This document shows positions 1-64,000 of a DNA stretch of 64,000 nucleotides, piece by piece. A program made the translations under genes and the position numbers. This stretch comes from Phaeobacter sp. J2-8 (GTDB lineage Bacteria; Pseudomonadota; Alphaproteobacteria; Rhodobacterales; Rhodobacteraceae), in NCBI RefSeq assembly GCF_022867865.1, contig NZ_JALIEC010000001.1, positions 664,501-728,500 on the forward strand, given 5' to 3'. Below the pieces are notes generated by a model, which had not been told where the DNA came from, made no database searches, and saw only the letters and a list, made by a program, of their open reading frames with translations. Numbering within the stretch: position 1 is the stretch's first letter; the number at the start of each line of letters is the position of its first letter.

Positions 1-2
1 TC

Positions 3-1757
3 GGTGCTGATTTCGATGTCGCGGAACTGCGTGACAAGATCGGCAATCGGGATAGGGACCAGGACGAACTTGCGAGTGTCACTCAGCAACGGACGGAGGT
101 GAGCACGTTGCTGAGCCGTCTGGATCAGGCTGCGGCAGGAAGTCTCGATACCGAGATCGCCGCACTGGAACGTGATGCCGCCGCCAGTGGATTGCTGTAC
201 GAATCCTGGCTGAACAGCCAAGGAGCAGAGATAACTCATGCACTGGACTCCCTCAGAGAGTTCCATTCTGAGCTATCGCCAATCGATGGCGCAAACGTCG
301 ACGATCAGGTCGGGGATGCACTGAGCTGGTGTGTCGATGAGATTGCACGCGGCCAACGGTTGCTAGACCAGCACAGCGCAGCGAGTGAGCAACTGACGGC
401 AGCGAAAACGACAATCCAGAGGGCGACAACCCGCATTAGCGAAATCAACTTGGCGCTCGAAGCGGGTACTAAGGATGTACAGACCTTGGCCGCTGCCCTT
501 GCAGGCATAGCGCCGCATGTTGAAGGTGATTTGTGCCCGGTCTGCAATCGCGACTACACGGAGGTCGATAGTGGTTCTCTGACCGCGCACATTGCGGAAA
601 CGATAGCGAACCTCACGTCGGAGGCGGGGCGCCTGCAGGCGCTCTCTGCGGAGCGTGCGTCAGAGAGCGAGCGATTGACGGCAGCTCGACGAAACGAGGC
701 GACTGCCGACCGGCTGGCGCTACAGCCCGAAGAGATTATCGATCTACGTCGACGCCAGACGGCGATCGCCTTTATTAGGTCAAGGCTTGAACCGCTGCAG
801 GACGCCGCCGCTCAAGGGAAAAACCTCTTTGGTAGCCTCGACAGTGCTCGCCGGGGCCTTGCGGCCTTGAAACGGACGGGACTGCAGTCGGCATCCTTAC
901 TTCTGGAGATCAATGCCGTAGTGGAACGGGCAACTGGCCAGCCACCGACAAGTTTTCCGGGCCTACGCGAGGCTCTCGATGCGGCGAACAAAGAGCTTTC
1001 GGGCCGTCTCGAAAACGTCCAAGCGGCTCTTTCTTCGCGCTTGGCCATCGAGACCGAACTCGAGCAGTATGCCCGCGAGGCCCAGTTGTTCTCGGACCGC
1101 CAAGCTCGGACTACCGAACTCGAAGCGCGCCTCGAGACGATGACGGGGGCCTTTTCTTCGATTGACGACGTCCGGAAAAGGGCCAAAACCATCGCGACCG
1201 CGGCAACCCAGGTCCGTTCCGGGATCGTCCGCGACGTTTTCAGCGGGTCGCTCAACAAGGTTTGGCGCGACCTTTTCGTGCGCCTTGCTCCGAACGAGCA
1301 ATTTGTTCCGCAGTTCCGCCTTCCCGATCAGGGAGATGGCAAGGTGGAGGCGGTGCTCGAAACTTTCCATCGGTCGGGACAGACCTCCGGTCCTCCGGGA
1401 GCCATGCTAAGTCAAGGCAACTTGAACACCTCGGCCTTGACTTTTTTCCTCGCGTTGAACCTGTCGGTACCGTCTCAGTTGCCGTGGCTCGTGCTTGACG
1501 ACCCCGTGCAGTCTATGGACGACGTACACATTGCGCAATTCGCCGCCCTATTGCGGACATTCTCCAAGGGCCTCGGCAAGCAGGTAGTCATCGCGGTGCA
1601 TGAGCGTGCCCTGTTCGAGTACCTTACGCTCGAACTAAGCCCAGCGTTCGCCGGTGATAGCTTGATAACTATCGAAATTAGCCGGAACTTTGCCGGAGAT
1701 GCCGTGGCGGATCCACACTTCTATGAATTTGAATATGATAAGGCCGTCGTTGCCTGA
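3..1757 (+). CDS. SMC/Rad50-like AAA ATPase, 5' end outside the window
   Basis: The frame is open from base 3, so the start lies left of the window and only about 584 C-terminal residues are visible. Most of it is heptad-rich coiled coil. In the middle is a zinc-hook-like CPVCNRDY motif (about nt 533-556). Near the end, LVLDDPVQSMDD is a Walker B plus D-loop and AVHE a following switch histidine, as in SMC/RecN/Rad50 ATPases. The N-terminal Walker A must lie upstream. Proteins of this build bind or bridge DNA, and many sit in defence loci. Here it lies inside an integrase-bearing island, so a defence or DNA-maintenance role is an inference. A partner gene would have to be upstream, because nothing follows it for 500 bases. 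Confidence 0.8.
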   Translation, partial: GADFDVAELRDKIGNRDRDQDELASVTQQRTEVSTLLSRLDQAAAGSLDTEIAALERDAAASGLLYESWLNSQGAEITHALDSLREFHSELSPIDGANVDDQVGDALSWCVDEIARGQRLLDQHSAASEQLTAAKTTIQRATTRISEINLALEAGTKDVQTLAAALAGIAPHVEGDLCPVCNRDYTEVDSGSLTAHIAETIANLTSEAGRLQALSAERASESERLTAARRNEATADRLALQPEEIIDLRRRQTAIAFIRSRLEPLQDAAAQGKNLFGSLDSARRGLAALKRTGLQSASLLLEINAVVERATGQPPTSFPGLREALDAANKELSGRLENVQAALSSRLAIETELEQYAREAQLFSDRQARTTELEARLETMTGAFSSIDDVRKRAKTIATAATQVRSGIVRDVFSGSLNKVWRDLFVRLAPNEQFVPQFRLPDQGDGKVEAVLETFHRSGQTSGPPGAMLSQGNLNTSALTFFLALNLSVPSQLPWLVLDDPVQSMDDVHIAQFAALLRTFSKGLGKQVVIAVHERALFEYLTLELSPAFAGDSLITIEISRNFAGDAVADPHFYEFEYDKAVVA

Positions 1758-2271
1758 AACCGAAAACGACTAGTCTTACCGACCGCGTGCCAGAGGGGAG
1801 TGTGTCGCCGAACTCCATATTAGACAGTGGCAGGCAATGATCGGAGTGCGTTGCGGCGGCGCAATATACGATGGTTGGTACATAGTGAAATGGAGCTTTG
1901 TAAAAGCCTCTGCCCCGGTCCGCTCAATTTCTGCGCAAGGCGTCGGGAGACAGCTTTGTCGAGCGCCTACGAACGGCTTTTGCGGCCTATCGGCGACGGC
2001 GATGGTCGGAAAGCGCTCGGCATCCTTGGATCAAATATGCAATGAGCCACGTCCGCTGTTGGGCAACTGCTGCCGTTCGTGACCAGCGAAGCGAAAGTCT
2101 GGAACCCGCCCTTAAAGTCAGGCTGCGGTGAGTGTAAAGGGTTGCTTCGGTTAAAATTTTTACTGTGTGTATGTCTGAATAAAGCCTGGAACCGAACCGC
2201 GCTTGCATATTCAGGCGCGAGCCCTCTATGCCCTGATATGTGACTGCCTTATTTGTTCGGCTGACGATCTT
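1758..2271. other. gene-free stretch between ATPase and small membrane protein
   Basis: Short open frames exist here but none has a convincing ribosome-binding site or protein-like composition. I see no tRNA and no clear terminator. It may be a remnant of lost island genes. Confidence 0.4.
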
Positions 2272-2544
2272 CTAGAATTTAGTAGAAAGGGCGGCCAAGG
2301 CGCGAGCGGCTTCTAATTTTCCTTGATGCGCCAAAACCGCCGCAACAAGAGAGACAAGGCAGGCAGCTAGCGTGGAAAGATTATAATCGATGCCGCCTTT
2401 CAGACCGAAAGCTAGGAGGCAGCCGAAACCGATCGCAGTGAAAAACAAGCCGGATGCGAGGAGCTTAAGTTTTTGCACGAGTTTTACTAGTCGCGCAGCC
2501 GCGACTTTGGATAAGCGCGTCAAAGGAGGCTCCCTTTTTCTCAA
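2272..2544 (-). CDS. small two-helix membrane protein, unknown function
   Basis: The product is 90 residues. A basic N-terminus (MRKREPPLTRLSK) is followed by two hydrophobic segments at about residues 28-46 and 58-74, then a short amphipathic tail. This fits an inner-membrane hairpin protein. I do not recognise a family. It lies just downstream of the XRE repressor gene on the same strand, 15 bases away, so the two are probably co-transcribed. In islands such small membrane proteins can be immunity, holin-like or superinfection-exclusion factors, but nothing in the sequence decides this. Confidence 0.5.
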   Translation of the reverse strand: MRKREPPLTRLSKVAAARLVKLVQKLKLLASGLFFTAIGFGCLLAFGLKGGIDYNLSTLAACLVSLVAAVLAHQGKLEAARALAALSTKF

Positions 2545-2559
2545 GTTTCGAAGCCGTGG

Positions 2560-2961
2560 CTAGCCCAACAGCTCCTGGATATCCGTTGCTGGCAAGCACT
2601 CACCTTGCGCTAGGCTGAATTTGATCAGCAGGCGCAGCATCTTTGCTTTTTCTGCATTGTCGCGCTCAGATGGTGATTGCTCCATTGCGTCCAAGCTGGC
2701 CTTCGCGACCTGCTCGATGATCTGCATGCTGCGGTCATCGGTGGGTTCCTTCTCACCAAGCAGAAGCCAATGAGGCGAAACGTTCATGATTTCATGAATG
2801 CGCAGTATGGCAGCCGTTGGCAGCTCGCGTTTTCCGTTCTCATATGCACGGTAGGAGCGAAACGAAGTATCGATCGTTTCAGCGAAATCCTGCTGGTTCA
2901 GGCCTGTTCGCGCCCTCAACTCCCTTAGGCGCCCTCCGATCTCCGAAAAGGTACTGGACAT
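2560..2961 (-). CDS. XRE-family (Cro/CI-like) repressor
   Basis: The product is 133 residues from ATG at 2961. Residues about 8-63 form an XRE helix-turn-helix (RLRELRARTGLNQQDFAE then SFRSYRAYENGKRELP), followed by a C-terminal helical region without a peptidase motif. The open frame runs further upstream, but the sequence before MSSTFSEIGG is the operator region and does not look coding. The gene is divergent from the excisionase-like gene at 3067, and the gap holds an array of TGGCCA-type repeats. This is the usual layout of an island lysogeny switch: the repressor probably controls itself and the integrase operon. Confidence 0.85.
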   Translation of the reverse strand: MSSTFSEIGGRLRELRARTGLNQQDFAETIDTSFRSYRAYENGKRELPTAAILRIHEIMNVSPHWLLLGEKEPTDDRSMQIIEQVAKASLDAMEQSPSERDNAEKAKMLRLLIKFSLAQGECLPATDIQELLG

Positions 2962-3010
2962 GTGCGACCTCAATTGGCCATAAGTGGCCACATATGGACA
3001 TATCGTCCGT
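2955..3010. promoter_or_regulatory. operator array between divergent repressor and integrase operon
   Basis: TGGACA at 2955, TGGCCA at 2975, TGGCCA at 2985 and TGGACA at 2995 are all in ten-base register, one helical turn apart. GGAC-ATATC-GTCC at 2996-3008 is an inverted repeat. The position between divergent genes and the spacing suggest sites for the adjacent XRE repressor. Confidence 0.5.
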
Positions 3011-3066
3011 TGAATGCTTGTTTCGACACAACGAGGTCTACCTATGTACAAGAAGAAAGGAAAGCT

Positions 3067-3306
3067 ATGTCCGAGATGATGTTGGAGTCGAAGGACGTGG
3101 CTGAGCGCCTGTCCTTGTCCGTGCGGCATGTTCGATCCCTGCTTGGCAGTCGCCAACTGCGTCATGTGCGCGTAGGGCGCCGCTTCCTCGTTCCGGAGAG
3201 CGCCCTTGACGAGTTCTTGGCCGCTCATACCGTTCAAGCCCTTCACAACGATCAGACCGACGAGGAGTTCATATATGAGCAACCTTCGCCCTCTGGTTGT
3301 CTCTGA
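3067..3306 (+). CDS. excisionase-type helix-turn-helix protein
   Basis: The product is 79 residues from ATG at 3067, which has the Shine-Dalgarno AAGGAAAG a few bases upstream. A longer open frame starts at 2962 but would cross the operator array. The sequence (ESKDVAERLSLSVRHVRSLLG, then HVRVGRRFLVPESALDEFL) is the MerR-like winged helix of the excisionase DNA-binding family. It is the first gene of a short operon leading to the integrase and overlaps the next start by 32 bases. It probably acts as a recombination directionality factor or local regulator. Confidence 0.7.
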   Translation: MSEMMLESKDVAERLSLSVRHVRSLLGSRQLRHVRVGRRFLVPESALDEFLAAHTVQALHNDQTDEEFIYEQPSPSGCL

Positions 3307-3484
3307 GCGAGGCGCCGCACACCTACTGAGTGTCCGGATCGACGAATTTCGCCGTCTTGTCGCCGGTGGCAGTGTACCGCGCGGACGAGAGCTGGCACCG
3401 GGCTTGACACGATGGAGCGTTGAAGAGCTGTCGGCCTTCGTCTCTGGCAAGGCTGTGCAAGGGCTGGAGGATGTCAGTTGGTGA
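3275..3484 (+). CDS. small winged-helix protein upstream of the integrase
   Basis: The product is 69 residues from ATG at 3275, with a GAGGAG ribosome-binding site at 3262-3267. It has the look of an AlpA/excisionase-type protein (VSERGAAHLLSVRIDEFRRLVAGG, then TRWSVEELSAFVSG). It overlaps both neighbours, so translation is probably coupled to the integrase. With the preceding gene it gives two consecutive small DNA-binding proteins before the integrase. Which of them is the excisionase cannot be told from sequence. Confidence 0.6.
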   Translation: MSNLRPLVVSERGAAHLLSVRIDEFRRLVAGGSVPRGRELAPGLTRWSVEELSAFVSGKAVQGLEDVSW

Positions 3485-4551
3485 AGAAGAAGTTCCTTTG
3501 GCGTCACCCCAGTGGTCGGTGGTATGTGCGCGTTCAGGGCCGCTACAATCGGATATCCGCGCAAGAGGGAACGCCCGAGTTCGATCTTGAATACTGGGAG
3601 ATCCTGACCGGCAAGAGGATGCAAGCTAAGACCAGCTGGTCAGCCTTGATGAAAGACTATCGGGCTTCGGAACGTTGGACATCACTGAAGCCAAGGACCC
3701 GACAAGACTACGAGAAGGTCCTAACTTACCTTGAAGAAAAGATCGGCGAACGAGACGTGAAACTGCTCTCGCGGCAAGATGTCATTAAGGCGCAGCGGGC
3801 CAATGCGCACCGTGTGCGGTTTGCTAATTATATCCCGCAGATGCTGGTTATTCTGTGCGAGCACGCGATCGATCTTGGCTGGCTGTCGCAGAACCCGGCG
3901 AAGGGCGTTCGCCACTTGCCGACGCCTGACGACAAGAAGCAGGCCCATCTGCCGTGGACCGATCAGGCTGTCTCGACTTTCCGCGAGAAAGCGACAACCA
4001 TCGAGCGACTTATTTTCGAGATCGGTGTAGGTACAGTGCAGCGGCCAGGCGACTGGGTGGATTTCACTTGGTCGGATTTTGACGGCGAAACGCTTGCGGT
4101 TTTGCAGAACAAGACCGGCTACGCGCTTCAATTGCCATGTACAGCGGAGCTGAAGGCCGTGCTGCTCGACGCTCAGGCACGATTGGAGGATGATGCTGAG
4201 GGGCCGATCCTGCGCACACAGACTGGTGGCAAAATGAGCTACCGCTACATGGCGCAGATCATGCTCAGGGCGCGGCGTCGCATGCAGCTGGAGCAATTTG
4301 ACCTGCACGCTTTGCGCTATCGCGGAATCAAGGAGTTGGCTTGGGCAGGCTGCTCGGACGACGAGATCAAATCTTTCAGCGGCCACGCGACTGACGCGAT
4401 GGTCCGGAAATATGCCGGTGAGGCGCGCCAGATTATGCGTGCGCGGCAGGCGGCAGAGAAACGAAATGACACAGGGAACGAACGGGGATCAGAGAGAGAA
4501 CCTGATACCCATAGTGATACCACCAAGAAGAGGAACCAGCTATGTCATTGA
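3481..4551 (+). CDS. int: tyrosine recombinase / island integrase (element 1)
   Basis: The product is 356 residues from GTG at 3481; TTG at 3478 is an alternative and both follow GGAGG at 3466. The N-terminal part holds an arm-type domain and a SAM-like core-binding domain (about residues 50-145). The catalytic domain shows R188 (VQRPGD), H276xxR279 (HALRY), H302 (SGHAT) and nucleophile Y311 (RKYAG), so the active site is complete. It ends 6 bases before the tRNA-Cys fragment at 4558, the normal place for an integrase that uses that tRNA as its attachment site. The island it serves extends left out of the window. Confidence 0.93.
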   Translation: MKKKFLWRHPSGRWYVRVQGRYNRISAQEGTPEFDLEYWEILTGKRMQAKTSWSALMKDYRASERWTSLKPRTRQDYEKVLTYLEEKIGERDVKLLSRQDVIKAQRANAHRVRFANYIPQMLVILCEHAIDLGWLSQNPAKGVRHLPTPDDKKQAHLPWTDQAVSTFREKATTIERLIFEIGVGTVQRPGDWVDFTWSDFDGETLAVLQNKTGYALQLPCTAELKAVLLDAQARLEDDAEGPILRTQTGGKMSYRYMAQIMLRARRRMQLEQFDLHALRYRGIKELAWAGCSDDEIKSFSGHATDAMVRKYAGEARQIMRARQAAEKRNDTGNERGSEREPDTHSDTTKKRNQLCH

Positions 4552-4557
4552 AAATAA

Positions 4558-4603
4558 TGGAGGCGAGTACCGGAATCGAACCGGTGTACACGGATTTGCA
4601 ATC
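4558..4603 (-). other. attachment-site remnant: 3' part of a tRNA-Cys
   Basis: Read on the minus strand this is the anticodon loop to CCA end of tRNA-Cys. It aligns without gaps to the intact tRNA-Cys at a constant offset of 9010 bases. Bases 4558-4569 and the 19-base block TGTACACGGATTTGCAATC (4585-4603) are identical. The six differences all fall in the T-stem and keep it paired (ACCGG/CCGGT instead of AGGAG/CTCCT). It marks the junction between two elements stacked in the same tRNA. Confidence 0.8.
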
Positions 4604-4670
4604 ACCCGCATGTCGTTGAAATATCGGCTACTAACTGTAAACACCCCACCTTTTGTGGTGTCCTGAAATC

Positions 4671-4732
4671 AAACGGTTGCAATCCGATTGTAAACCGTTT
4701 GCGCGGTTTCAAACATCGTCACGGTTTGACTT
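4671..4732. repeat. cluster of AAACCG-type repeats, possible origin or operator
   Basis: AAACGGTT (4671-4678) and AACCGTTT (4693-4700) form an inverted repeat with 8-base arms. CGGTTT recurs twice more downstream (GCGGTTTCAAAC, CACGGTTTGAC). The cluster lies just inside the left end of element 2 and upstream of its replication-type gene, so iterons or a regulator site are both possible. Confidence 0.35.
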
Positions 4733-4817
4733 TCGGTGGCGTAAGTGCCGAGCAATGGCCGTGCAATAACCCCCGTTCAGCAACGCGCCTATCCGGGGAT
4801 TTCCTTGCGGTGCCGTC

Positions 4818-5705
4818 ATGAGCCACCGAGCGAATTACTGGCTGGCGCAACTTGAACCCAAAAGGGTCAAGCCTGGAGCGTTTCGGGTGCTCTTTCACCT
4901 TTGTGATTTCCACAATGATGAACGCGATCCGCGCCGAGCTTGTTTCCCGTCGCAGGACACATTGCGCAAGCGCACAGGCATGGCCAATGGCACATTGAAC
5001 AGCGCGCTTGCACAGCTCGAAACGGATGGTTTGATCCGCCGCATTCGATCGACAATTCCCGGCGAGGCCAAGCGAAGAACCTACTACATCCTTGAGTGCG
5101 ATTTCGCCCGTTTGGGTGAGCAAACTCCGCAAAATGGAGTTAGCCCAAACTCCGGCGCGCCGGAGGCAGCACAGAAGCTAACTCCGGTTTCAGAGGAAGC
5201 TAACTCCGGTTTTTCGGGGGGCAAACTCCGGCCCACCGGAGATGATCCTGTAAGGAACCTTAAAGGAAAGAATGTGTGTGGATCTGAGGGCGATCACATT
5301 CAGCAAACTCCAGACGGTTTCGAAGAGTTCTGGGAAGTTTACCCAAGAGTCCGAGACCGGGTGACGAGTTGCAAGCTGTTCGCAGATGCAGTGAAAGCGG
5401 GTGTTGATCCAAAATGGATTGTAAAAGCTGCAAAGCGGTATGCATCCGAGAATGCCAAGAACAACGCGGCATACATCGCGTATTCGACCAATTGGCTTGA
5501 AGCGAGTCGCTGGCAAGATTGCCCGCAGGACGTACCGGCGAGAGAGACCGGAAGCGTTGCCGAGAAGGTAGCGCGGTTCTGGGCGGATAAAATCATATCG
5601 GGCCAATACGTGCCGCAATCTGCCATCAACCCGGCTCTTGCTGAGTATTTGCTGGAAAATAAACTGGTGGCGGAAACTGATCTGCACCGCGCAGGGCTGA
5701 TGTGA
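4818..5705 (+). CDS. winged-helix replication-type protein (phage O-like)
   Basis: The product is 295 residues. Residues about 14-95 form a helix_36-type winged helix (GAFRVLFHLCDFHNDE, CFPSQDTLRKRTGMANGTLNSALAQLETDGLIRR) as in phage replication initiators and plasmid Rep-like proteins. A Pro/Ser/Gly-rich linker follows, then a C-terminal domain beginning at FEEFWEVYPR, a block often seen in phage O/DnaT-like helicase loaders. It is the first gene of the left arm of element 2 and overlaps the next gene by one base (TGATG). A role in starting element replication after excision is an inference from the family and position. Confidence 0.7.
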   Translation: MSHRANYWLAQLEPKRVKPGAFRVLFHLCDFHNDERDPRRACFPSQDTLRKRTGMANGTLNSALAQLETDGLIRRIRSTIPGEAKRRTYYILECDFARLGEQTPQNGVSPNSGAPEAAQKLTPVSEEANSGFSGGKLRPTGDDPVRNLKGKNVCGSEGDHIQQTPDGFEEFWEVYPRVRDRVTSCKLFADAVKAGVDPKWIVKAAKRYASENAKNNAAYIAYSTNWLEASRWQDCPQDVPARETGSVAEKVARFWADKIISGQYVPQSAINPALAEYLLENKLVAETDLHRAGLM

Positions 5706-6022
5706 TGGCTGGTCATGCTTTAGTCATGAAACGCAGTGGTGGCGCTATGTTCGGCTTGACCTGGTCAGCGGTGATTGATGCGCCTAGGGACGGCAAGGGC
5801 TTCGATCTTGTACAGAGCAACGCGCTGGCTGTTTTGGGTGGAACTCACAAAGCCGTTCACACGGAGTCGATTGAACCGCGCTTTTTTGAAAGCAATGCTC
5901 CGCTGGCCGTCGCGCTCCAGCGTTTGGTTCTAGTCATCTGCCAATTGGATCTCGCACCTTTTGACTGTCTGGCCGGGATGGCGTTTTGCGCTCATCAAGC
6001 CAAAGACCCTAGGGCCTGCTGA
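5705..6022 (+). CDS. hypothetical protein, coupled between Rep-like and capsid genes
   Basis: The product is 105 residues. The ATG at 5705 overlaps the stop of the preceding gene (TGATG), pointing to coupled translation. I recognise no domain, signal peptide or membrane span. The C-terminal third is rich in Ala, Leu and Cys. It ends with a TGATG overlap to another open frame that runs into the capsid gene. Low certainty, since the composition is only moderately protein-like. Confidence 0.4.
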   Translation: MAGHALVMKRSGGAMFGLTWSAVIDAPRDGKGFDLVQSNALAVLGGTHKAVHTESIEPRFFESNAPLAVALQRLVLVICQLDLAPFDCLAGMAFCAHQAKDPRAC

Positions 6023-6249
6023 TGCGCACCAAAGTTGCTCTTTCTATCAGCGTTCCTGGACAGAACTCCGGGATCTTCCATCCGCTAGCACGGGTCCTTC
6101 CAGTAGGGGGGCAGCACACGGGTAATTCGCATCCCGTTTCATGCAAGCAACTGACTTCATTTATAAATAATGAATGTTGTGGTTGTTATTATTGTTCCAT
6201 TGGGAACCGGAAAGGCGACCGTTTCGCCCGTATTGAAGGGGAACAGTTC

Positions 6250-7815
6250 ATGTTCGCAAAGCAAATCTCGGGCACTTCGGCCCAAAATCGGTCGCTGGAA
6301 TTGGCGAAATTTGGTAGAGGCGGCGCAGGCATTGCGCGCGCCGAAGGGAACCCAGGCCAAACAACAACTGGCGGTTCAAACCGCGCCGTTGCAAATGGCC
6401 AGCCATCCGCGCGGTATTTGGCGCAGATCCGCATGGCGGGGCAGCGGGCACAACTGTCTGCAGCGTTTATGGATGTGATGGCAGATACAGGTACGGTTCC
6501 GGCAAATGCCGATGCAGTCGCGGCGGGATTGGCGCAAGTGGCGCAGATGGTTGCGCCGTTCGCGGGATCGGCCGGAATGGATGAAGCTGCTGTTTTGTCC
6601 ATCGCGCGGCGCGCTGTGTTGTCTGCCGCTGAATTGCCAAGCGGGAACGGCACAGAAATCGCCGATGCAATCGCGGGGTTTGCAGGTCAAGAAGCTGCGG
6701 CCACAATGGCACGGCTGGAAAGACCGCTGCGCCCAGTATCCAGCGACGTAACCTTTCGCGGATCTTCGGGGGTGACGCGCGCCGATGCTATGGCCGATGG
6801 GTTGATGGCGCGCATGGTGGCCGGACACGTCCCGACACATGGCCGGGAGTTCGCCAATATGCGGCTGGACGAAATGGCGCAGCTAAGCGCTGGCGGCAAT
6901 TATCTTCGGGGCCGTCGCAATGCATCAATGTTCGGCGGGGCGATGGGCACCGATGATTTTGGCTCCGCCCTGGCGATTGCTTCGAACAAGGTTCTCTTGC
7001 AAGCCTATGAAGCTTCGGAATCTCAAATCAAGCGGGCATCCCGTGAAATCGAAGCCCCGGATTTTCGGCCCATCAATTCTGTTCGCGTTTCTGGCGGCGT
7101 GGAATTGGGCAAGGTCAAAGAGAATGGTGAATTCACTGCCGGAACGATCACCGACGCGGGCGAAGCTTTTGTTATCGAAACCTATGGCAAAATCTTCACG
7201 CTGACCCGGCAGGCAATCGTCAACGATGATCTAGGGGCATTCGAACAAAGCGCCACGATGTTCGGACAGGGCGCAGCGCTGACCGAAGCGCGGATCTTTG
7301 CGACGTTGCTGGAAATGAACAGCGGCGCTGGGCCGGTTATGTCCGACACAGTCAATTTGTTCGATGCGGCGCATGGAAACCTGGCATCCAGCGGCGGCGC
7401 TCTTTCGATCTCCACGCTTTCCGCTGCACGCACTGCGATGCGCCGTCAAAAAGGGCTGGCAGGTGAGGCGATCCGGGTTGATCCGGCCATGCTGATTGTG
7501 CCGCCTGAATTGGAAACGGTAGCGGAACAGCTTGTCGCGGAAATCGCAGCAACCACCACTGACGAATCCAACCCGTTCACCGCCAAATTGACAGTGCTGG
7601 CCGATGCGCACCTGACCGATGAAGATGCTTGGTATATCGCGGCGCTTCCGGGCCGTCCTGATGGCCTGCAGCATGCTTACCTGAGCGGGACAACCGGGCC
7701 GCAGATTTTCACCCGTGAGGGTTTCGAGACCGACGCCAGTGAATTCAAAGTGCGTCTCGATTTCGGCGCTGGGTTTGTTGATCACCGTGCCTGGTACAAG
7801 AACCCCGGCGTGTGA
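6250..7815 (+). CDS. Mu gpT-like phage major capsid protein
   Basis: The product is 521 residues from ATG at 6250, preceded by GAAGGGGAAC. The open frame begins at 6022, but those 76 extra residues are Cys-rich and unlike a capsid. The C-terminal 300 residues match the Mu-like major head subunit family: APDFRPINSVRV, GEFTAGTI, TYGKIFTLTRQAIVNDD, LFDAAHGNLA and FTREGFETDASEFKVRLDFGAGFVDHRAWYKNPG are typical landmarks. The N-terminal 200 residues are Ala-rich and helical, like the region that joins protease and capsid in fused versions. Family members form the icosahedral head shell. Here the protease is a separate gene 3.8 kb downstream. No portal or terminase is nearby. Confidence 0.88.
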   Translation: MFAKQISGTSAQNRSLELAKFGRGGAGIARAEGNPGQTTTGGSNRAVANGQPSARYLAQIRMAGQRAQLSAAFMDVMADTGTVPANADAVAAGLAQVAQMVAPFAGSAGMDEAAVLSIARRAVLSAAELPSGNGTEIADAIAGFAGQEAAATMARLERPLRPVSSDVTFRGSSGVTRADAMADGLMARMVAGHVPTHGREFANMRLDEMAQLSAGGNYLRGRRNASMFGGAMGTDDFGSALAIASNKVLLQAYEASESQIKRASREIEAPDFRPINSVRVSGGVELGKVKENGEFTAGTITDAGEAFVIETYGKIFTLTRQAIVNDDLGAFEQSATMFGQGAALTEARIFATLLEMNSGAGPVMSDTVNLFDAAHGNLASSGGALSISTLSAARTAMRRQKGLAGEAIRVDPAMLIVPPELETVAEQLVAEIAATTTDESNPFTAKLTVLADAHLTDEDAWYIAALPGRPDGLQHAYLSGTTGPQIFTREGFETDASEFKVRLDFGAGFVDHRAWYKNPGV

Positions 7816-8355
7816 TGTTCGGCAGATTTTGGCGGGACCGTTGAAGTTGGTTCCGCCGGTCTGTGCAAATGCATCGCAGTCCGTCGATTTTGGGGTCAGT
7901 GGGCGCATGGGGGGCGGGTGCCTCGGGCAAGTGCCCAAAGTGGCGCTTAAGCGCCTGAGAGGCCCGCACAGACGGTTTTGCAGATAAGGTTGATCGACCT
8001 GCGCCCTGAGTTTGGGCGGCAACGATTGGGATTAGTCGGATAGTGCCCTGTCAATCCATCTAAAAACCCCGACCTGGCACGGCCCGGACCTCCTTCGGGC
8101 GTGGTGCCACATTTCGCAGATAGAACATCTGCAAGGGCCGATTCCAGCCAATGGAGTCGGCTTTGTTTGTTGCAGTTCGGACATAGGGATAAGGAGCGTG
8201 TCGCGGTGTCCGCCGCACACATTGTGATGGCCTTTAAGGTCGACAATGCGCAGATAGCGACCTTTGCAAATTTACTGTATCTGGCGTCAAATTAGAGATC
8301 CTGTACTTTACACGCAACAGATTGAGAGGATATTCGAGGTGAGTGCTGTAAGGGA
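7816..8355. other. 540-base gene-free region with palindromes inside element 2
   Basis: GGCGCTTAAGCGCC at 7942-7955 is a perfect 14-base palindrome. CCGGTCTGTGC (about 7856-7866) and GCACAGACGG (about 7966-7975) form a longer inverted pair. GGCAC/GTGCC arms lie around 8078-8112. I see no credible gene. It could hold terminators for the convergent genes, a small RNA or a packaging site. Confidence 0.4.
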
Positions 8356-9270
8356 CTACTTAGCACTAGGATAGATGATGCGCTGGATGCCCGAGCCAGA
8401 GGAAATAAATCCCCCAACTTGGACTCCCAATCGTTCGCTGACTTTCTGAAGGAATTGAGAGGGATCTACATCCTTGTATACAAGAGCATCGACACCGAGG
8501 GTGGGGCAAAAAAAGAAGCCAAATTTTCCTTCCGAGAAGTAAAGACCAGCACCAGTGTACTCGCCAGGAAGACTACGAACTGTACTAACGGAAGAAATCC
8601 CATCTTCGGCACCACCAAGTGCAAGGTTAGTCCATTCGCCAGCTGCTAACTCAATGGTTACTGGTGCAAGCCCTGCCATTGTGCTTGCCCGTAAATCATA
8701 GTCGAAGTAGGGGCGGCCATTCTTGTGGTATTCAACGCGAACCGAAAAATAGAAGTGGCCAGCCGACTCTACGCCGCCGTCTGAAATGAACTCGGCAAAA
8801 GCCCAGTCTGTTCGTTCCGCAAGATCTGAGATTGCCGCCCCTTCTGCTGAATGAAACTTTCCTTGAAATTTCTCAAACGCCTCGATGTCTCCTATCCAGC
8901 AAGAGCCTTGATCCTCTAATATCTCTTGGGCCGTAACTTTAGCCAAAGTTCCAGCTCCCCGTATTGAAGACACAATGAATTCCGCCCCCTGAGATCCACC
9001 GTGATCATAGTTCTTTGCGATATGTTGGGTAAGTTGAAGGATCTCGTTCCAGTGGATTCCTGCTTCGAACTTACCCTTGATGCAGGACCAAAGTTCCTTA
9101 GGCGCTTCTACGTTGCCCGCGAACGCGATAGCAAGGTCCTGTACGGGAAGCCATATTTTGAGAGTGCCTTCTTTTGGCGGAAGTCGTTCCCCATTAGGGC
9201 CAGTTAGCTTGATGTCAGAAAATACTCTAATATTCCCTGGCGAAAATTTTTTGCCAATTATAAATGTCAT
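8356..9270 (-). CDS. proteasome-like Ntn-hydrolase family protein, probable cargo
   Basis: The product is 304 residues from ATG at 9270, which has TTAAGG at good spacing; the 7 upstream residues of the open frame lack one. If Met1 is removed, the N-terminus reads TFIIGKKF. D19 (FSDIK), K38 (GTLKIW) and the following AIAFAGN then line up with Thr1, Asp17, Lys33 and the glycine loop of proteasome beta subunits, HslV and Anbu. The rest (about residues 80-304) I do not recognise. It may be a self-processing peptidase or amidohydrolase. It lies on the opposite strand from the phage-type genes, has lower GC content, and looks like a cargo gene. Function is an inference from the N-terminal motif only. 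Confidence 0.6.
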   Translation of the reverse strand: MTFIIGKKFSPGNIRVFSDIKLTGPNGERLPPKEGTLKIWLPVQDLAIAFAGNVEAPKELWSCIKGKFEAGIHWNEILQLTQHIAKNYDHGGSQGAEFIVSSIRGAGTLAKVTAQEILEDQGSCWIGDIEAFEKFQGKFHSAEGAAISDLAERTDWAFAEFISDGGVESAGHFYFSVRVEYHKNGRPYFDYDLRASTMAGLAPVTIELAAGEWTNLALGGAEDGISSVSTVRSLPGEYTGAGLYFSEGKFGFFFCPTLGVDALVYKDVDPSQFLQKVSERLGVQVGGFISSGSGIQRIIYPSAK

Positions 9271-9291
9271 AGTGAACCTTAATTGTTTCAT

Positions 9292-9646
9292 GCGCGCAGC
9301 AAGTTCCTGCTACTCTGAAGTTGAACTCAAAGAGTAGGTTCGCCACAGCTTAGCTATACGGCCACGACTTTGCAAAACCCACGTCTTACGCTCTGCCGGA
9401 GCTGGTGCGGGCTACAACATCATCTGAGACAGTGCGGCCCCGTCGAGGGTCCGCATTCGGGAAAGCGCCCAAGGAATTTCGGACCGACAGCTTCATTGGC
9501 GCCTGTCGCTATGTTGTGTCAGCTTCGGGCCGACTGGGGCCTTCTGAGTAATCATTCAGAGCGCCAATGATCCCAAAGGGGCACTGCTGCGGCTTTTCTT
9601 GAGGCCGTTCTCGATACTTCCCGATGCTCCTCGGCATTGAGGGGGG
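9292..9646. other. gene-free stretch between cargo gene and repressor
   Basis: A 66-codon open frame at 9370-9570 has no ribosome-binding site and looks non-coding. I see no clear RNA gene. Confidence 0.35.
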
Positions 9647-9907
9647 TCATTTCTCGTTGTTGGCCTTGGTTAACCTAACGCCAGCGCCGCCGCCATTCTC
9701 AGGGATGAACTCGACTCCCTCACTTTCGAGTGCATGGCAAATTGCGGTAACGGCATCAGCCGAAGGGTAGGGTTTCCCGGACCCTTCGGCTCTTTTTACT
9801 GTCATTGAAGACACTCCGGCAAGTTCCGACAGTCTCTTTTGGGAGAGACCTTTTAGTGCCCTGCCTGCCCTGATTTGTCCGGCCAGCGATTTTTTCTCTT
9901 GTTCCAA
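9647..9907 (-). CDS. XRE-family repressor of element 2
   Basis: The product is 86 residues if TTG at 9907 is the start. The longer open frame would cross the operator palindromes and has no better start. Residues 9-60 are a typical XRE helix-turn-helix (QIRAGRALKGLSQKRLSELAGVSSMTVKRAEGSG). The tail is short (EFIPENGGGAGVRL), a form common in small alphaproteobacterial prophage repressors. It is divergent from the gene at 9965. Two 17-base palindromes overlap its start and upstream region, so self-repression and control of the rightward genes are likely. Confidence 0.78.
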   Translation of the reverse strand: MEQEKKSLAGQIRAGRALKGLSQKRLSELAGVSSMTVKRAEGSGKPYPSADAVTAICHALESEGVEFIPENGGGAGVRLTKANNEK

Positions 9908-9940
9908 AATAGAACATTCCTTATGTTCCCATGTGGAACA
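9900..9940. promoter_or_regulatory. two TGTTC-N7-GAACA palindromes, probable repressor operators
   Basis: Site 1 is TGTTCCAAAATAGAACA (9900-9916), site 2 is TGTTCCCATGTGGAACA (9924-9940). Both are 17-base dyads with centres 24 bases apart. Site 1 overlaps the repressor start codon and site 2 lies in the divergent promoter region. Confidence 0.65.
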
Positions 9941-9964
9941 ATACCACAATAGGATACCCTGACA

Positions 9965-10261
9965 ATGACGAACGAACGCGTTTGCGCGAACGGGATAGCT
10001 ATGCCCAAAAAGCCGCATTCCGAACTGAACCCCTATCACAAGGCGATATTCCTTCACGAAATGATTCAGGCGGCGGTCACGATTGTTGAAACGCTTCCAA
10101 GTGACAAGATCGTCAAAACCGGCCTGTCTGCGCTTCTTGATGTGATCGGAGAGCGGGCAAATGCGCTCCAATTCGATCTTGATGCCGCCGCATTCTGCGA
10201 ATGCTGGCCAGCGGTTTCTGCGGCGCTGGGCCGGGACGCAGCGCTTGGGTTTCGGGAGTGA
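9965..10261 (+). CDS. hypothetical protein, first gene right of the operators
   Basis: The product is 98 residues from ATG at 9965. It is mostly alpha-helical with a central amphipathic run (YHKAIFLHEMIQAAVTIVETL). It has no signal peptide and no membrane span, and no domain I recognise. It is the first gene transcribed away from the repressor, the place where phage-like elements keep an early regulator (Cro, antirepressor) or replication factor. That role is only suggested by position. Confidence 0.5.
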   Translation: MTNERVCANGIAMPKKPHSELNPYHKAIFLHEMIQAAVTIVETLPSDKIVKTGLSALLDVIGERANALQFDLDAAAFCECWPAVSAALGRDAALGFRE

Positions 10262-10327
10262 TTAGGTGCTGCAACTTAAGGTGATGATGTGCCGAACGGT
10301 GCATTTCAATGACAGGAGTTCACGACT

Positions 10328-10771
10328 GTGACGGATGAACGTTTTTTTGCGACCCCCTCAACGCCCGCCGCGCAGCCGGTGCGCAACTTGGAAAACAACG
10401 ATGTGGAAGGCTATGCATTGTGTTCCGAGCATATTTTCCATGAGCATGTTCAAAAAACTCAGTCCCTGCGAGACCGTCACGCGGCCTATCTGGACGGTCT
10501 GCCGACTGATCCAAAAGCTGCTGTTGCGGCGGCAAATAAGCTGCTTCGCTTCGGCCTTCGGGAATATCCTGACGGGATTGAAGAGGCCCTGCATTTGTCC
10601 TGGGCGCTTAGTGCAATGGTTCAATCATGCGGCACAGATGAAGAAGGGCCGCAGCGGTCCGCCACGATCTATGTCGCGGAGCGGGTGGCTCTTGCGATGA
10701 TCCGTGCCACCCAACAGTTGGACCGGATTTCGGACATTTTGGGCAATCCGGGACGGGTCGAGCGACAGTAA
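10328..10771 (+). CDS. hypothetical protein of element 2
   Basis: The product is 147 residues from GTG at 10328, with AGGAG about 11 bases before it. It looks helical and soluble, with even codon use like the neighbouring capsid and protease genes. I recognise no domain. It lies between the repressor-controlled first gene and the MerR-type gene, all on the plus strand, so it probably belongs to the same early or late transcript. It could be a structural accessory or a helper-phage-interaction factor, but nothing in the sequence proves this. Confidence 0.55.
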   Translation: MTDERFFATPSTPAAQPVRNLENNDVEGYALCSEHIFHEHVQKTQSLRDRHAAYLDGLPTDPKAAVAAANKLLRFGLREYPDGIEEALHLSWALSAMVQSCGTDEEGPQRSATIYVAERVALAMIRATQQLDRISDILGNPGRVERQ

Positions 10772-10897
10772 GGCAAACCTTGGATGAAGATTCCGGTTTG
10801 CAAATTTCATCGACCCGCCTGTTGTCTTGACGACTCTCCAAGAACATGTATCTTAAAACGTATATTCGAACACATGTTAATCCAAGGGAGACCCCAT

Positions 10898-11377
10898 ATG
10901 GACTTCGCAGATTTGCGTTTCACAGTTTCAGAAGTCGCAGCGCTTACTGAAACTAATCTCAACACGGTTCAGGGCTGGCGGCGCAAAGGCTTTTTTGACT
11001 TGGGTGATGGGGAAGGTTGGCACCGCTTCACTATGACAGAGCTATTCTCAATTGCCGTTTTCGCAGAAGTTTCCGGTTGGACCGGCAATCAAGACGTTGC
11101 CTCTTCCTCTTGCTCTTTGGCCGACCAGATGTTGACTGAAATCATCGAAGACGGTGCTGCGCCCTACTTTGTCGGCGCTGGCCGCAATGGCACCGTTTCG
11201 GCGATGGAAGTTACTTATGGCATTGATGATGTGGGCCGCGTCTTGAGCGGCTTGTTGGTAACTGGTGTGGATGCCGGAGCCTATATTGTGGTGGATTACA
11301 GCGCGATCTTTCAGCGCCTGTTCGAGCGCCTTCATAAGGCCGGATATACCGTCAACAAAAATGGCGAAGATAACTGA
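10898..11377 (+). CDS. MerR-type helix-turn-helix regulator of element 2
   Basis: The product is 159 residues from ATG at 10898, with AAGGGAG upstream; the open frame starts at 10784 but those residues look non-coding. The N-terminal 60 residues (DLRFTVSEVAALTETNLNTVQGWRRKGFFDLGDGEGWHRFTMTELFSIAVFAEVS) are a MerR-like winged helix. The remainder has a small alpha/beta domain of unknown role. A two-base gap leads to the next gene, then an overlap leads to the head protease. That places it in one operon with capsid-maturation genes, so a late-gene activator is a fair guess. Confidence 0.6.
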   Translation: MDFADLRFTVSEVAALTETNLNTVQGWRRKGFFDLGDGEGWHRFTMTELFSIAVFAEVSGWTGNQDVASSSCSLADQMLTEIIEDGAAPYFVGAGRNGTVSAMEVTYGIDDVGRVLSGLLVTGVDAGAYIVVDYSAIFQRLFERLHKAGYTVNKNGEDN

Positions 11378-11378
11378 C

Positions 11379-11597
11379 ATGGCACACCTTCATACCTTTG
11401 ATCTTGGCCACCCCTTTGAATTCATCCAGCTTGTCGAGTTGCATCGCCGGGAAGACTGCGAAGATGGGATTTTGGAGATTTCCGGCCTGTACGCAATAGC
11501 GCCTGACGAACCTGGCGGTTTGGTGACGGTCAAAGAAATTCGGCAGATCCAAGACAGAAATCTTCAATTTACAAATCGTTTCGAGGTGGTGGAATGA
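11379..11597 (+). CDS. small hypothetical protein before the head protease
   Basis: The product is 72 residues from ATG at 11379. It begins two bases after the preceding stop and its own stop overlaps the protease start (ATGA at 11594). It is mixed alpha/beta and acidic, with no recognised domain. Tight coupling to the protease gene suggests a head-related or regulatory accessory factor. Confidence 0.5.
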   Translation: MAHLHTFDLGHPFEFIQLVELHRREDCEDGILEISGLYAIAPDEPGGLVTVKEIRQIQDRNLQFTNRFEVVE

Positions 11598-12202
11598 CGC
11601 CGGCGTTGCATATTCATGGCCCAATTGGCGAAGGTGAGAATACGCCCGCTGCAATTGGTGCGTTCCTCTCGGAAAATTCCGCTGTGTCGGTGACTGTGGC
11701 GATCAATTCTTTTGGTGGTATCGCATCCGATGGCGCGGCGATTATGGCGCTCTTTGAGCAACATGGACGGGTCCAGGCGGAAGTGATCGGTGTGGCCGCT
11801 TCTGCGGCCTCCTTGATGGTTATGGGTGCTGCTGAAATCACAATGCACACGGCGGCGCATATGATGATCCATGAGCCGTCAAATCTTGCCTGGGGAACCG
11901 CAGAGGATCTGCGCCGCGAAGCGGATATGCTGGAAAAACTGTGCGAAACCTATGGCGCCGCCTATTCCCGTGCGACCGGCCACCCGGTAGAGAGAATCCG
12001 CGCTTGGATGGCGGCGGAAACTTGGCTGACTGCCGACGAAGCCCTTACACTGAACTTCTGCAACTCGATCTTCGGGGCTGATGAAGCAACGCCGGAGCCG
12101 GTCGCGCAATTCGATTACACCCGTTTCAAATCGCCGCCCGTCGAATTGGCGCAACTTGCGGTTCGAAAGGGATGGGCCGGAAACGTCGCCGAATACTCCT
12201 AA
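11594..12202 (+). CDS. ClpP-like phage head maturation protease
   Basis: The product is 202 residues. It has the ClpP/S14 fold signature: N-terminal INSFGG strand, nucleophile Ser70 in GVAASAAS, catalytic His93 in MMIHEPSN, and an acidic residue in TAEDLRREADML (D105 or D111). Phage members of this family cut the scaffold and capsid precursor during head assembly. In many Mu gpT-type phages this domain is fused in front of the capsid; here it is a separate gene downstream of it. Its presence with an intact triad argues that the capsid pathway is, or recently was, functional. The start overlaps the previous stop by four bases. Confidence 0.85.
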   Translation: MTPALHIHGPIGEGENTPAAIGAFLSENSAVSVTVAINSFGGIASDGAAIMALFEQHGRVQAEVIGVAASAASLMVMGAAEITMHTAAHMMIHEPSNLAWGTAEDLRREADMLEKLCETYGAAYSRATGHPVERIRAWMAAETWLTADEALTLNFCNSIFGADEATPEPVAQFDYTRFKSPPVELAQLAVRKGWAGNVAEYS

Positions 12203-12266
12203 GATAACCCAAAGCCGCGGACCGATGTGATTCGTTTGGTTGGCTTTCCCCAAGAGGTTTTTACAC

Positions 12267-12458
12267 TTGCCACGCCCATCTGTTCCTTTGCCAAAAGACG
12301 TGATTGCCATCGTGAAAGGGTTGAAAAACGAGGGCATTTCCTCCGGGCTTATACGCTGCGCAGATGGAACCGAAATAAAATGGGGTACTACTGAAAAGGC
12401 AGATGCGCCCGTAACTGAATTGGAAAAGTGGAAGGCCAAGCGCAATGCAACTTCCTAA
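12267..12458 (+). CDS. small conserved protein preceding the integrase
   Basis: The product is 63 residues from TTG at 12267, chosen because AGAGG lies just upstream and the sequence from PRPSVPLPKDVIAIVKGLKN onward is protein-like; TTG at 12240 is the longest option. The C-terminus is charged (TELEKWKAKRNA). From memory, a similar small gene often precedes integrases in rhodobacterial elements. It overlaps the intact integrase reading frame (ATG at 12445) by 14 bases, so it was translationally coupled to it. A role as directionality factor is possible but not shown. Confidence 0.55.
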   Translation: MPRPSVPLPKDVIAIVKGLKNEGISSGLIRCADGTEIKWGTTEKADAPVTELEKWKAKRNATS

Positions 12459-13493
12459 GGGTGTGCATAGGGTCCGGCGGAAGCTAGCCAATGGAAAGAG
12501 CCGGTTTCACTTCTATGCATGGCGCGGGCGCGGCGCTCCGAAGTTTTGGGAGGACAACAAGAGAATCCCACGGAGCCGGATTTTTTCGTAGCATACGCGG
12601 AATGTGTCGAACGTCCGAAACCGGCAATGCTTATGGTGTCTGCACTTGTGGATGAATTTTTGTCCAGTGCGTCAATGCCCAAAGGTGAACGGTCCAAGGC
12701 GGATCTGCGCAAGTGGGCTTTGCGCTTTGCCAAGCATTTTGACACGGCACCCGCTGTGATCTTCGAGGAACGCGGTTCCCGTGGCGAGGTCAATGCATGG
12801 CGAGCGAAGTGGAAGCACTCGCCTAAGCAACACGACATGGCCGGAACGCACGCGGTTCGCGTTCTGAATTGGGCGGTGGAAGAAGGTAAGCTATCAGAGC
12901 ACCATTGTCACAAGTTGCGGCAACTCTATGAAGTCGACCGCTCCGAGATCGTTTGGACGCCAGCGGATCGTGATGCAATCGACGCCAAGGCACCGGAGTG
13001 GGTGCGGCGTATTCTCTGTGTCGCCTGCGAGACTGGTTTGCGCCCTGGCGATCTTATCAAGCTGACAACTGGTGCAGTGGAGCAAACCCCGAAGGGGCGG
13101 CGGTTGCGTGTGAGGACGAACAAACGCGGACGTGTCGCCCATATCCCGATCACTCCGAAACTTGCCACGACTATTGATGCTACGCCCCGCGACCGACTGT
13201 TGATCCTTACCAACGCCAGTGGGCGGCCATTGACCGAACATCGCGCTTCTGAGGGTCTGCGCCAGTGGCGTGACAAAGCGGGACTAAGTCGCGATCTGCG
13301 GTTGCAAGATTGCCGAGGTACGGCGGCAACCCGACTATTGAACGTAGGTTTGAGCCTGTCGGAAATTGCCAACCACATGGGCTGGTCAATCCGTCACGCC
13401 GCTAATGTGATCGAACATTATGCCCGCGTATCGCCGAACGAAACTGACGCAGTTTTGGTCAAGTTGGCACAAGCAAAAGGGGGTGGACAGTGA
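12445..13493 (+). pseudogene. int: tyrosine integrase of element 2, N-terminal frameshift
   Basis: The family start is ATG at 12445 (MQLPKGVHRVRRKLANGKSR..), in a frame that stops at about 12590. The rest continues one base out of frame from ENPTEPDFFVAYAE (about 12553) to 13493, giving a 324-residue open frame from 12519 that lacks the arm-binding N-terminus. The catalytic domain has Arg (TGLRPGD), the second Arg (QDCRGTAAT), Trp (HMGW) and Tyr (EHYARV). The His of the HxxR box is Gln (CAA codon). The gene lies 74 bases from the 3' end of tRNA-Cys, as expected for its attachment site. Frameshift plus His-to-Gln suggest weak or no activity, unless the indel is an assembly error. Confidence 0.8.
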
Positions 13494-13567
13494 ACAAAAC
13501 TGTAAACGCCCCTGTAAACCGCGCAGTGCGCGCAATCTATGAGGTGAGTTAAGTGATTGATTTTAAA

Positions 13568-13641
13568 TGGAGGCGAGTAGGAGAATCGAACTCCTGTACA
13601 CGGATTTGCAATCCGCTGCGTCACCACTCCGCCAACTCGCC
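13568..13641 (-). tRNA. tRNA-Cys (GCA), attachment site of the stacked elements
   Basis: The minus strand folds as a complete cloverleaf: acceptor GGCGAGT/ACTCGCC, anticodon loop around TTGCAAA with GCA, T-arm AGGAG-TTCGAAT-CTCCT and an encoded CCA end. Its 3' half is duplicated, with a changed T-stem, at 4558-4603. Confidence 0.96.
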
Positions 13642-13793
13642 GCCGATATGGTGTTCTGCCGGATAACGGATCTCTTGCCGACCTGCAAGCCCCTGCACAC
13701 ATGCAGATGCAGGAAATCGTGATAGCGGTCATTGCCGCAGGCAAAGCTTTGTGGCAAGACAGGGTGAACGTTCCTGAACTGACGAGTTTAGAT

Positions 13794-14447
13794 ATGCCTG
13801 ATTATGCCCTGCGCCGGACCTTTATGGTCGACACCCAGGTTCGTCCTTCGGATGTGACCAAATTCCCGATCATTGACGCCATGTTGTCCGTCCCGCGCGA
13901 GGTTTATGTGCCGCGCGAAAAACGCGAAGCGGCCTATGTCGGCGAGAATATCGAATTTGCCCCCGGTCGCGTGATCCTGGAACCGCGCACATTGGCGAAA
14001 ATGCTGGACGGTCTGGCAATTTCTGGTGGCGAGCTGGTTTTGGATATTGGCGCGGGCTATGGCTATTCTGCTGCGGTCATCGCCCGGATGGCCGAGGCCG
14101 TGATCGCCGTCGAAGATGACGGTGACCGGGTTGCAGAGGCCCAGGGCGCGCTGACCGAACAGGGTGCGGATGGCGTCATCATGCATGAAGCGCCGTTGAA
14201 CGAGGGCGCGCCGGAGCATGGGCCCTATGACGTGATTGTCATCGAAGGTGGCATCGCCGATGTCCCGCCCGCAATTGCCGACCAGTTGAAAGAGGGCGGG
14301 CGCATTGCCGCGCTGTTCATGGATGGCGCATTGGGCACCGTGCGGATCGGATACAAGCAGCACGGGGTCATCACCTGGCGGTTTTCCTTCAATGCCTCGG
14401 CGCCTGTTTTGCCGGGTTATGAAAAAACGACGGAATTCGCGCTTTAA
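13794..14447 (+). CDS. pcm: protein-L-isoaspartate O-methyltransferase family protein
   Basis: The product is 217 residues from ATG at 13794 (MPDYALRRTFMVDTQVRPSDV); the open frame upstream runs toward the tRNA and is not coding. Motif I of SAM methyltransferases is clear (VLDIGAGYGYSAAVIARMA), preceded by a PCMT-type N-terminus with REVYVPREKR. These enzymes methylate isoaspartyl residues of damaged proteins. The family in roseobacters usually sits directly before a TolC gene, as here. It is the first core gene right of the tRNA-Cys island. Confidence 0.85.
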   Translation: MPDYALRRTFMVDTQVRPSDVTKFPIIDAMLSVPREVYVPREKREAAYVGENIEFAPGRVILEPRTLAKMLDGLAISGGELVLDIGAGYGYSAAVIARMAEAVIAVEDDGDRVAEAQGALTEQGADGVIMHEAPLNEGAPEHGPYDVIVIEGGIADVPPAIADQLKEGGRIAALFMDGALGTVRIGYKQHGVITWRFSFNASAPVLPGYEKTTEFAL

Positions 14448-14559
14448 CGCGTTGAACATTTGGTACGTGTTACCCAGATGGGTGAAGTCCATAGCTGCAT
14501 GTTCCAAAGGAATTGATCCGGCAAACATGTCATTTGCGTCCGGGTAGGAGACCCTATTG

Positions 14560-15993
14560 ATGATCGGCAAGACAATGAAACTTTCGGCAAAGCGTTTGAT
14601 GCTGGCGTTTACAGTGGCTGCGGTCCCGGTTTTCGCCCCTTTGGCGGCCACAGCCGAAACCTTGGCGGATGCTCTTGCCGGGGCTTACGATCATTCAGGT
14701 CTGTTGCAACAAAACCGGGCGCTGCTGCGCGCCGCCGACGAAGATGTGGCGGTCTCGGTCGCACAGCTTCGCCCGATCCTTGGGTGGGCGGCATCCTTCT
14801 CGCGTGATTTTGGGTATTCCAACGCGTTCAGCACATCCGCCGGCACATTCGTCGGGTCAGGATCGCAAAGCGATACCGCGAGTTTTGCAATCACCGCTGA
14901 ATTGTTGCTGTATGATTTTGGCGCATCGCGTTTGCGGATTGATGCGGCCAAGGAAACCGTGCTTGCCACCCGCGAGGGGCTGATCGCGATTGAGCAATCG
15001 GTGTTGCTGCGGGCGGCCACGGCATTTGTGAACGTGCATCGTGCGGCGGAAACCGTCGCCCTGCGTCAGAACAACCTGCGGCTGGTGCAACAGGAATTGC
15101 GCGCCGCGCGCGACCGTTTCGAAGTGGGCGAAGTAACCCGCACGGATGTCTCTTTGGCCGAAGCGCGCCTGGCGTCGAGCCGCGCCAATCTGGCGGCCTC
15201 CGAAGGTGAGTTGCAGCAGGCGGCGGAAGAATACAATGCCGCGGTTGGCCACAAGCCTGGCAATCTGGTCCCGGTGACACGGCTGCCGCAGCTGGAATCC
15301 AATGTGGATACGGCCAAAGCCATCGCACAGCGCACCCATCCCGATATGAAACAGGCGCAGCACCAGGTTGCGACCGCAGATCTGAACGTGCGCCGGGCCG
15401 AAGCTGCGATGAAACCCACGGTGAAGCTGACCGGTCGGTTGGCCAAAGCCGGTGATTTCGATTCCGAGGCGTATAGCAACTCTGGTTCGGTATCGTTGGA
15501 TTTCTCGGGCCCGATCTATCGCGGTGGCGAATTGTCCGCATTGGCGCGTCAGGCTGCGGCGCGCTCTGATGCGGCGCGATCAAATCTGCATGTCGTGCAA
15601 CATGCGGTGGCTTTGCGGGTTGGCAATGCCATGGCCGGGTATCGCGTAGCAAATGCCTCGATCGAGGCGACGCAGCGCCAGATTGCTGCGGCGCGGGTGG
15701 CGTTTCGCGGTGTGCGCGAAGAGGCCAGCCTGGGCCAGCGGACCACGCTGGATGTTCTGACCGCGGAACAGGAATTGCTGGATGCGGAAACGGCCTATAC
15801 CTCGGCGGTGGCGGACAGGGCGATTGCCGCCTATCAGGTTTTGTCGTCAATGGGATTGATGACCGCCAAACATCTGGCGCTGAATGTGCAGCAATATGAT
15901 CCGGCTGAATATTACCGTTTGATTAAGAATGCCCCGGCAAAAAGCCTTCAGGGCGATAAATTGGACCGTGTTCTGCGCCGTATTGGTGACTGA
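14560..15993 (+). CDS. tolC: TolC-family outer membrane efflux/secretion protein
   Basis: The product is 477 residues from ATG at 14560, nine bases after TAGGAG; a TTG at 14557 is less likely. A signal peptide (KRLMLAFTVAAVPVFAPLAATAE) is followed by two OEP repeats. Each shows the long coiled-coil hairpins and short beta segments of TolC: ALRQNNLRLVQQELRAARDRFEVGEVTRTDV in repeat one, and AFRGVREEASLGQRTTLDVLTAEQELLDAE in repeat two. A trimer would form the outer-membrane tunnel of type I secretion and drug efflux. No membrane-fusion or ABC partner is adjacent, as is usual for TolC. Confidence 0.92.
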   Translation: MIGKTMKLSAKRLMLAFTVAAVPVFAPLAATAETLADALAGAYDHSGLLQQNRALLRAADEDVAVSVAQLRPILGWAASFSRDFGYSNAFSTSAGTFVGSGSQSDTASFAITAELLLYDFGASRLRIDAAKETVLATREGLIAIEQSVLLRAATAFVNVHRAAETVALRQNNLRLVQQELRAARDRFEVGEVTRTDVSLAEARLASSRANLAASEGELQQAAEEYNAAVGHKPGNLVPVTRLPQLESNVDTAKAIAQRTHPDMKQAQHQVATADLNVRRAEAAMKPTVKLTGRLAKAGDFDSEAYSNSGSVSLDFSGPIYRGGELSALARQAAARSDAARSNLHVVQHAVALRVGNAMAGYRVANASIEATQRQIAAARVAFRGVREEASLGQRTTLDVLTAEQELLDAETAYTSAVADRAIAAYQVLSSMGLMTAKHLALNVQQYDPAEYYRLIKNAPAKSLQGDKLDRVLRRIGD

Positions 15994-16092
15994 TACCTAC
16001 GTAATTGCCACAAGTCGCGCACAATTGTTGCTATCTGTTGTGTGGGTGTGTCGGGCGGGTTATCCTTTGCCCGAGGCAAAGTGGTGAACAAA

Positions 16093-17526
16093 ATGTCAGA
16101 TCCTGTTAAATCCTCTGAAATTGAGGATGTGCTGTCGTCTATTCGCAGACTGGTGTCCGAAGAGGCACGTAGCGAAATGCAAGCGCGGCGTAAATCCCCG
16201 CCTGCGAAAGCGCCAGCCCCGGTTGCGCCGCCAATGGCGCAAACTCCTTCGGCGAAACCGGCGCCAACCGTCGTTCCAGCAACCAGACCCGTTCCGGCGT
16301 CTGGTGTCGTGCAACCCCCGAAAGTCGCGCCAGAGACATCCGATGTTGCGGCAAAGGCCAATAGCCAGCCAGAGCCGGATGCTTTGGTCCTGACCCCGGC
16401 GCTGCGTGTGCATCAGGGTGGGGCGGACACGCAAACGCCCAGTGATTTCGCCGTGCCAGAGGCCGCTGTGTCTGCGGCGGATCTGGAGGCAGAGGATGAT
16501 GCCCCCAATGCGGGGGGGCAGGGCCCGGAAGTCGCGCAAACGGAAGCAGCAGAAGCCGCTGTTGACGTCGAGGCCGGTGATGATTTGCAAGAGGCCGTTT
16601 TGGACGTGGTTGCCGAGGCGATCGCCGCGTCGGCCGTCGATGCCGAACTTTCCGAAGATCCCGCGCCGATGCCCGGAAACGACGACGTCGCAGAGCCAGC
16701 CATGGATGCCGCACCGGTGCCAGATGCGGTGGGCGAAGTTGCGGAAGACGAGGCCGAGGTTGCGGCGGACCCAATCGAGGATCTGCACGAACCCCCAAGC
16801 GAGCCTTTGACCCTGGATGCCAAATTGATCGCGCTTGAGGCTTTGATCGCGACCTCCAAAGCGACCAGTGCAGCCAAGCCGGAGGCCGCTGCGCCTTCCA
16901 CTGAACGGCCAATCGCGGAAATAACACCGGAACCCATCTCGGACGTAGCGCCAATGGCGGCGCCAGAACCAAAGGCGACGCCAGAGGTCGCCCCAGAACC
17001 CAAGGCGACGCCAGAGCCAAAAGCCGAGCAAGAGATCGCACCAAAGGCCCAAGAGCCTGTCACGCCAGAGGCCACTGCGACGGTTGTTTCGCTGCCGGAA
17101 GACACGGCAGAAGAAGAGCCGACCATCACCTGGGAAGATCACCTGCCCGAAGGTTCAGACCCGCAGGCCGATCCCGAACCAGAGGATCTCGCGTCGCGTG
17201 ACGAAGCCGATCCCGTGGATGTGGTTGCCGATGCGGTTGTGGATATCGAATCGCACCTGCGGCCGATTGACCCCGCACCCATGCCAGAGGCTGCATCCCT
17301 TGCCGCCGCAGAACAGGCCCCGACGCCTTCGCCCGAACGCACCGAAGAGGCAAATGCCGACGCCGGTGATCTGCAAACAATTGACGAAGACACCCTGCGT
17401 ACCATGGTGGCCGAAATTGTAAGAAGCGAGCTTCAGGGCGCTCTGGGGGAACGGATCACCCGCAACGTGCGCCGTCTCGTCCGGCGCGAGATCCATCGCG
17501 CCCTTGCCAATCAGGATCTCGACTAA
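16093..17526 (+). CDS. PopZ-like acidic scaffold protein
   Basis: The product is 477 residues from ATG at 16093 (MSDPVKSSEIEDVLSSIRRLVSEE); GTG codons nine and twelve bases upstream are alternatives. The N-terminal helix resembles the PopZ N-terminus (..ILASIRRIISEE). About 370 residues of Pro/Glu/Ala-rich, strongly acidic, low-complexity linker follow, including PEPKATPE repeats. A C-terminal basic helix ends it (ITRNVRRLVRREIHRALANQDLD), in the place of the PopZ oligomerisation helices. This layout matches polar organising scaffolds that hold ParB and other factors at cell poles. The assignment is by architecture only. A terminator follows. Confidence 0.6.
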   Translation: MSDPVKSSEIEDVLSSIRRLVSEEARSEMQARRKSPPAKAPAPVAPPMAQTPSAKPAPTVVPATRPVPASGVVQPPKVAPETSDVAAKANSQPEPDALVLTPALRVHQGGADTQTPSDFAVPEAAVSAADLEAEDDAPNAGGQGPEVAQTEAAEAAVDVEAGDDLQEAVLDVVAEAIAASAVDAELSEDPAPMPGNDDVAEPAMDAAPVPDAVGEVAEDEAEVAADPIEDLHEPPSEPLTLDAKLIALEALIATSKATSAAKPEAAAPSTERPIAEITPEPISDVAPMAAPEPKATPEVAPEPKATPEPKAEQEIAPKAQEPVTPEATATVVSLPEDTAEEEPTITWEDHLPEGSDPQADPEPEDLASRDEADPVDVVADAVVDIESHLRPIDPAPMPEAASLAAAEQAPTPSPERTEEANADAGDLQTIDEDTLRTMVAEIVRSELQGALGERITRNVRRLVRREIHRALANQDLD

Positions 17527-17612
17527 GTCAAATCGGCCCGCATAACCGATGGGGGTAGGGGAGGCCGCGCAACCTTTGCGCGGCATTTTCCCGGACTTTT
17601 ATCTGAACACAC

Positions 17613-17646
17613 AAAAAACGCGCCCTGCAGAGGGCGCGTTTTTTTT
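17613..17646. terminator. strong bidirectional terminator
   Basis: ACGCGCCCT-GCAG-AGGGCGCGT forms a perfect hairpin flanked by an A-run on the left and a T-run on the right. It can end both the PopZ-like gene and the convergent gene at 17676. Confidence 0.9.
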
Positions 17647-17675
17647 AAGGTCGTTTAGGTGCACTCAAGTCGTAA

Positions 17676-18005
17676 TCAGGCGGCTTCAGCCTGTTCTGCG
17701 GCAGCAGCGGCATTACGGCGTTCACTCTCTTCGCGCGAAAGCGCAACCGAGGTGCGAACACCCTTGCCCACGAAATCCATCAATCCGGACACAACCCGTT
17801 CATTCGGGTCGATCCCGGCGCAGGACAACACTTCGCGACCATCGCGCGACCGTGCCCAGCGGGCGATTTGTTCGGGGCCATTGCCATACTTCTTGTCGTC
17901 GGCGATAGCATCGTCGAGTGCAGCCAAAACCACCGCAGCAAACAGCTTGCGGGCACGGCTGCCCTGTTCGCTGTTAAAGGCTGTACCATCAACGAAATCT
18001 TTCAT
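17676..18005 (-). CDS. conserved rhodobacterial hypothetical protein (DUF6280-like)
   Basis: The product is 109 residues, soluble and largely helical, with an Ala-rich C-terminal tail. I recall near-identical proteins in many Rhodobacteraceae under the name DUF6280, but I cannot check that here. There is no known activity or motif. It is divergent from efp with a 217-base gap holding both promoters, and convergent with the PopZ-like gene across a shared terminator. Strong conservation of blocks such as ARKLFAAVVLAALDDAIADDKKYGNGPEQIARWARSRDG suggests a housekeeping role in the family. Confidence 0.75.
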   Translation of the reverse strand: MKDFVDGTAFNSEQGSRARKLFAAVVLAALDDAIADDKKYGNGPEQIARWARSRDGREVLSCAGIDPNERVVSGLMDFVGKGVRTSVALSREESERRNAAAAAEQAEAA

Positions 18006-18221
18006 GAATTGTCCTTTGTTCTTGCTCTTGCGTTTTCGGCGTGAAGGCCCTTATGGCGCTTTTTTTCTGATTCGGATACCCTGCAAATGCATACCACTTA
18101 TGCGTATATTGCATGGCTTTTCGCAGGTGCAAAACGAGATATGGTAAGCTTGCACCGCGCCGCAACCCGATATATAGGGTCGCAAAGTTCGACATCAACC
18201 TTCTGACAAGGTTTTGCCCCA

Positions 18222-18785
18222 ATGCCCAAGATCAACGGTAATGAAATTCGTCCTGGAAATGTGCTTGAGCACAATGGTGGTCTTTGGGCCGCGGTCAAGG
18301 TCGATCATGTCAAACCCGGCAAGGGCGGGGCATTCGCGCAGGTTGAAATGAAAAACCTGCGCAACGGTTCCAAACTGAATGAACGGTTCCGCTCGGCGGA
18401 CAAGGTCGAACGGGTGCGTCTGGAACAAAAAGACATGCAGTTCCTGTACGAAAATGACGGCATGTTGGTGTTCATGGACATCGAAACCTATGACCAGGTG
18501 GAATTGCCTTCGGACATTCTGGGCGAGCGGCGTCCTTTCCTTCAGGATGGCATGACCATCGTCGTGGAATTCCACGACACCGAGGCGCTGAATGCGACCC
18601 TGCCGCAGAAGGTCACCTGCAAGATCGTCGAGACAGAGCCGGTCGTCAAAGGTCAGACCGCCGCCAATAGCTTCAAGCCTGCCGTTCTCGACAACGGTGT
18701 TCGTGTTTCGGTGCCGCCGTTTGTCGGTCAGGACGAGATGATCGTCGTGAACACCGAAACCATGGAGTATTCCGAGCGCGCCTGA
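18222..18785 (+). CDS. efp: elongation factor P
   Basis: The product is 187 residues, the usual EF-P length. Domain I (residues 1-65) carries the conserved tip loop KPGKGGAF with Lys34, the residue modified in many bacteria. Domains II and III are OB folds ending in [27 protein letters not shown] enters the ribosomal E site and rescues peptide-bond formation at polyproline stretches, which are frequent in the PopZ-like protein upstream. It is monocistronic: a terminator follows at 18840. The start fits [12 protein letters not shown] of the family. Confidence 0.97.
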
Positions 18786-18839
18786 CCCGGGGCTCGCGCG
18801 CATATCCCCCGACTTCCGGGGGCGCAAATATCATGAACC

Positions 18840-18873
18840 AAGGCCTCCGGCACTTAGCCAAGGAGGCCTTTTT
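18840..18873 (+). terminator. efp terminator whose right arm holds the next Shine-Dalgarno
   Basis: AAGGCCTCC (18840-18848) pairs with GGAGGCCTT (18862-18870), followed by T-residues. The right arm contains AAGGAGG, eight bases before the ATG at 18875, so terminator folding would also hide that ribosome-binding site. Confidence 0.75.
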
Positions 18874-18874
18874 G

Positions 18875-19325
18875 ATGATTAACCCCTGCACAGTTTCCGA
18901 TCTGCCAGGCATTGGCGGCCATGTTGCATGGCCTGCATGCGGCGCAATTGCATGTGCTGCCACAGCCAAACGGTGGCGCCGCCGATGATCTCGGCAAATC
19001 GCTGCATCTCGCGATGATACGCGGCACCCGGATATTGGCCTACCGAACCGAAGACGTGCCGCGCGGCATCCTGCTGTGGCACGTCGCGGACCGGCCCAGC
19101 GCGCCCAGGGCGCCGCAGCAGGCCGTGCTCGACCATATCTATGTCGCGCCGGGTTGGCGCCGTCGCGGCATCAAGCGCCGCCTTGTTCGACGGTTCGAGG
19201 CAGAGCTTGCCGCTGCGGGATGCGTGGGCTGGCTTACCGCAACAGAAGTGGCAGCGCGTCAGGGCAGCATGGCGGGGCCGCTGGCGGCCCCAACGTGGAA
19301 CATCGGGATCAGCTCAAGAGCCTGA
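18875..19325 (+). pseudogene. GNAT-family N-acetyltransferase, frameshifted near the start
   Basis: ATG at 18875 follows an ideal AAGGAGG and encodes MINPCTVSDLPGIG, a typical GNAT opening, but that frame soon stops. The protein continues one base later from AAMLHGLHAAQLHV (about 18915-18921) to 19325. One extra G in GGCGGCC explains the break. The C-terminal half has the acetyl-CoA loop (YVAPGWRRRGIKRRLVRRFE: the R/Q-x-x-G-x-G/A site reads RRRGIK). It overlaps the convergent ygfZ-like gene by 17 bases. Substrate is unknown. If the indel is an assembly artefact the true product has about 149 residues. Confidence 0.7.
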
Positions 19326-20070
19326 CAGGCACACCATCGGCCTGCATCTCGCCCTTGGCGCGATCGAAACGCAAATAGGCCAGGGCCCGCAGGGCACCCT
19401 CGGTCCCGGCTTGTGTGCCCAAGACCCCAACGGCTTTGCCATCGGCGGTGATTTCGGTGCCAACCGGGGCCCGCCCGTCAATCGCCACCTGGGCCAATCC
19501 CTTGCGCAGTTCGGTTTTGTGTTTCATGCGCGCCGTCACTTCCTGACCGACGTAACACCCCTTGCGGAAATCCACACCCGACAGCCGTTCAAACCCCATT
19601 TCCAACAGATAGGAATCGGTCCCCAATTCTGCCCCCCATCGCGGCACCAGGGCGGCAACATGCAGTGCGTCCCAATCGGTGTCGTCGTCGGCCAGCGCTT
19701 CGGCGGCAATCAACCGCCAGCCCAGCCGGGCATCGCGCGGATCTGCCAATGCGCCGTCTGGGGTCTGGCCAGTGCCCCGGGATACCTGCAAATCCGTCAT
19801 TTCGATGACCACGTCGGCCCGCAGCTTGTACATGCCCAACCGCGCCAGCAATCCCGGCGCCAATTCGGCCTCGCAATCCATCAGGACATCATCGCCATCC
19901 GCCTGCAAAAAGAACTCTGCCAGCAATTTGCCCTGCGGCGTCAGGATCGCGGCATAGACCAGCCCCTGTGCCAACCCGGCGATGTCATTGCTGACCAGGC
20001 CCTGCAAAAAGTCACGGACATCGCCGCCGGACAGGCGCAGCACCTTGCGGGTCTCTGCATAATTGGTCAT
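19309..20070 (-). CDS. ygfZ: folate-binding YgfZ/CAF17-family iron-sulfur protein
   Basis: The product is 253 residues. It has the GcvT-like N-terminal fold (LRLSGGDVRDFLQGLVSNDI) and the family signature KGCYVGQE around residue 173. YgfZ proteins use a tetrahydrofolate derivative to help build or repair [4Fe-4S] clusters in enzymes such as MiaB. The length is normal for the alphaproteobacterial branch. It is divergent from the glycosyltransferase at 20138, 67 bases away. Confidence 0.9.
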   Translation of the reverse strand: MTNYAETRKVLRLSGGDVRDFLQGLVSNDIAGLAQGLVYAAILTPQGKLLAEFFLQADGDDVLMDCEAELAPGLLARLGMYKLRADVVIEMTDLQVSRGTGQTPDGALADPRDARLGWRLIAAEALADDDTDWDALHVAALVPRWGAELGTDSYLLEMGFERLSGVDFRKGCYVGQEVTARMKHKTELRKGLAQVAIDGRAPVGTEITADGKAVGVLGTQAGTEGALRALAYLRFDRAKGEMQADGVPVRLLS

Positions 20071-20137
20071 TTCGCATTTCCTTTTATCGCCTTGCTTTCA
20101 TATAGACCCGACAGGGACAACCAAAAGAGGGCAAATC

Positions 20138-20821
20138 ATGCGCGCACCGATTTCGGTCATCATTCCGACATTGAATGCCGGGGCGGATCTGCCCGCCTGT
20201 CTGATGACCCTGGGCGAAGGTTTGAAAGAAGGGGTGATCCGCGAATTGATCATCAGCGACGGGGGCTCTACCGACACCACGCTGGAAACCGCCGCCGCCG
20301 CCGGGGCCGATGTCGTGACCGGCCCGCCATCGCGCGGCGCGCAGCTGCGCCGTGGGGCGGATGCGGCACAGGGGGATTGGCTGCTGTTCCTGCATGCCGA
20401 CAGCCAATTGTCCCAGGGCTGGACCGGGCCCGTGCTGGATCATCTCGCGCGCGACACCGCCGCCTGTTTCTGCCTCGCCTTCCGAAGCCGCCACCCAATG
20501 GCGCGCCTCACCGCAGCCTGGGCCAACCTGCGCAGCCGCATGTTCAATCTGCCCTACGGCGATCAGGGGCTGCTTATTCCACGGGCGCTGTACGAAGGCA
20601 TCGGTGGCTACCCTGACCAACCGCTGATGGAGGATGTGGCCATCGCGCGGGCCCTTGGCACCCTCCGGGTCTTGCCGGTGACGACAACAACCTCTGCCGA
20701 AAAATACATCCGCGATGGATGGCTCCGCCGGGGCCTGCGAAATATCACCACGCTGTTGCGCTATCTGTCGGGGACATCACCGGAAACGCTGGCCAAATCC
20801 TATCAACGCCCCCGGTCCTGA
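20138..20821 (+). CDS. family 2 glycosyltransferase (TIGR04283-like)
   Basis: The product is 227 residues from ATG at 20138, with AGAGGG upstream. It is a GT-A fold: SVIIPTLNAGADLPACL at the N-terminus, ELIISDGGSTD for nucleotide binding, and LFLHADSQL as the DxD-like metal site. PYGDQGLLIPRALYEGIGGYPDQPLMEDVAIARAL is the block typical of the rSAM/selenodomain-associated transferase-2 family. The physiological acceptor is uncertain; family members have been linked to arsenosugar or unknown cell-surface products. No rSAM partner lies beside it. Confidence 0.82.
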   Translation: MRAPISVIIPTLNAGADLPACLMTLGEGLKEGVIRELIISDGGSTDTTLETAAAAGADVVTGPPSRGAQLRRGADAAQGDWLLFLHADSQLSQGWTGPVLDHLARDTAACFCLAFRSRHPMARLTAAWANLRSRMFNLPYGDQGLLIPRALYEGIGGYPDQPLMEDVAIARALGTLRVLPVTTTTSAEKYIRDGWLRRGLRNITTLLRYLSGTSPETLAKSYQRPRS

Positions 20822-20834
20822 CCTTCTTCTGTTT

Positions 20835-20868
20835 GGAAATATCCCGGGGTCCGGGGCAGAGCCCCGGT
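20835..20868. repeat. dispersed GC-rich hairpin repeat, copy 1
   Basis: GGAAATATCCCGGGG is followed by CCGGGGCAGAGCCCCGG, a perfect hairpin. The AAATATCCCGGGG core recurs at about 25200 (inverted) and at 61588-61640. Confidence 0.6.
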
Positions 20869-20883
20869 CAGCTTCGGCCAAGG

Positions 20884-22686
20884 TCAGCTTGCGCCGCTGT
20901 CCTGCATCCCATGCAACCGGGCATAGGCGCCGCCGGCCGCCAAAAGCGCGTCATGCGTGCCCTGTTCCACCACCTGGCCCTGATCCATCACCACAATCTT
21001 GTCGGCGTGGCGCACGGTCGACAAGCGGTGGGCAATCACCAATGTGGTGCGCCCCTTCGCCAGTTGATCCAACGCCTGCTGCACCAATGCCTCGGACGCG
21101 GTGTCCAGCGCCGAGGTCGCTTCGTCCAGCAACAGGATCGGCCGGTCGCGCAGCACCGCGCGGGCAATTGCCACCCGCTGGCGCTGCCCGCCCGATAGGT
21201 TCGATCCGCGTGGCCCGGCGGGGCTGTCCAAACCATCATTCAGACGTGGCAAGAAATCATCGACATGTGCCGCCGCCAGCGCGGCTTGCAGCGCAGTGTC
21301 GCTCACGTCCTTGCCGTCCAGCACGATATTGTCGCGCAGGCTCTCGTCAAACAGCAACGCCTCCTGGCTGACCACCGAAAACAGCGACCGCACATCCGCC
21401 ACATCCATCTCGCGCACATCGGTGCCGCCGATGGTGACCTGGCCGGATTGCACATCCACCAGCCGGGTGATCAGATTGAACACTGTCGATTTGCCCGCAC
21501 CCGACGCGCCGACCAATGCGGTGGTCTTGCCAGCCTCGGCCACAAGCGACGCACCGCGCAGCACCGGGGCATCGCCAAAGGCCAGATGCACATTGTCCAG
21601 CACAATCTCTGGTGCACCTGTCGGCGCGGGTTTCGGCTTGGCCGGCGAATTCAGCGCCGGTTTGGTTTCCAGAAGTTCGCGCAATCGCTCGATCGCGGCC
21701 GCAGCCACCTGCCAGACACCCGAGACCGCGCCCAACCGGCGCAGGGGCTCGAAGGTCAGGCCAAGCGCGGTGAAAAACGCCATGAAATCGCCCACCGTCT
21801 TGGTGCCGTCGATGATTTCACGCCCGCCATAGAGCAGCACGCCAAAGAAGCCGACACCGGCCATCAGATCGACCAGACCGGGGATCATCGCCTGACCAAG
21901 GGCCGATTTGGTTTCAACCTTGATGCGTTTGCGGGTCAATTTGCCGTAGCGGCCCGCCTGATAGCCTTCCAGCCGGTTCAGCTTGATTGGCACGATGCCG
22001 TGGAAAATTTCGTTCAACCGCACCGACAGGCTGGCCGCGACATCGCGGGCAGAACGCGCATGGCGGCGCACATAGCGTTGCAGGACAACCACCGGCACCA
22101 CCATCACCGGCACGCCGACCATGGCCACCAGCGTCCAGCGCCAGTCAATGCCAAGCGCCACCCCGAACAGCGACACCAGCGCAATGGCATCCCGCCCGGC
22201 GCCGGTGACAATTGTACGCCAGACCTTGTTGATTGATCCGACATCGCCCTCGACCCGTTGCATCAGATAGCCGGGGGAATGTGTCTGGTGGAACTGGCCC
22301 TCAAGCGTCATCAGATGGCTGACAAGATCTTCGCGGATCTCGCCCGCGGTCACCTGGCCAAGTCGCGTCAAAAGCACCTTTTGCACCACGGATGCACCGG
22401 CGCGCAGGGCAAAGATCCCCAGAATGGCCAAAGCCACCCAAATCAAAAGGTCCCCACGTCCACCGATGAAAATCTGGTCGAACATCGGCTTCATCGCATA
22501 GCTGATCGCGCCATACATGCCGCCTTCGATGGCCATGAAGACCAGCGCAATCGACAACAGCCCGATGTGGCGGTGCAGATACCGCCGCCAGAGCCACATA
22601 CCAAGCCCCTTGGAGTGATGGGCGGCCTCTGACGTATTGGCCTTCGGGCCCTTGGGGTTTGGGGGCTGTGTTGCCGGGTCGGTCAC
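20884..22686 (-). CDS. MsbA-like ABC exporter (fused permease and ATPase)
   Basis: The product is 600 residues from GTG at 22686, which overlaps the stop of the upstream phosphatase gene (GTGA). Residues about 40-330 form a six-helix type IV exporter domain. The C-terminal ATPase has Walker A (GASGAGKST), signature LSGGQRQR and Walker B (ILLLDEATSALD). Sequence style is that of MsbA/lipid-A flippases, but related exporters move lipids, peptides or drugs, so the substrate is not fixed. It forms a two-gene operon with the tyrosine-phosphatase-like gene. The start has a Pro/Lys-rich, poorly conserved tail of about 25 residues. Confidence 0.88.
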   Translation of the reverse strand: MTDPATQPPNPKGPKANTSEAAHHSKGLGMWLWRRYLHRHIGLLSIALVFMAIEGGMYGAISYAMKPMFDQIFIGGRGDLLIWVALAILGIFALRAGASVVQKVLLTRLGQVTAGEIREDLVSHLMTLEGQFHQTHSPGYLMQRVEGDVGSINKVWRTIVTGAGRDAIALVSLFGVALGIDWRWTLVAMVGVPVMVVPVVVLQRYVRRHARSARDVAASLSVRLNEIFHGIVPIKLNRLEGYQAGRYGKLTRKRIKVETKSALGQAMIPGLVDLMAGVGFFGVLLYGGREIIDGTKTVGDFMAFFTALGLTFEPLRRLGAVSGVWQVAAAAIERLRELLETKPALNSPAKPKPAPTGAPEIVLDNVHLAFGDAPVLRGASLVAEAGKTTALVGASGAGKSTVFNLITRLVDVQSGQVTIGGTDVREMDVADVRSLFSVVSQEALLFDESLRDNIVLDGKDVSDTALQAALAAAHVDDFLPRLNDGLDSPAGPRGSNLSGGQRQRVAIARAVLRDRPILLLDEATSALDTASEALVQQALDQLAKGRTTLVIAHRLSTVRHADKIVVMDQGQVVEQGTHDALLAAGGAYARLHGMQDSGAS

Positions 22687-23411
22687 GTGTTTTCCAGTGC
22701 CAGATCACGCAGCATTTGCGCGCATTGTGCCGGGCTGTCGCGCCGATCCCAGGCATCGTTCAAACGCTGGGCGCGATATTCTGTGCCCAACCAGGTTTCA
22801 AAATCAATCGGATCGGCGTTTTTACGTGCCTCATAGACATCAAGGATATAATCCTGCACCCCGGTCTTGGTCCATTTCATATGCAGGTATTTCATGCCCA
22901 GCTGCGCGCGGGCCTCTTCCACCGGTACATCTTCGCAGACCATAAGGTACATTGCGGCGACGATCCCGGCGCGGTCCGCACCGGATTTGCAATGGAACAC
23001 AAACGGTTTTTCCACGTCGCGAATGGCGTCAAGGACGGCCTGAATCCGTTCCCGCTTGGTCGCATTGCGTGCCCACATCTTGGTGACGTGAAATTTCAGC
23101 CCCAGCTTTTCACAGGCTTCCTTTTCAAACAGGTAATGGGCGAATTTCTCTTCTCCGCGCAGGGTGATCACCGATTTGATTCCCATATCGCGGTACCGTT
23201 TCAGCCGCGCAGGCCCGGGGTGGTTTGATCGGTACACCCCCGGCGCAATCTGAAAGAAATTGGTCCACGGCACCCGCAGGAAGGCATGATCGAAGATCTG
23301 ATAATGCACATGACCCCAGAACCGGCCTGACGGGGTAGAGATATCCTTGCCAAAGGACCGCCGCAACTTGCGCTCGCGGTCTTCGATCCAGGTCATCATT
23401 GCCTTGAACAT
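22683..23411 (-). CDS. dual-specificity/tyrosine phosphatase-like protein
   Basis: The product is 242 residues from ATG at 23411 (MFKAMMTWIEDRERKLRRSFG); the open frame runs further up but is not family-like. The P-loop HCKSGADRAG is the CX5R active site (Cys nucleophile, Arg for phosphate), and an upstream GIKSVITLRGE matches the DSP-fold strand. Bacterial members act on phosphotyrosine or phospholipid head groups. Operon linkage with an MsbA-like lipid exporter makes a role in envelope lipid metabolism plausible, but that is inference. Confidence 0.85.
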   Translation of the reverse strand: MFKAMMTWIEDRERKLRRSFGKDISTPSGRFWGHVHYQIFDHAFLRVPWTNFFQIAPGVYRSNHPGPARLKRYRDMGIKSVITLRGEEKFAHYLFEKEACEKLGLKFHVTKMWARNATKRERIQAVLDAIRDVEKPFVFHCKSGADRAGIVAAMYLMVCEDVPVEEARAQLGMKYLHMKWTKTGVQDYILDVYEARKNADPIDFETWLGTEYRAQRLNDAWDRRDSPAQCAQMLRDLALENT

Positions 23412-23562
23412 GGAATTCCGGCTTTTGCCGCCCCAGAGTTTCGCTGCATTTATGGTCTGCGCGGGTTTAGGCGACCGTGGCCCCTGTGGCAAGCGTGGCC
23501 ATGTGGATTGACGGCGGTCGATTGCCGGGGTTAGCTCTCTTCAAACTTTCGGAGCCTTCCAC

Positions 23563-24885
23563 ATGTCCCTAGCCAATGGCCGCACTTACCGGGCGATTCC
23601 CGGTCCGTCGGAAACCCCGGATGCCGTACAGCGCGCGATGCACCGGTCTTCGGTAAATATCTATGAGGGTGAGATTGTCGATCTGACCCATAGCCTTGTC
23701 CCGGATCTGCGCCGGGTGGCGCGGACCACACATAATGTGGCGATGTATATCTGCAACGGCCATGGCGCCTGGGAGGCCGCGCTGGACAATGTGCTGAACC
23801 CCGGCGACCACGTGCTGGTGCCTGCGACCGGTCGGTTTGCCCATGGCTGGGCGGAAATGGCGGTCGGGTTGGGGATCGTGCCCGAGATCATCGAATATGG
23901 CCTGCAATCCCCCTTTGATGTCGCCGAAGTGGAACAACGCCTGCGCGACGACAAGGCGCATCGGATCAAGGCGGTAATGGGTGTGCATGTCGATACGGCG
24001 ACCTCGATCCGGTCCGATATTGCCGGGCTGCGCCGGGCGCTGGATGCGGCGGGGCATCCTGCGCTGTTGATGGCGGATTGCGTGGCCTCCTTGGGATGTG
24101 ACCGATTCGAGATGGATGAATGGGGGGTCGATGTCACGGTGACCGGCAGCCAAAAGGGGCTGATGGTGCCGCCGGGGCTGGGGATCGTGTTCTTTTCGCC
24201 CAAGGCGGCGGCGCATCGCCCGGAACGGGTGTCCCGGTATTGGGATTGGGGTCCACGAGCCGACCCGGACATGTATTATCAATTTTTCGGCGGCACGGCG
24301 GCGACCCATCATATCTATGGAATGCGCGCGGCGCTGGACATCATGATGGCCGAAGGGATCGAGGCGATCTGGTATCGGCACGCAACCCTTGCGCGGGCGA
24401 TTTGGGCCGCGGTCGAAACCTGGGGCCAGGAGGGGCGCCTGCGGCTTAACGTGGTCGATCCTGCCTTTCGCAGCCATGCGGTGACCGCGCTTGCCATCGG
24501 CGCGCCGGACGGGCAACGGCTTCGGGATTGGTGTGAGCGCAATACCGGGGTGACCCTGGGCATTGGCCTGGGCATGGCCCCCCCCGACAGCGCAGAGCGG
24601 CATGGGTATTTCCGCATTGGCCACATGGGCCATGTCAATGCGCATATGGTTTTGGGGCTGTTGGGCAGTGTCGAGAGGCCTGAGCGCATTGAACATCCCG
24701 CATCGCGCGGGGGGCGTTCAGGCGGCGGTGTCGGTCATTTCTGCCAGCGCCGAGCCAGCCGATTGATCCAGAGGTTGAGTGCCACCCCGGTCAGCAGCAC
24801 CGCCGCCAGACCGAAGCTGGCCAGGAGCGCGATCAAAATCCAGCCGAGGTTGACGCCGAACATCACCACACAGGCGGTGGTGTAA
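23563..24885 (+). CDS. alanine-glyoxylate aminotransferase family protein, C-terminal frameshift
   Basis: This is a class V, fold-type I PLP enzyme. It has the IPGPSETPDAVQRAM opening, the cofactor contact GHGAWEAAL, the aspartate of MADCVASLG, and the Schiff-base Lys in TGSQKGLMVPPG. The family ending GHMGHVNAHMVLG is followed by an out-of-frame tail. In the neighbouring frame the expected ending (GLSALNIPHRAGGVQAAVSVISASAEPAD) reads through to a stop at 24766. An indel near 24676 therefore replaces about 30 C-terminal residues by about 70 foreign ones. Likely substrates are serine, alanine or pyridoxamine with glyoxylate or pyruvate. The catalytic part is intact. Confidence 0.85.
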   Translation: MSLANGRTYRAIPGPSETPDAVQRAMHRSSVNIYEGEIVDLTHSLVPDLRRVARTTHNVAMYICNGHGAWEAALDNVLNPGDHVLVPATGRFAHGWAEMAVGLGIVPEIIEYGLQSPFDVAEVEQRLRDDKAHRIKAVMGVHVDTATSIRSDIAGLRRALDAAGHPALLMADCVASLGCDRFEMDEWGVDVTVTGSQKGLMVPPGLGIVFFSPKAAAHRPERVSRYWDWGPRADPDMYYQFFGGTAATHHIYGMRAALDIMMAEGIEAIWYRHATLARAIWAAVETWGQEGRLRLNVVDPAFRSHAVTALAIGAPDGQRLRDWCERNTGVTLGIGLGMAPPDSAERHGYFRIGHMGHVNAHMVLGLLGSVERPERIEHPASRGGRSGGGVGHFCQRRASRLIQRLSATPVSSTAARPKLARSAIKIQPRLTPNITTQAVV

Positions 24886-24929
24886 TCCGGTGCACGGCCG
24901 ATCGCGCGATCTTTGGCTCTGTCATACAT
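24735..24929 (-). CDS. small membrane protein, two helices
   Basis: The product is 64 residues from ATG at 24929. After a charged N-terminus (MYDRAKDRAIGRAPDYTT) come two hydrophobic stretches (ACVVMFGVNLGWILIALLASF, LAAVLLTGVALNLWI) and a basic end (RLARRWQK). Function is unknown. It overlaps the original end of the convergent aminotransferase by 32 bases. The protein-like pattern and positive-inside ends support it as a real gene. Confidence 0.6.
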   Translation of the reverse strand: MYDRAKDRAIGRAPDYTTACVVMFGVNLGWILIALLASFGLAAVLLTGVALNLWINRLARRWQK

Positions 24930-25049
24930 GCGACACCCCGACAATTCGTTGTTGGGGTCAGGTTAACCGGTTTCCCGATAGTGGTCGGTAAATTTTTCGG
25001 GACGGGGACCAAGACGTGGGGGAGTGGGAGCGCGCACTTCGGGTTTGTT

Positions 25050-25215
25050 GGCGGGCAGCCCCCCAAACCGCAGGGCAGATGTGGGGTAGCCGCCCAAACC
25101 ACAGGACAGATGGGGGGCAGCCCCCCAAACCGCAGGATAGATGGGGGGCCAGCCCTCCAAACCGCAGGACAGATGGGGGGCCAGCCCCCCAAACCCCCCG
25201 GGATATTTCTGGTCA
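25050..25215. repeat. five-copy tandem 31/32-base hairpin repeat plus dispersed repeat copy 2
   Basis: Units of 31, 31, 31 and 32 bases plus a partial fifth start at about 25050, each holding a GGGGGGCAGCCCCCC-type hairpin then AAACCGCAGGACAGAT. The array ends in CCCCGGGATATTTCTGGTCAGATGA, the inverse of the motif at 61583-61610. The 24945-25285 gap contains no gene. Confidence 0.8.
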
Positions 25216-25285
25216 GATGAAAGGCGAAACCCCGATCAAATCTGAGGGCATTCTGGGCGGGCGGGGTGATGCGGCGCTGTGGTGC

Positions 25286-25969
25286 TCAGGACGGTGTCAA
25301 TGTGCCGTCGGCCATCGTGACCTGGCGGTCCATGCGCCCGGCAAGGTCGAGATTATGGGTGGCGATCAGCGCGGACAGGCCCGTGTCCCGTACCAGGGAC
25401 ATCAGGACGTCAAACACCCGGTCTGATGTGGCGGGGTCCAGGTTGCCGGTGGGTTCATCCGCCAGCAGAAGCCGGGGCGCATTGGCCATGGCACGGCAAA
25501 AGGCCACCCGCTGTTGTTCGCCGCCCGACAACGCACCGGGCCGATGTGCGGCCCGAGTTTCAAGCCCGACTTTGGCCAGTAGATCCTTGGCGCGGTCGCC
25601 TGCGTCCGCCTGGGGCACACCATCGGCCAATTGCGGCAGAACCACGTTTTCCATTGCGGAGAATTCCGGCAGAAGGTGGTGAAACTGATAGATAAATCCG
25701 ACTTCTCTTCGCCGTGTTGCTGTGCGTTTTCGGTCGGATAATCCGATCATGTCCTGACCCGCGATCCTGACCGATCCGGCATCCGGCACGTCCAGAAGGC
25801 CGGCGATATGCAGCAGTGTCGATTTGCCCGCGCCGGAGGGGGCGACCAAGGCCACGACCTCGCCTTTGGCCAAGGTCAGGTCGGCGCCACGCAGCACCTC
25901 GACAGCATTTTTCTGGCCCTTGTTATAGGACTTGGTCACACCCTGCAGGGACAATACCGGATCATTCAT
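25286..25969 (-). CDS. lolD: lipoprotein-releasing system ATPase LolD
   Basis: The product is 227 residues, the usual LolD size. It has Walker A (APSGAGKST), Q-loop region ([12 protein letters not shown], the LolD/MacB-type block), signature LSGGEQQR and Walker B ([12 protein letters not shown]). It powers extraction of mature lipoproteins from the inner membrane and their transfer to the carrier LolA. The start overlaps the end of the LolC/E gene by eight bases, so the two are one operon on the minus strand. Confidence 0.93.
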
Positions 25970-27272
25970 AGCGCAGCGCCTCGACCGGGTTCATCCGCGC
26001 GGCACGGCGGGCCGGAAAAATGGTGACCACAAAGCTCAGACCGAGCGACAGCGCCACAGCGGAGATCACATCCGACAGTTGCAGTTTCGCAGGCACCGCG
26101 TAGAGCCCGCGAATGGACGGATCCCAGACGCCGCCGCCCGCAACGTAGTTCACCAGCGAAAAGACCGCATCGACGTTCAGGGCAAACAGGCAGCCAAACA
26201 GCACCCCAAACCCCGTACCGATCAACCCGGTAAAGGCCCCGCAGATAAAGAACACCCGCAAGACCGAGCCTTCGGACAGGCCCATGGTGCGCAGGATGCC
26301 GATGTCGCGGCCCTTGTTCTTGACCAGCATGATCAGCCCCGACACGATGTTCATTGCCGCGATCAGCACCAGGATCGACAGGATGACGAACATCACATTG
26401 TCCTCGATTTCCAGAGCGCGCAGAAAAGATCCGCTGGCATCCCGCCAGGTCCAGATCAGGGCCCGATCACCCGCCGCCTGCATCAATGGCAGGGCCAGCG
26501 CGTCGACGGCATCCGGGTCTTTGACCATGACCTCGATCTCATCCGCGGCATCTTCGCGGTTGAAATAGATCTGGGCCTCTGCAAATGGCATATAGAGCCG
26601 CGTGCGGTCGATATCATAGCGGCCCGCCGTGAAAATATACGTAACTTCATAGGCCTGGACACGCGGCGAGGTGCCGAATGGCGTCTTGACCCCATCCGGG
26701 GAAATCAGCCGAATGCGGTCGCCGATGGTCACCCCCAGCTCGCGCGCGACACCAGATCCGATGGCAATACCCTCGGAGAACCGCCCCAAGTCGCCTTGTT
26801 TTTCCTCGGGGTTTGCAATGCGCGGGATGGTCGACAGGTCGGCGGCGGAGATGCCGAACACCTCGATCCCGGAGTTGCGGCCATTGGCGGTGGCCATCAC
26901 CTGACCCTTGATCAGCGGGGCTGCGCGGGTGACATAATCCTGAGCGGCAATTCGGTCGGCCAAAGCCGTGTAATCCGGGATTGTACGGTCGATCTGGCCA
27001 AATTCATTCACATCCGCCTGGTAATAGACGGTGACATGGGCATTGGTCCCCAAAATCGTGTCAACGAATTCCGCCCGAAACCCAGAGCGCACGGCAAGGG
27101 TCGCGATCAGGGCAAACACCGCCAACGTAATGCCGATCAGGCTGATCCAGGTCATGGTGCTGACGCCGCCTTCGGCGCGTTTTGCCCGCAGGTAGCGCCA
27201 GGCAATCATCCATTCGAACCGCGCAAAGGGCGCGGGCGTGCGGGGATGTGGTCGCGGGTTGGCTTGGCTCAT
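25962..27272 (-). CDS. lolC: lipoprotein-releasing system permease LolC/LolE
   Basis: The product is 436 residues. It has the N-terminal block [30 protein letters not shown], a first membrane helix, and a large periplasmic MacB-like domain of about 230 residues. Three more helices (about residues 290, 335 and 395) come near the C-terminus, ending [18 protein letters not shown]. It forms the membrane channel with LolD. Many alphaproteobacteria have a single LolC/E-like subunit that acts as a homodimer, which fits the two-gene operon here. Confidence 0.92.
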
Positions 27273-27467
27273 GCGATTTCCTTGGTTTCGCGCGGAAAGT
27301 GGGCAAAGCGGCGACGAGGGTCAAGCGCCGTTTGCCAATTTGGCGTGATCGGCGGAATGCAGGCATGTTGCGGGACTTTTTCTCTTCTGCAAACCGGCCT
27401 TCGCGGCTTTGCAACCGTGCAATTCCCGCGCTTGCATCGGCTTGCCGCTCTGTCATAGTGCGGCGCC

Positions 27468-28577
27468 ATGAGAGATCCACGTTTCACCGCAATTGTCGCT
27501 GCCCTGCCGTCAACTGTGCCCTTTGTCGGGCCGGAAAAGCTTGAACGGGACCGGGGTGGCACGTTTGTTGCCCGATTGGGCGCAAACGAGAGTGTGTTTG
27601 GCCCATCGCCCAAGGCGATTGCCGCGATGCAGGCCTCGGTTGGCGACATCTGGAAATATGGCGACAGCACCAGCCATGATTTGCGCCATGCGATTGCCGG
27701 CGATCTGGGTGTCGACCCGGACAACATCGTTGTCGGGGCAGGGATTGACGGGCTGCTTAATTCCACCGTGCGGTTGATGGTCGGGCCGGGTGATCATGTG
27801 GTGACTTCGGATGGGGCCTATCCGACATTCAACTATCATGTGGCGGGCTATGGCGGCACTTTGCACAAGGTGCCTTATCTCGATGATCACGAGGATCCTG
27901 ATGCGCTGATTGCCAAGGCACGACAGGTCGACGCAAAACTGGTGTATCTGGCCAATCCCGACAACCCGATGGGCACCTGGCATGGTGCGGCACGTATTGC
28001 CGAAACGATTGCCGCGCTGCCGGATGGATGTGTGTTGGTTCTGGATGAGGCCTATGTTGAATTCGCGCCTAAGGACAGCGTTCTGCCGTTGGATGTCAGT
28101 GACCCGGCGGTGCTTCGGTTTCGTACCTTTTCCAAAGGGTTTGGCATGGCGGGGGCGCGTGTTGGCTATGCCATTGGCCATAGGGACGTGATTGCCGCCT
28201 ATGAAAAGGTACGCAACCATTTTGGCATGAACCGCACCGCACAGATCGGGGCGCTGGCCGCCTGGCAGGATCGCGATTGGCTGGTGCATGTACAGGAGGA
28301 GGTCGCTCTGGCGCGCAAGCGGATTGCGGCCATTGCGCAGGAGGCCGGTCTTGTGGCGCTGCCCTCTGCCACCAATTTCGTGACCCTTGATTGTGGCGCG
28401 GACGGTGATTTTGCCCGCCGGGTTCTGGCGGCGTTGATGGCACGCGGCATCTTTGTGCGGATGCCCTTTGTTGCGCCAGAGGATCGTTGCATCCGGATCA
28501 GTGCCGGCACGCCGGAGATGCTGGATGCCTTTGCCGCGGCTTTGCCCGCCGCATTGGACGAGGCGCGAACCGGCTAA
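27468..28577 (+). CDS. histidinol-phosphate-aminotransferase-like PLP enzyme
   Basis: The product is 369 residues, class I/II fold-type I. Visible features are RLGANESVFGPSPKA (HisC-type N-terminus), NPDNPMGT, the aspartate in VLVLDEAYVEF, the PLP lysine in FRTFSKGFGMAGARVGY, and the C-terminal Arg in CIRISAGTPE. HisC relatives transaminate histidinol phosphate or aromatic amino acids. This one is far from his genes and may be an aromatic or broad-specificity enzyme. It is divergent from the lol operon with a 195-base gap. Confidence 0.85.
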   Translation: MRDPRFTAIVAALPSTVPFVGPEKLERDRGGTFVARLGANESVFGPSPKAIAAMQASVGDIWKYGDSTSHDLRHAIAGDLGVDPDNIVVGAGIDGLLNSTVRLMVGPGDHVVTSDGAYPTFNYHVAGYGGTLHKVPYLDDHEDPDALIAKARQVDAKLVYLANPDNPMGTWHGAARIAETIAALPDGCVLVLDEAYVEFAPKDSVLPLDVSDPAVLRFRTFSKGFGMAGARVGYAIGHRDVIAAYEKVRNHFGMNRTAQIGALAAWQDRDWLVHVQEEVALARKRIAAIAQEAGLVALPSATNFVTLDCGADGDFARRVLAALMARGIFVRMPFVAPEDRCIRISAGTPEMLDAFAAALPAALDEARTG

Positions 28578-28748
28578 GATTGGCGTCGCCCTGCGGCGGC
28601 GCAATCCGGTGCTTGTGGATGTTTTTGGGATAAGTTGCGTCGGAATTTCCCTGGCCGGGGCCTTCGTGTGTCGGCGGTCCTTGCGGTGGGATCGAACAAT
28701 TTTGCCGGCTTATCCACCGAATTTCCCGCAAGGGTTGACCAAATGCAA
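28578..28748. other. short intergenic region
   Basis: Nothing recognisable lies between the aminotransferase and rhomboid genes, which converge here. Confidence 0.3.
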
Positions 28749-29499
28749 CTACAGGCGTCTTTTTCCCGCTTTCGGGATCGAGGTGCGGGTCAAATTGTAT
28801 TTCGCGTCTGGATGGGGCGGATGGCCTTCGGTGCGGCGCCAGAATCCGATGCCCCCCAACCGCATCCACAGCGGAAAGGTAAACACCATACCGGCCAGGA
28901 AACCACCGGCATGGGCCCAATAGGCGACGCCGCCCTGATCGCTGGGCGTGCCAAAGCCGCCGAACAATTGCAAGGCAAACCACAATCCCAGCATGATCCA
29001 GGCCTGGCACCGGGAAAACCCGGAAAAATACGATCAGGATCAACAGGATATCGACCTTGGCCTTGGGGAAAAGCAACAGATATCCGCCCATGACGCCCGC
29101 AATGGCACCAGAGGCCCCGATCACGGGGATCATCGAATTGGGCGCAGCGGCATATTGCAACAAGGACGCTGCCAACCCGCAGCCGAGGTAAAATACCAAA
29201 TAGGGCAGCTGGCCCATTTCATCTTCGATGTTGTCACCAAAGATGTAGAGGAACAGCATGTTGCAGGCCAAATGCATGAACCCGCCATGCAGGAACATAG
29301 AGGTCAACAGCCCGAGATAGCCCTCGCCGGCACTGATCCGACCGGGCAAGAGCGCATAATCCCAATAAAACAGGGCCATTTCGCGGTCTGTGCCCAATTC
29401 GGCGGTGGAAATCAGGAAGACGGCGATATTCACCGCCATCAACACATAGGTGATATAGGGTCGGCGCCCGGACGGATTATGATCGCGGATTGGAAACAT
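28749..29499 (-). pseudogene. rhomboid-family intramembrane serine protease, frameshifted
   Basis: From ATG at 29499 (MFPIRDHNPSGRRPYITYVLMAVNIAVFL) the frame carries helices 1-5, the HLACNMLFLYIFGDNIED block and the catalytic Ser in IGASGAIAGVMGGYLL. After FFRVFPVP (about 29007) the protein continues one base out of frame as AWIMLGLWFALQLF. That part contains the catalytic His in AYWAHAGGFLAGM and ends at 28749. One extra base in CCAGGCC accounts for it. Rhomboids cut transmembrane helices of substrate proteins. Repaired, the product is about 249 residues, normal for the family. Confidence 0.82.
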
Positions 29500-29530
29500 G
29501 GCGGGAAAGTTTCCACTTTCCCGCCCAAGG

Positions 29531-32500
29531 TCAAGACATTCCCGACAAAAGCGCCGCATTCCCGCCAGAGGCGGTGGTATCGACACAGACGTGGCGTTCA
29601 TGGGTGACGTGACCGCGATCCGGCACGCCGGTGATCAGTGGCAGGATCGGGCCATCACGTTCCGCCAGCGCCGTGGTCAATGCGCGCGCGGTCGCCGCGT
29701 CGCCCCACCAGATCGCGCCAGAGAAATTGTCCAGCGTTGTCAGCGCCGAAGGCTCTAACGCGCCGGCCACCCGCAGGCCCATGCCGCCCTGGGCTTCGAC
29801 CGCGTCCTTTTGTGCCTGCGCGGCGGCGTCGCCCGGCCCAAGACACAGGACCGGCGGGCGGGACAGGGTGGTCAACCGGTTGGATTCCCCCGTCGGGCCC
29901 GGCAGCGACAATGGCGCCAGCGGGGCAGGGGCGATACGGGCATTCAGCGCCTCTTGCAGAGCGGCGGGATCGACCGGCGCGCCGGGGGCGTCTGTGACCG
30001 TGTCAACGCGATGCTGACCAAACCGCGCCAGATAATTCGGCCCGCCTGCCTTTGGTCCCGTACCCGAAAGCCCCTCGCCGCCAAAGGGTTGGCTGCCGAC
30101 GATTGCACCGATCTGGTTGCGGTTCACATAGATATTCCCGGCATGCACCCGCTCCGAGACATGCTGCACCCGATCGTCAATCCGGGTTTGCAGACCAAAT
30201 GTCAGCCCGTATCCGGTGGCGTTGATGGCGTCGATCACATCGTCAAGCTGGTCGGCGTCAAAGGTCGCGATATGCAGGACGGGGCCGAAAATCTCGCGCG
30301 TCATATCGTTGATGCCTTTGACCCGGATCAGGGTCGGGGCGATGAAGTGGCCCGATTTGGGCACGCTGGTTTCCTTGACCACGCGCCCCTCGATCCGCGC
30401 TTTGGCGATGTAGTCGGCAATGCCGGACTGGGCTTCGGCGTCGATCACCGGACCAAGGTCGGTCGAAATGTCCCACGGTGCACCGGGGCGCAACGTCTCC
30501 ATCGCGCCCATCAACATCTCGGTGAAATGCGGGGCAATGTCGCTTTGCACATAAAGGCAACGCAGCGCGGAACAGCGTTGGCCCGCCGATTGGAACGCGC
30601 TTTCGACAATCGCCGCAACCGCCTGTTCCGGTAGGGCGGTGCTGTCGACGATCATAGCGTTCAACCCACCGGTTTCGGCCAGGAACGGCGCGCCGGGGGC
30701 CATGTGTCTCGCCATCGCACGGCGAATGATCTTGGCGGTTTCGGTGGATCCGGTAAAGGCCACGCCACCGACGCGGGCATCCGACGTCAGCGCCGCGCCA
30801 ACCGCGCCAGCGCCGGGCAGGCATTGCAACACCGCACGTGGCACGCCAGCCTGATGCAGCAATTCCACGGCGCGGGTCGCGATCAGCGGTGTCTGCTCGG
30901 CGGGTTTCGCCAAAACGGCATTGCCTGCCGCGAGGGCGGCGGAAACCTGGCCGGTGAAAATCGCCAAGGGGAAGTTCCAGGGCGAAATGCAGGTAAAGGT
31001 GCCAACCGGCGCGGTTTCTGGGGCGTTGGCGGCGTAATAGCGCAGGAAATCCACCGCTTCGCGCAGCTCCGCCACCGCATCCGGCAGGGTTTTCCCCGCC
31101 TCACGCGCCAACAGGGCAAACAATTCGCCATAGTTTTCTTCGTAAAGGTCCGCCGCCTTGGCCAGGATGGTGGCGCGCTCGGCTGCGGGCACGTCCCATG
31201 CTGTTGCGGCCGCCAGCGCCGCGTCGCAATCCGCCGCGCTGGCAAATTGGGTCGTGCCAACCGTGTCGGCAGCATCGGCCGGGTTTACGATATTCTGGGC
31301 GGCCTCTGGCGTTGTGTCCGCAGCCATAAGCGGCCTGCCGGTCCATTTGTGATCATTGAACGGCGCGCGTGCGGCATCAATCGCTGTCAATGTCGGGCGA
31401 TGCGCCAGATCCCAACCGCGCGAATTCACCCGCTCTGGCTGATACAATTCCGGGCCTTTGGGCAGGTGGGGCGCTTTGTCATGGATCGCCTCAAACGGGT
31501 CACGCGCCACGACCTCGGCGGGCACGTCCTTATCCACAATCTGGTTTACGAAAGACGAGTTCGCGCCGTTTTCCAACAGCCGCCGCACCAGATAGGCCAG
31601 CAAATCGCGGTGCGCGCCGACCGGTGCATAAATCCGGCAGCGGGTGGCGTTATCCCCAAGCACAATGTTGTGCATCGCTTCACCCATGCCGTGCAAACGC
31701 TGGAATTCAAACGCGTCTTTTTTATCCCCAGCCATGTCGAGGATCGCCGCCACTGTATGGGCGTTATGCGTTGCGAACTGTGGATAAATCCGATCCGTCA
31801 TGTTCAGCAACCGCCGGGCATTGGCAATATAGCTGACATCGGTGGCGGGTTTCGAGGTGAAGACCGGAAAGCTTTCCAGCCCCTCGACCTGGGCCAATTT
31901 GATTTCGGTATCCCAATAGGCGCCTTTGACCAGCCGCACCATGATGTGACGGTCTGTTTCCACGGCCAGCGCGTGCAGATAGTCCAGAACCGCACCGCAA
32001 CGATGGCCGAACGCCTGAACCACCACGCCAAGCCCGTCCCAGCCGACAAGCCCGGGATCGCGCATCAGGCGCTCGATCAGATCAATGGAAATTGACAGGC
32101 GGTCCGCCTCTTCTGCGTCGATGTTCAGCCCCATTTTGCGGGACCGTGCCATCAGCGCCAGATCACGCAGGCGCGGGTACAACTCGGCCATGACCCGGTC
32201 TTTTTGCGCCTCTTCATACCGGGGATGCAGCGCCGAAAGTTTGACCGAGATGCCGGGGTTCTTGCGCACATCTCCATGGGTACAGCCATTGGCAATCGCC
32301 TCGATCGCACGGCCATAGGCGGCGTGATAGCGCATGGCATCCGCATCGGTGCGGGCCGCTTCGCCCAGCATGTCATAGGAATAGGTATAGCCCTTCTTTT
32401 CCATCCCGGCGGCGCGTTTCATCGCGGCTTTGATGTCCTCGCCCAGAACGAACTGGCGGCCCATTTCCTTCATAGCGCGGCCCACGGCGGTGCGGATCAC

Positions 32501-32968
32501 CGGTTCGCCCAGACGTTTGACGGCCGCCCGCAGATGGCCAACCGGGCCGGGTTCGGATTCTTCACGCAGCACACGGCCGGTCAACATCAACGCCCAGGTC
32601 GAGGCATTGACCAGCGGCGATGTCGAATGCCCCATGTGACGACCCCAGTCGGAGGGCGCGATCTTATCCTCGATCAGGGCGTCGATGGTTTCCGGGTCCG
32701 GCACGCGCAACAAGGCCTCGGCCAAACACATCAGGGCCACGCCCTCGTCGGTGGACAGGCCATATTCGGCCAGAAAAACCTCCATCAGGCCGGGATCAGA
32801 GGTATCGCGAATGCGTCTGACCAGGCCCGCCGCGGCACCGCTGATGCGCGCACGATCTTCGGGGGACAGGTCAGCCTTTTCGACAAGACCCGCCAGGTTG
32901 GCGGCCTCATCAGCATAGGTCAGGTCATCAATGCGGGCGCGCAGCGTTGCGAGGTCAGTGGCGGTCAT
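29531..32968 (-). CDS. putA: bifunctional proline dehydrogenase / P5C dehydrogenase PutA
   Basis: The product is 1145 residues from ATG at 32968 (MTATDLATLRARIDDL); the open frame upstream crosses the promoter region. Residues about 70-470 are the FAD-dependent proline dehydrogenase barrel (RLVKGAYWDTEIK, FATHNAHTVAAI). Residues about 520-1000 are an NAD-dependent aldehyde dehydrogenase with AETGGLNA (Glu) and GQRCSALR (catalytic Cys). There is no N-terminal ribbon-helix-helix, so this PutA is not a repressor. The enzyme oxidises proline to glutamate at the inner membrane. The divergent Lrp-type gene is the likely activator. Confidence 0.96.
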   Translation of the reverse strand: MTATDLATLRARIDDLTYADEAANLAGLVEKADLSPEDRARISGAAAGLVRRIRDTSDPGLMEVFLAEYGLSTDEGVALMCLAEALLRVPDPETIDALIEDKIAPSDWGRHMGHSTSPLVNASTWALMLTGRVLREESEPGPVGHLRAAVKRLGEPVIRTAVGRAMKEMGRQFVLGEDIKAAMKRAAGMEKKGYTYSYDMLGEAARTDADAMRYHAAYGRAIEAIANGCTHGDVRKNPGISVKLSALHPRYEEAQKDRVMAELYPRLRDLALMARSRKMGLNIDAEEADRLSISIDLIERLMRDPGLVGWDGLGVVVQAFGHRCGAVLDYLHALAVETDRHIMVRLVKGAYWDTEIKLAQVEGLESFPVFTSKPATDVSYIANARRLLNMTDRIYPQFATHNAHTVAAILDMAGDKKDAFEFQRLHGMGEAMHNIVLGDNATRCRIYAPVGAHRDLLAYLVRRLLENGANSSFVNQIVDKDVPAEVVARDPFEAIHDKAPHLPKGPELYQPERVNSRGWDLAHRPTLTAIDAARAPFNDHKWTGRPLMAADTTPEAAQNIVNPADAADTVGTTQFASAADCDAALAAATAWDVPAAERATILAKAADLYEENYGELFALLAREAGKTLPDAVAELREAVDFLRYYAANAPETAPVGTFTCISPWNFPLAIFTGQVSAALAAGNAVLAKPAEQTPLIATRAVELLHQAGVPRAVLQCLPGAGAVGAALTSDARVGGVAFTGSTETAKIIRRAMARHMAPGAPFLAETGGLNAMIVDSTALPEQAVAAIVESAFQSAGQRCSALRCLYVQSDIAPHFTEMLMGAMETLRPGAPWDISTDLGPVIDAEAQSGIADYIAKARIEGRVVKETSVPKSGHFIAPTLIRVKGINDMTREIFGPVLHIATFDADQLDDVIDAINATGYGLTFGLQTRIDDRVQHVSERVHAGNIYVNRNQIGAIVGSQPFGGEGLSGTGPKAGGPNYLARFGQHRVDTVTDAPGAPVDPAALQEALNARIAPAPLAPLSLPGPTGESNRLTTLSRPPVLCLGPGDAAAQAQKDAVEAQGGMGLRVAGALEPSALTTLDNFSGAIWWGDAATARALTTALAERDGPILPLITGVPDRGHVTHERHVCVDTTASGGNAALLSGMS

Positions 32969-33077
32969 GGGAATCCCCGAGGTTTCGTTTTGCCCAGTAT
33001 ATCGGGAAGCGACTGGCCAATTTTCCCGTTCTCTGCCAGAATTCATCTGTAACGAACCGAATTTGTGGGGCATTTCA

Positions 33078-33554
33078 GTGCAATCGGATCAATTCGAACT
33101 AGATAGCTTTGACCGGGCCATTATCGCGGTCCTGGCCGAAGACGGGCGCATTTCCGTAACCGAGTTGGCCAAGCGCATTGGCCTGTCAAAATCGCCGACC
33201 CAGATACGGGTGCGGCGGCTGGAAGAGGCGGGGGTCATCCGGGGGTATCGCGCCATGTTGGACCCGATCCGGCTGGGTCTGGATCATGTTGCCTTTGTCG
33301 AGGTGCGCCTGGCCGATACACGCGAAGCCGCGCTGGCGGCCTTTGCTGCGGCGGTGGCGAAGATTCCGGAAATCGAGCAATGCCACCTGATTGCCGGCAA
33401 TTTCGACTATCTGATGAAAGTGCGCACCACCAACATGCGCGCCTATCGGCTGGTTTTGGCGGAAAAAATCTCGACCCTGCCGCATTTGGCCAGCACATCG
33501 ACCTATGTGGCGATGCAGGCAATCAAGGAAAGCGGTCTCGGCGATGTGACTTGA
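33078..33554 (+). CDS. putR: Lrp/AsnC-type activator of putA
   Basis: The product is 158 residues from GTG at 33078; the open frame upstream lies in the intergenic control region. The N-terminal helix-turn-helix (DRAIIAVLAEDGRISVTELAKRIGLSKSPTQIRVRRLEEAGVIRGY) and C-terminal RAM domain (AGNFDYLMKVRTTNM) are typical. In Rhodobacter and Agrobacterium a divergent Lrp-like PutR senses proline and activates putA. The arrangement here is the same, with 109 bases between the genes. Confidence 0.92.
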   Translation: MQSDQFELDSFDRAIIAVLAEDGRISVTELAKRIGLSKSPTQIRVRRLEEAGVIRGYRAMLDPIRLGLDHVAFVEVRLADTREAALAAFAAAVAKIPEIEQCHLIAGNFDYLMKVRTTNMRAYRLVLAEKISTLPHLASTSTYVAMQAIKESGLGDVT

Positions 33555-33583
33555 TCGGGCGGCGAAACCTGACACGATAGGGT

Positions 33584-34156
33584 ATGGTACGTTTGTTTTT
33601 GTTTCAATCGGCGCTTTGGTCGATGATCTCGCTCGCCGGGTCTGCCGCTGCAGAGAGCTGCCCCGAAGCAGCCGATCATTCCGCGCGGTTTGACCGGCTT
33701 TTTGCCCAGGTACAGGCCGCCCCGAACGAAGGCGCGGCCCAGGTCGTGGTCAATCAGATGTGGAACCTGTGGGCCGATGCGCCGGATCAGCAGGCGCAGG
33801 AAATTCTTGACCGGGGGCTGCGCAAACGGGGCGCACAGGATTTTCTGGGCGCGTTGCGGGATTTTGAAATCCTGATCGACCATTGCCCCGACTATGCCGA
33901 AGGCTACAACCAGCGCGGTTTTATACGGTTCATTCAGCGCGACTATGCGGCCGCATTGGTCGATCTGGACCGCGTGATCGCGCTGTCACCCCGCCATGTC
34001 GGTGCCTTGTCTGGCCGGGCGCTGACCCTGATGGCCTTGGGGCAAAACGATGCGGCGCGGCGCGACCTGCTTCGCGCGCTTGAGCTGAATCCATGGTTGC
34101 CGGAACGCCGTTTTCTGGCGCAATTATCGCCCGAGGCCGAGGAAACCGATCTCTGA
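33584..34156 (+). CDS. periplasmic TPR-repeat protein
   Basis: The product is 190 residues with a signal peptide (LFLFQSALWSMISLAGSAAAES). It has about two tetratricopeptide repeats between residues 85 and 165 (AQDFLGALRDFEILIDHCPDYAEGYNQRG, DYAAALVDLDRVIALSPRHVGALSGRAL). TPR domains bind other proteins. The partner is unknown. It follows putR by 29 bases on the same strand but has no obvious link to proline use. It is the last host gene before tRNA-Leu. Confidence 0.82.
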   Translation: MVRLFLFQSALWSMISLAGSAAAESCPEAADHSARFDRLFAQVQAAPNEGAAQVVVNQMWNLWADAPDQQAQEILDRGLRKRGAQDFLGALRDFEILIDHCPDYAEGYNQRGFIRFIQRDYAAALVDLDRVIALSPRHVGALSGRALTLMALGQNDAARRDLLRALELNPWLPERRFLAQLSPEAEETDL

Positions 34157-34323
34157 CGCAATTTTGCTGTTTTCTCGCCGGGACGAGCGTCTTATGGTCG
34201 CGGCGCTGACCCGCGTGCCGAAATGATGGCGCGGTGGGCCGGTCAACACAAGAGTTTCAAAACCCTTGAATGCATGCGATATAATGCATACAAAACAAGG
34301 AGTTGCGATTGGATGATTGGTTT

Positions 34324-35925
34324 TCAGGCCTGAAATCTGGCCCGAAACCGAAAACTGAAGACCAACGCCAGATGCGGGCGTGATGGAATGGTAGACATAC
34401 CAGACTTAAAATCTGTTGGGCCTTGTGCCCGTGTGGGTTCGAGTCCCACCGCCCGCACCACTTCAGATTTCATCCCTCCAAGGTGCCGTAACACCTTGAA
34501 AGGATAAGTGGTTTCTGCGGTTCGAACACCGTTTTTTCGGCTGACGGGTAAAGGTTGCGAAAATACCAGTCGCAGCACGGTACGGCGCACTTCCAGGTCG
34601 CCTTTTTCCCATACGTGATAAGGGTTTGCGAGGAAGCGCATCGAAAGTTCGAACATTTCATCGAACGGATGCGCGGGACTGGCGATTTCAGCCATAGCGT
34701 CCCGCAAAATCGCCTTTTCCTGCTCAAGCTCCGAGATGCGACGTTCGTATGCAGCGATCAACTTGGTATTGCTTTCGACCTGAACCAAACGCTCAAGGAG
34801 GTTCTCGACGTCTCGGTCTAGTTGCCGGACCTTGGCCTTGAGGCGCTTCGTTTCGTCGGAGGCCGAATTGCTGCGTTCTTCCCACGCGGCCCGGAACGTG
34901 CGTTCGGCGAGTTCGAGCGTGGTTCGAACCGGGGTCAGGGTTTTCAAATACTCTGCAAACTGCGTTTCAATGTCGTCTCGACGCATCGACTTGCCCTTTT
35001 CCGAGCACCCTTTGTGGCTGCAAAGATAGTAAGGGTAGCGTTTCCCGGTATAACTCTTCGACCAACAGGCCGTAACGGAGTAGCCACAAACCTCACATAC
35101 GAGGAAGTTCCGGAGTGGAAAGTCGTCTGCGATGTTCTTCCGCGCGGGTGCGATCTTACGCTCCTTTAGACGCTCCTGATTGATCTGATACGTTGAGAAC
35201 GAAATGAGAGGCTCATGTTTTGCCTGCGTGAGCGCAATACCCCATTTGGGGTACTCGACGTAGCCAGCATAAAGCACGTTGGTCAGCATATTTTTGACTT
35301 TGTCGAAGTGGACCTCTGTGCCGCGATAACTCTTGGGAAATTCAGGTTTCGAATCCAAAAATCGCTTGACCTCAACCTGCGTCTGGAAACGACCCGAGGC
35401 AAAACCCTCCAATGCTTCTTTGACGATACTTGCGAGAGGCTCGCGCAACATCAACATTTTGCCCCCTCCGGGGGCTTTCTCGAGCGTGTAACCATATGGG
35501 GCGCTAAAGAACCAATAACCGTTCTTGAGGCGCGCCAGCGAGCGCCGTTGCGTCCGTTCGGCGTTGCTGGTCCGGTCGTGCTCCGCTACTGCGGCCATGA
35601 TGATCTCGACGAAGCGGCCTCCCGCATCCTCGCCAAATTTTTGATTTGGGCTTTCAATTTTCGCGCCGCTGGCAGTGATCTTGTCGCGAAGCGTGGCGTG
35701 TGCTGATACATCACGTGCAAACCGAGCAATGTCTTCCACAACCACGATGAATGGCTCGTCACCCGCTGCACGGAGAAACGCGAGAAGTTGGTTCATGCCG
35801 GGCCGGTCAGAAAGCCGCCCCGAGATGACATCACTGAAGACCTCAACAACTTCATATCCTTTGCGTTCGGCATAGTCGCGACAAGTGCGTTCTTGGCTTT
35901 GACCTGCCCCCTGCTGGTCCCTCAT
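34324..35925 (-). pseudogene. large serine recombinase, main part, separated from its N-terminus by an IS
   Basis: The real gene part is bases 34324-35899: from QERTCRDYAERKG it holds most of the resolvase domain (FSDVISGRLSDRPGMNQLLAFLR, VVEDIARFARDVSAH, EIIMAAVAEHDR). It continues with the recombinase domain, a zinc ribbon (CEVCGYSVTACWSK, CSHKGCSEKG) and a coiled coil. The catalytic serine is on the far side of the IS at 37153-37251. The last codons from 35925 to 35900 belong to the IS end. The C-terminal 40 residues are translated from the antisense of tRNA-Leu (VGLEPTRAQGPTDFKSG), so the frame passes through the attachment site. As it stands it cannot act. Confidence 0.88.
34374..34460 (+). 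tRNA. tRNA-Leu (UAA), attachment site of the third island
   Basis: This 87-base class II tRNA has acceptor GCGGGCG/CGCCCGC, anticodon loop CTTAAAA with TAA, a long variable arm and an encoded CCA. The serine recombinase frame runs across it on the other strand. Confidence 0.96.
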
Positions 35926-36825
35926 TCATAATGAGAGTTTGCAGGTTGAATCTGGGTATTCGGCTTCCGCGTCTGACGCAAGCGCGCCGGGCGCGGAGTT
36001 TTCAAATTGCTCAAGCGCACGGCGCGCTTGCAGCGGCGTTTGGTTGCCCAAGGACGAGTGTGGCCTGACCGTGTTATAGTCGTAACGCCATAGGGCCAGC
36101 TTGCGCCGCGCATCATCCAGGCTGTCGAAGATCTCCTCGTTCAGTAGCTCATCCCTGAGACTGCCGTTGAAGCTCTCGATGAACGCGTTCTGCTGCGGCT
36201 TGCCCGGATCGATGTAGTGCCACGGCACCTCGTTCTCGTCGGCCCATTTCAGGATGGCCCGACTGGTGAACTCAGTTCCATTATCGCTGACAATGCAGCC
36301 GGGCTTTCCGTAAAGCCGGATCAGAGCGCTGAGCTCCCGGGCGACCCTTGCGCCGGAGAGGCTGGTGTCCGCGATAAGGCACAGGCATTCCCGAGTGCAG
36401 TCATCGATCACTGCCAGCATCCGGAACTTCCGCGAGGCGCCGAAGCTGTCGGATACGAAGTCCAACGACCAACGAGCATTGGGATACGCCGCAACTGGCA
36501 TCGGCACCCTGGTGCCACGCGCCCGTTTCCGGCCGCGCCGCCGCTTCACGGACAGCCCTTCTTCGCGATAGACCCTGTAGAGCTTCTTGTGGTTCATGGT
36601 CATGCCCTTGCGCTCCAGCAGCACGCCGATCCGGCGGTAACCGAACCTGCGCCGCTTGGCAGCGATGTCCTGCATCTCCTTGCGGATCTCGGTACAGTCC
36701 GGTGGGCGTTCTCGCCGGACTGTTTTGGGATCGACACCGACAAGCCTGCAGGCCCGGCGCTGCGAGATGTCATGATCCCGCATCGCCCGAAGCGCCGCGT
36801 CTCGCCGCTTGGTCAATGTCGTCAA
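35926..36825 (-). CDS. IS3-family transposase OrfB
   Basis: The product is 299 residues. An HTH_21-like region ([18 protein letters not shown]) is followed by an rve integrase core with the DDE triad: Asp in RWSLDFVSD, Asp in IVSDNGTEF and Glu in [16 protein letters not shown]. It overlaps orfA by four bases. In the overlap the slippery heptamer G GGA AAG (plus-strand 36828-36834) lies in the right phase for minus-one frameshifting into an OrfAB fusion transposase. All key residues are present, so the IS may be active. Confidence 0.93.
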
Positions 36826-37085
36826 TTCTTTCCCAGCAAGTCTTTCAGCACGACGTTGTCGAGCATGGTATCGGCCAGCAGGCGCTTGAGCTTGGCGTTC
36901 TCGTCTTCGAGCGCCTTCAGCCTGGCGGCCTCAGAAACTTCCATCCCGCCATACTTGGCCTTCAACTTGTAGAAAGTCGCCGTGCTCAGCCCGTGCCTGC
37001 GACACACCTCCGCTGTCGGCATCCCTGCTTCCTGTTCTTTGATCATACCGATGATCTGCGCCTCGGTGAAACAACTCTTTCGCAT
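36822..37085 (-). CDS. IS3-family transposase OrfA (helix-turn-helix)
   Basis: The product is 87 residues. It has a helix-turn-helix ([48 protein letters not shown]) and a leucine-zipper-like tail ([29 protein letters not shown]), as in OrfA of IS3 elements. It binds the IS ends and is fused to OrfB by programmed frameshifting at GGGAAAG just before its stop. Confidence 0.93.
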
Positions 37086-37152
37086 CTGTCTGCTCCTTCA
37101 GAGTTGGCGCAAACTCTACATTACGGTGAGGGATTTCGCGGGGGGCAGGTCA

Positions 37153-37251
37153 GCTTGATAGTCCTGCGCCATCGCTCGTTTGCTTTACGGACGATACGCG
37201 AATGTACACGATGCACCGCTTCTTCTTCGGGTTGGAGGGAGGGACGATCAT
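37153..37251 (-). pseudogene. N-terminal fragment of the interrupted serine recombinase
   Basis: From ATG at 37251 the fragment reads MIVPPSNPKKKRC then IVYIRVSSVKQTSDGAGLSS, with the catalytic serine in the RVSS motif, and reaches the IS edge. It joins QERTCRDY at 35896 when the IS and one GCTT are removed. In the current sequence it meets a TGA just at the IS end. Confidence 0.9.
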
Positions 37252-37468
37252 GTCGATCCTTTCATTTTTTTGGGGGGCAGATGAGAGATTTCTCAAAGCA
37301 AAGGCGATGCGTTTTCGCGCGCTGGTAAATCGCTTCTTTGAAACGACCGCTTGCAGGCGGTGTGCAAAGCAAAAGCCATTCGACTACCGTTTCCGGTGTC
37401 GGCAACGGATATTCGGCTATGCTTGTTTAGGAGGCGAGATGTGATTCAGAAAACGCGATGCCGCAACT
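37252..37468. other. intergenic remnant between two recombinase genes
   Basis: No coding evidence is seen on either strand. It separates the interrupted recombinase from the second, truncated copy. Confidence 0.3.
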
Positions 37469-37837
37469 TTACTGAATTTCTTTCGTGGGGCTTTCAATCG
37501 TGGCCCCACACGCAGTGATTTTATCGCGCAGTGTCGCGTGGGTCGAAACATCACGCGCAAAGCGCGTGATGTCATCCAAAACTACAATGTAAGGTTTGGT
37601 TTGCTCCGCACGGAGAAATGCGAGCAGTTCGTTCATTCCCGGACGGTCAGCATGCCGACCCGAGATGGCATCCGTGAAGATTTCTGCAACTTGATAGCCG
37701 CTAAGTTCGGCGTAGTCGCGGCACCTGCGCTCTTGGCTAGACAGGCCTGCGCCATCGCTTGTTTGCTGTGCAGAGGAAACGCGAAGGTACAGAATGCACT
37801 GTTTCTTTGTCGGGTTGGAGGGAGGCTTGATGATCAT
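37469..37837 (-). pseudogene. second serine recombinase, N-terminal domain only
   Basis: The 122-residue fragment from ATG at 37837 (MIIKPPSNPTKKQC) carries the catalytic motif (LYLRVSS), AISGRHADRPGMNELLAFLR and VLDDITRFARDVSTHATLRDKITACGATIESP, then stops. A full recombinase has over 500 residues, so the recombinase and zinc domains are missing. It is clearly related to the neighbouring interrupted recombinase but diverged at many positions, so the two are not a recent duplication. It looks like a leftover of an earlier or second element at the same locus. Confidence 0.82.
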
Positions 37838-38331
37838 TTTCGGTCCTCTCGGGTTGGGGGCCAAACGGCGGATTGCTGACGATGTAATCGAAGGTTCGCT
37901 GAGCGCGATCCGATGGTCTTTTGAAAATAGGATGTTCCACCCATTTTCGGTGCTCGGTCACTGGCAATGTCTTCGTGAACATCCGCAATGCCTGCGCTAA
38001 AGCAGTTGGACTGCGGACCAAGAAGTCATTGATATGTCGATGACTGAACTTGGAACTGCACCAAACGAAGTCGAGGCTACGCTGCATCACGGCAAAACCC
38101 TGCTGCGAGCGTTGCGAGGCTGCGGTTCTTGTTGGCGGCGATCCGAGCGTGCTGCACCGCCGAAGCTCCAAAACCAACTTCGACAAAAGCCTCCATGATG
38201 CGCCGGATGGCAGCATCACTCTCGGTTACGTTTTGCGATTTTTTTTTGTCGCTGATTTCAGACTGCAAGGGCTGTTCCAGTACTGACTCGGGCGTGTCTG
38301 CCTGCGGGGACTTTGGGCTTTCAGTTTGCAT
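37737..38331 (-). pseudogene. unknown protein upstream of the recombinase, frameshifted
   Basis: The start is ATG at 38331 (MQTESPKSPQADTPESV). The first half (SDAAIRRIMEAFVEVGFGASAVQHARIAANKNRSLATLAAGF) ends at a stop at 38077. The next frame continues smoothly as AVMQRSLDFVWCSSKFSHRHINDFLVRSPTALAQALRMF and on to 37737. One extra T in a TTTT run explains the break near 38101. It ends with a 101-base overlap of the recombinase start. I do not recognise the family. A phrase FDYIVSNPPFG resembles motif IV of DNA methylases, but the rest does not support a methylase. Confidence 0.45.
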
Positions 38332-39113
38332 GGTTTGATCCTTCTCTCAGTATTGAAGCCGCTAGGATATTGGCTTCTACTCGAATGCTGCCCGAAGCGG
38401 AAAAGGTCGTCAACCAATTGATTTTATTGTTATTTTTTTTAACAATTGCAAGGTGGATGTGGCGCGCAACGAGGGGTAAGTGCCCAAAATTCAAGGATAG
38501 TAGACTGGGAAACGGTCGTGCACCCAAGCGTAGAGGGCTTGCTACAATTACCTGACACTCTAAAATTGGAGTGGGCGATTGAAGTGTATTTGGTTCGAAC
38601 AAGGTTCGAACCAATTCGCGGTTCAAGTTGGCGACTAGAGTGACGGGCAGGTCCGCTAATGCGCCTTCACATTCTAATCCGACAACCCTTCAACCGACCG
38701 TAAATGTGATGCCAACACTTCGTCAGGGATACCCGGTTGTTGTGCCCATCAAGGTGTCCAAGAGAGCGGCAATCGGTGACAAGCCCAATTTACAGCATGG
38801 AAGGCATGAACGCTCGCGGCCCAAAGCAGCCTTTCACTTAGTGTGTCGTATGCTTGTGTTGCGATCCATCGAACCGGCCCGTCACTGCAGGTGCAGAATC
38901 AAACTGACCGCGAACAGGAAGTCTGCAGGGTATTTCTACCGATGGCCCTGTACCGCAATGTGACCAGCCTACTTGATCTGCCGTTGCGGCCGGAGGCCGG
39001 TCTTGGTTGTCTTCGGTTCAATTGAGGCGTTGAAATTACAGGGAACTCAAAGGAGCCTCATAGCCTACAAGTCTTACTCGCTTAGCATCGTCCCAGTGCC
39101 AAAAACTCCCTGT
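38332..39113. other. gene-free 780-base region between recombinase part and R-M locus
   Basis: Only short overlapping frames without ribosome-binding sites are seen. GC content is lower and mixed. I see no RNA gene or repeat that I can support. Confidence 0.35.
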
Positions 39114-39154
39114 GCTACATTGTAGCTCAAGAAAATGCGTGCTACAATGTATGC
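39114..39154. promoter_or_regulatory. palindromic sites upstream of the RelB-methylase fusion
   Basis: GCTACATTGTAGC (39114-39126) is a 13-base perfect dyad. GCTACAATGTATGC (39141-39154) is a near copy 27 bases further, 19 bases before the ATG at 39173. The position fits binding by the RelB/DinJ ribbon-helix-helix domain encoded just downstream. Confidence 0.5.
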
Positions 39155-39172
39155 CAGTTTTGGATAAACGAA

Positions 39173-40419
39173 ATGTCAACGAAACCCACGACAACAATTC
39201 GCATTGACCCAGAAGTCAAAAAACGCGCTGGCGAGGTTTTCGACGAGATCGGCCTCAGTATGTCCGCCGCAATCAACACGTTTCTGAAAGCAGTGATACG
39301 CGAGGGTACCATGCCATTTGATATCAAGACCCGAAGTTCAAGAGCTAATTCGGCATCTGGAAACGTGACGCTAAACCATGCCTTTCTAGTGAAGAAGGAC
39401 GAGTTCTATACGCAGTATGAAGATGTCGCGAAGGAGATGGTGAAGCATCAAGAGCGCCTCAAGGGAAAAACAATTTTCTGCAACTGCGACGATCCTTTTG
39501 AGTCGGCCTTCTTCCGCTTTTTTGTTCTTCATTTTGACAGACTTCAGCTAAAGGGGTTGGTAACGACCTGCTATGATGAATCGTCCATTGCAGGGCGGGA
39601 GTACCCACTCGAAGGAATGACAGGAGCTTACAAGTCGGTCGTAACAGAAGTACCCGATACGTCCTTGGTGAGGCCAGACGGATCACTGGACCTAGAGCCT
39701 TTGTTTGCGATGCCAGGCAACTCGCTCGAACGTCTTGAAGGAGATGGCGATTTTCGGTCAAACGAGTGCCGAGACCTGCTCAAGGATGTGGATATAGTGT
39801 CCACAATCCGCCGTTTAGTCTGTTCCGGGAATTCATCACTCAGCTCGTAAACTATGAAAAAGACTTCATCATTCTTGGCAACATGAATGCTACAACGACA
39901 AAGGAAGTCTTCCCTCTCTTTCAGGACAATAGAGTCTGGTATGGTGAGACGATCCGTTCGGGAGACCGTAAATTTCATGTACCTGACAACTACCCCTTGA
40001 ATGCTGCTAGCTGCGGCATAGATGAAAGCGGTCGGCGTTTCATTCGCGTGAAAGGCGTGCGCTGGTTTACCAATCTGGAAACTAGCCAGCGACATAAACC
40101 TCTGGCTTTGACACGTAGCTATACGCCTGACGATTATCCGCACTATGAAAATTACAATGCAATCAACGTTGGGCGCACTCAGGACATTCCAGCCGACTAC
40201 AGCGGAGTCATGGGTGTACCAATTACGTTCCTCGACAAATACAGTCCGGACCAGTTCGAAATAGTGATGCTTGCCAACGGCAACGCGCGAAGCAATGTTT
40301 GTTCGAATGTTCTCTCACAGGTAAGTTACCGAGCTCATCCCGAAGACAGAGGCGGTGTCGGCATTATCAACGGCAAGCGCGTCTACGCGCGCGTCCTGAT
40401 CCGCAGGAAACCCATATGA
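39173..40419 (+). pseudogene. RelB/DinJ antitoxin domain fused to EcoRI-type adenine methylase, frameshifted
   Basis: Residues 1-55 (TTTIRIDPEVKKRAGEVFDEIGLSMSAAINTFLKAVIREG) are a complete RelB/DinJ ribbon-helix-helix domain. From KKDEFYTQYEDVAKEM the protein follows the EcoRI methylase family: IFCNCDDPFESAFFRFF, then GDGDFRSNECRDLLKDVDIV. At about 39793 the frame breaks: the catalytic motif HNPPFSLFREF (NPPF) continues in the next frame, with NYDAINV-like ENYNAINV and GVMGVPITFLDKYSPDQFEI to 40419. One missing base accounts for it. Repaired, the enzyme would be about 415 residues and would methylate adenine in a specific site. It is the first gene of the R-M locus and overlaps the next by four bases. 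Confidence 0.82.
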
Positions 40420-41252
40420 GCCGTCATTTGCGTGTGCCCTGCGCTTATCAGGGGGGCAAGCAGCGCGTAGCTGCTCAAATGGTTGATCAACTTCTTGAAG
40501 CCGCACCAAGCTCGAATTCACGGTTCTATGATTTATGCTGCGGTTCTGGCGCGGTGTCGATCGAACTAGTTAATCGAGGAATAGATCCGTCTAGGATCTT
40601 GATGCTCGACTTAAGCTCTTGGGGGTGTTTTTGGTCGGCTATCGGCTCAGGCACCTTCAATATGCAAATTTTCGATCAGTACCTTGCCGAGCTGCCAGAC
40701 AACAAGCGCGATATCCAATCCCATGTGACGGCGATTTCGTCTCTTCCCGTGGGAGAATACGAAGCGGAACTATATCCAATTCTCCAAGCCTGTTCCTTTG
40801 GCGGAAAACAAATCTGGCGAAGAGACGACAGTTGGGCGAATGCTTGTTTTAGGAGCTACTGGGAACCAACTGCCACAAGCATACGCCGCAGCCCCGCCAA
40901 TCCCATGCAGCCATCACCAGATGAGCTCCGCCGACGAATTGAAGTCTTGGCAGAGGGGATGCGGGGGGTGACATGCCTCAACGTGGACATCATGACCGTG
41001 CTCGACGACAGCCTACCGAGCGATGCGGTTGTTTATGTGGACCCACCGTACCAGAGTACAACAGGATATGGGTTTAGCTTCGATTTGCCGTCTTTTATTG
41101 ACCGTTTCCGCCGCACCAACCTTGCACCGCTGTTCGTGTCCGAGGGGGTTCCCTTAAATGACGAAGCATTGTTATTGACATTTGGCGGAGCAAAGGGCGG
41201 TATCAGTGGCGTTCGGAAGGGCAAACACCAAGAATGGCTGTGCCGCTTCTAA
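40416..41252 (+). CDS. D12-class (Dam-like) adenine methyltransferase
   Basis: The product is 278 residues from ATG at 40416, overlapping the previous stop (ATGA). Motif X-like YQGGKQRVA, motif I FYDLCCGSGAVSIEL and catalytic motif IV VYVDPPYQSTTGYG are all present in the order of Dam/DpnM-type N6-adenine methylases. A central target-recognition region lies at about residues 100-190. Paired with an EcoRI-type methylase, it may modify the second strand of an asymmetric site. The 3' end overlaps the convergent nuclease gene by 50 bases. Confidence 0.85.
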   Translation: MSRHLRVPCAYQGGKQRVAAQMVDQLLEAAPSSNSRFYDLCCGSGAVSIELVNRGIDPSRILMLDLSSWGCFWSAIGSGTFNMQIFDQYLAELPDNKRDIQSHVTAISSLPVGEYEAELYPILQACSFGGKQIWRRDDSWANACFRSYWEPTATSIRRSPANPMQPSPDELRRRIEVLAEGMRGVTCLNVDIMTVLDDSLPSDAVVYVDPPYQSTTGYGFSFDLPSFIDRFRRTNLAPLFVSEGVPLNDEALLLTFGGAKGGISGVRKGKHQEWLCRF

Positions 41253-42474
41253 AGCAGACCCAGAAACTTGGCATTCCGGCTACCGCCATTTCTTGCCAAA
41301 ATTTTTGAAGCCTCTTTGAATTCCTCAAGTGCAATTCTGGAAAAACCGACATGTAGAAGTAGTCATCCTGCACCTTTGTGAAGGTAATCACCTTTCGCAC
41401 CAAATAGTGCGTCTCCCCCTCATCCCTAAAAGCATCCGTGATTTTTTGATCAGACGAATTTACTCCTTTAATTTGAAGTCGCCATGTACCGTTCGCGTTA
41501 CTCCCTTCGGGGTACAGAATTGTGTTGCCGAAGTAGTCTTTGCCTTCGAAATTGATCGTTATATTCGCGATTTGATCCGTGGCAGTTGGACTTAGGCCGA
41601 AAAACTCTACACCACCGCGCATGAAATTCGCTTCGCCCAAATCAAACGGCGTACCCGAGGGATCACCGCTCTCAATCAACGATCTCTTTGACAGGTCAAG
41701 AATATTTCGCGATCCTCCGGTCATTGCTCGTGTTTCAAACCATATCGTTTGGTCCAAATCCTCCACTTCAATTGCTGCTGTTTCGGTAGGCGTGGGATCA
41801 GCCGGTGTCGGGAGCTCTTCTTCAACAGGAGTTAGACGCGGCAGTTTTGCTGGGGTACCTGTCCCAAACAAACGTTTCTTCGATCCATCCTTTTTCGCTG
41901 CGCTTGCCCGTCTGACACGATCAGCGACTTCCTTATCCACATAACCTTCGCTTAATAGCCTATCGACCTCGTCTTGGGATGTGATCGGCATGAACGAAGC
42001 TTCTAGAGCGGCCAGTTCATTGAAATAGACGCCTACCTCTTTCAAAATCTTGGCTTCACCAGCACCTTCCCCATCGATAGGGATGTGTACCGAGCTCTCA
42101 AAGTTCGTCCACAAACCACCGCCGGTCAGATTATGTGATCCAACAACCAAAAGCCCATTGTTCTCACCGGTAAACTGATAAATCTTCGAGTGAAAAGTTT
42201 GGCTCCGTTCAGAGTGAACCACATTCAATAAGTCTGTATGAAGTAGCAAAGCCGTTAGCGCTTCGTAGGAGGTTCCACCAAGGTCCACCCCGACGTGAAC
42301 ATTTACGGTTCCTCCCCGCCCCCTGAATTGCGCGAGCAAATCCTTAATCCTGAGCACACCGCTATTCTTTGCGAAGGCCACTGCTATGTTCAGCGTGTGA
42401 TAATCGGCGGAGCACAGCAACTCGATCAGTCGGTCCCCGAGCTGCCCTGAGAAGGGTTGGCTCATTAGCTCCAT
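41203..42474 (-). CDS. PLD-type restriction endonuclease (NgoFVII/BfiI-like)
   Basis: The product is 423 residues from ATG at 42474, with AGGAG seven bases upstream. The N-terminal half is a phospholipase-D fold nuclease with one HKD-type motif: FHSKIYQFTGENNGLLVVGSHNLTGGGL (His, Lys and the downstream Ser/Asn). Such proteins dimerise to form one active site and cut DNA without metal, as BfiI does. A Pro/Thr-rich linker (residues about 215-245) leads to a C-terminal domain, probably for target recognition. It faces the two methylases, forming a compact restriction-modification locus. The last 25 residues may be altered by the overlap. Confidence 0.78.
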   Translation of the reverse strand: MELMSQPFSGQLGDRLIELLCSADYHTLNIAVAFAKNSGVLRIKDLLAQFRGRGGTVNVHVGVDLGGTSYEALTALLLHTDLLNVVHSERSQTFHSKIYQFTGENNGLLVVGSHNLTGGGLWTNFESSVHIPIDGEGAGEAKILKEVGVYFNELAALEASFMPITSQDEVDRLLSEGYVDKEVADRVRRASAAKKDGSKKRLFGTGTPAKLPRLTPVEEELPTPADPTPTETAAIEVEDLDQTIWFETRAMTGGSRNILDLSKRSLIESGDPSGTPFDLGEANFMRGGVEFFGLSPTATDQIANITINFEGKDYFGNTILYPEGSNANGTWRLQIKGVNSSDQKITDAFRDEGETHYLVRKVITFTKVQDDYFYMSVFPELHLRNSKRLQKFWQEMAVAGMPSFWVCFRSGTAILGVCPSERH

Positions 42475-43330
42475 CTAGTTCTCCTGCAACCACAACTGCC
42501 CAAAAGCGCTCTTTCAACCGGACCTTGTCCGACGCTTACGTCGCACGAGCCTGATTCGAGCAAGACGATTGTAACTGGAATTCAGTTCTTGAGTAGCCGT
42601 AGGCAGTTGCGGGGGGGACGATTGCGCATCCGTTAGAATTTGACGAAATAAGTCCGAACACACTTGGAGGGGAAAGCAGTTTGCTATGAACAAGTTACGG
42701 GACTTGCTAGTGAGACCAGACAGCAGCACACCTAACCCGCCAGAATGTCCGCTATCGCGGAAGTGAACTCGAAATTTTGCGCCCGCACCGAATGTCTTTT
42801 TCCCGCCCACTTTTCCTGAGGTTGTTCAATGCGTGGTCTGCTTGCCGACGAATACTTCTCCGCCTGTTGTTAGATCGGTTAACAGGCGGAGCTCTGGGAG
42901 ATTTGCGAGTTACCAGTTCCGTGCCGGTAGGCTGTCCTCCCAGTTCATTGTTCCGCTGATACAGTTTTCCCAACGCATAAGTATAAGGAACAATGAGTTC
43001 GAAGTTTCTCGCTTCAGGTGCACCACTAAAACCATCCCAGGCAATTGCTCTACAGACGTCGGCCGTTAGGGATGTGTCCTATTGCATGCCTGATTTCCGC
43101 AAACCCAGTTCGAACATTTGTGCAGCAGCCGTGAGGGCGTCGGCACAGCCGTTGGAAACATCATTCTGACGTAGCGCAGGCATGCGCCTGGGGGGCGGGG
43201 TGTTTGGGAAGATTGAGTTTGCCAAAGCGCCGGGCGTGGGCAGGCGTCTTGTGGCGGCGGGCCATCCCACACTCATGCGAAGCTCTTGATCGTCACGGAT
43301 TCGGGAGGCGCGCGTAACATATCGTCAGGA
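42475..43330. other. gene-poor right end of the third island
   Basis: Apart from a possible small gene at 43079 I see nothing coding. The island's right boundary should lie here, since the next gene has host-like GC content. No clear second copy of the tRNA-Leu end was found by eye. Confidence 0.35.
43079..43276 (-). CDS. possible small protein or gene remnant
   Basis: This is a 65-residue frame. The second half (ALRQNDVSNGCADALTAAAQMFELGLRKSG) has protein-like amphipathic character, while the first half is Pro/Arg-rich and doubtful. No ribosome-binding site is convincing. It may be the tail of a gene cut off by island insertion. No family is recognised. Confidence 0.25.
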   Translation of the reverse strand: MSVGWPAATRRLPTPGALANSIFPNTPPPRRMPALRQNDVSNGCADALTAAAQMFELGLRKSGMQ

Positions 43331-44938
43331 TCACTGCCGCTTTGGACGCCCGGCTGTCACGGGTTCGTCATCTGGGTCCGCATCGATGCGATCAACAACT
43401 TTCTTGAGCTGTCTGCCGACAAACCGGCTCGGGCGTGAGGTGGCGACCTTGTATCCCATTTCTGCCAGATCAACGGTCGCCTTGAGCGATCCGGTGATGG
43501 CAACGCCAATGCCCTCTTCGATGGCCTCTGCCTTGTCCATGCCTGCGCGATGTTGGTCGATGGCGTGGTTGATGCCGCGCAAAGAGGCGAGGATGCCAAG
43601 ACCACCCAGCCCGCTCAGGACCGCGTCTGCGCCCGCATCGGCAACGTCGATGACAGTCCCGCCAAGGGCCAGAGAGGCGGCGGTATCCAGCTCTACATTG
43701 CTGATCCCGCCATCAATTGCGCCCGTTGCTTCGGCGACCTCACTTGTTGCGATCACGGGGATCGCCGGATCCACGCTTTCGATATAAGCCACGCTGTCGG
43801 TTGCCTTGATCTGATATGCCACGCCGTCGACAACGATATCGGTATCGGGCGTGTTGAAATGGGCGTGCAGGGCGCCGCCGGTGGCATCGGCGACATGGCT
43901 TTCGAACAGCGCACCCTTTGTCAGCGCAGTCAGGCCGACCAGACTTTCGCTGGGCATGGTCAGACATTGCAGCCAAATTTCGAAATCCGTCAGCCCGGCA
44001 TAATTGCCATTCACCGAACGCAGCGCGTCAAAGACCGCGTTGGCCTGCGCGACATCATTCCAGGCGGACACCGGCAGCGATAGCGCGCCGAGCATGAGCG
44101 CATGCTGGGCCAGGGCGTCATCGTCAAACGGAACATTGCGTGCCTCGGGGATGGCAAGGGCCGCGCGGGCCTGAGAGGTGGCCAATCGTTCCTCGGCGCG
44201 GGCCTTGGCGCTGTCGAATTGGGCTTCTGCTGTCTTGATTGCAGCGGCATTGCTTGCAAGGAAATACCGCACATCCACTTCCAGCTTTTCGATATCACGA
44301 TCCATTTTGCGATAGTCGGGATAATCGTAGTTCAGTTTCTGCCACCAGGACGCATCCTTGAGGATTTCCTCGACATCAAGTTCCAGCTGCCTTCTGCGCG
44401 CCTTGACGTATTTCAGGTTCTGCACAGCCGCATCCCGCGCGGACAATTTGGGATGCGCGGCCCTGGATGCCGCGATCCGCGACAAGGCTCTTTTGCGCAT
44501 TTTGGCAAATTGGTCTTTCAGGGCTTCGCCACGCCGTCTTTTGGTTTGCGCCTCTTTGGCCCGCTCCAGCTGCGCTTCAATCGCGGGGCGGTGATGGTGG
44601 ATCAACGGCCCGAAAAGCGGGTGGTGGTCCAGCTCAGGCAGGTTGCGAAGCCCCGCAAGAATGACATCGGGGTCGGTTTCCTGCTGCAAGCTGTGCAATG
44701 CGTTTGCCAGAGTGCGATGCCGTATTTGCCGCCTGCGCACATGTATCGCCCAGTATGCGGCGCAGAGCGTTCCGCCGACCAAGGCCGCGAAGGGCAGCAA
44801 GGCGCTGGAAATGACGCCGGTGTCGAGGCTCGCGCGGGCGGCGGGCAACAGGAGCAGGGCGCCAAAACCGAACAAGGCGGCCAAGGTGACGGCGCGCCAG
44901 AGATGGCGGTTCAGGGTTTTCCGGATCTCGTTAGTCAT
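43331..44938 (-). CDS. membrane-anchored coiled-coil protein with nuclease-like motif
   Basis: The product is 535 residues. Two membrane helices at about 15-35 and 44-66 are followed by a long charged coiled coil (about 75-265). A C-terminal region holds Glu346 (KGALFESHVADATGG), Asp367 (TPDTDIVVDG) and Gln376-x-Lys378 (VAYQIKAT). E...D...QxK on two adjacent strands is the pattern of PD-(D/E)xK nucleases. After it come glycine-rich hydrophobic helices (VLSGLGGLGILASLRGI). I do not recognise the whole protein. A membrane-tethered nuclease or a phage-defence effector is possible. It is monocistronic, between the R-M island and a TonB receptor. Confidence 0.65.
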   Translation of the reverse strand: MTNEIRKTLNRHLWRAVTLAALFGFGALLLLPAARASLDTGVISSALLPFAALVGGTLCAAYWAIHVRRRQIRHRTLANALHSLQQETDPDVILAGLRNLPELDHHPLFGPLIHHHRPAIEAQLERAKEAQTKRRRGEALKDQFAKMRKRALSRIAASRAAHPKLSARDAAVQNLKYVKARRRQLELDVEEILKDASWWQKLNYDYPDYRKMDRDIEKLEVDVRYFLASNAAAIKTAEAQFDSAKARAEERLATSQARAALAIPEARNVPFDDDALAQHALMLGALSLPVSAWNDVAQANAVFDALRSVNGNYAGLTDFEIWLQCLTMPSESLVGLTALTKGALFESHVADATGGALHAHFNTPDTDIVVDGVAYQIKATDSVAYIESVDPAIPVIATSEVAEATGAIDGGISNVELDTAASLALGGTVIDVADAGADAVLSGLGGLGILASLRGINHAIDQHRAGMDKAEAIEEGIGVAITGSLKATVDLAEMGYKVATSRPSRFVGRQLKKVVDRIDADPDDEPVTAGRPKRQ

Positions 44939-45400
44939 GGCTGTCCTTCACCCGGTCACGCAACAAACCGTCCAAGGCATGGCTGTGCACATGTCTTGTT
45001 CCAAAGAGGATGATTTAAGTCGGTTTCGGTGACGATCTGGCTGGCAACACGCGCTCAAACCTCTTGGTGACTGGTTGTTTTGACCATGACAGCATCGTCC
45101 TTGATTTCGCAATCCATCCGACAAACAGATTTTGCATCAGTTGCTTGGATGGAACCCTTGCGGGCCATCTCTGGCGTGGTCCGCGTCTGGGAATGGCATT
45201 TTCCGGGGAGAGGGCGGTTTGCCGCAATCTGCGAACAATGCTCCGGGCGCGCAATGCAATTCATGCTGCGCCATAGCGTAATTCTGTCTGCCTGACCTTG
45301 ATCCTACAAAAATACTAAGGTATTTGCGGCCAAAATGATCGCAGCCAGACTACCGTTCCCTATCGGTCACCAGCCACGTGAAAAACTGAAAGGGAACAGA
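44939..45400. other. intergenic region upstream of the TonB receptor
   Basis: No coding evidence. AAATAC-TAAG-GTATTT at 45310-45325 is a perfect-arm palindrome 75 bases before the receptor start and may be an iron-regulator or activator site. Confidence 0.4.
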
Positions 45401-47326
45401 ATGAACCATCTGAGATCACGCAGCGTGTTGCTGCTTGGAACCTGCCTTTTTGCTGGCACTGTTGCGGCCCAGGACGCCGATCCGCTTTTCCTTGGGACGT
45501 TGCGTATTGATTTGGCCGCGGCGCAGAACCTGTTGGGCAATGACGAGATCACCGAAGAAGAGCTTGCCGATCGCAACCCATCGACCGTCAAGGACGTGTT
45601 TGTTGGCGAATCTTCGGTGTCGGTCAGCGGTGGCGCGGCAATGGCGCAAAAGGTCATGGTGAACGGGATCGAAGAAAGCCAGCTGGCGGTCACCATCGAC
45701 GGGGCACGTCAAAACAAGGGCGCCTTTCACCACACTGGCAACGTTCTGCTTGATCCGGCGTTGTTGAAGTCGGTTGCGGTCAGCGAGGGGCTGGCACCGG
45801 CGGATGCGGGCCCCGGTGCGCTTGGCGGCGCATTGGCCTATACCACCAAGGACGCCGGCGACCTTCTGGCGCCGGATGATACCTTTGGCGGGCGGCTGTC
45901 GCTGACGACGGGCACCAATGGCACGGGGCTGCGCAGTTCGCTTGCGCTCTATGGTGTGACGGGCGGTTTTGACTGGCTGCTCAGCGGGACACTGCAAGAA
46001 GGCGACGACTACGAAGACGGCGATGGCGACCGCATCGACGGCACCGGCGCAGAGCTGTCGGATTATATGGTCAAGCTCGGCTTCACCTCCGACACCGGCA
46101 AGCGGCTGGCCTTTTCCGCCTCCCAAACCGAAGACACCGGCCCGCGCGCGTCGCAGGGGGGCTTCATTCGCTCGGATTTCGCCGGGTTGACCAGCCCCGC
46201 GCGCCCGACAGACATCATCGACGGCTATGCGCGCCGCAGCTCTTATACCTTGACCTATAGTGACACGCAGCCACAGGGCAATTTCGCCCCCTATCTGCAA
46301 CTGACCTATAACGAGCAGGAAGTGGATGTTGGCGACGTCACCGGCGTCAACAAAAGCCTGTCAGGCACGGCCAAAAACGAATGGCAATTGGGCAATGGCA
46401 CCCTGACCGCAGGCATGGATTTCTTTGACGAAACCGCCGAAGCAACCGAAGGCGCCGATGGCGCGGAAAGCCGCTTCAACTTTGGTCTTTTTGCACAGGC
46501 GCGGCAGGATTTGACCGACCGCATCTCGGTCAGCTACGGCGGACGGTATGATTTCCAGCGCTTCGAGGGGGCCGACGGCAGCGATTTCGAAGAGGGCGGC
46601 GCAAGTGTGAATGCCGCTGTTGACGTTCTGTTGACAGACGGGCTGTCGCTGAACGCCGGGATCGCCTCGACCTGGGGCGGGTTCGCGCTGGGCGAGGCCG
46701 CCCTCGTGAACTATCGCACGGATTGGAACTATGATGGTTTCGCCTCGACGCGGGCGCATTCGGCGCGCATTGGTTTGCGCTATGACACCGGGCCTTGGGC
46801 CTTTGGCGGGGCTTTGTTCCATACTGAAATCAACGATGTATCCGCCATTTTGCCAAGCGGTGGCAATCGCGGTGCGTTGACCGACATGACGTCGCAGGGC
46901 TTTGACGGTTCGATCAGCTACACAGGCGCGCGGGGCTTTGCCAAGCTGAACTATACCTTTGCGGATGTGCAGCTGGACGACGATGAAATCGCCACCACGG
47001 CCTATTACTTTGGCCGTCCGATGGGGCATATCATTGCCTTGGAGGCCGGGTATGACCTGAGCGACGAATGGCGGATCGGCGGCAATGCCGAAGTCGCGCT
47101 GGAGAACAAGATCGGGTCTCTGGATCTTCCGGCCTATGAGGTCGCAAATGTCTTTGCCAGCTATGCGCCCACGGCGGTGGAGGGGCTGGAAATCCGGCTT
47201 GGCATCGACAACCTGTTCGACGCGACTTACGCCAGCCGAAGCAGCGACGGGCTGGATCTAAGCGCGATCGAGCCGTTGAATGAACCGGGGCGGACCTTCA
47301 CCCTGACGGCCAGTTTGCAGTTTTAG
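45401..47326 (+). CDS. TonB-dependent outer membrane receptor
   Basis: The product is 641 residues from ATG at 45401, with AAAGGGAAC upstream. A signal peptide (LLLGTCLFAGTVAAQ) is followed by a plug domain (STVKDVFVGESSVSVSGGAAMAQKVMVNGI, AVSEGLAPADAGPGALGGALAYTTKDA). A 22-strand-type barrel ends in GRTFTLTASLQF with the aromatic terminal residue needed for BAM insertion. Such receptors import iron chelates, haem or similar. Neighbouring ABC genes with two separate permeases point to a siderophore. The operator-like palindrome upstream suggests iron control. Confidence 0.9.
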   Translation: MNHLRSRSVLLLGTCLFAGTVAAQDADPLFLGTLRIDLAAAQNLLGNDEITEEELADRNPSTVKDVFVGESSVSVSGGAAMAQKVMVNGIEESQLAVTIDGARQNKGAFHHTGNVLLDPALLKSVAVSEGLAPADAGPGALGGALAYTTKDAGDLLAPDDTFGGRLSLTTGTNGTGLRSSLALYGVTGGFDWLLSGTLQEGDDYEDGDGDRIDGTGAELSDYMVKLGFTSDTGKRLAFSASQTEDTGPRASQGGFIRSDFAGLTSPARPTDIIDGYARRSSYTLTYSDTQPQGNFAPYLQLTYNEQEVDVGDVTGVNKSLSGTAKNEWQLGNGTLTAGMDFFDETAEATEGADGAESRFNFGLFAQARQDLTDRISVSYGGRYDFQRFEGADGSDFEEGGASVNAAVDVLLTDGLSLNAGIASTWGGFALGEAALVNYRTDWNYDGFASTRAHSARIGLRYDTGPWAFGGALFHTEINDVSAILPSGGNRGALTDMTSQGFDGSISYTGARGFAKLNYTFADVQLDDDEIATTAYYFGRPMGHIIALEAGYDLSDEWRIGGNAEVALENKIGSLDLPAYEVANVFASYAPTAVEGLEIRLGIDNLFDATYASRSSDGLDLSAIEPLNEPGRTFTLTASLQF

Positions 47327-47384
47327 GCCAAAATGACATGCTGACGGGCGGCCCCCGGGTCGCCCGTTTTGCATTGTGCCGGGG

Positions 47385-47681
47385 TCAGGCGCTTTGCCAC
47401 ACCATGCCTTTGAAATCTTCGCGAAATGCAAATGTTTCAAGGTGGCGATCAATCACACTATGGGCGGCGGGCACGTCATTTGGTTTGGACAGGGTGAACA
47501 CAACCGTCAGCCCGGTCTTATCCGCCTGCATCTTTGCGGGGCCCATTGGAAAAGCCACGGTGCCGGTTTGGTGGTCGTAATCCACATCAACTTTGTGCCC
47601 GAAATGCTTGCACAGTTGCTGGAGGTATTTTGACCCGTTGGGGGTGGCGAACGTGCCGGTTTCAGTCACGGTCAAGGGCAT
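47385..47681 (-). CDS. DUF2218-family protein
   Basis: The product is 98 residues, cytosolic. The sequence (ATPNGSKYLQQLCKHFGHKVDVDYDHQTGTVAFPMGPAKMQAD) is that of DUF2218, a small alpha/beta family often encoded next to siderophore transport genes in Proteobacteria. Its biochemical role is not established. It lies in reverse orientation between the TonB receptor and the binding protein, both of which point right. Confidence 0.8.
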   Translation of the reverse strand: MPLTVTETGTFATPNGSKYLQQLCKHFGHKVDVDYDHQTGTVAFPMGPAKMQADKTGLTVVFTLSKPNDVPAAHSVIDRHLETFAFREDFKGMVWQSA

Positions 47682-47818
47682 GGCGGTTCATCCTGATTGT
47701 TTCTGTCAGATTAAGGCTTGCAGCCGATGAACGCAATCCGCTACACCCGCCGCAATACCGCGAAGCCATGCCAGACGGACCAGCCACGCGATTGCATCTG
47801 ACCTTCAGGAGTAATTCC

Positions 47819-48724
47819 ATGCGCATGACCCTACTTGGTGGCCTTTTGGGCGCCGCTCTCGCTGTTCCGGCCTTTGCCGATGATGTTTCCGTGCAAACCG
47901 CGACCGGCGCTGTGACGGTGCAGGCCAAACCCGGAACAATCGCTGTTTTTGATGTTGCGGCGGTCGATACCATCAACGCGCTTGGTCAGAAAATCGACGG
48001 GTTGCCGAACAAACTTTATGTCAAGCGGCTTGATCCGGTGATGGAGGCCGGTGCGGTGGTTGGCACGTTGTTCGAACCCGACTTCGAAGCGTTGGCGGTG
48101 ATGCAGCCCGATCTGATTGTGGCCGGTGGGCGGTCGTCCGAACAGGTGGAAAACCTGTCCCAGATCGCGCCCACGATCGACATGACGATTTGGGGCGATG
48201 ACATGCTGGATCAAGCGCATGCGCGGATCGCGGCCTATGGCGCGATTTTCGATGTCGAAGACAAGGCCGCCGCGCTGACCGAAGAGCTGAACGCCAAGCT
48301 TGCAGAAGCGCAACGCGCGGTCGAAGGCAAAGGCAAGGCGTTGATCCTGTTGACCAATGGCAGCAAGGTGTCGGCCTATGGCCGGGGCGGGCGGTTTGGC
48401 TGGCTGCACAGCGAAATCGGCATCGAAGAAGCGGCGCAAAACGTCGAGGCGGAAACCCACGGCGAGGCGGTATCGTTTGAATTCGTCGCCGACATCAACC
48501 CCGATTGGTTGCTGGTGGTGGACCGGGGCGCCGCGATTGGCGCCGACAGTCAGGCCGCCGAGGCCACATTGGACAACCCGTTGATCGCCAAGACAACAGC
48601 GGCACAAAAGGGCCAGATCGTCTATCTTGATGCGGCGTCGCTTTATATTGCGTCGGGCGGGGCCGGGTCCGTTTTGCACACGCTGGACGAGGTGATCGCA
48701 GCCTTTGCTGGCGCGGATAGCTAA
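47819..48724 (+). CDS. siderophore ABC transporter substrate-binding protein
   Basis: The product is 301 residues from ATG at 47819, with AGGAG eight bases before. Signal peptide (MTLLGGLLGAALAVPAFAD), then a class III binding fold: PGTIAVFDVAAVDTINALG, FEPDFEALAVMQPDLIVAGGRSSEQ, a long linking helix (AAALTEELNAKLAEAQRA) and a second lobe. It resembles the YclQ/CeuA-type catecholate-siderophore binders. There is no lipobox, so it is a free periplasmic protein. It is followed two bases later by the permease gene. Confidence 0.9.
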   Translation: MRMTLLGGLLGAALAVPAFADDVSVQTATGAVTVQAKPGTIAVFDVAAVDTINALGQKIDGLPNKLYVKRLDPVMEAGAVVGTLFEPDFEALAVMQPDLIVAGGRSSEQVENLSQIAPTIDMTIWGDDMLDQAHARIAAYGAIFDVEDKAAALTEELNAKLAEAQRAVEGKGKALILLTNGSKVSAYGRGGRFGWLHSEIGIEEAAQNVEAETHGEAVSFEFVADINPDWLLVVDRGAAIGADSQAAEATLDNPLIAKTTAAQKGQIVYLDAASLYIASGGAGSVLHTLDEVIAAFAGADS

Positions 48725-48726
48725 TC

Positions 48727-49665
48727 TTGCGACAGTGGCCTTTGCTTATATGCGCGCTGATCGGGGTGAGCGGTCTCAGCCTGTTGATTGGCGCGGCGTC
48801 GTTGTCGGATGGGGATGGCGGCTGGCTTTTGATGGTCAGCCGGTTTCCCCGCACGGCGGCGGCGCTTTTGGCGGGGGCTGGGTTGGCGCTGGCCGGGGTG
48901 GTGGTGCAACAGGTGGTGCAGAACCGTTTGGTCGAACCGGCCCTGACCGGCACGCCCGAGGCGGCGATGCTGGGGTTGCTGGCGGTGACATTGATCGCGC
49001 CGGGCATGGCGATTGCGGGCAAGATGTTGGTGGCCGCCGCGGCGGCATTGGCGGGGATGGCCGGGTTTATCGCGCTGGCCAAACGGGTGCCGCGCAGTGA
49101 CCCGATGCTGTTGCCGATTGTTGGGCTGGTCTATGGCGGCATTCTGGGCGCGATTGGCATCTGGGCCGCGTGGCTGACTGATTTGATGCAATACCTTGGC
49201 ACCTGGCAATTGGGCGAATTTTCCGGCGTGATGATCGGCCGGTACGAATGGCTCTGGGCGGTCGCGGGGATGGCTGTGCTGCTTTATGCGGTGGCGGATC
49301 GGATCACGATTTTGGGGCTGGGCGAGGCGCAGGCCCGTTCGCTGGGCCTGAACTATAAACAAACCCGCGCGCTGGGGTTGGTGATTGTGTCGGTGTTGAC
49401 CGCATTGGTCATGGTGACGGTTGGGGCGTTTCCCTTTGTGGGATTGGTCGCGCCAAATCTGGTGTCGCGCTGGCGCGGCGATAACCTGCGCGCGAACCTG
49501 CCGTTGATTGCGCTTGGCGGCGGTGTGCTGGTGCTGGCGGCGGATGTGATTGGGCGGGTGATCCGCTATCCCTTTGAAATTCCGGCGGCGACGGTATTTG
49601 GCGTGTTTGGCGCATCGGTCTTCCTGTGGCTGCTTCACGCCGCGCCGAGGCGGGCCCATGGTTGA
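48727..49665 (+). CDS. iron-siderophore ABC permease, first subunit
   Basis: The product is 312 residues, FecCD/BtuC family, with about nine hydrophobic helices. Family marks include PRTAAALLAGAGLALAGVVVQQVVQNRLVEPALTG, LGLNYKQTRALGLVIVSVLTALVMVTVGAFPFVGLVAPN (BtuC-type coupling region), and the C-terminal PAATVFGVFGASVFLWLL. With the next gene it forms a heterodimeric channel. The stop of this gene overlaps the start of the second permease. Confidence 0.9.
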   Translation: MRQWPLLICALIGVSGLSLLIGAASLSDGDGGWLLMVSRFPRTAAALLAGAGLALAGVVVQQVVQNRLVEPALTGTPEAAMLGLLAVTLIAPGMAIAGKMLVAAAAALAGMAGFIALAKRVPRSDPMLLPIVGLVYGGILGAIGIWAAWLTDLMQYLGTWQLGEFSGVMIGRYEWLWAVAGMAVLLYAVADRITILGLGEAQARSLGLNYKQTRALGLVIVSVLTALVMVTVGAFPFVGLVAPNLVSRWRGDNLRANLPLIALGGGVLVLAADVIGRVIRYPFEIPAATVFGVFGASVFLWLLHAAPRRAHG

Positions 49666-50602
49666 CCGACATGTGGCGTGGTTGGCGCTGGCGCTTGTGG
49701 CGTTAAGCGCGGGGTTTTTGCTGTGGCACCTGCGCGCGCCTTATGGATTTATTTTGGAGCTGCGCGGCGCAAAGCTGGCGGCGTTGATCTGTGTCGGGGC
49801 GGCGACGGGGGCGGCCACGATCCTGTTTCAGACGGTGGCGATGAACCGGTTGCTGACGCCGGGGATCGTGGGATTTGATGCGCTGTTTGTGCTTTTGCAG
49901 ACGCTTTTGGTGGTGACCCTTGGCGGGGTTGGCGCGGCACAGATCCCCGGCGCATTGCGTTTTGTGATCGAAGCGGCGGTGTTGATGGCGGCGGCGACCG
50001 CGCTGTTTGGCGTGTTGCTGCGCCGCGACGCCGGCGATGTGACCCGGATGATCCTGACCGGGGTGATCCTTGGGGTGTTGTTGCGCGGGCTGGCTTCGAT
50101 GGTGCAGCGGATGATGGACCCGTCGGAATTTGCCGTGGTGCAACAGGCGATGTTTGCAAGCTTTGGCCGGGTGGACCTTGGACAATTGATCGCGGCGGGG
50201 CTGGTGTTGATCGCCGCGTTCGGCGCGGCGCTGCGCATGGCACCGGCGCTGGATGTGGCCGGATTGGGCCGGGGCACGGCGCGGGGGCTGGGGCTGAACC
50301 ATGATCGGGTGGTGCTTATGGCGCTGATGCTGGTGGCGGCGATGATATCGGTCTCCACCGCGCTGGTCGGGCCGATCACGTTTCTGGGCCTTTTGGCGGC
50401 CAGTCTGGCGCGGCATCTGACCGACACCCACCGCCATATCGTGTTGATTCCGGCGGCGGCGCTGATCGGGGCGCTGATCCTTGTGACCGGGCAATTCGTG
50501 TTTGAACGCCTGCTGGGCAGCCAATCGGCGCTGGCGGTGGTGGTGGAGTTCTTTGGCGGGCTGCTGTTCTTGTGGCTCGTCCTGCGCAGGAGGCAGCTAT
50601 GA
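49658..50602 (+). CDS. iron-siderophore ABC permease, second subunit
   Basis: The product is 314 residues from ATG at 49658, overlapping the first permease by eight bases; the longer open frame lies inside that gene. FecCD-type features are LRGAKLAALICVGAATGAATILFQTVAMNRLLTPGIVGFDALFVLLQTL and GPITFLGLLAASLARHLTDTHRH. Separate permease genes are usual for siderophore (FepD/FepG-like, CeuBC-like) rather than haem transporters, which as a rule use one. Confidence 0.9.
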   Translation: MVDRHVAWLALALVALSAGFLLWHLRAPYGFILELRGAKLAALICVGAATGAATILFQTVAMNRLLTPGIVGFDALFVLLQTLLVVTLGGVGAAQIPGALRFVIEAAVLMAAATALFGVLLRRDAGDVTRMILTGVILGVLLRGLASMVQRMMDPSEFAVVQQAMFASFGRVDLGQLIAAGLVLIAAFGAALRMAPALDVAGLGRGTARGLGLNHDRVVLMALMLVAAMISVSTALVGPITFLGLLAASLARHLTDTHRHIVLIPAAALIGALILVTGQFVFERLLGSQSALAVVVEFFGGLLFLWLVLRRRQL

Positions 50603-51354
50603 TCAAGGTTCGCGGGCTTGGCTATGGGGTGGGTGATACGGTGATCCTGCATGATGTGAACCTGACGCTTGCGCCGGGGGGGATCACTGCGCTGATCGGG
50701 CCGAACGGGGCGGGGAAATCATCGCTGTTGCATTGTATGGCGGGGCTGACAACGCCGACACAAGGCCGCGTCGAGATCGACGGCCTGGACCCGTTCACCG
50801 CCCGGGATGAGGCCCGCGCGCGCGCCGTGGCCCTGTTACAGCAAACGCCAGTGGTGGTCAGCCGCCTGCAGGTGCGTGAGCTGGTCAGTTTTGGCCGCTG
50901 GCCGCATCACCGGGGGCGACCGGGGCCCAAGGACATGGAAAAGGTTGAAGAGGCCCTGGAGGCCTTTTCTCTGACGGATTTTGCTGAACGGCCCTTGGAA
51001 ACCCTGTCCGGCGGCCAGCGTCAGCGGGCGTTCATCGCCATGACCTATGCACAGGATACGTCGTGGATGTTTCTGGACGAGCCGCTGAATGCGCTGGATC
51101 CACGCCATGCGCGGGATTTGATGGCGCGGTTGCATGGGCTGTCGCGCGGCCATGACCGCAGCATCGTGATAGTGATCCACGATATCAACGCGGCGGCGGG
51201 ATGGGCGGATCGGATCGTTGCGATGAAAGACGGGCGCATCGTGGCGCATGATGCCAGTGCCGCGCTGTTGACGCCCGAAACCCTGGCCGATGTATTTGAT
51301 ACCCCGTTCGAGGTGCTGCGCCACAAGGACAGGCCAGTGGTGATTTCGCGCTGA
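50599..51354 (+). CDS. iron-siderophore ABC transporter ATPase
   Basis: The product is 251 residues from ATG at 50599, with AGGAGG upstream and an ATGA overlap with the permease stop. Walker A is GPNGAGKSS, signature LSGGQRQRAFIAM, Walker B MFLDEPLNALD, and the switch His is in VIVIHDINAA. It is of the FepC/FecE type. It completes a binding protein-permease-permease-ATPase operon served by the TonB receptor at 45401. Confidence 0.93.
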   Translation: MIKVRGLGYGVGDTVILHDVNLTLAPGGITALIGPNGAGKSSLLHCMAGLTTPTQGRVEIDGLDPFTARDEARARAVALLQQTPVVVSRLQVRELVSFGRWPHHRGRPGPKDMEKVEEALEAFSLTDFAERPLETLSGGQRQRAFIAMTYAQDTSWMFLDEPLNALDPRHARDLMARLHGLSRGHDRSIVIVIHDINAAAGWADRIVAMKDGRIVAHDASAALLTPETLADVFDTPFEVLRHKDRPVVISR

Positions 51355-51490
51355 TTGCGGGCAAAGACGCCGTCACTTGCAATTGCCCCACCCGATGCCT
51401 TGCGCCTGACCTGCGAGCCGGTGGCCGACTGCAAGCGTTATGACAACCTGAGAAGATCAGAACATGGAAAGATCATAGGTGCTGGCCGCG

Positions 51491-52200
51491 ATGAGCCAGT
51501 TGAAGTTTTGCGGGATGAGGGCGGCTTATGATATGAGGTTCTCGCGACAGCTGTGAAGCGGCGACACGGGCCGCAGCAGATCGTCGGTGACCTTCTGAAC
51601 GCCGAGATAAGCGAGAAGCAGGCTCGATCGATCAAGTATCAGCTGACCATCGCTCGCCTCCCGTTAACCAAGGAGGTCGTCTAGTTGACCTTCGAAGATA
51701 CGGCGGTGAACGAGACGTGGTGCGCGTTCTGGCATCAGGCGACGTCATCGACCAGCAGCGTAACGTCGTGCTGATCAGCGGCACTGGAACTGGCAAGTCG
51801 CATCTCGCGGTTGGCAACGCTCGATCCTGCATCCGGCGCGGTAAGCGCCGCCGCTTCTTCAACGTGGTAGATCTCGTGAACAAGCTTGATGCCGAGGCCT
51901 GTTCTGACCGACACAGCCGCCCGCCGATCTCCTCTGTCGGTTCAACTTCATATTACTCGATGAACTGGGCTATCTGCAATTCGCCCAGACCGGCGGGCAG
52001 CTCTTGTTCCACATTATCAGCCGTCGCTATGAGCGAACCTTGATTATCGCGACGACCAACCTCGACTTTGGCGAATGGCCCTCCGTATTCGGCGATGCCA
52101 AGACGGCGACCAAGCTCCTCGATCGCCTCACGCATCACTGTGACATCGTCGAAACCAGCAACGAGAGCTGGCGTGCCAGACCCGCGAATAGCCGAAACTC
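51491..52200 (+). pseudogene. istB: decayed istB (IS21-family ATPase)
   Basis: Remnants read in several frames: HGPQQIVGDLLNAEISEKQARSIKYQLTIARLPLTKEV, then an in-frame stop, then QRNVVLISGTGTGKSHLAVGNAR (Walker A) with FFNVVDLVNKLDAEA. Later come the block LLDELGYL-type and [35 protein letters not shown] in other frames. This is the IstB helper ATPase of IS21 elements with several indels and stops. No istA and no IS ends were found, so it is an old fragment. Confidence 0.85.
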
Positions 52201-52255
52201 CGCTGGTCCGCCGCGGCTGCGCTGTGTCGAGGCTACACCGCATTGGGCCAGGGGC

Positions 52256-52672
52256 TCAGGCCGCGATGCCGAACAGTGAGGTGCGCGCCGCGCGTCGCAG
52301 ATCGCCGACACGGTCCCGGTTGGCCGACACCCAGGCCCGCCAGGCCATATAACCTTCGCGATTGACGCGGGCGCGTTCTTCGCCGCTCAATGCGTCATAT
52401 CTGTCGATTGTCATGCCGGGCACAAAACCGATTTTAAGCCGTTGAAAGACATGGGAACAAACGTGAATTGCGGCCCGGTCCAACGGGCGCACCCGCGCGC
52501 TTTCGGCACAGATGAAATGCGTGCGCAATTGTCGTTCATCAGGTTGCAGGTAGGCCGGGCTGTCATCGGCCCTGGCGGCAAGGCCATCCAGAAAAAAGGC
52601 CAGCACAAAAGCCAGACAAAAGGCAAGTCTCAGCGCCCCGTGTGCAACACGGGGAAAGGCGAAAGCGAACAT
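52256..52672 (-). CDS. secreted hypothetical protein
   Basis: The product is 138 residues. The N-terminus has a long hydrophobic signal ([22 protein letters not shown]). The mature part has two Cys ([24 protein letters not shown]) that may form a disulfide, and a C-terminal helical part ([19 protein letters not shown]). I do not recognise a family. It borders the istB remnant, which may have removed an upstream neighbour. Confidence 0.6.
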
Positions 52673-52915
52673 ATCAGCGCTCCTTTGCAGTTAAGCAGGG
52701 GTAACGCCGCGTCCTCCCGATAGGCGCTAGGGTTTCGATGATGCGCCCAATCCCTGAAAAAGGATTTAAGGCGACGTTCGCAGCATAACAGAAAATGCCG
52801 CACCAGCGGACTGGGGCGGCGCAGCGGATGCTTGTGGTCGTGTATGTCGGGATGTTTGCCTGGAAAATAAGCGCGTTTGATCAAAAAGGGGGCGGAATTC
52901 CCCCCGATTTTGCGC
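52673..52915. other. intergenic region
   Basis: No coding evidence, and no clear RNA gene. Confidence 0.3.
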
Positions 52916-53173
52916 CTATGCCGCTTCTGTCGCCATCAGGCTGGTCCAGCGCGCGCCGCGTTGCGACAGCGTCTTGGTCATGCGGGTACTGAGCGAATGC
53001 CGCACCCAGGCAAGCGTGACCGCAATGCACATCAGATAGGCCCCGGCCATCAAATCGAAAACCTGCATCGACAGCACGCCGGACAGCAAATACCAGTTCG
53101 CCGCCAGAAACACCGGCACCATGGCGGTCAGCAAAAGCCAGGACCGGGCGTGTTTGATCAATGTGCGTTTCAT
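52916..53173 (-). CDS. small two-helix membrane protein
   Basis: The product is 85 residues from ATG at 53173 (MKRTLIKHARSW). Two membrane helices (LLLTAMVPVFLAANWYLLSGVL and FDLMAGAYLMCIAVTLAWV) are followed by a basic cytosolic tail. Function unknown. It lies downstream of irr on the same strand, about 100 bases away. Confidence 0.55.
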   Translation of the reverse strand: MKRTLIKHARSWLLLTAMVPVFLAANWYLLSGVLSMQVFDLMAGAYLMCIAVTLAWVRHSLSTRMTKTLSQRGARWTSLMATEAA

Positions 53174-53278
53174 GGGGGCCTCTCGCATTGCGTCTTCGGA
53201 TGCAAACTGCTGGCGAAATACGGCGGCACTTGGGCGGATCTGGGGAAAAAGCTCGATGCGGGGCCGGGTGGCGCGTGG

Positions 53279-53707
53279 TCAGACCGGTTTGCGCCGCAAT
53301 CGGATCACCACGTCGACGCTGGCAATTTCTGCCCCCTCCGGCGCATCCGGCAAAGAGACGATTTTCAACTGATCGGCCGGGGCATCGGTCAGGTGGCCTT
53401 CGTCTTCCCAGTAAAAATGCGGGTGGTCATGGGTGTTGGTGTCGAAATAGCTTTTCTGGCCATCCACTGTAACCTCTTGCATCAGGCCCGCGTCACAAAA
53501 CGCCCGCAGGGTGTTGTAGACCGTGGCCAGAGAAACGCTTTCGCAGGCGTCCTGAACTTTTGCAAACAGGCTTTCGGCGGTGACATGGCGGTTGCGGCCG
53601 TCGCCGACCAGCAAGGACGCCAGGGTGAGGCGCTGTCGGGTCGGGCGCAGCCCTGCGCCGGACAACCACACCGCGCCGCGGTCGATCGCTGGGGATGTCA
53701 TATTCAT
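53279..53707 (-). CDS. irr: Fur-family iron response regulator Irr
   Basis: The product is 142 residues from ATG at 53707; ATG at 53701 is an alternative. It has the Fur-type winged helix (GLRPTRQRLTLASLLVGDGRNRHVTAESLF, SVSLATVYNTLRAFCDAGLMQEV) and a dimerisation domain with HDHPHFYWEDEGHLTD. In place of the CxxC zinc sites of Fur it has the HxH-type pattern of rhodobacterial Irr. It responds to haem/iron status. Linkage to fabA, as here, is common in Rhodobacteraceae. It is divergent from fabA with 182 bases between. Confidence 0.88.
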   Translation of the reverse strand: MNMTSPAIDRGAVWLSGAGLRPTRQRLTLASLLVGDGRNRHVTAESLFAKVQDACESVSLATVYNTLRAFCDAGLMQEVTVDGQKSYFDTNTHDHPHFYWEDEGHLTDAPADQLKIVSLPDAPEGAEIASVDVVIRLRRKPV

Positions 53708-53889
53708 GCCTCGCACTCCTCGCCTTGGAACAATATAGAGCGTCTTTTGGTGGCTTTTCAATGCGGCGCATGTGGCAATAATGGCCGTTTGTGGCAACAA
53801 TCTCATCATTCCCGGCGCTCTTGCATGGGTTGGCATGCGGGTGTTAGACCGGATCAGATAGATTTGTGTGATCCAAGGAAGGTGCCTGA

Positions 53890-54400
53890 ATGGCCGAATA
53901 CCCCACCAGTTTCGACAGAGATGCGCTTCTGAAATGTGCCAGAGGCGAGCTTTTTGGTCCGGGCAATGCGCAATTGCCGGAACCGCCGATGCTGATGATG
54001 GATCGGATCACCGATATTTCGGGTGACGGCGGCGAAAATGGCAAGGGCCATGTGGTGGCGGAATTCGACATCAAGCCCGACCTGTGGTTCTTTGACTGCC
54101 ACTTTCCCGGCAACCCGATCATGCCCGGCTGTTTGGGTCTTGATGGCCTGTGGCAGTTGACCGGTTTCAACCTCGGCTGGCGCGGTTGGCAGGGGCGCGG
54201 TTATGCGCTGGGCGTGGGCGAGGTCAAGCTGACCGGCATGGTGCGCCCGGACCGCAAGATGTTGACCTATCGGATCAATTTCACCAAGGCGATTTCAAAC
54301 CCGGCGTCTGACAATGGGCGTTGCGGACGGCATCGTCGAGGCGGACGGCGAGGTGATCTATCAGGTCAAGGATATGAAAGTCGCGCTGAGCGAAAGCTGA
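53890..54400 (+). pseudogene. fabA: 3-hydroxydecanoyl-ACP dehydratase/isomerase FabA, frameshifted in this sequence
   Basis: The first 140 residues match Fab[24 protein letters not shown] and [34 protein letters not shown], with catalytic His in CHFPGNP and Asp in GLDGLWQ. After NFTKAIS (about 54297) the expected ending ([33 protein letters not shown]) is in the next frame and stops at 54400. One extra A in TCAAACCC explains it. FabA introduces the double bond of unsaturated fatty acids and should be essential, so an assembly error is likelier than real loss. Repaired length is 169 residues. Confidence 0.92.
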
Positions 54401-54423
54401 TTGCGCGCGTACCAGCGGATGTG

Positions 54424-54455
54424 AAAAGAGGCCCGATTGCGGGCCTCTTTTTTTT
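54424..54455. terminator. terminator after fabA
   Basis: AAAAGAGGCCCG-ATTG-CGGGCCTCTTTT is a strong hairpin followed by a T-run. It ends fabA and may also serve the convergent gene at 54481. Confidence 0.9.
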
Positions 54456-54480
54456 GTTTTGGTGATGCGTTGCGGTGCGC

Positions 54481-55898
54481 TCAGCAGCCCCGCGCCTCAA
54501 AATCGGCTTTGGTGCTGTAGACAGCTTTGGGCAGGTAGGCGCCCATGGTGTCGACCTCCAACCCCGGGCCGGGAATGTTTTGGACCGCAGCCGAAAACGC
54601 CGGGTTGGGCGCCATGTTGCGCAGCAGCAGCGCCGTAATGTTGGTATGTCCGGCCCCGTCGCCTGCATCGCCCCAGTCAAGCCAGCTTACGCCACATTCC
54701 GCCGTCGCATTTTCCGGGCGGTTCGCGGATTTGCTGATGACAATTGTATAGGCGCGATCATCGTCCAGCGTGACCTCGCTGTCATAGATGCAATCGGAAA
54801 ACCGTGTCGTGACAAGGCTTTCGTTGGTGCAAAGCGACCAATAACGCAGATCATAATTGTCGGGTTGGCCCATATCGGCCCCGGACGCGGGGTGCGGGGC
54901 ATTTTCGCCTCAAGCACGACAACATCGCCGAAATCTTCGTTCAACGAAATCGCGACATATTGATTGTCGAGGTTGGCATAAAAGCCGGAGGTCTTGGGGA
55001 TGAACCCAACCCGCGCCGCTGTTTCCATGACCTGTTGCAACTTGGGTGACATGAACGCCATCAGGTTGATGCGCGGATCCCAGAAAACGTTCCAAGCCTC
55101 ATGCTTGGTGTGCAGGTAATTGTCCGCGACCTCGGGCTTTTTCAGCATGTTGTCAAAATCGTCCTGCGCCAAAGCGGGCGAGATCAAGACACGTTCCGCG
55201 TCGTCCGGTCCGGGGCTGGCAAGCGCGTCACAGGCGGCCTGACCTTCCAGCCGGGTGCCATCGCCCATCACCAGCGCCACATTGGCAAGTCCCGCGCCGC
55301 CGGTCAGATCATCGCCGGTTTCCGGGATGTAATGACGCAGCAACAGCGGGCTGCGGTCAACCTTGTCGGTGGGGCCAAGATATACGGTATTGGGCGCGCG
55401 ATCTTGTGGGGCTTCGCCCTGGACCACGCGCAGGGTATAGGCCATCGCATCGCCGTAAGCCCCGCTCAGAAAAGGATTTTCGCTGCCATCATCGGCGGTG
55501 ATGTCGACGTCCATCACATGGTCATAGGGCGCGCCACCCTCGGTATAGCTATGCAGCGACATATACCGTGCCTGTGGGAAGTTGCCGGAAATTTCCAGAT
55601 AGGCGTCCGGCGCATCCTTGGGCATGGTAAATGCCGTCGCCCAATACACCGCGCCGCCATCGGGATAGGCGATGTTGAACGCCCCGGAATAAACCGGACC
55701 CATCCAGAAGCAATCATGTTGGCCCGGTGTTTCCTTGCCCTTAAAGACAATGGGTCGCGGTGACATGCTGACCTTTTGATCAGCAATCGGAAGATTTTCC
55801 AGCAGCGACTTGAAATCATGTTGGTACTGGTCTTCGGCTGCGGCAGGAAGTGTCACGCAGGTCAGTGCCAGGCCCAGCGGGATCGAAAGGTAACGCAT
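54481..55898 (-). pseudogene. periplasmic DUF1214/DUF1254-like protein, frameshifted
   Basis: From ATG at 55898 (signal MRYLSIPLGLALTCVTLPAAAED) the frame gives about 340 residues: SGNFPQARYMSLHSYTEGGAPYDHVMDVDI, then NLDNQYVAISLNEDFGDVVVLEAKMPRTP. It then breaks near 54880; the neighbouring frame continues as GADMGQPDNYDLRYWSLCTNESLVTT to the stop at 54481. One missing base accounts for it. The layout resembles DUF1214/DUF1254-type exported proteins of unknown function, but I hold that loosely. The gene lies in reverse between fabA and fabB, which are normally adjacent. Confidence 0.65.
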
Positions 55899-56116
55899 TT
55901 GTAGTTTTCCCTTTTGGTCGAATGGCCGCACCATGGAACAGGATGAATCGGGTGGCAACACAGACGAAGGATGCAAGGCCCGGTTCTTTGTGAAAGTTAT
56001 AAGACGGTCCTTGCATCGCCTTAACTGGCCGCAACTGCACACCAAACAGCCCACCCACCTTGCGCGTCTCCCCTCGCATGCCCTAGTAATGCCCTAACAA
56101 ACATGGGAGTGCGCGC

Positions 56117-57346
56117 ATGCGTCGTGTCGTCGTGACTGGTCTGGGGATTGTGTCCTCCATCGGCAACAATGTGGAAGAGGTTCTGGCCTCGCTCAAATCC
56201 GGGACATCCGGGATCACCGCCAATGAGGCGATGAAGGAACATGGATTCCGCAGCCAGATTGCCGGTGACCTGAAGCTGAATGTCGCGGACCATGTCGACA
56301 AACGCACGCTGCGGTTCATGGGGCCGGGGGCGGCCTATGCCTATATCGCCATGGGGCAGGCGATTGCCGATGCCGGGCTTGAGGAACGCGATGTTGTGAA
56401 CCCACGCACCGGTTTGGTGGCGGGCTCGGGTGGCCCATCGACCAGCGCGATGTTGCAGGCGCATCAGACCGTGCTGAAAACCGGCGCGACCAAGCGGATC
56501 GGGCCCTTTGCGGTGCCAAAAACCATGTGTTCGACCGTTTCGGCCAATCTGTCGACGGCGTACAAGATCAAAGGCATCAATTATTCCATCACCTCGGCCT
56601 GCTCGACCTCGCTGCATTGCATCGGCAACGCGGCGGAACAGATCATGATGGGCAAACAGGACGTGATGTTTGCCGGTGGCGGCGAAGAGCTGGACTGGAC
56701 ATTGTCCTGCCTGTTTGACGCGATGGGCGCGATGTCGTCGAAATACAACGATACGCCGGAACGCGCATCGCGGGCGTTTGATGCAGACCGCGATGGGTTT
56801 GTGATCGGCGGCGGCGGCGGGATGCTGGTTCTGGAAGAACTGGAACACGCCAAGGCGCGCGGCGCCAAGATCTACGCCGAGGTCACGGGCTATGGCGCGA
56901 CATCGGATGGCGCCGATATGGTGGCCCCCTCGGGCGAAGGCGGCGAGCGGGCGATGCGCGTCGCGCTCAGCACCTTGGAAGAGGGGCGCAAGGTTGGCTA
57001 TATCAACGCCCATGGCACATCCACGCCGGTCGGCGATGTCGGCGAAATCGAAGCGGTGCGCCGCGTCTTTGGCGATGGCAGCACGCCGCCGGTGTCTTCG
57101 ACCAAATCCATGACCGGCCACAGCCAGGGCGCCACCGGCGCACAAGAGGCGATTTATTGTCTGCTGGCCTTGGACAACGATTTCATCATCCCGTCGATCA
57201 ACGTCGAAACGCTTGATCCGGCACTGAAACCGGCAGAAATCGCCACCACGCTGGTGGAAAATGCCGGGCTGGATACAGTGATGACCAATTCCTTCGGGTT
57301 TGGCGGCACCAACGGCTCCATGCTTCTTAGCAAATATAACGGATAA
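56117..57346 (+). CDS. fabB: beta-ketoacyl-ACP synthase I
   Basis: The product is 409 residues. It has the thiolase-fold active site of KAS I: nucleophile Cys in [11 protein letters not shown], His in [11 protein letters not shown], Lys in [15 protein letters not shown], and second His in the same block. FabB elongates the unsaturated acyl chains made by FabA. The stop is six bases before the fabI start, so the two are one operon. Together with irr and fabA this is the standard rhodobacterial fatty-acid locus, here split by the reverse gene at 54481. Confidence 0.95.
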
Positions 57347-57352
57347 ACGGAC

Positions 57353-58144
57353 ATGTCGCAGTCAATGAAGGGCAAGCGCGGGCTTGTCATGGGTGTTGCC
57401 AACGAACGCTCTATCGCCTGGGGCATTGCCAAAGCGATGGCCGAAGCTGGTGCCGAACTGGCCTTTACCTATCAGGGCGAGGCATTCGGCAAACGGGTTG
57501 AGCCGCTGGCGGCATCGGTCGGATCGGACTTTCTTGTCGATGTTGATGTGACCGACGATGCATCGCTCGATGTGGCATTCGAAAAGCTGGGGGACCGTTG
57601 GCCGACGATTGATTTCGTGGTCCACGCCATCGCCTTCAGCGACAAGAACGAATTGACCGGCCGGGTGCTGAACACCAGCCGCGACAATTTCAAGAACTCG
57701 ATGGATATCTCGGCCTATTCCTTTATCGAGGTCGCCCGCCGCGCCCATCCGATGATGGTTGAAAATGGCGGCACGCTTTTGACGCTGACCTATATGGGAT
57801 CGAATCGCGTCACGCCGAATTACAATGTCATGGGCATCGCCAAGGCCGCGCTTGAGGCTGCGGTGCGCTATCTTGCCAATGATCTTGGCCCCGAGGGCAT
57901 TCGCGTCAACGCCATTTCCCCCGGTCCGATGAAAACCCTGGCCGGTGCGGCCATTGGTGGTGCGCGCAAGACCTATAAGCACACGGATCAAAACGCGCCG
58001 CTGCGCGCCAATGCCACGCTAGAGGCCGTGGGCGGCACTGCGGTATACCTCGCGTCGGATGCCGGCGCCTGTACCACGGGTGAAATTATTCGGGTCGATG
58101 GGGGCTTTCACGTCTTGGGAATGCCGCAGGCAGACAACCTTTAG
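57353..58144 (+). CDS. fabI: enoyl-ACP reductase FabI
   Basis: The product is 263 residues. It is a short-chain dehydrogenase fold of the FabI branch: KGKRGLVMGVANERSIAWGIAKAMAEAGAEL (NADH site), TYMGSNRVTPNYNVMGIAKAALEA with Tyr and Lys spaced Y-x6-K, then GPMKTLAGAAIGGARK. It performs the last reduction of each elongation cycle and is the triclosan target in many bacteria. It follows fabB directly. Confidence 0.95.
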   Translation: MSQSMKGKRGLVMGVANERSIAWGIAKAMAEAGAELAFTYQGEAFGKRVEPLAASVGSDFLVDVDVTDDASLDVAFEKLGDRWPTIDFVVHAIAFSDKNELTGRVLNTSRDNFKNSMDISAYSFIEVARRAHPMMVENGGTLLTLTYMGSNRVTPNYNVMGIAKAALEAAVRYLANDLGPEGIRVNAISPGPMKTLAGAAIGGARKTYKHTDQNAPLRANATLEAVGGTAVYLASDAGACTTGEIIRVDGGFHVLGMPQADNL

Positions 58145-58201
58145 GGGAACGCCGCAGTTCTGGCTCATTTCCGCCCTTCTCCCGTCAAGGAGGGTAGGCA
58201 T

Positions 58202-58915
58202 ATGTTAACCATGACACCTGACCAAGCTCTTAAAGCCGCTATGATCGGCGATAAATCCCGGATGCGGGGGAAACTTGCATCGGCTGGGCGAACCCCAAAG
58301 TCTCGACTGTTCCGCTGGAGCGTCAAGATCCTGTCTGTCGCCCTGGTGCTGACGGTGTCGCGTGGCATGCTACGCGCACCTGAGGTTCAGGTGATGCTGG
58401 CAGGGGCTGGCGACACGCTTACCCAAGTGGTCCAGGACGACACGATTGCCAGCGCGCATATTGCCGCCACCGATTTTCAGGTCGCGGCCAGCGCATTTGT
58501 CGCAGGACTGGCCCGACCGGCGCTGGCTGTGATCTCACACGACACAGCTGACGTTCCCGACGCACGGACCGAACGGCGCAGGCATCGGCCCAGCACACCA
58601 ATTGAATTGAGCCATATCGAAACCGTATCGGCCAGTCGCGTCCTCAGTGGCCCGGTCGAAGCCGTTTATGCCGGAAATGCGCTGCAATTGGCCGGAATGC
58701 CGGTGGTGATCGACGCTCTTGTCTGTCCCGCCCTCCAAAGCGAACGCGGACAATTGGCCCGGGTCGGGCTGGAAAGTTTCACCCATGCGCAGACATTGAA
58801 TTGCAACGTGACCGGACAGGCCGGTGCCCAGGCCGTGACCGCCAATTGCTGGACCAACGATGGTCAGGATCTGGCGACCCAGATGCGCGCCACCCAGCTG
58901 TGCAACGCCAATTGA
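58202..58915 (+). CDS. hypothetical protein with one membrane anchor
   Basis: The product is 237 residues. A basic N-terminal 40 residues and a single hydrophobic segment (FRWSVKILSVALVLTVSRGM, about 38-57) suggest a membrane anchor with the rest outside the cytoplasm. The C-terminus has three Cys (ALVCPALQ, TLNCNVTGQ, NCWTNDGQ, plus LCNAN) that could form disulfides. No domain recognised. GGAGGG lies eight bases before ATG 58202. Confidence 0.6.
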   Translation: MLTMTPDQALKAAMIGDKSRMRGKLASAGRTPKSRLFRWSVKILSVALVLTVSRGMLRAPEVQVMLAGAGDTLTQVVQDDTIASAHIAATDFQVAASAFVAGLARPALAVISHDTADVPDARTERRRHRPSTPIELSHIETVSASRVLSGPVEAVYAGNALQLAGMPVVIDALVCPALQSERGQLARVGLESFTHAQTLNCNVTGQAGAQAVTANCWTNDGQDLATQMRATQLCNAN

Positions 58916-59098
58916 CTTCATGCGCGCCGCAATAACGGCGTGCTGACATCGGGACAACCCCGGCCCACACCATTGGATTTCTGTCGCCTTGCAATTCGCC
59001 CCAGCTTCTGAAATGCACAGGCAAATGGGCTGACCGCCCACTGGGTGGATCAGACGCGGGCCAAAAGAGAGGCCCGCCGCGCGACAGGGGAATTTCGT
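58916..59098. other. intergenic region before the biotin transporter
   Basis: No coding evidence. The bioMNY promoter should lie here. I could not identify a certain BioR site by eye. Confidence 0.3.
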
Positions 59099-59848
59099 TT
59101 GAACGACGCTTCGGTCCCAGTTCGGACCAGCAGTCAGCTGGTTTTGTCGGGGGTGGATTTTGCCCATGACACTCGTTTGGTTTTTTCTGCTCTGACGCTG
59201 GATATTTCGGTCACGCGACTTGGGGTCGTCGGGCGCAATGGATCGGGGAAAACGACGCTGGCGCGGTTGCTTGCCGGTCTTGTGGCCCCTACGGCGGGCG
59301 AGCTGCGGTTGAATGGCGTCGATGTGGCGCGGGACCGGCGTGCGGCCCTGTCAGAGGTCGGCATCCTGTTCCAGAACCCGGATCACCAGATCATTTTCCC
59401 AACCGTGCTGGAAGAACTGGCCTTTGGTCTGATCCAGCAGGGCCAAAAGAAAGCAGCAGCCGAAGACGCCGCGCGCGACGTATTGGCCCGTTTCAACAAG
59501 ACCCATTGGCAAGAGGCCTATATCAATACGCTCAGCCATGGCCAAAAGCATCTGGTCTGTTTGATGGCCATTGTTGCGATGGCCCCGCGCTTGCTCATTC
59601 TTGACGAACCCTTTGCCGGTCTCGACATGGTCACCCGGGCACAGCTGACCCGGTATCTGGATCATTACACTGGCAATCTGATCCATATCACACATGACCC
59701 GGCGGATTTGGCCGGATATCACAGCGCGCTGTGGCTGGATCGCGGCGCATTGCGCCAAATCGGCCCGGCGGAAGAGGTTGTGCCCGCCTATGTGGCGCGC
59801 ATGACAGAATTGGGGGCCGCAGATGATATCGCTGACCTCCCCGGTTAA
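59099..59848 (+). CDS. bioM: biotin ECF transporter ATPase BioM
   Basis: The product is 249 residues if TTG at 59099 (behind CAGGGGAATT) is the start; a GTG at 59045 is the longest option. Walker A is GRNGSGKTT, a Q-loop lies in GILFQNPDHQIIFPTVLEELAFG (the ECF-type block), signature is LSHGQKHLV (SHGQ rather than SGGQ), and Walker B is LLILDEPFAGLD. It drives vitamin uptake with BioN and BioY. The end overlaps bioN by 26 bases. Confidence 0.92.
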   Translation: MNDASVPVRTSSQLVLSGVDFAHDTRLVFSALTLDISVTRLGVVGRNGSGKTTLARLLAGLVAPTAGELRLNGVDVARDRRAALSEVGILFQNPDHQIIFPTVLEELAFGLIQQGQKKAAAEDAARDVLARFNKTHWQEAYINTLSHGQKHLVCLMAIVAMAPRLLILDEPFAGLDMVTRAQLTRYLDHYTGNLIHITHDPADLAGYHSALWLDRGALRQIGPAEEVVPAYVARMTELGAADDIADLPG

Positions 59849-60437
59849 AACCCGCGCCCATGGTTGGCCAGCCGCGGCCAAGCTGGCGGCGCTGTGCCTT
59901 GCGACGCTGGGGTTGTTTTTCATCCAGAACCTCTGGGCGCATCTGGCCATCCTTGTCTCGGTATTGGCGCTGTATGCGGCGCCCGGATGGCAGTTCCTGC
60001 GCGGTGGGCTTGCGAAACTCTGGATGCTTTGGCCCTTTGTGCTGATCGTCGCGCTGTTTCACCTGATTGACGGCAGTGTGATACCGGGCCTGGTGATCCT
60101 GTTGCGGTTGGTCTCGGCGGTGGCGCTTGCCAATCTGGTGACGATGACCACCCGGCTGTCGGACATGATTTCCGTGGTGCACTGGCTTGCCGCACCGTTA
60201 CGCCGTTTCGGCATTGCCAGCCGCCCGTTGGAAATCGCCATTGCCCTTGTGATCCGCATGACCCCGGTGCTGCTGGCCAAGGGCCGCGCGCTGGGCGACG
60301 CTTGGCGCGCGCGTTCACCCCGGCGCGCCAATTGGCGGATTATCCTGCCTTTCACCCTGCTCGCGCTTGACGATGCTGATCAAATCTCTGATGCGTTGCG
60401 CGCGCGCGGAGGCCTGCTTTCTACAGAGGATACCTGA
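59823..60437 (+). CDS. bioN: biotin ECF transporter transmembrane subunit BioN
   Basis: The product is 204 residues with four to five membrane helices. The coupling region of EcfT proteins is present (WLAAPLRRFGIASRPLEIAIALVIRMTPVLLAKGRALGDAWRARSPRR), including the ARS/ARG-type motifs that contact the ATPase. It links the ATPase to the substrate-binding BioY. It is short, as BioN is in the dedicated biotin system of alphaproteobacteria. Confidence 0.9.
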   Translation: MISLTSPVKTRAHGWPAAAKLAALCLATLGLFFIQNLWAHLAILVSVLALYAAPGWQFLRGGLAKLWMLWPFVLIVALFHLIDGSVIPGLVILLRLVSAVALANLVTMTTRLSDMISVVHWLAAPLRRFGIASRPLEIAIALVIRMTPVLLAKGRALGDAWRARSPRRANWRIILPFTLLALDDADQISDALRARGGLLSTEDT

Positions 60438-60438
60438 G

Positions 60439-60987
60439 ATGGAAAAGAATGTCGTATTGATAGCCCTGTTTGCTGCATTGATTGCGGTGCTGGGGCTGAT
60501 CCCGAAAATCACCCTGGGGTTCGGTGTGCCAATCACCGCGCAAAGCCTGGGTGTCATGTTGTGCGGCACCGTATTGGGCGCGCGGCGCGGCACTTTGGCT
60601 GTGCTGCTGTTTCTGGTCCTCGTGGCCATTGGCCTGCCGCTATTGTCCGGTGGGCGCGGCGGCCTTGGTGTCTTTGTGTCGCCCTCTGCCGGGTTCCTGG
60701 TGGGCTGGCCATTTGCGGCCTTCGTCACCGGGTTGATCGTCGAGAAATGGCGCAATGCGCCGCTGACACTGGTCGCGGGCCTGGCATCCGTGATCGGGGG
60801 CATCGTGGTGATGTATGCCTTTGGCATCGCCGGTTTGGCTTATGCGCTGGACAAAACCATGTTGGAGGCGACTGCGCTGGTCACCGCATTTATTCCCGGT
60901 GATGCGCTGAAAGCGGCGATTGCCGGCATGCTGACGGCCGCCCTGGCCAAGGCACGCCCCGCCAGCGTCCTGTCACGCGCGGCTTGA
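60439..60987 (+). CDS. bioY: biotin-specific S component BioY
   Basis: The product is 182 residues from ATG at 60439, one base after bioN ends, with AGAGGA upstream. It has six hydrophobic helices and the BioY blocks PKITLGFGVPITAQSLGVMLCGTVLGARRGTLAVLLFLVLVAIGLPLLSGGRGG and SPSAGFLVGWPFAAFVTG. It binds biotin and is energised by BioMN. Uptake suggests that the host takes biotin from its surroundings at least in part. Confidence 0.95.
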   Translation: MEKNVVLIALFAALIAVLGLIPKITLGFGVPITAQSLGVMLCGTVLGARRGTLAVLLFLVLVAIGLPLLSGGRGGLGVFVSPSAGFLVGWPFAAFVTGLIVEKWRNAPLTLVAGLASVIGGIVVMYAFGIAGLAYALDKTMLEATALVTAFIPGDALKAAIAGMLTAALAKARPASVLSRAA

Positions 60988-60992
60988 GCGTC

Positions 60993-61550
60993 ATGATGAC
61001 CACTGCACATGTCACAGCCGAAGATTGCGACGCGGCGCTGGATCATATCCGCGCGGCGCCCAAGGATAACGCGGCCATTGATCACCTGTGTTTTCGCCCC
61101 GAAAGCGGCCTGCGCGACTATCCGGAACACCTAGACATGACCGTTTCCGGTGGCATCAAGGGCGAGCGTTGGCTGACAAATCCCTGGCTGAAACTGCCGG
61201 ATGGGGCCCCCGATCCCCGTATTCAGGTGTCGATCCTGTCGAAACGGGTGCTGGATCTGTGTTGGCGCGATCGTGCTGGCACCCCGCATCCCGGCGATCC
61301 GATCATTGTCGATATGGATCTCAGCCATGAAAACCTGCCGGTTGGCACGCGATTGGCGGTTGGCACCGCTGTGCTGGAAGTGTCGGACAAACGCAATTCC
61401 GGCTGCACCAAATGGCAGGCCTGGTATGGGGATGCCAGCCTGCGCTGGATCAATCGCGGCCCCCATCGTGACCTGCGTTTGCGCGGCGTCCTCTGCCGAA
61501 TTGTTCAGGATGGCCGGGTGTCGGTCGGGGATCGTCTGATCAAACTCTGA
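60993..61550 (+). CDS. MOSC-domain protein
   Basis: The product is 185 residues from ATG at 60993 (a second ATG follows at once). It is like MOSC proteins: GIKGERWLTNPW, RVLDLCWRDRAGTPHPGDPIIVDMDLSHENLPVGTRLAVGTAVLEVSDKRNSGCTKW and VGDRLIKL. The conserved Cys is in NSGCTKW. MOSC domains handle sulfur for molybdenum-cofactor enzymes or act as small reductases; the substrate here is unknown. It is five bases after bioY on the same strand and may be co-transcribed. Confidence 0.85.
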   Translation: MMTTAHVTAEDCDAALDHIRAAPKDNAAIDHLCFRPESGLRDYPEHLDMTVSGGIKGERWLTNPWLKLPDGAPDPRIQVSILSKRVLDLCWRDRAGTPHPGDPIIVDMDLSHENLPVGTRLAVGTAVLEVSDKRNSGCTKWQAWYGDASLRWINRGPHRDLRLRGVLCRIVQDGRVSVGDRLIKL

Positions 61551-61582
61551 CCGGTTTCGCGGTCCGTTTCGCACTCTGGAAT

Positions 61583-61640
61583 TTCATCTGACCAAAAATA
61601 TCCCGGGGGGGTGGCCAAAGGCCACGGGGGCTGGCCCCCA
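61583..61640. repeat. dispersed GC-rich hairpin repeat, copy 3
   Basis: TCATCTGACCAAAAATATCC leads into CGGGGGGG, then GTGGCC-AAA-GGCCAC and GGGGGCTGGCCCCC hairpins. It shares its first 30 bases with the inverted copy at 25190-25215. Confidence 0.65.
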
Positions 61641-61661
61641 AAAGGCGCGGCGGATCATGGA

Positions 61662-62762
61662 TCACAGTCGCCGCGCCAAGAGCGCCGTGCCCAATCCGCC
61701 CGCTGCGGCAATTGCCGCCAATCCGGACCCCGGTGTGCGACAAAGCTGGTGGTAAAGCCGAACGGCAAGCACCGCACCAGAGGCCCCCACCGGATGCCCC
61801 CGCGCCAATGCGCCACCATATTGGTTCACAATCTCGACCGGCAGGCCCGCGCCGGTTTGACAGGCGATGGCCTGCACGGCAAAGGCCTCCATGATTTCGG
61901 CGCTCACCAGGGTCGTCGCCTGATCCAAAACCGCTCCAATGGCCGCAACCGGCGCCAGCCCGGGCAAGTCCGGCGTCCCGCCCAGCGTCCGTCCCGCCAG
62001 CAATTCGACCGCGGGACACATCAGCGCCGCTGCGACGGCCTCGCTCACCACCAGAACAAATCCCGCACCGTCGGCGGCCACCGCCATATTTGCGGCTGTG
62101 ATACTGCCATGTACCACCGGCGCGCGGGCGCATAATCGCCCGGTCAAGGCGCGGGTAAAGCTGTCCTGCGTCAGCCCGGCCAAGGGCACAATCTCCGCCT
62201 GATGAAATTCCGGTGGGCAGGCGCGTGCCTTGGCATGGCTCTCGACGGCCCAGGCATCCTGCGCCGCGCGGCTGATGTTCAACTGTTTTGCCAAATCCTC
62301 TGCCGCCGTCGCCATATCCGGGTCGCGCTCGGGCCAGGGGGTAAAGGCCGCTTGATCATAGGGTTCCGGCGCGCGTCCATCGGCAAAACTGCGGAGCCGC
62401 AGCGGGCGGCGGGAATAGCTCTCGACCCCGCAGGCCAGCACGATGTCATGTTGCCCGGACCGCACCATTATATGGGCCAGCAAAACCGCATCAAGACCAC
62501 CGACGCATTGGCGATCAATGCTCAGTCCCGCCACATGTTCCGGCAACCCAGCCGCCAGGGCGACAACCCGCGCAGGATTGCCGCCGCCCCCCAGCGCATT
62601 GGAGACTATGATTTCTTCCACCCGATCCGGGCCAATCCCGGCATCTGCCAGCACCTGCGCAATCACCGGCGTCGCAAGCTCATGCAGCGCCAGAGCATGC
62701 AGCGCGCCGCCCCGGGGCGCGATCGGGCTGCGCCGTGCCGCGATCATATAGCTGCGCCGCAT
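61662..62762 (-). CDS. thiolase-family protein lacking the C-terminal cysteine
   Basis: The product is 366 residues from ATG at 62762, overlapping the upstream ligase stop (TGATG). Nucleophile Cys86 (DRQCVGGLDAV) and the active His (GALARGHPVGASGA) are present. At the place of the second catalytic Cys (normally C-x-G-G-G near the end) it has AAAGGLGTALL. The protein is shorter than usual thiolases (about 390). It could still do C-C bond cleavage poorly, or act as a KAS-like or non-decarboxylating condensing enzyme. It forms an operon with the AMP ligase at 62762. Confidence 0.82.
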   Translation of the reverse strand: MRRSYMIAARRSPIAPRGGALHALALHELATPVIAQVLADAGIGPDRVEEIIVSNALGGGGNPARVVALAAGLPEHVAGLSIDRQCVGGLDAVLLAHIMVRSGQHDIVLACGVESYSRRPLRLRSFADGRAPEPYDQAAFTPWPERDPDMATAAEDLAKQLNISRAAQDAWAVESHAKARACPPEFHQAEIVPLAGLTQDSFTRALTGRLCARAPVVHGSITAANMAVAADGAGFVLVVSEAVAAALMCPAVELLAGRTLGGTPDLPGLAPVAAIGAVLDQATTLVSAEIMEAFAVQAIACQTGAGLPVEIVNQYGGALARGHPVGASGAVLAVRLYHQLCRTPGSGLAAIAAAGGLGTALLARRL

Positions 62763-63910
62763 CAATTGCCCCCGACCATTGCGGCCAGGCGCGGCAAATC
62801 GGGTTTCCCTGCCGAAAGCAACGGCATGGCATCAAGCAGGACAAAACGCTGCGGCACTGCAGCAGGCCCAAATGCCGCACGGCAGGCCCGTCGCAAGGCC
62901 GCCTCGTCAAATCGCCCGGTCAGAAAGCAGATGAGTTTATGGCCACGCAGCGCGTCGGGGATTGCCAGCACCGCACAGCCGGTCACGCCCGGTTGGGTCA
63001 GCACAAGCTGCTCAATCTCTTCGGGAAATACATTGTGATCTGCCACCGTGACCATCCGCCGTTTGCGGCCCCGCAGGAAAAGATAGCCCGCCGCGTCCAG
63101 ATAGCCCATTTCACCAATGCCAAGGTATCCGTCCTGCCAATGGGTGTCCTGGGTTTCGCCGACCTCGTAGCCATCAAACACATAGGGGCTGTGGACCAGA
63201 ATTTCCGCAGTTTCATGCGGCGCAGCGACGCGCAGCGCAACACCGGGATAGGCGCGGCCAACCGAACCCGCAGGGGTTTTGCCATCGCTCATGGTGATGA
63301 AACTTGTTTCACTGGCCCCGAAAAATTCACGCACCTCCGCATGGGGCAGCAGATCGCAGAGATCGGCCCGCAGGGCAGGGTCCAGTTTGCCGCCACCACA
63401 AAACAGGCGGCGCACCTTCGGCAACACGGCCTGTGTCCCGTCTTTGCTCAACCGGGTGAGCAATCGCAGCTGAGTGGGCGTCGCATAGATCACGCTGATG
63501 GCCAGCTCTGCCAGTGTTTCGGTCTGGCGTCGCGGTGACATGCCGGCAAGCACAGCAATATCCGCCCCTATGTGCAGCGCCTCAAGCACCGCAAACAGGC
63601 TGAGGGAATGGCCCGGATGCCCCAATGTCGCGTAACGGTCTGCCGGACCCAGATCAAAAGTCCTGGCATTGATGTCGAAAGAGGCGATCCAGCTGGCCGG
63701 TCGTCGGCGGATCACCTTTGGCTGACCGCTGGAACCCGAAGTCTCGCAATACAGAACCGGCGTTGCATCGGCCCGTGTGGTGATTGCCGCGCCGGATTGC
63801 GACGCCCAAAGCGATTGCCCCCGGCGCAGCCCATCGACCAATACCGTCAGCCCCGGTGCTTCGGGGGTCAGAATTTCACTTCGGGGTGCGATTTCAAAAG
63901 TGGCATGCAT
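62762..63910 (-). CDS. AMP-binding acyl-CoA synthetase-like protein
   Basis: The product is 382 residues. It has the ANL-family P-loop (YCETSGSSGQPKVIRR), FFGASETSF (A5-like), the Asp/Gly block YLGIGEMGYLDAAGYLFLRGRKRRMV (A7-A8), and the A10 lysine in SAGKPDLPRL. It is shorter than most acyl-CoA ligases (500 or more), because the N-terminal 100-150 residues are reduced. It would activate a carboxylic acid as acyl-AMP for CoA or another acceptor. Coupling to a thiolase suggests a small acid or polyketide-like pathway. Confidence 0.85.
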   Translation of the reverse strand: MHATFEIAPRSEILTPEAPGLTVLVDGLRRGQSLWASQSGAAITTRADATPVLYCETSGSSGQPKVIRRRPASWIASFDINARTFDLGPADRYATLGHPGHSLSLFAVLEALHIGADIAVLAGMSPRRQTETLAELAISVIYATPTQLRLLTRLSKDGTQAVLPKVRRLFCGGGKLDPALRADLCDLLPHAEVREFFGASETSFITMSDGKTPAGSVGRAYPGVALRVAAPHETAEILVHSPYVFDGYEVGETQDTHWQDGYLGIGEMGYLDAAGYLFLRGRKRRMVTVADHNVFPEEIEQLVLTQPGVTGCAVLAIPDALRGHKLICFLTGRFDEAALRRACRAAFGPAAVPQRFVLLDAMPLLSAGKPDLPRLAAMVGGN

Positions 63911-63968
63911 GGCACCGATCTATGCCACAGGTTTGTCGCCGCTGCGATGGGCTTGCGGCGACACCCGT

Positions 63969-64000
63969 CTAATAATCCCGTTCGAAAAACACCCCGACGC
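63969..64000 (-). CDS. C-terminal end of a gene running off the window
   Basis: The minus strand reads ..VGVFFERDY then TAG at 63969-63971. Ten residues are too few to assign a family. The aromatic-rich ending could be the last strand of an outer-membrane barrel (TamA/BamA-like), which is only a guess. It lies 58 bases upstream of the ligase gene on the same strand. Confidence 0.35.
   Translation of the reverse strand, partial: VGVFFERDY

Follow-up and report, generated by a model that had tools for sequence, protein, structure and literature searches.

What kind of element carries a capsid gene and a head protease beside an integrase, with no recognizable terminase, portal or tail gene? This question is raised by a locus at tRNA-Cys in Phaeobacter sp. 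J2-8, within the 64,000-nucleotide stretch of DNA that we analysed (the window). The original prediction left three alternatives: a new minimal class of capsid-encoding satellite, a capsid-based transfer or storage element, or a much reduced prophage.

Anatomy of the element at tRNA-Cys

We found that the integrated element occupies positions 4556-13613 of the window, about 9.01 kb, flanked by a tRNA-Cys fragment on one side and the intact gene on the other (Table 1). A 48 bp att copy and the intact gene bear out the proposed element of about 9 kb, and its predicted replication-type protein and repressor were likewise recovered. In a tandem array of four elements at tRNA-Cys it comes last, an arrangement that had been overlooked. 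Upstream of it lies part of a sister integrase with 97% identity.

Table 1. Features of the element, in window coordinates.
Feature	Position	Strand	Evidence
Left att, copy of the tRNA-Cys 3' part	4556-4603	-	87.5% over 48 bp to 13566-13613, E 1e-12
Replication initiation protein (rep)	4818-5705	+	phrog_270, E 4.8e-27; full-length relatives in L304, L308, L077
ORF, no family match	5702-6022	+	family scans
Lambda-type cos-like site: GGGTCCTTCC, 17-18 bp core, GGGTAATTCGC arm	6088-6136	+	
GTT-repeat element 3' of the cos-like site	6182-6190	+	common to 8 of 16 phage sites
Major capsid protein (MCP), free-standing, HK97 fold, start inferred	6250-7815	+	family and fold matches
ORF, marginal PHROG of unknown function; no Pfam, NCBIfam or PADLOC family	8356-9291	-	
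XRE-type repressor	9647-9907	-	PF13560
ORF, no family match	9965-10261	+	family scans
ORF with L077 counterpart	10328-10771	+	113.5 bits
MerR-like gene, 5' of ClpP	10898-11377	+	weak PF13411; MerR-type fold
Small ORF ahead of ClpP	11379-11597	+	weak L302 match, E 0.0015
ClpP-type head maturation protease, Asn at the Asp position	11594-12202	+	NF045542; alignment
Small ORF	12240-12458	+	ORF list
Integrase, first part, other frame	12445-12591	+	residues 6-47 vs L045 integrase, E 1.6e-9
Tyrosine integrase, main part	12519-13493	+	PF00589; 64% to L045 integrase
Right att within intact tRNA-Cys (gene 13568-13641)	13566-13641	-	

The capsid protein, called Mu gpT-like in the original prediction, matches PF25209 (153.7 bits), PF10124 and, from position 199 to 633, NF045541. 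A truncated gene, as the start of the NCBIfam match at 199 might imply, was ruled out: in L036, L037 and L077 the MCP is likewise free-standing and shares the plan of the window MCP, whose N-terminus can be aligned with theirs. Its structural model has a scaffold-like N-terminal helical domain (about residues 53-157). In a Foldseek search with this model encapsulins came first, which favors the idea of an encapsulin-like storage shell, carried by an integrative element and not serving as a DNA container; the same list, however, holds the shells of JBD30, HK97, P4, SaPI1 and the cf-PICI EcCI2. Because the element also brings a head-maturation protease, the scaffold-like domain, a cos-like site and rep, DNA packaging is the better account, and we consider storage very improbable.

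When ten element ORFs were scanned, none matched a terminase, portal, head-tail connector, tail or HNH family; family scans found no TerS in the element, and Sid and other P4-type names were absent from the matches of general scans of its ORFs. For these ten ORFs, the predicted lack of terminase, portal, head-tail and tail genes therefore holds, but the predicted lack of a scaffold is doubtful, because the MCP model has its N-terminal helical domain.

The integrase was correctly called as present but is not intact: its coding is split over two frames, both parts of which match one relative, L045. Given this split, the window copy may be unable to excise by itself. The ClpP-type protease scores above the NF045542 cut-off. 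Of the residues that we take to make up the ClpP triad, Ser and His are kept in the alignment, but the Asp column holds Asn; this column is Asp in all five other unfused homologues aligned and Asn in the fused relative L109. The full triad and the intact integrase, two details that the original prediction leaned on, are absent from the window copy. To judge from the alignment, the protease of the window copy may be weak, and the split integrase and the Asn together suggest that this copy may be impaired.

Relatives, capsid tree and selection

The minimal gene set without terL or portal (class C) was present in 16 loci, the window and 15 others, two of which are cut by contig ends; of the 139 loci in the collection, two without an MCP match had been dropped. 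The check proposed originally, for the same gene set in other Rhodobacteraceae, was positive: the relatives belong to this family and sit at tRNA or tmRNA genes or are circular contigs. Ten well-measured elements span 8.8-9.7 kb. Unlike the window element, L036 and L037 have a TerS. Some members lack an integrase, and there are 9 kb circular contigs: some relatives apparently persist as circular plasmids. A BrnT/BrnA toxin-antitoxin pair is present in two integrase-less 9 kb members. The window and L303 have the same split gene order, as does L302 minus int, which rules out that the MCP moved in the window copy only.

We found that all 16 class-C MCPs form one clade (support 0.984), apart from 119 phage and cf-PICI-like MCPs; they do not share a capsid lineage with the full prophages of this set. 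This first tree contained 135 of 147 loci, the remnants L045 and L079 and other short matches falling below the length limit, and L306, L309, L310 and L311, being contigs of L076, L037, L078 and L036, were counted once with these. The clade was recovered by IQ-TREE (support 91/99) from 53 rows: all 16 class-C MCPs, 10 ClpP-type prophage rows, and others drawn at random (12 of 28 and 15 of 81). It also stands apart from 92 IMG/VR MCPs added later, none of which was placed within it (best 80 of 559 and best 80 of 257 relatives). One further IMG/VR search gave a single distant match among the matches listed, and a first scan of genome contigs with the MCP alone as query gave no match. No full prophage or cf-PICI-like element with the gene set was found in the collections searched. 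Since this is so, and since the clade excludes the 119 other MCPs, the element did not arise by recent deletion from any of the prophages sampled.

Neutral evolution of the capsid and protease genes, raised at the outset as a possible refutation, was not found. Between the window and L302, dN/dS was 0.154 for the MCP and 0.123 for the protease; between the MCPs of L109 and L110 it was 0.073, and comparisons with usable dS ranged from 0.07 to 0.32 (two comparisons with the L081 MCP, entered out of frame, were left out). These ratios indicate that MCP and protease are under purifying selection.

Could the element nevertheless be a decaying, functionless remnant of a cf-PICI-like satellite or prophage that has lost terminase and portal? 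The split integrase and the Asn at the protease Asp position of the window copy favor this, as does the nearly identical sister-integrase piece upstream; a remnant is known at the same type of site, L045 being a primase-MCP junction adjoining an integrase at tRNA-Cys. Such decay is hard to reconcile with one terL-less MCP clade over many genera, or with the low dN/dS, the uniform size and the retention of gene order and cos-like site, and we regard it as rather unlikely. As a general explanation, we reject a reduced prophage on account of the MCP clade, selection and kept gene order; for the window element, the 15 further loci together with clade and selection make it unlikely. Of the three original alternatives, a new minimal class of capsid-encoding satellite best fits the clade, the selection and the recurrence.

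A lambda-type cos-like site

The original prediction had also overlooked a cos-like motif 5' of the capsid gene. It has no other exact match in the 4.8 Mb of the element's own genome, in which the reversed motif has zero matches. Both arms are present, with a tighter core spacing than that of lambda. In all 24 terL-bearing loci with a match, the motif lies 530-1,217 bp upstream of terL, and terL is downstream in 98 of 120 IMG/VR stretches with the motif. Thirteen of the 16 class-C elements have it without terL; it was not found in the other three, L037, L195 and the cut L110. Copies of the window motif in L001, L005 and L028 were left out of these counts. Because only 11 of 70 prophage-type and 7 of 28 cf-PICI-like loci have the motif, it marks one group of phages; it is absent from Rhodobacter phage RcKemmy.

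The region 3' of the site is phage-like as well, with element types common to satellites and phages; these GTT and TTAAC types were defined post hoc, by inspection, and L251, a copy of L043, was left out of their counts. In genome G257, the co-resident prophage gave the best match to the satellite site among 155 loci. In G345 the co-resident prophage came second (73.4 bits), slightly below an unrelated contig (74.3 bits). Two cos-like sites are present in L303. One member, from Rhodobacter maris, has two, one of each phage type, as if for two helpers.

A predicted helper and comparison with known satellites

From the sequence evidence, we infer that class-C elements are packaged. Our best explanation, with a probability of roughly 0.6, is that the satellite's MCP and protease would build the prohead and a lambda-type helper would give terminase, portal and tail. 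On infection by, or induction of, a lambda-type (GpA-terminase) tailed phage, the XRE/MerR-like switch would be relieved, and the element would excise by its own integrase and replicate by its own rep or helicase. Proheads of satellite MCP and protease would then form around the helper portal, the helper terminase would recognize the satellite cos, cutting and packing unit-length DNA of about 9 kb, and helper tails would finish the particle. By a rough scaling of volume from T=7 heads with 40 kb, such a particle would be about T=3. It is an even bet, in our judgement, that class C is a long-lived family, some of it integrase-less plasmids, whose hybrid virions, of a kind not reported before, would combine satellite shell and protease with the portal, terminase motor and tail of the helper, linked only by the phage-like cos. 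Class-C elements may, in addition, have a portal of unrecognized sequence. Several results count against our best explanation: no class-C MCP among the IMG/VR MCPs placed, the split integrase and the Asn of the window copy, the lack of the motif in three class-C elements and in most phage loci, its core spacing, and the higher score of an unrelated contig in G345. In addition, a genome-wide search for two families, GpA terminase (PF05876) and lambda-type portal (PF05136), gave no match in the element's own genome, which thus has no lambda-type helper.

Alternatively, satellite MCP and protease could co-assemble with the helper MCP, resizing or poisoning heads in the manner of P4 Sid or SaPI proteins, with the DNA carried by helper heads or heads of mixed make-up, possibly in concatemeric form. 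In favor of this, the elements have no detected portal of their own and a cos of helper type, and PICMI satellites are described as putting concatemers into helper heads (PMC10803314). A whole MCP with protease and N-terminal domain, however, exceeds the needs of a size factor, and class-C MCPs are distant from those of prophages with matching cos; we hold such remodelling or interference to be unlikely.

Assembly of a satellite prohead on helper parts would set class C apart from described systems. As described in PMC10690885, cf-PICIs have genes for MCP, protease, portal, head-tail connectors, TerS, TerL and HNH, and tails are all that they require of a helper; their mean size is given as 14 kb (PMC10803314). 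Like them, the window element is a satellite that integrates and has an MCP and a head maturation protease of its own adjoining an integrase; unlike them, it has no detected portal, connectors, TerL, TerS or HNH and measures about 9 kb. Gram-negative PICIs (cos-rpp) resemble it in having a lambda-type cosQ/cosN copy; theirs recruits the helper terminase, and some are described with two cos sites, as in L303 (PMC9026076, PMC6739421). They lack a phage-like cosB, use Rpp and take the capsid from the helper, whereas the window element has a phage-like region 3' of its cos-like site and its own capsid gene. P4 is likewise small, and its DNA is packaged at cos by helper terminase (PMC10690885), but the helper capsid is resized via Sid; PICMI is similarly small, but is described as having no capsid-remodelling genes (PMC10803314). 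Neither P4-like satellites nor PICMI provide MCP and protease as the window element does. The Streptomyces satellites MulchRoom and MiniFlayer also have capsid genes aboard, but with small and large terminase, portal, MCP, scaffold and adapter (PMC10690885).

The satellites described so far depend on helper heads, whether unchanged or reshaped, or else, like cf-PICIs, assemble a complete head and obtain the tail from the helper; a lineage keeping shell and protease only would stand between these two kinds. If so, the portal of one virus can nucleate the shell of a distant virus, the mutual recognition of portal, shell and terminase becomes directly testable, and capsid and protease genes that stand alone next to an integrase in Rhodobacteraceae do not necessarily mark a dead prophage. 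The DNA motif and the gene pair can be used to find further members.

The MerR-like gene, 4.8 kb from the cos-like site, was also weighed as a TerS or Rpp analogue: a fold search with its product placed a MerR regulator at the top and RppC at E 0.15.

Gene content of the element at tRNA-Cys

The window covers G000:C1:664501-728500 of a 4.8-Mb source genome. Between the partial and the intact tRNA-Cys that border the element, the order is rep, a small ORF, the major capsid protein (MCP) gene, an unknown reverse ORF, XRE, two small ORFs, a MerR-like gene, a small ORF, a ClpP-type protease gene, a small ORF and the integrase gene. Ten ORFs were scanned against Pfam, PHROGs and NCBIfam, and no family of terminases, portals, connectors or tail proteins was matched, which bears out the original note, in which no terminase, portal or tail gene was seen; GpA terminase (PF05876) and lambda-type portal (PF05136) had no match anywhere in the source genome. 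The predicted integrase is present but spread over two frames: its residues 6-47 (first frame) and 13-323 (second frame) matched different parts of the integrase of a relative, L045, and the frame split may be an assembly error. Similarly, the proposed ClpP triad holds for Ser and His but not for Asp, where the element has Asn; Asp stands at this position in all five other aligned homologues that are unfused, and the fused relative L109 likewise has Asn.

We found that the predicted MCP structure (mean pLDDT 71.3, pTM 0.56) resembles HK97-fold shells in the PDB (best E 3.3e-6), with encapsulins ranked first, followed by JBD30, HK97, P4, SaPI1 and the capsid-forming phage-inducible satellite (cf-PICI) EcCI2, among others; the model places a helical N-terminal domain at about residues 53-157. 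The modelled MerR-like protein (mean pLDDT 76) resembles the MerR regulator CvkR and, only weakly, RppC, the E. coli PICI protein that redirects TerS (excerpts of PMC6739421). Its gene may act as a late switch or redirect packaging; as with every event inside the cell, we infer this, while the element's parts, lineage, constraint and cos-like motif are observed.

A capsid lineage without detected portal or terL

Among 394 genomes of the family, 95 had an MCP match at E <= 1e-30. Using purpose-built HMMs, we read 139 loci with their surroundings, comprising these matches and those from two further searches; 137 have an MCP match. Seventy of the 137 are of prophage type (portal and terL, integrase not in the slice), and 28 are cf-PICI-like (portal, protease-MCP, integrase 1.3-3.2 kb behind the MCP start). 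Ten, in ten of the 394 genomes, constitute class C: an MCP beside a ClpP-type protease, with terL and portal not detected. In two of these the contig ends 0.4 kb (L110, protease not in view) and 4.6 kb (L081) upstream of the MCP, so that the lack of terL and portal is not proven upstream. Two loci, L045 and L079, look like remnants. The other 27 lie on cut contigs or are of no clear class; six of these 27 (L044, L139, L160, L171, L181 and L217), in which terL, portal, ClpP and int were undetected with more than 5 kb upstream in view, are remnants or something else.

A scan of named genomes with a ClpP alignment added six class-C members. The gene set, which the original note proposed to seek at tRNA-Cys of other Rhodobacteraceae, was found at tRNA-Cys, -Glu, -Arg, -Phe, -Pro and tmRNA. 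In seven class-C loci, a further ten ORFs matched no terminase, portal or tail family in PHROGs.

Features and loci (G000, source genome; C1, its contig; L-numbers, loci examined)
Feature	Position or contig	Remark
Four-element array	G000:C1:627631-678141	window 1-13641 is its right end
HerA and SIR2 genes	G000:C1:632269-635212	L025 14270-17213
48-bp copy of tRNA-Cys 3' part	window 4556-4603	left border
Intact tRNA-Cys	window 13568-13641	right border
Class C, first set		window, L036, L037, L076, L077, L078, L081, L109, L110, L195
L302	NYWU01000036.1	9,611-bp contig, binned as Idiomarinaceae MAG
L303		Rhodobacter maris
L303 cos-like sites	4738-4782, 4863-4911	tandem
L304		Cypionkella aquatica
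L305		Falsigemmobacter faecalis
L307		Cypionkella sp.
L308		Xinfangfangia pollutisoli
L076		Fertoeibacter niger (same ClpP scan)
L037		Rhabdonatronobacter sediminivivens (same ClpP scan)
L078		Chachezhania sediminis (same ClpP scan)
L036		uncultured Rhodobacteraceae (same ClpP scan)

With class membership assigned from gene content, independently of the tree, all 16 class-C MCPs formed one clade (support 0.984 among 135 rows), which was kept at 0.974 among 227 rows including 92 IMG/VR MCPs (among the matches listed). In IQ-TREE with 53 rows the clade received 91/99, and a single branch separated it from all other rows in 90% of 200 bootstrap trees; the L307 MCP is a long branch. The prediction that capsid and protease are under constraint was upheld by pairwise dN/dS ratios, which are rough because dS is high but all well below 1: 0.154 for MCP (dS 1.62) and 0.123 for ClpP (dS 1.31) between window and L302, 0.193 and 0.158 between window and L303, 0.324 and 0.315 between L302 and L303, and 0.073 for MCP between L109 and L110.

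The common class-C plan begins with rep or an AAA helicase, the cos-like site, and regulators with variable genes, and ends with the MerR-like gene, ClpP, MCP, xis and int. ClpP and MCP are fused in L081, L109 and L195; L307 deviates from the plan, with its MerR-like gene near int. L077 shares with the window rep (97 bits), the ORF at 10328 (114 bits), ClpP, MCP and int; of these, MCP alone is placed differently than in the window. The split order, in which MCP is separated from ClpP and adjoins rep or helicase, is common to the window, L303 and L302, and is therefore inherited.

Element size is 8,778-9,682 bp in the seven integrated members for which the att repeat was significant. In L302, L305 and L310 (the L078 contig) the contig ends overlap exactly, by 99, 45 and 123 bp, and no integrase was matched, so we read them as circular (9,512, 9,061 and 8,880 bp) and as plasmid-like members; BrnT/BrnA occur in L302 and L310, and a Rep3-type initiator in L310. 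Together, these ten members span 8.8-9.7 kb. Weak repeats gave estimates of 9.03 kb (L077) and 9.96 kb (L037); cf-PICI-like elements averaged 11.1 kb (range 7.1-12.6; n=14 estimates, some from short repeats).

Among the open-access PMC papers listed by our literature searches, none described a satellite that has capsid and protease genes and lacks portal and terminase. Set beside known satellites, the original cf-PICI and tycheposon descriptions aside, the element reads as a variant of them; this comparison drew on parts of PMC12324425, PMC11389934, PMC10690885, PMC10872708, PMC10803314, PMC9026076, PMC4669245 and PMC6739421.

Many Rhodobacteraceae genomes carry cf-PICI-like elements (the 28 loci, e.g. 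L032, L040, L118, L133, L149, L198), with portal, protease-MCP and int at tRNA genes and, in most, also terS and terL; the cf-PICI hosts named in excerpts of PMC10803314 belong mainly to other families. The nearest relative of the Rhodobacteraceae-type window element is the Idiomarinaceae-binned L302 (ClpP 73-74%), whose placement is perhaps a binning error.

A cos-like site

Comparison of the window with L302 and L303 revealed a conserved non-coding stretch before the MCP gene. A fuzzy motif search gave 44 matches in the loci then collected, including three window copies. Wherever a matching locus bears terL (24 loci), the motif precedes that gene by 530-1,217 bp; in the 17 of these with terS detected, it lies 88-423 bp before terS. 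It is not universal: it occurs in 11/70 prophage-type and 7/28 cf-PICI-like loci, and in 13 of the 16 class-C elements (lacking in L037, L195 and the cut L110). The exact pattern has one match in the source genome, inside the element, and none reversed; exact matches came from five of the 12 class-C or remnant genomes examined. A slightly looser pattern was absent from 20 Mb of randomised sequence that preserved the dinucleotide steps, and from window 1-4500, window 14001-64000 and the neighbouring elements.

At least 120 IMG/VR stretches carry the pattern. Among those listed, terL follows on the same strand in 98 (median distance 778 bp; 95 within 1.5 kb), and 19 of the other 22 of the 120 end within 1.3 kb. 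Three IMG/VR loci, L334, L360 and L433, have the motif with 2.9-8.8 kb downstream and no terL match; these are possibly cos-bearing satellites without capsid.

The motif's two arms resemble GGGTCCTTTCC and CGCGGGTTTTCGC, which the lambda ends carry, although the arms are farther apart in lambda. A cos consists of cosQ, cosN and cosB (excerpts of PMC9026076 and PMC4669245); we read the arms as cosQ and a portion of cosN. Directly upstream of terS, Paracoccus phage Pben1 carries the left arm together with a variant of the right one, whereas the motif was not seen in Rhodobacter phage RcKemmy.

Behind the motif, a GTT repeat follows at 10 of 14 class-C sites (window included) and 8 of 16 phage sites, and a TTAAC type at three class-C and four phage sites; both types, defined post hoc after inspection, were absent from all seven cf-PICI-like sites and occur in 0.17% and 0.03%, respectively, of random 60-bp windows. 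Only the class-C site of L036 (L311), an element with its own terS, shows neither type, and L303 combines both, with one site each. In genome G257, the satellite site aligns with that of L203, the co-resident prophage, along 107 bp with 82% identity (108 bits), the best of 155 loci, self and copies aside (next, 68.9 bits). In G345 the co-resident prophage scored 73.4 bits, versus 74.3 for the best match, an IMG/VR contig. By eye, each of the G257 and G345 prophages has an ORF that looks like a tape measure gene.

The tandem array

Four elements stand in tandem at this tRNA-Cys, in an array of about 50 kb that the window element closes, with att copies near contig 627.63, 631.87, 638.72 and 669.06 kb and the intact tRNA-Cys at 678.07 kb. 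The first array element ends in an integrase piece 97% identical to the window-element integrase, so a sister copy formerly occupied that place. The second carries HerA and SIR2 defence genes (PADLOC), and its integrase is interrupted, by eye, by a transposase-like ORF. The third, of 30 kb, was read in L026, L027 and window 99-1757; its cargo includes an LmuB-like gene, a type I restriction-modification set and one more methyltransferase-like gene, and by eye it also holds a pair of transposase-like ORFs that are nearly identical.
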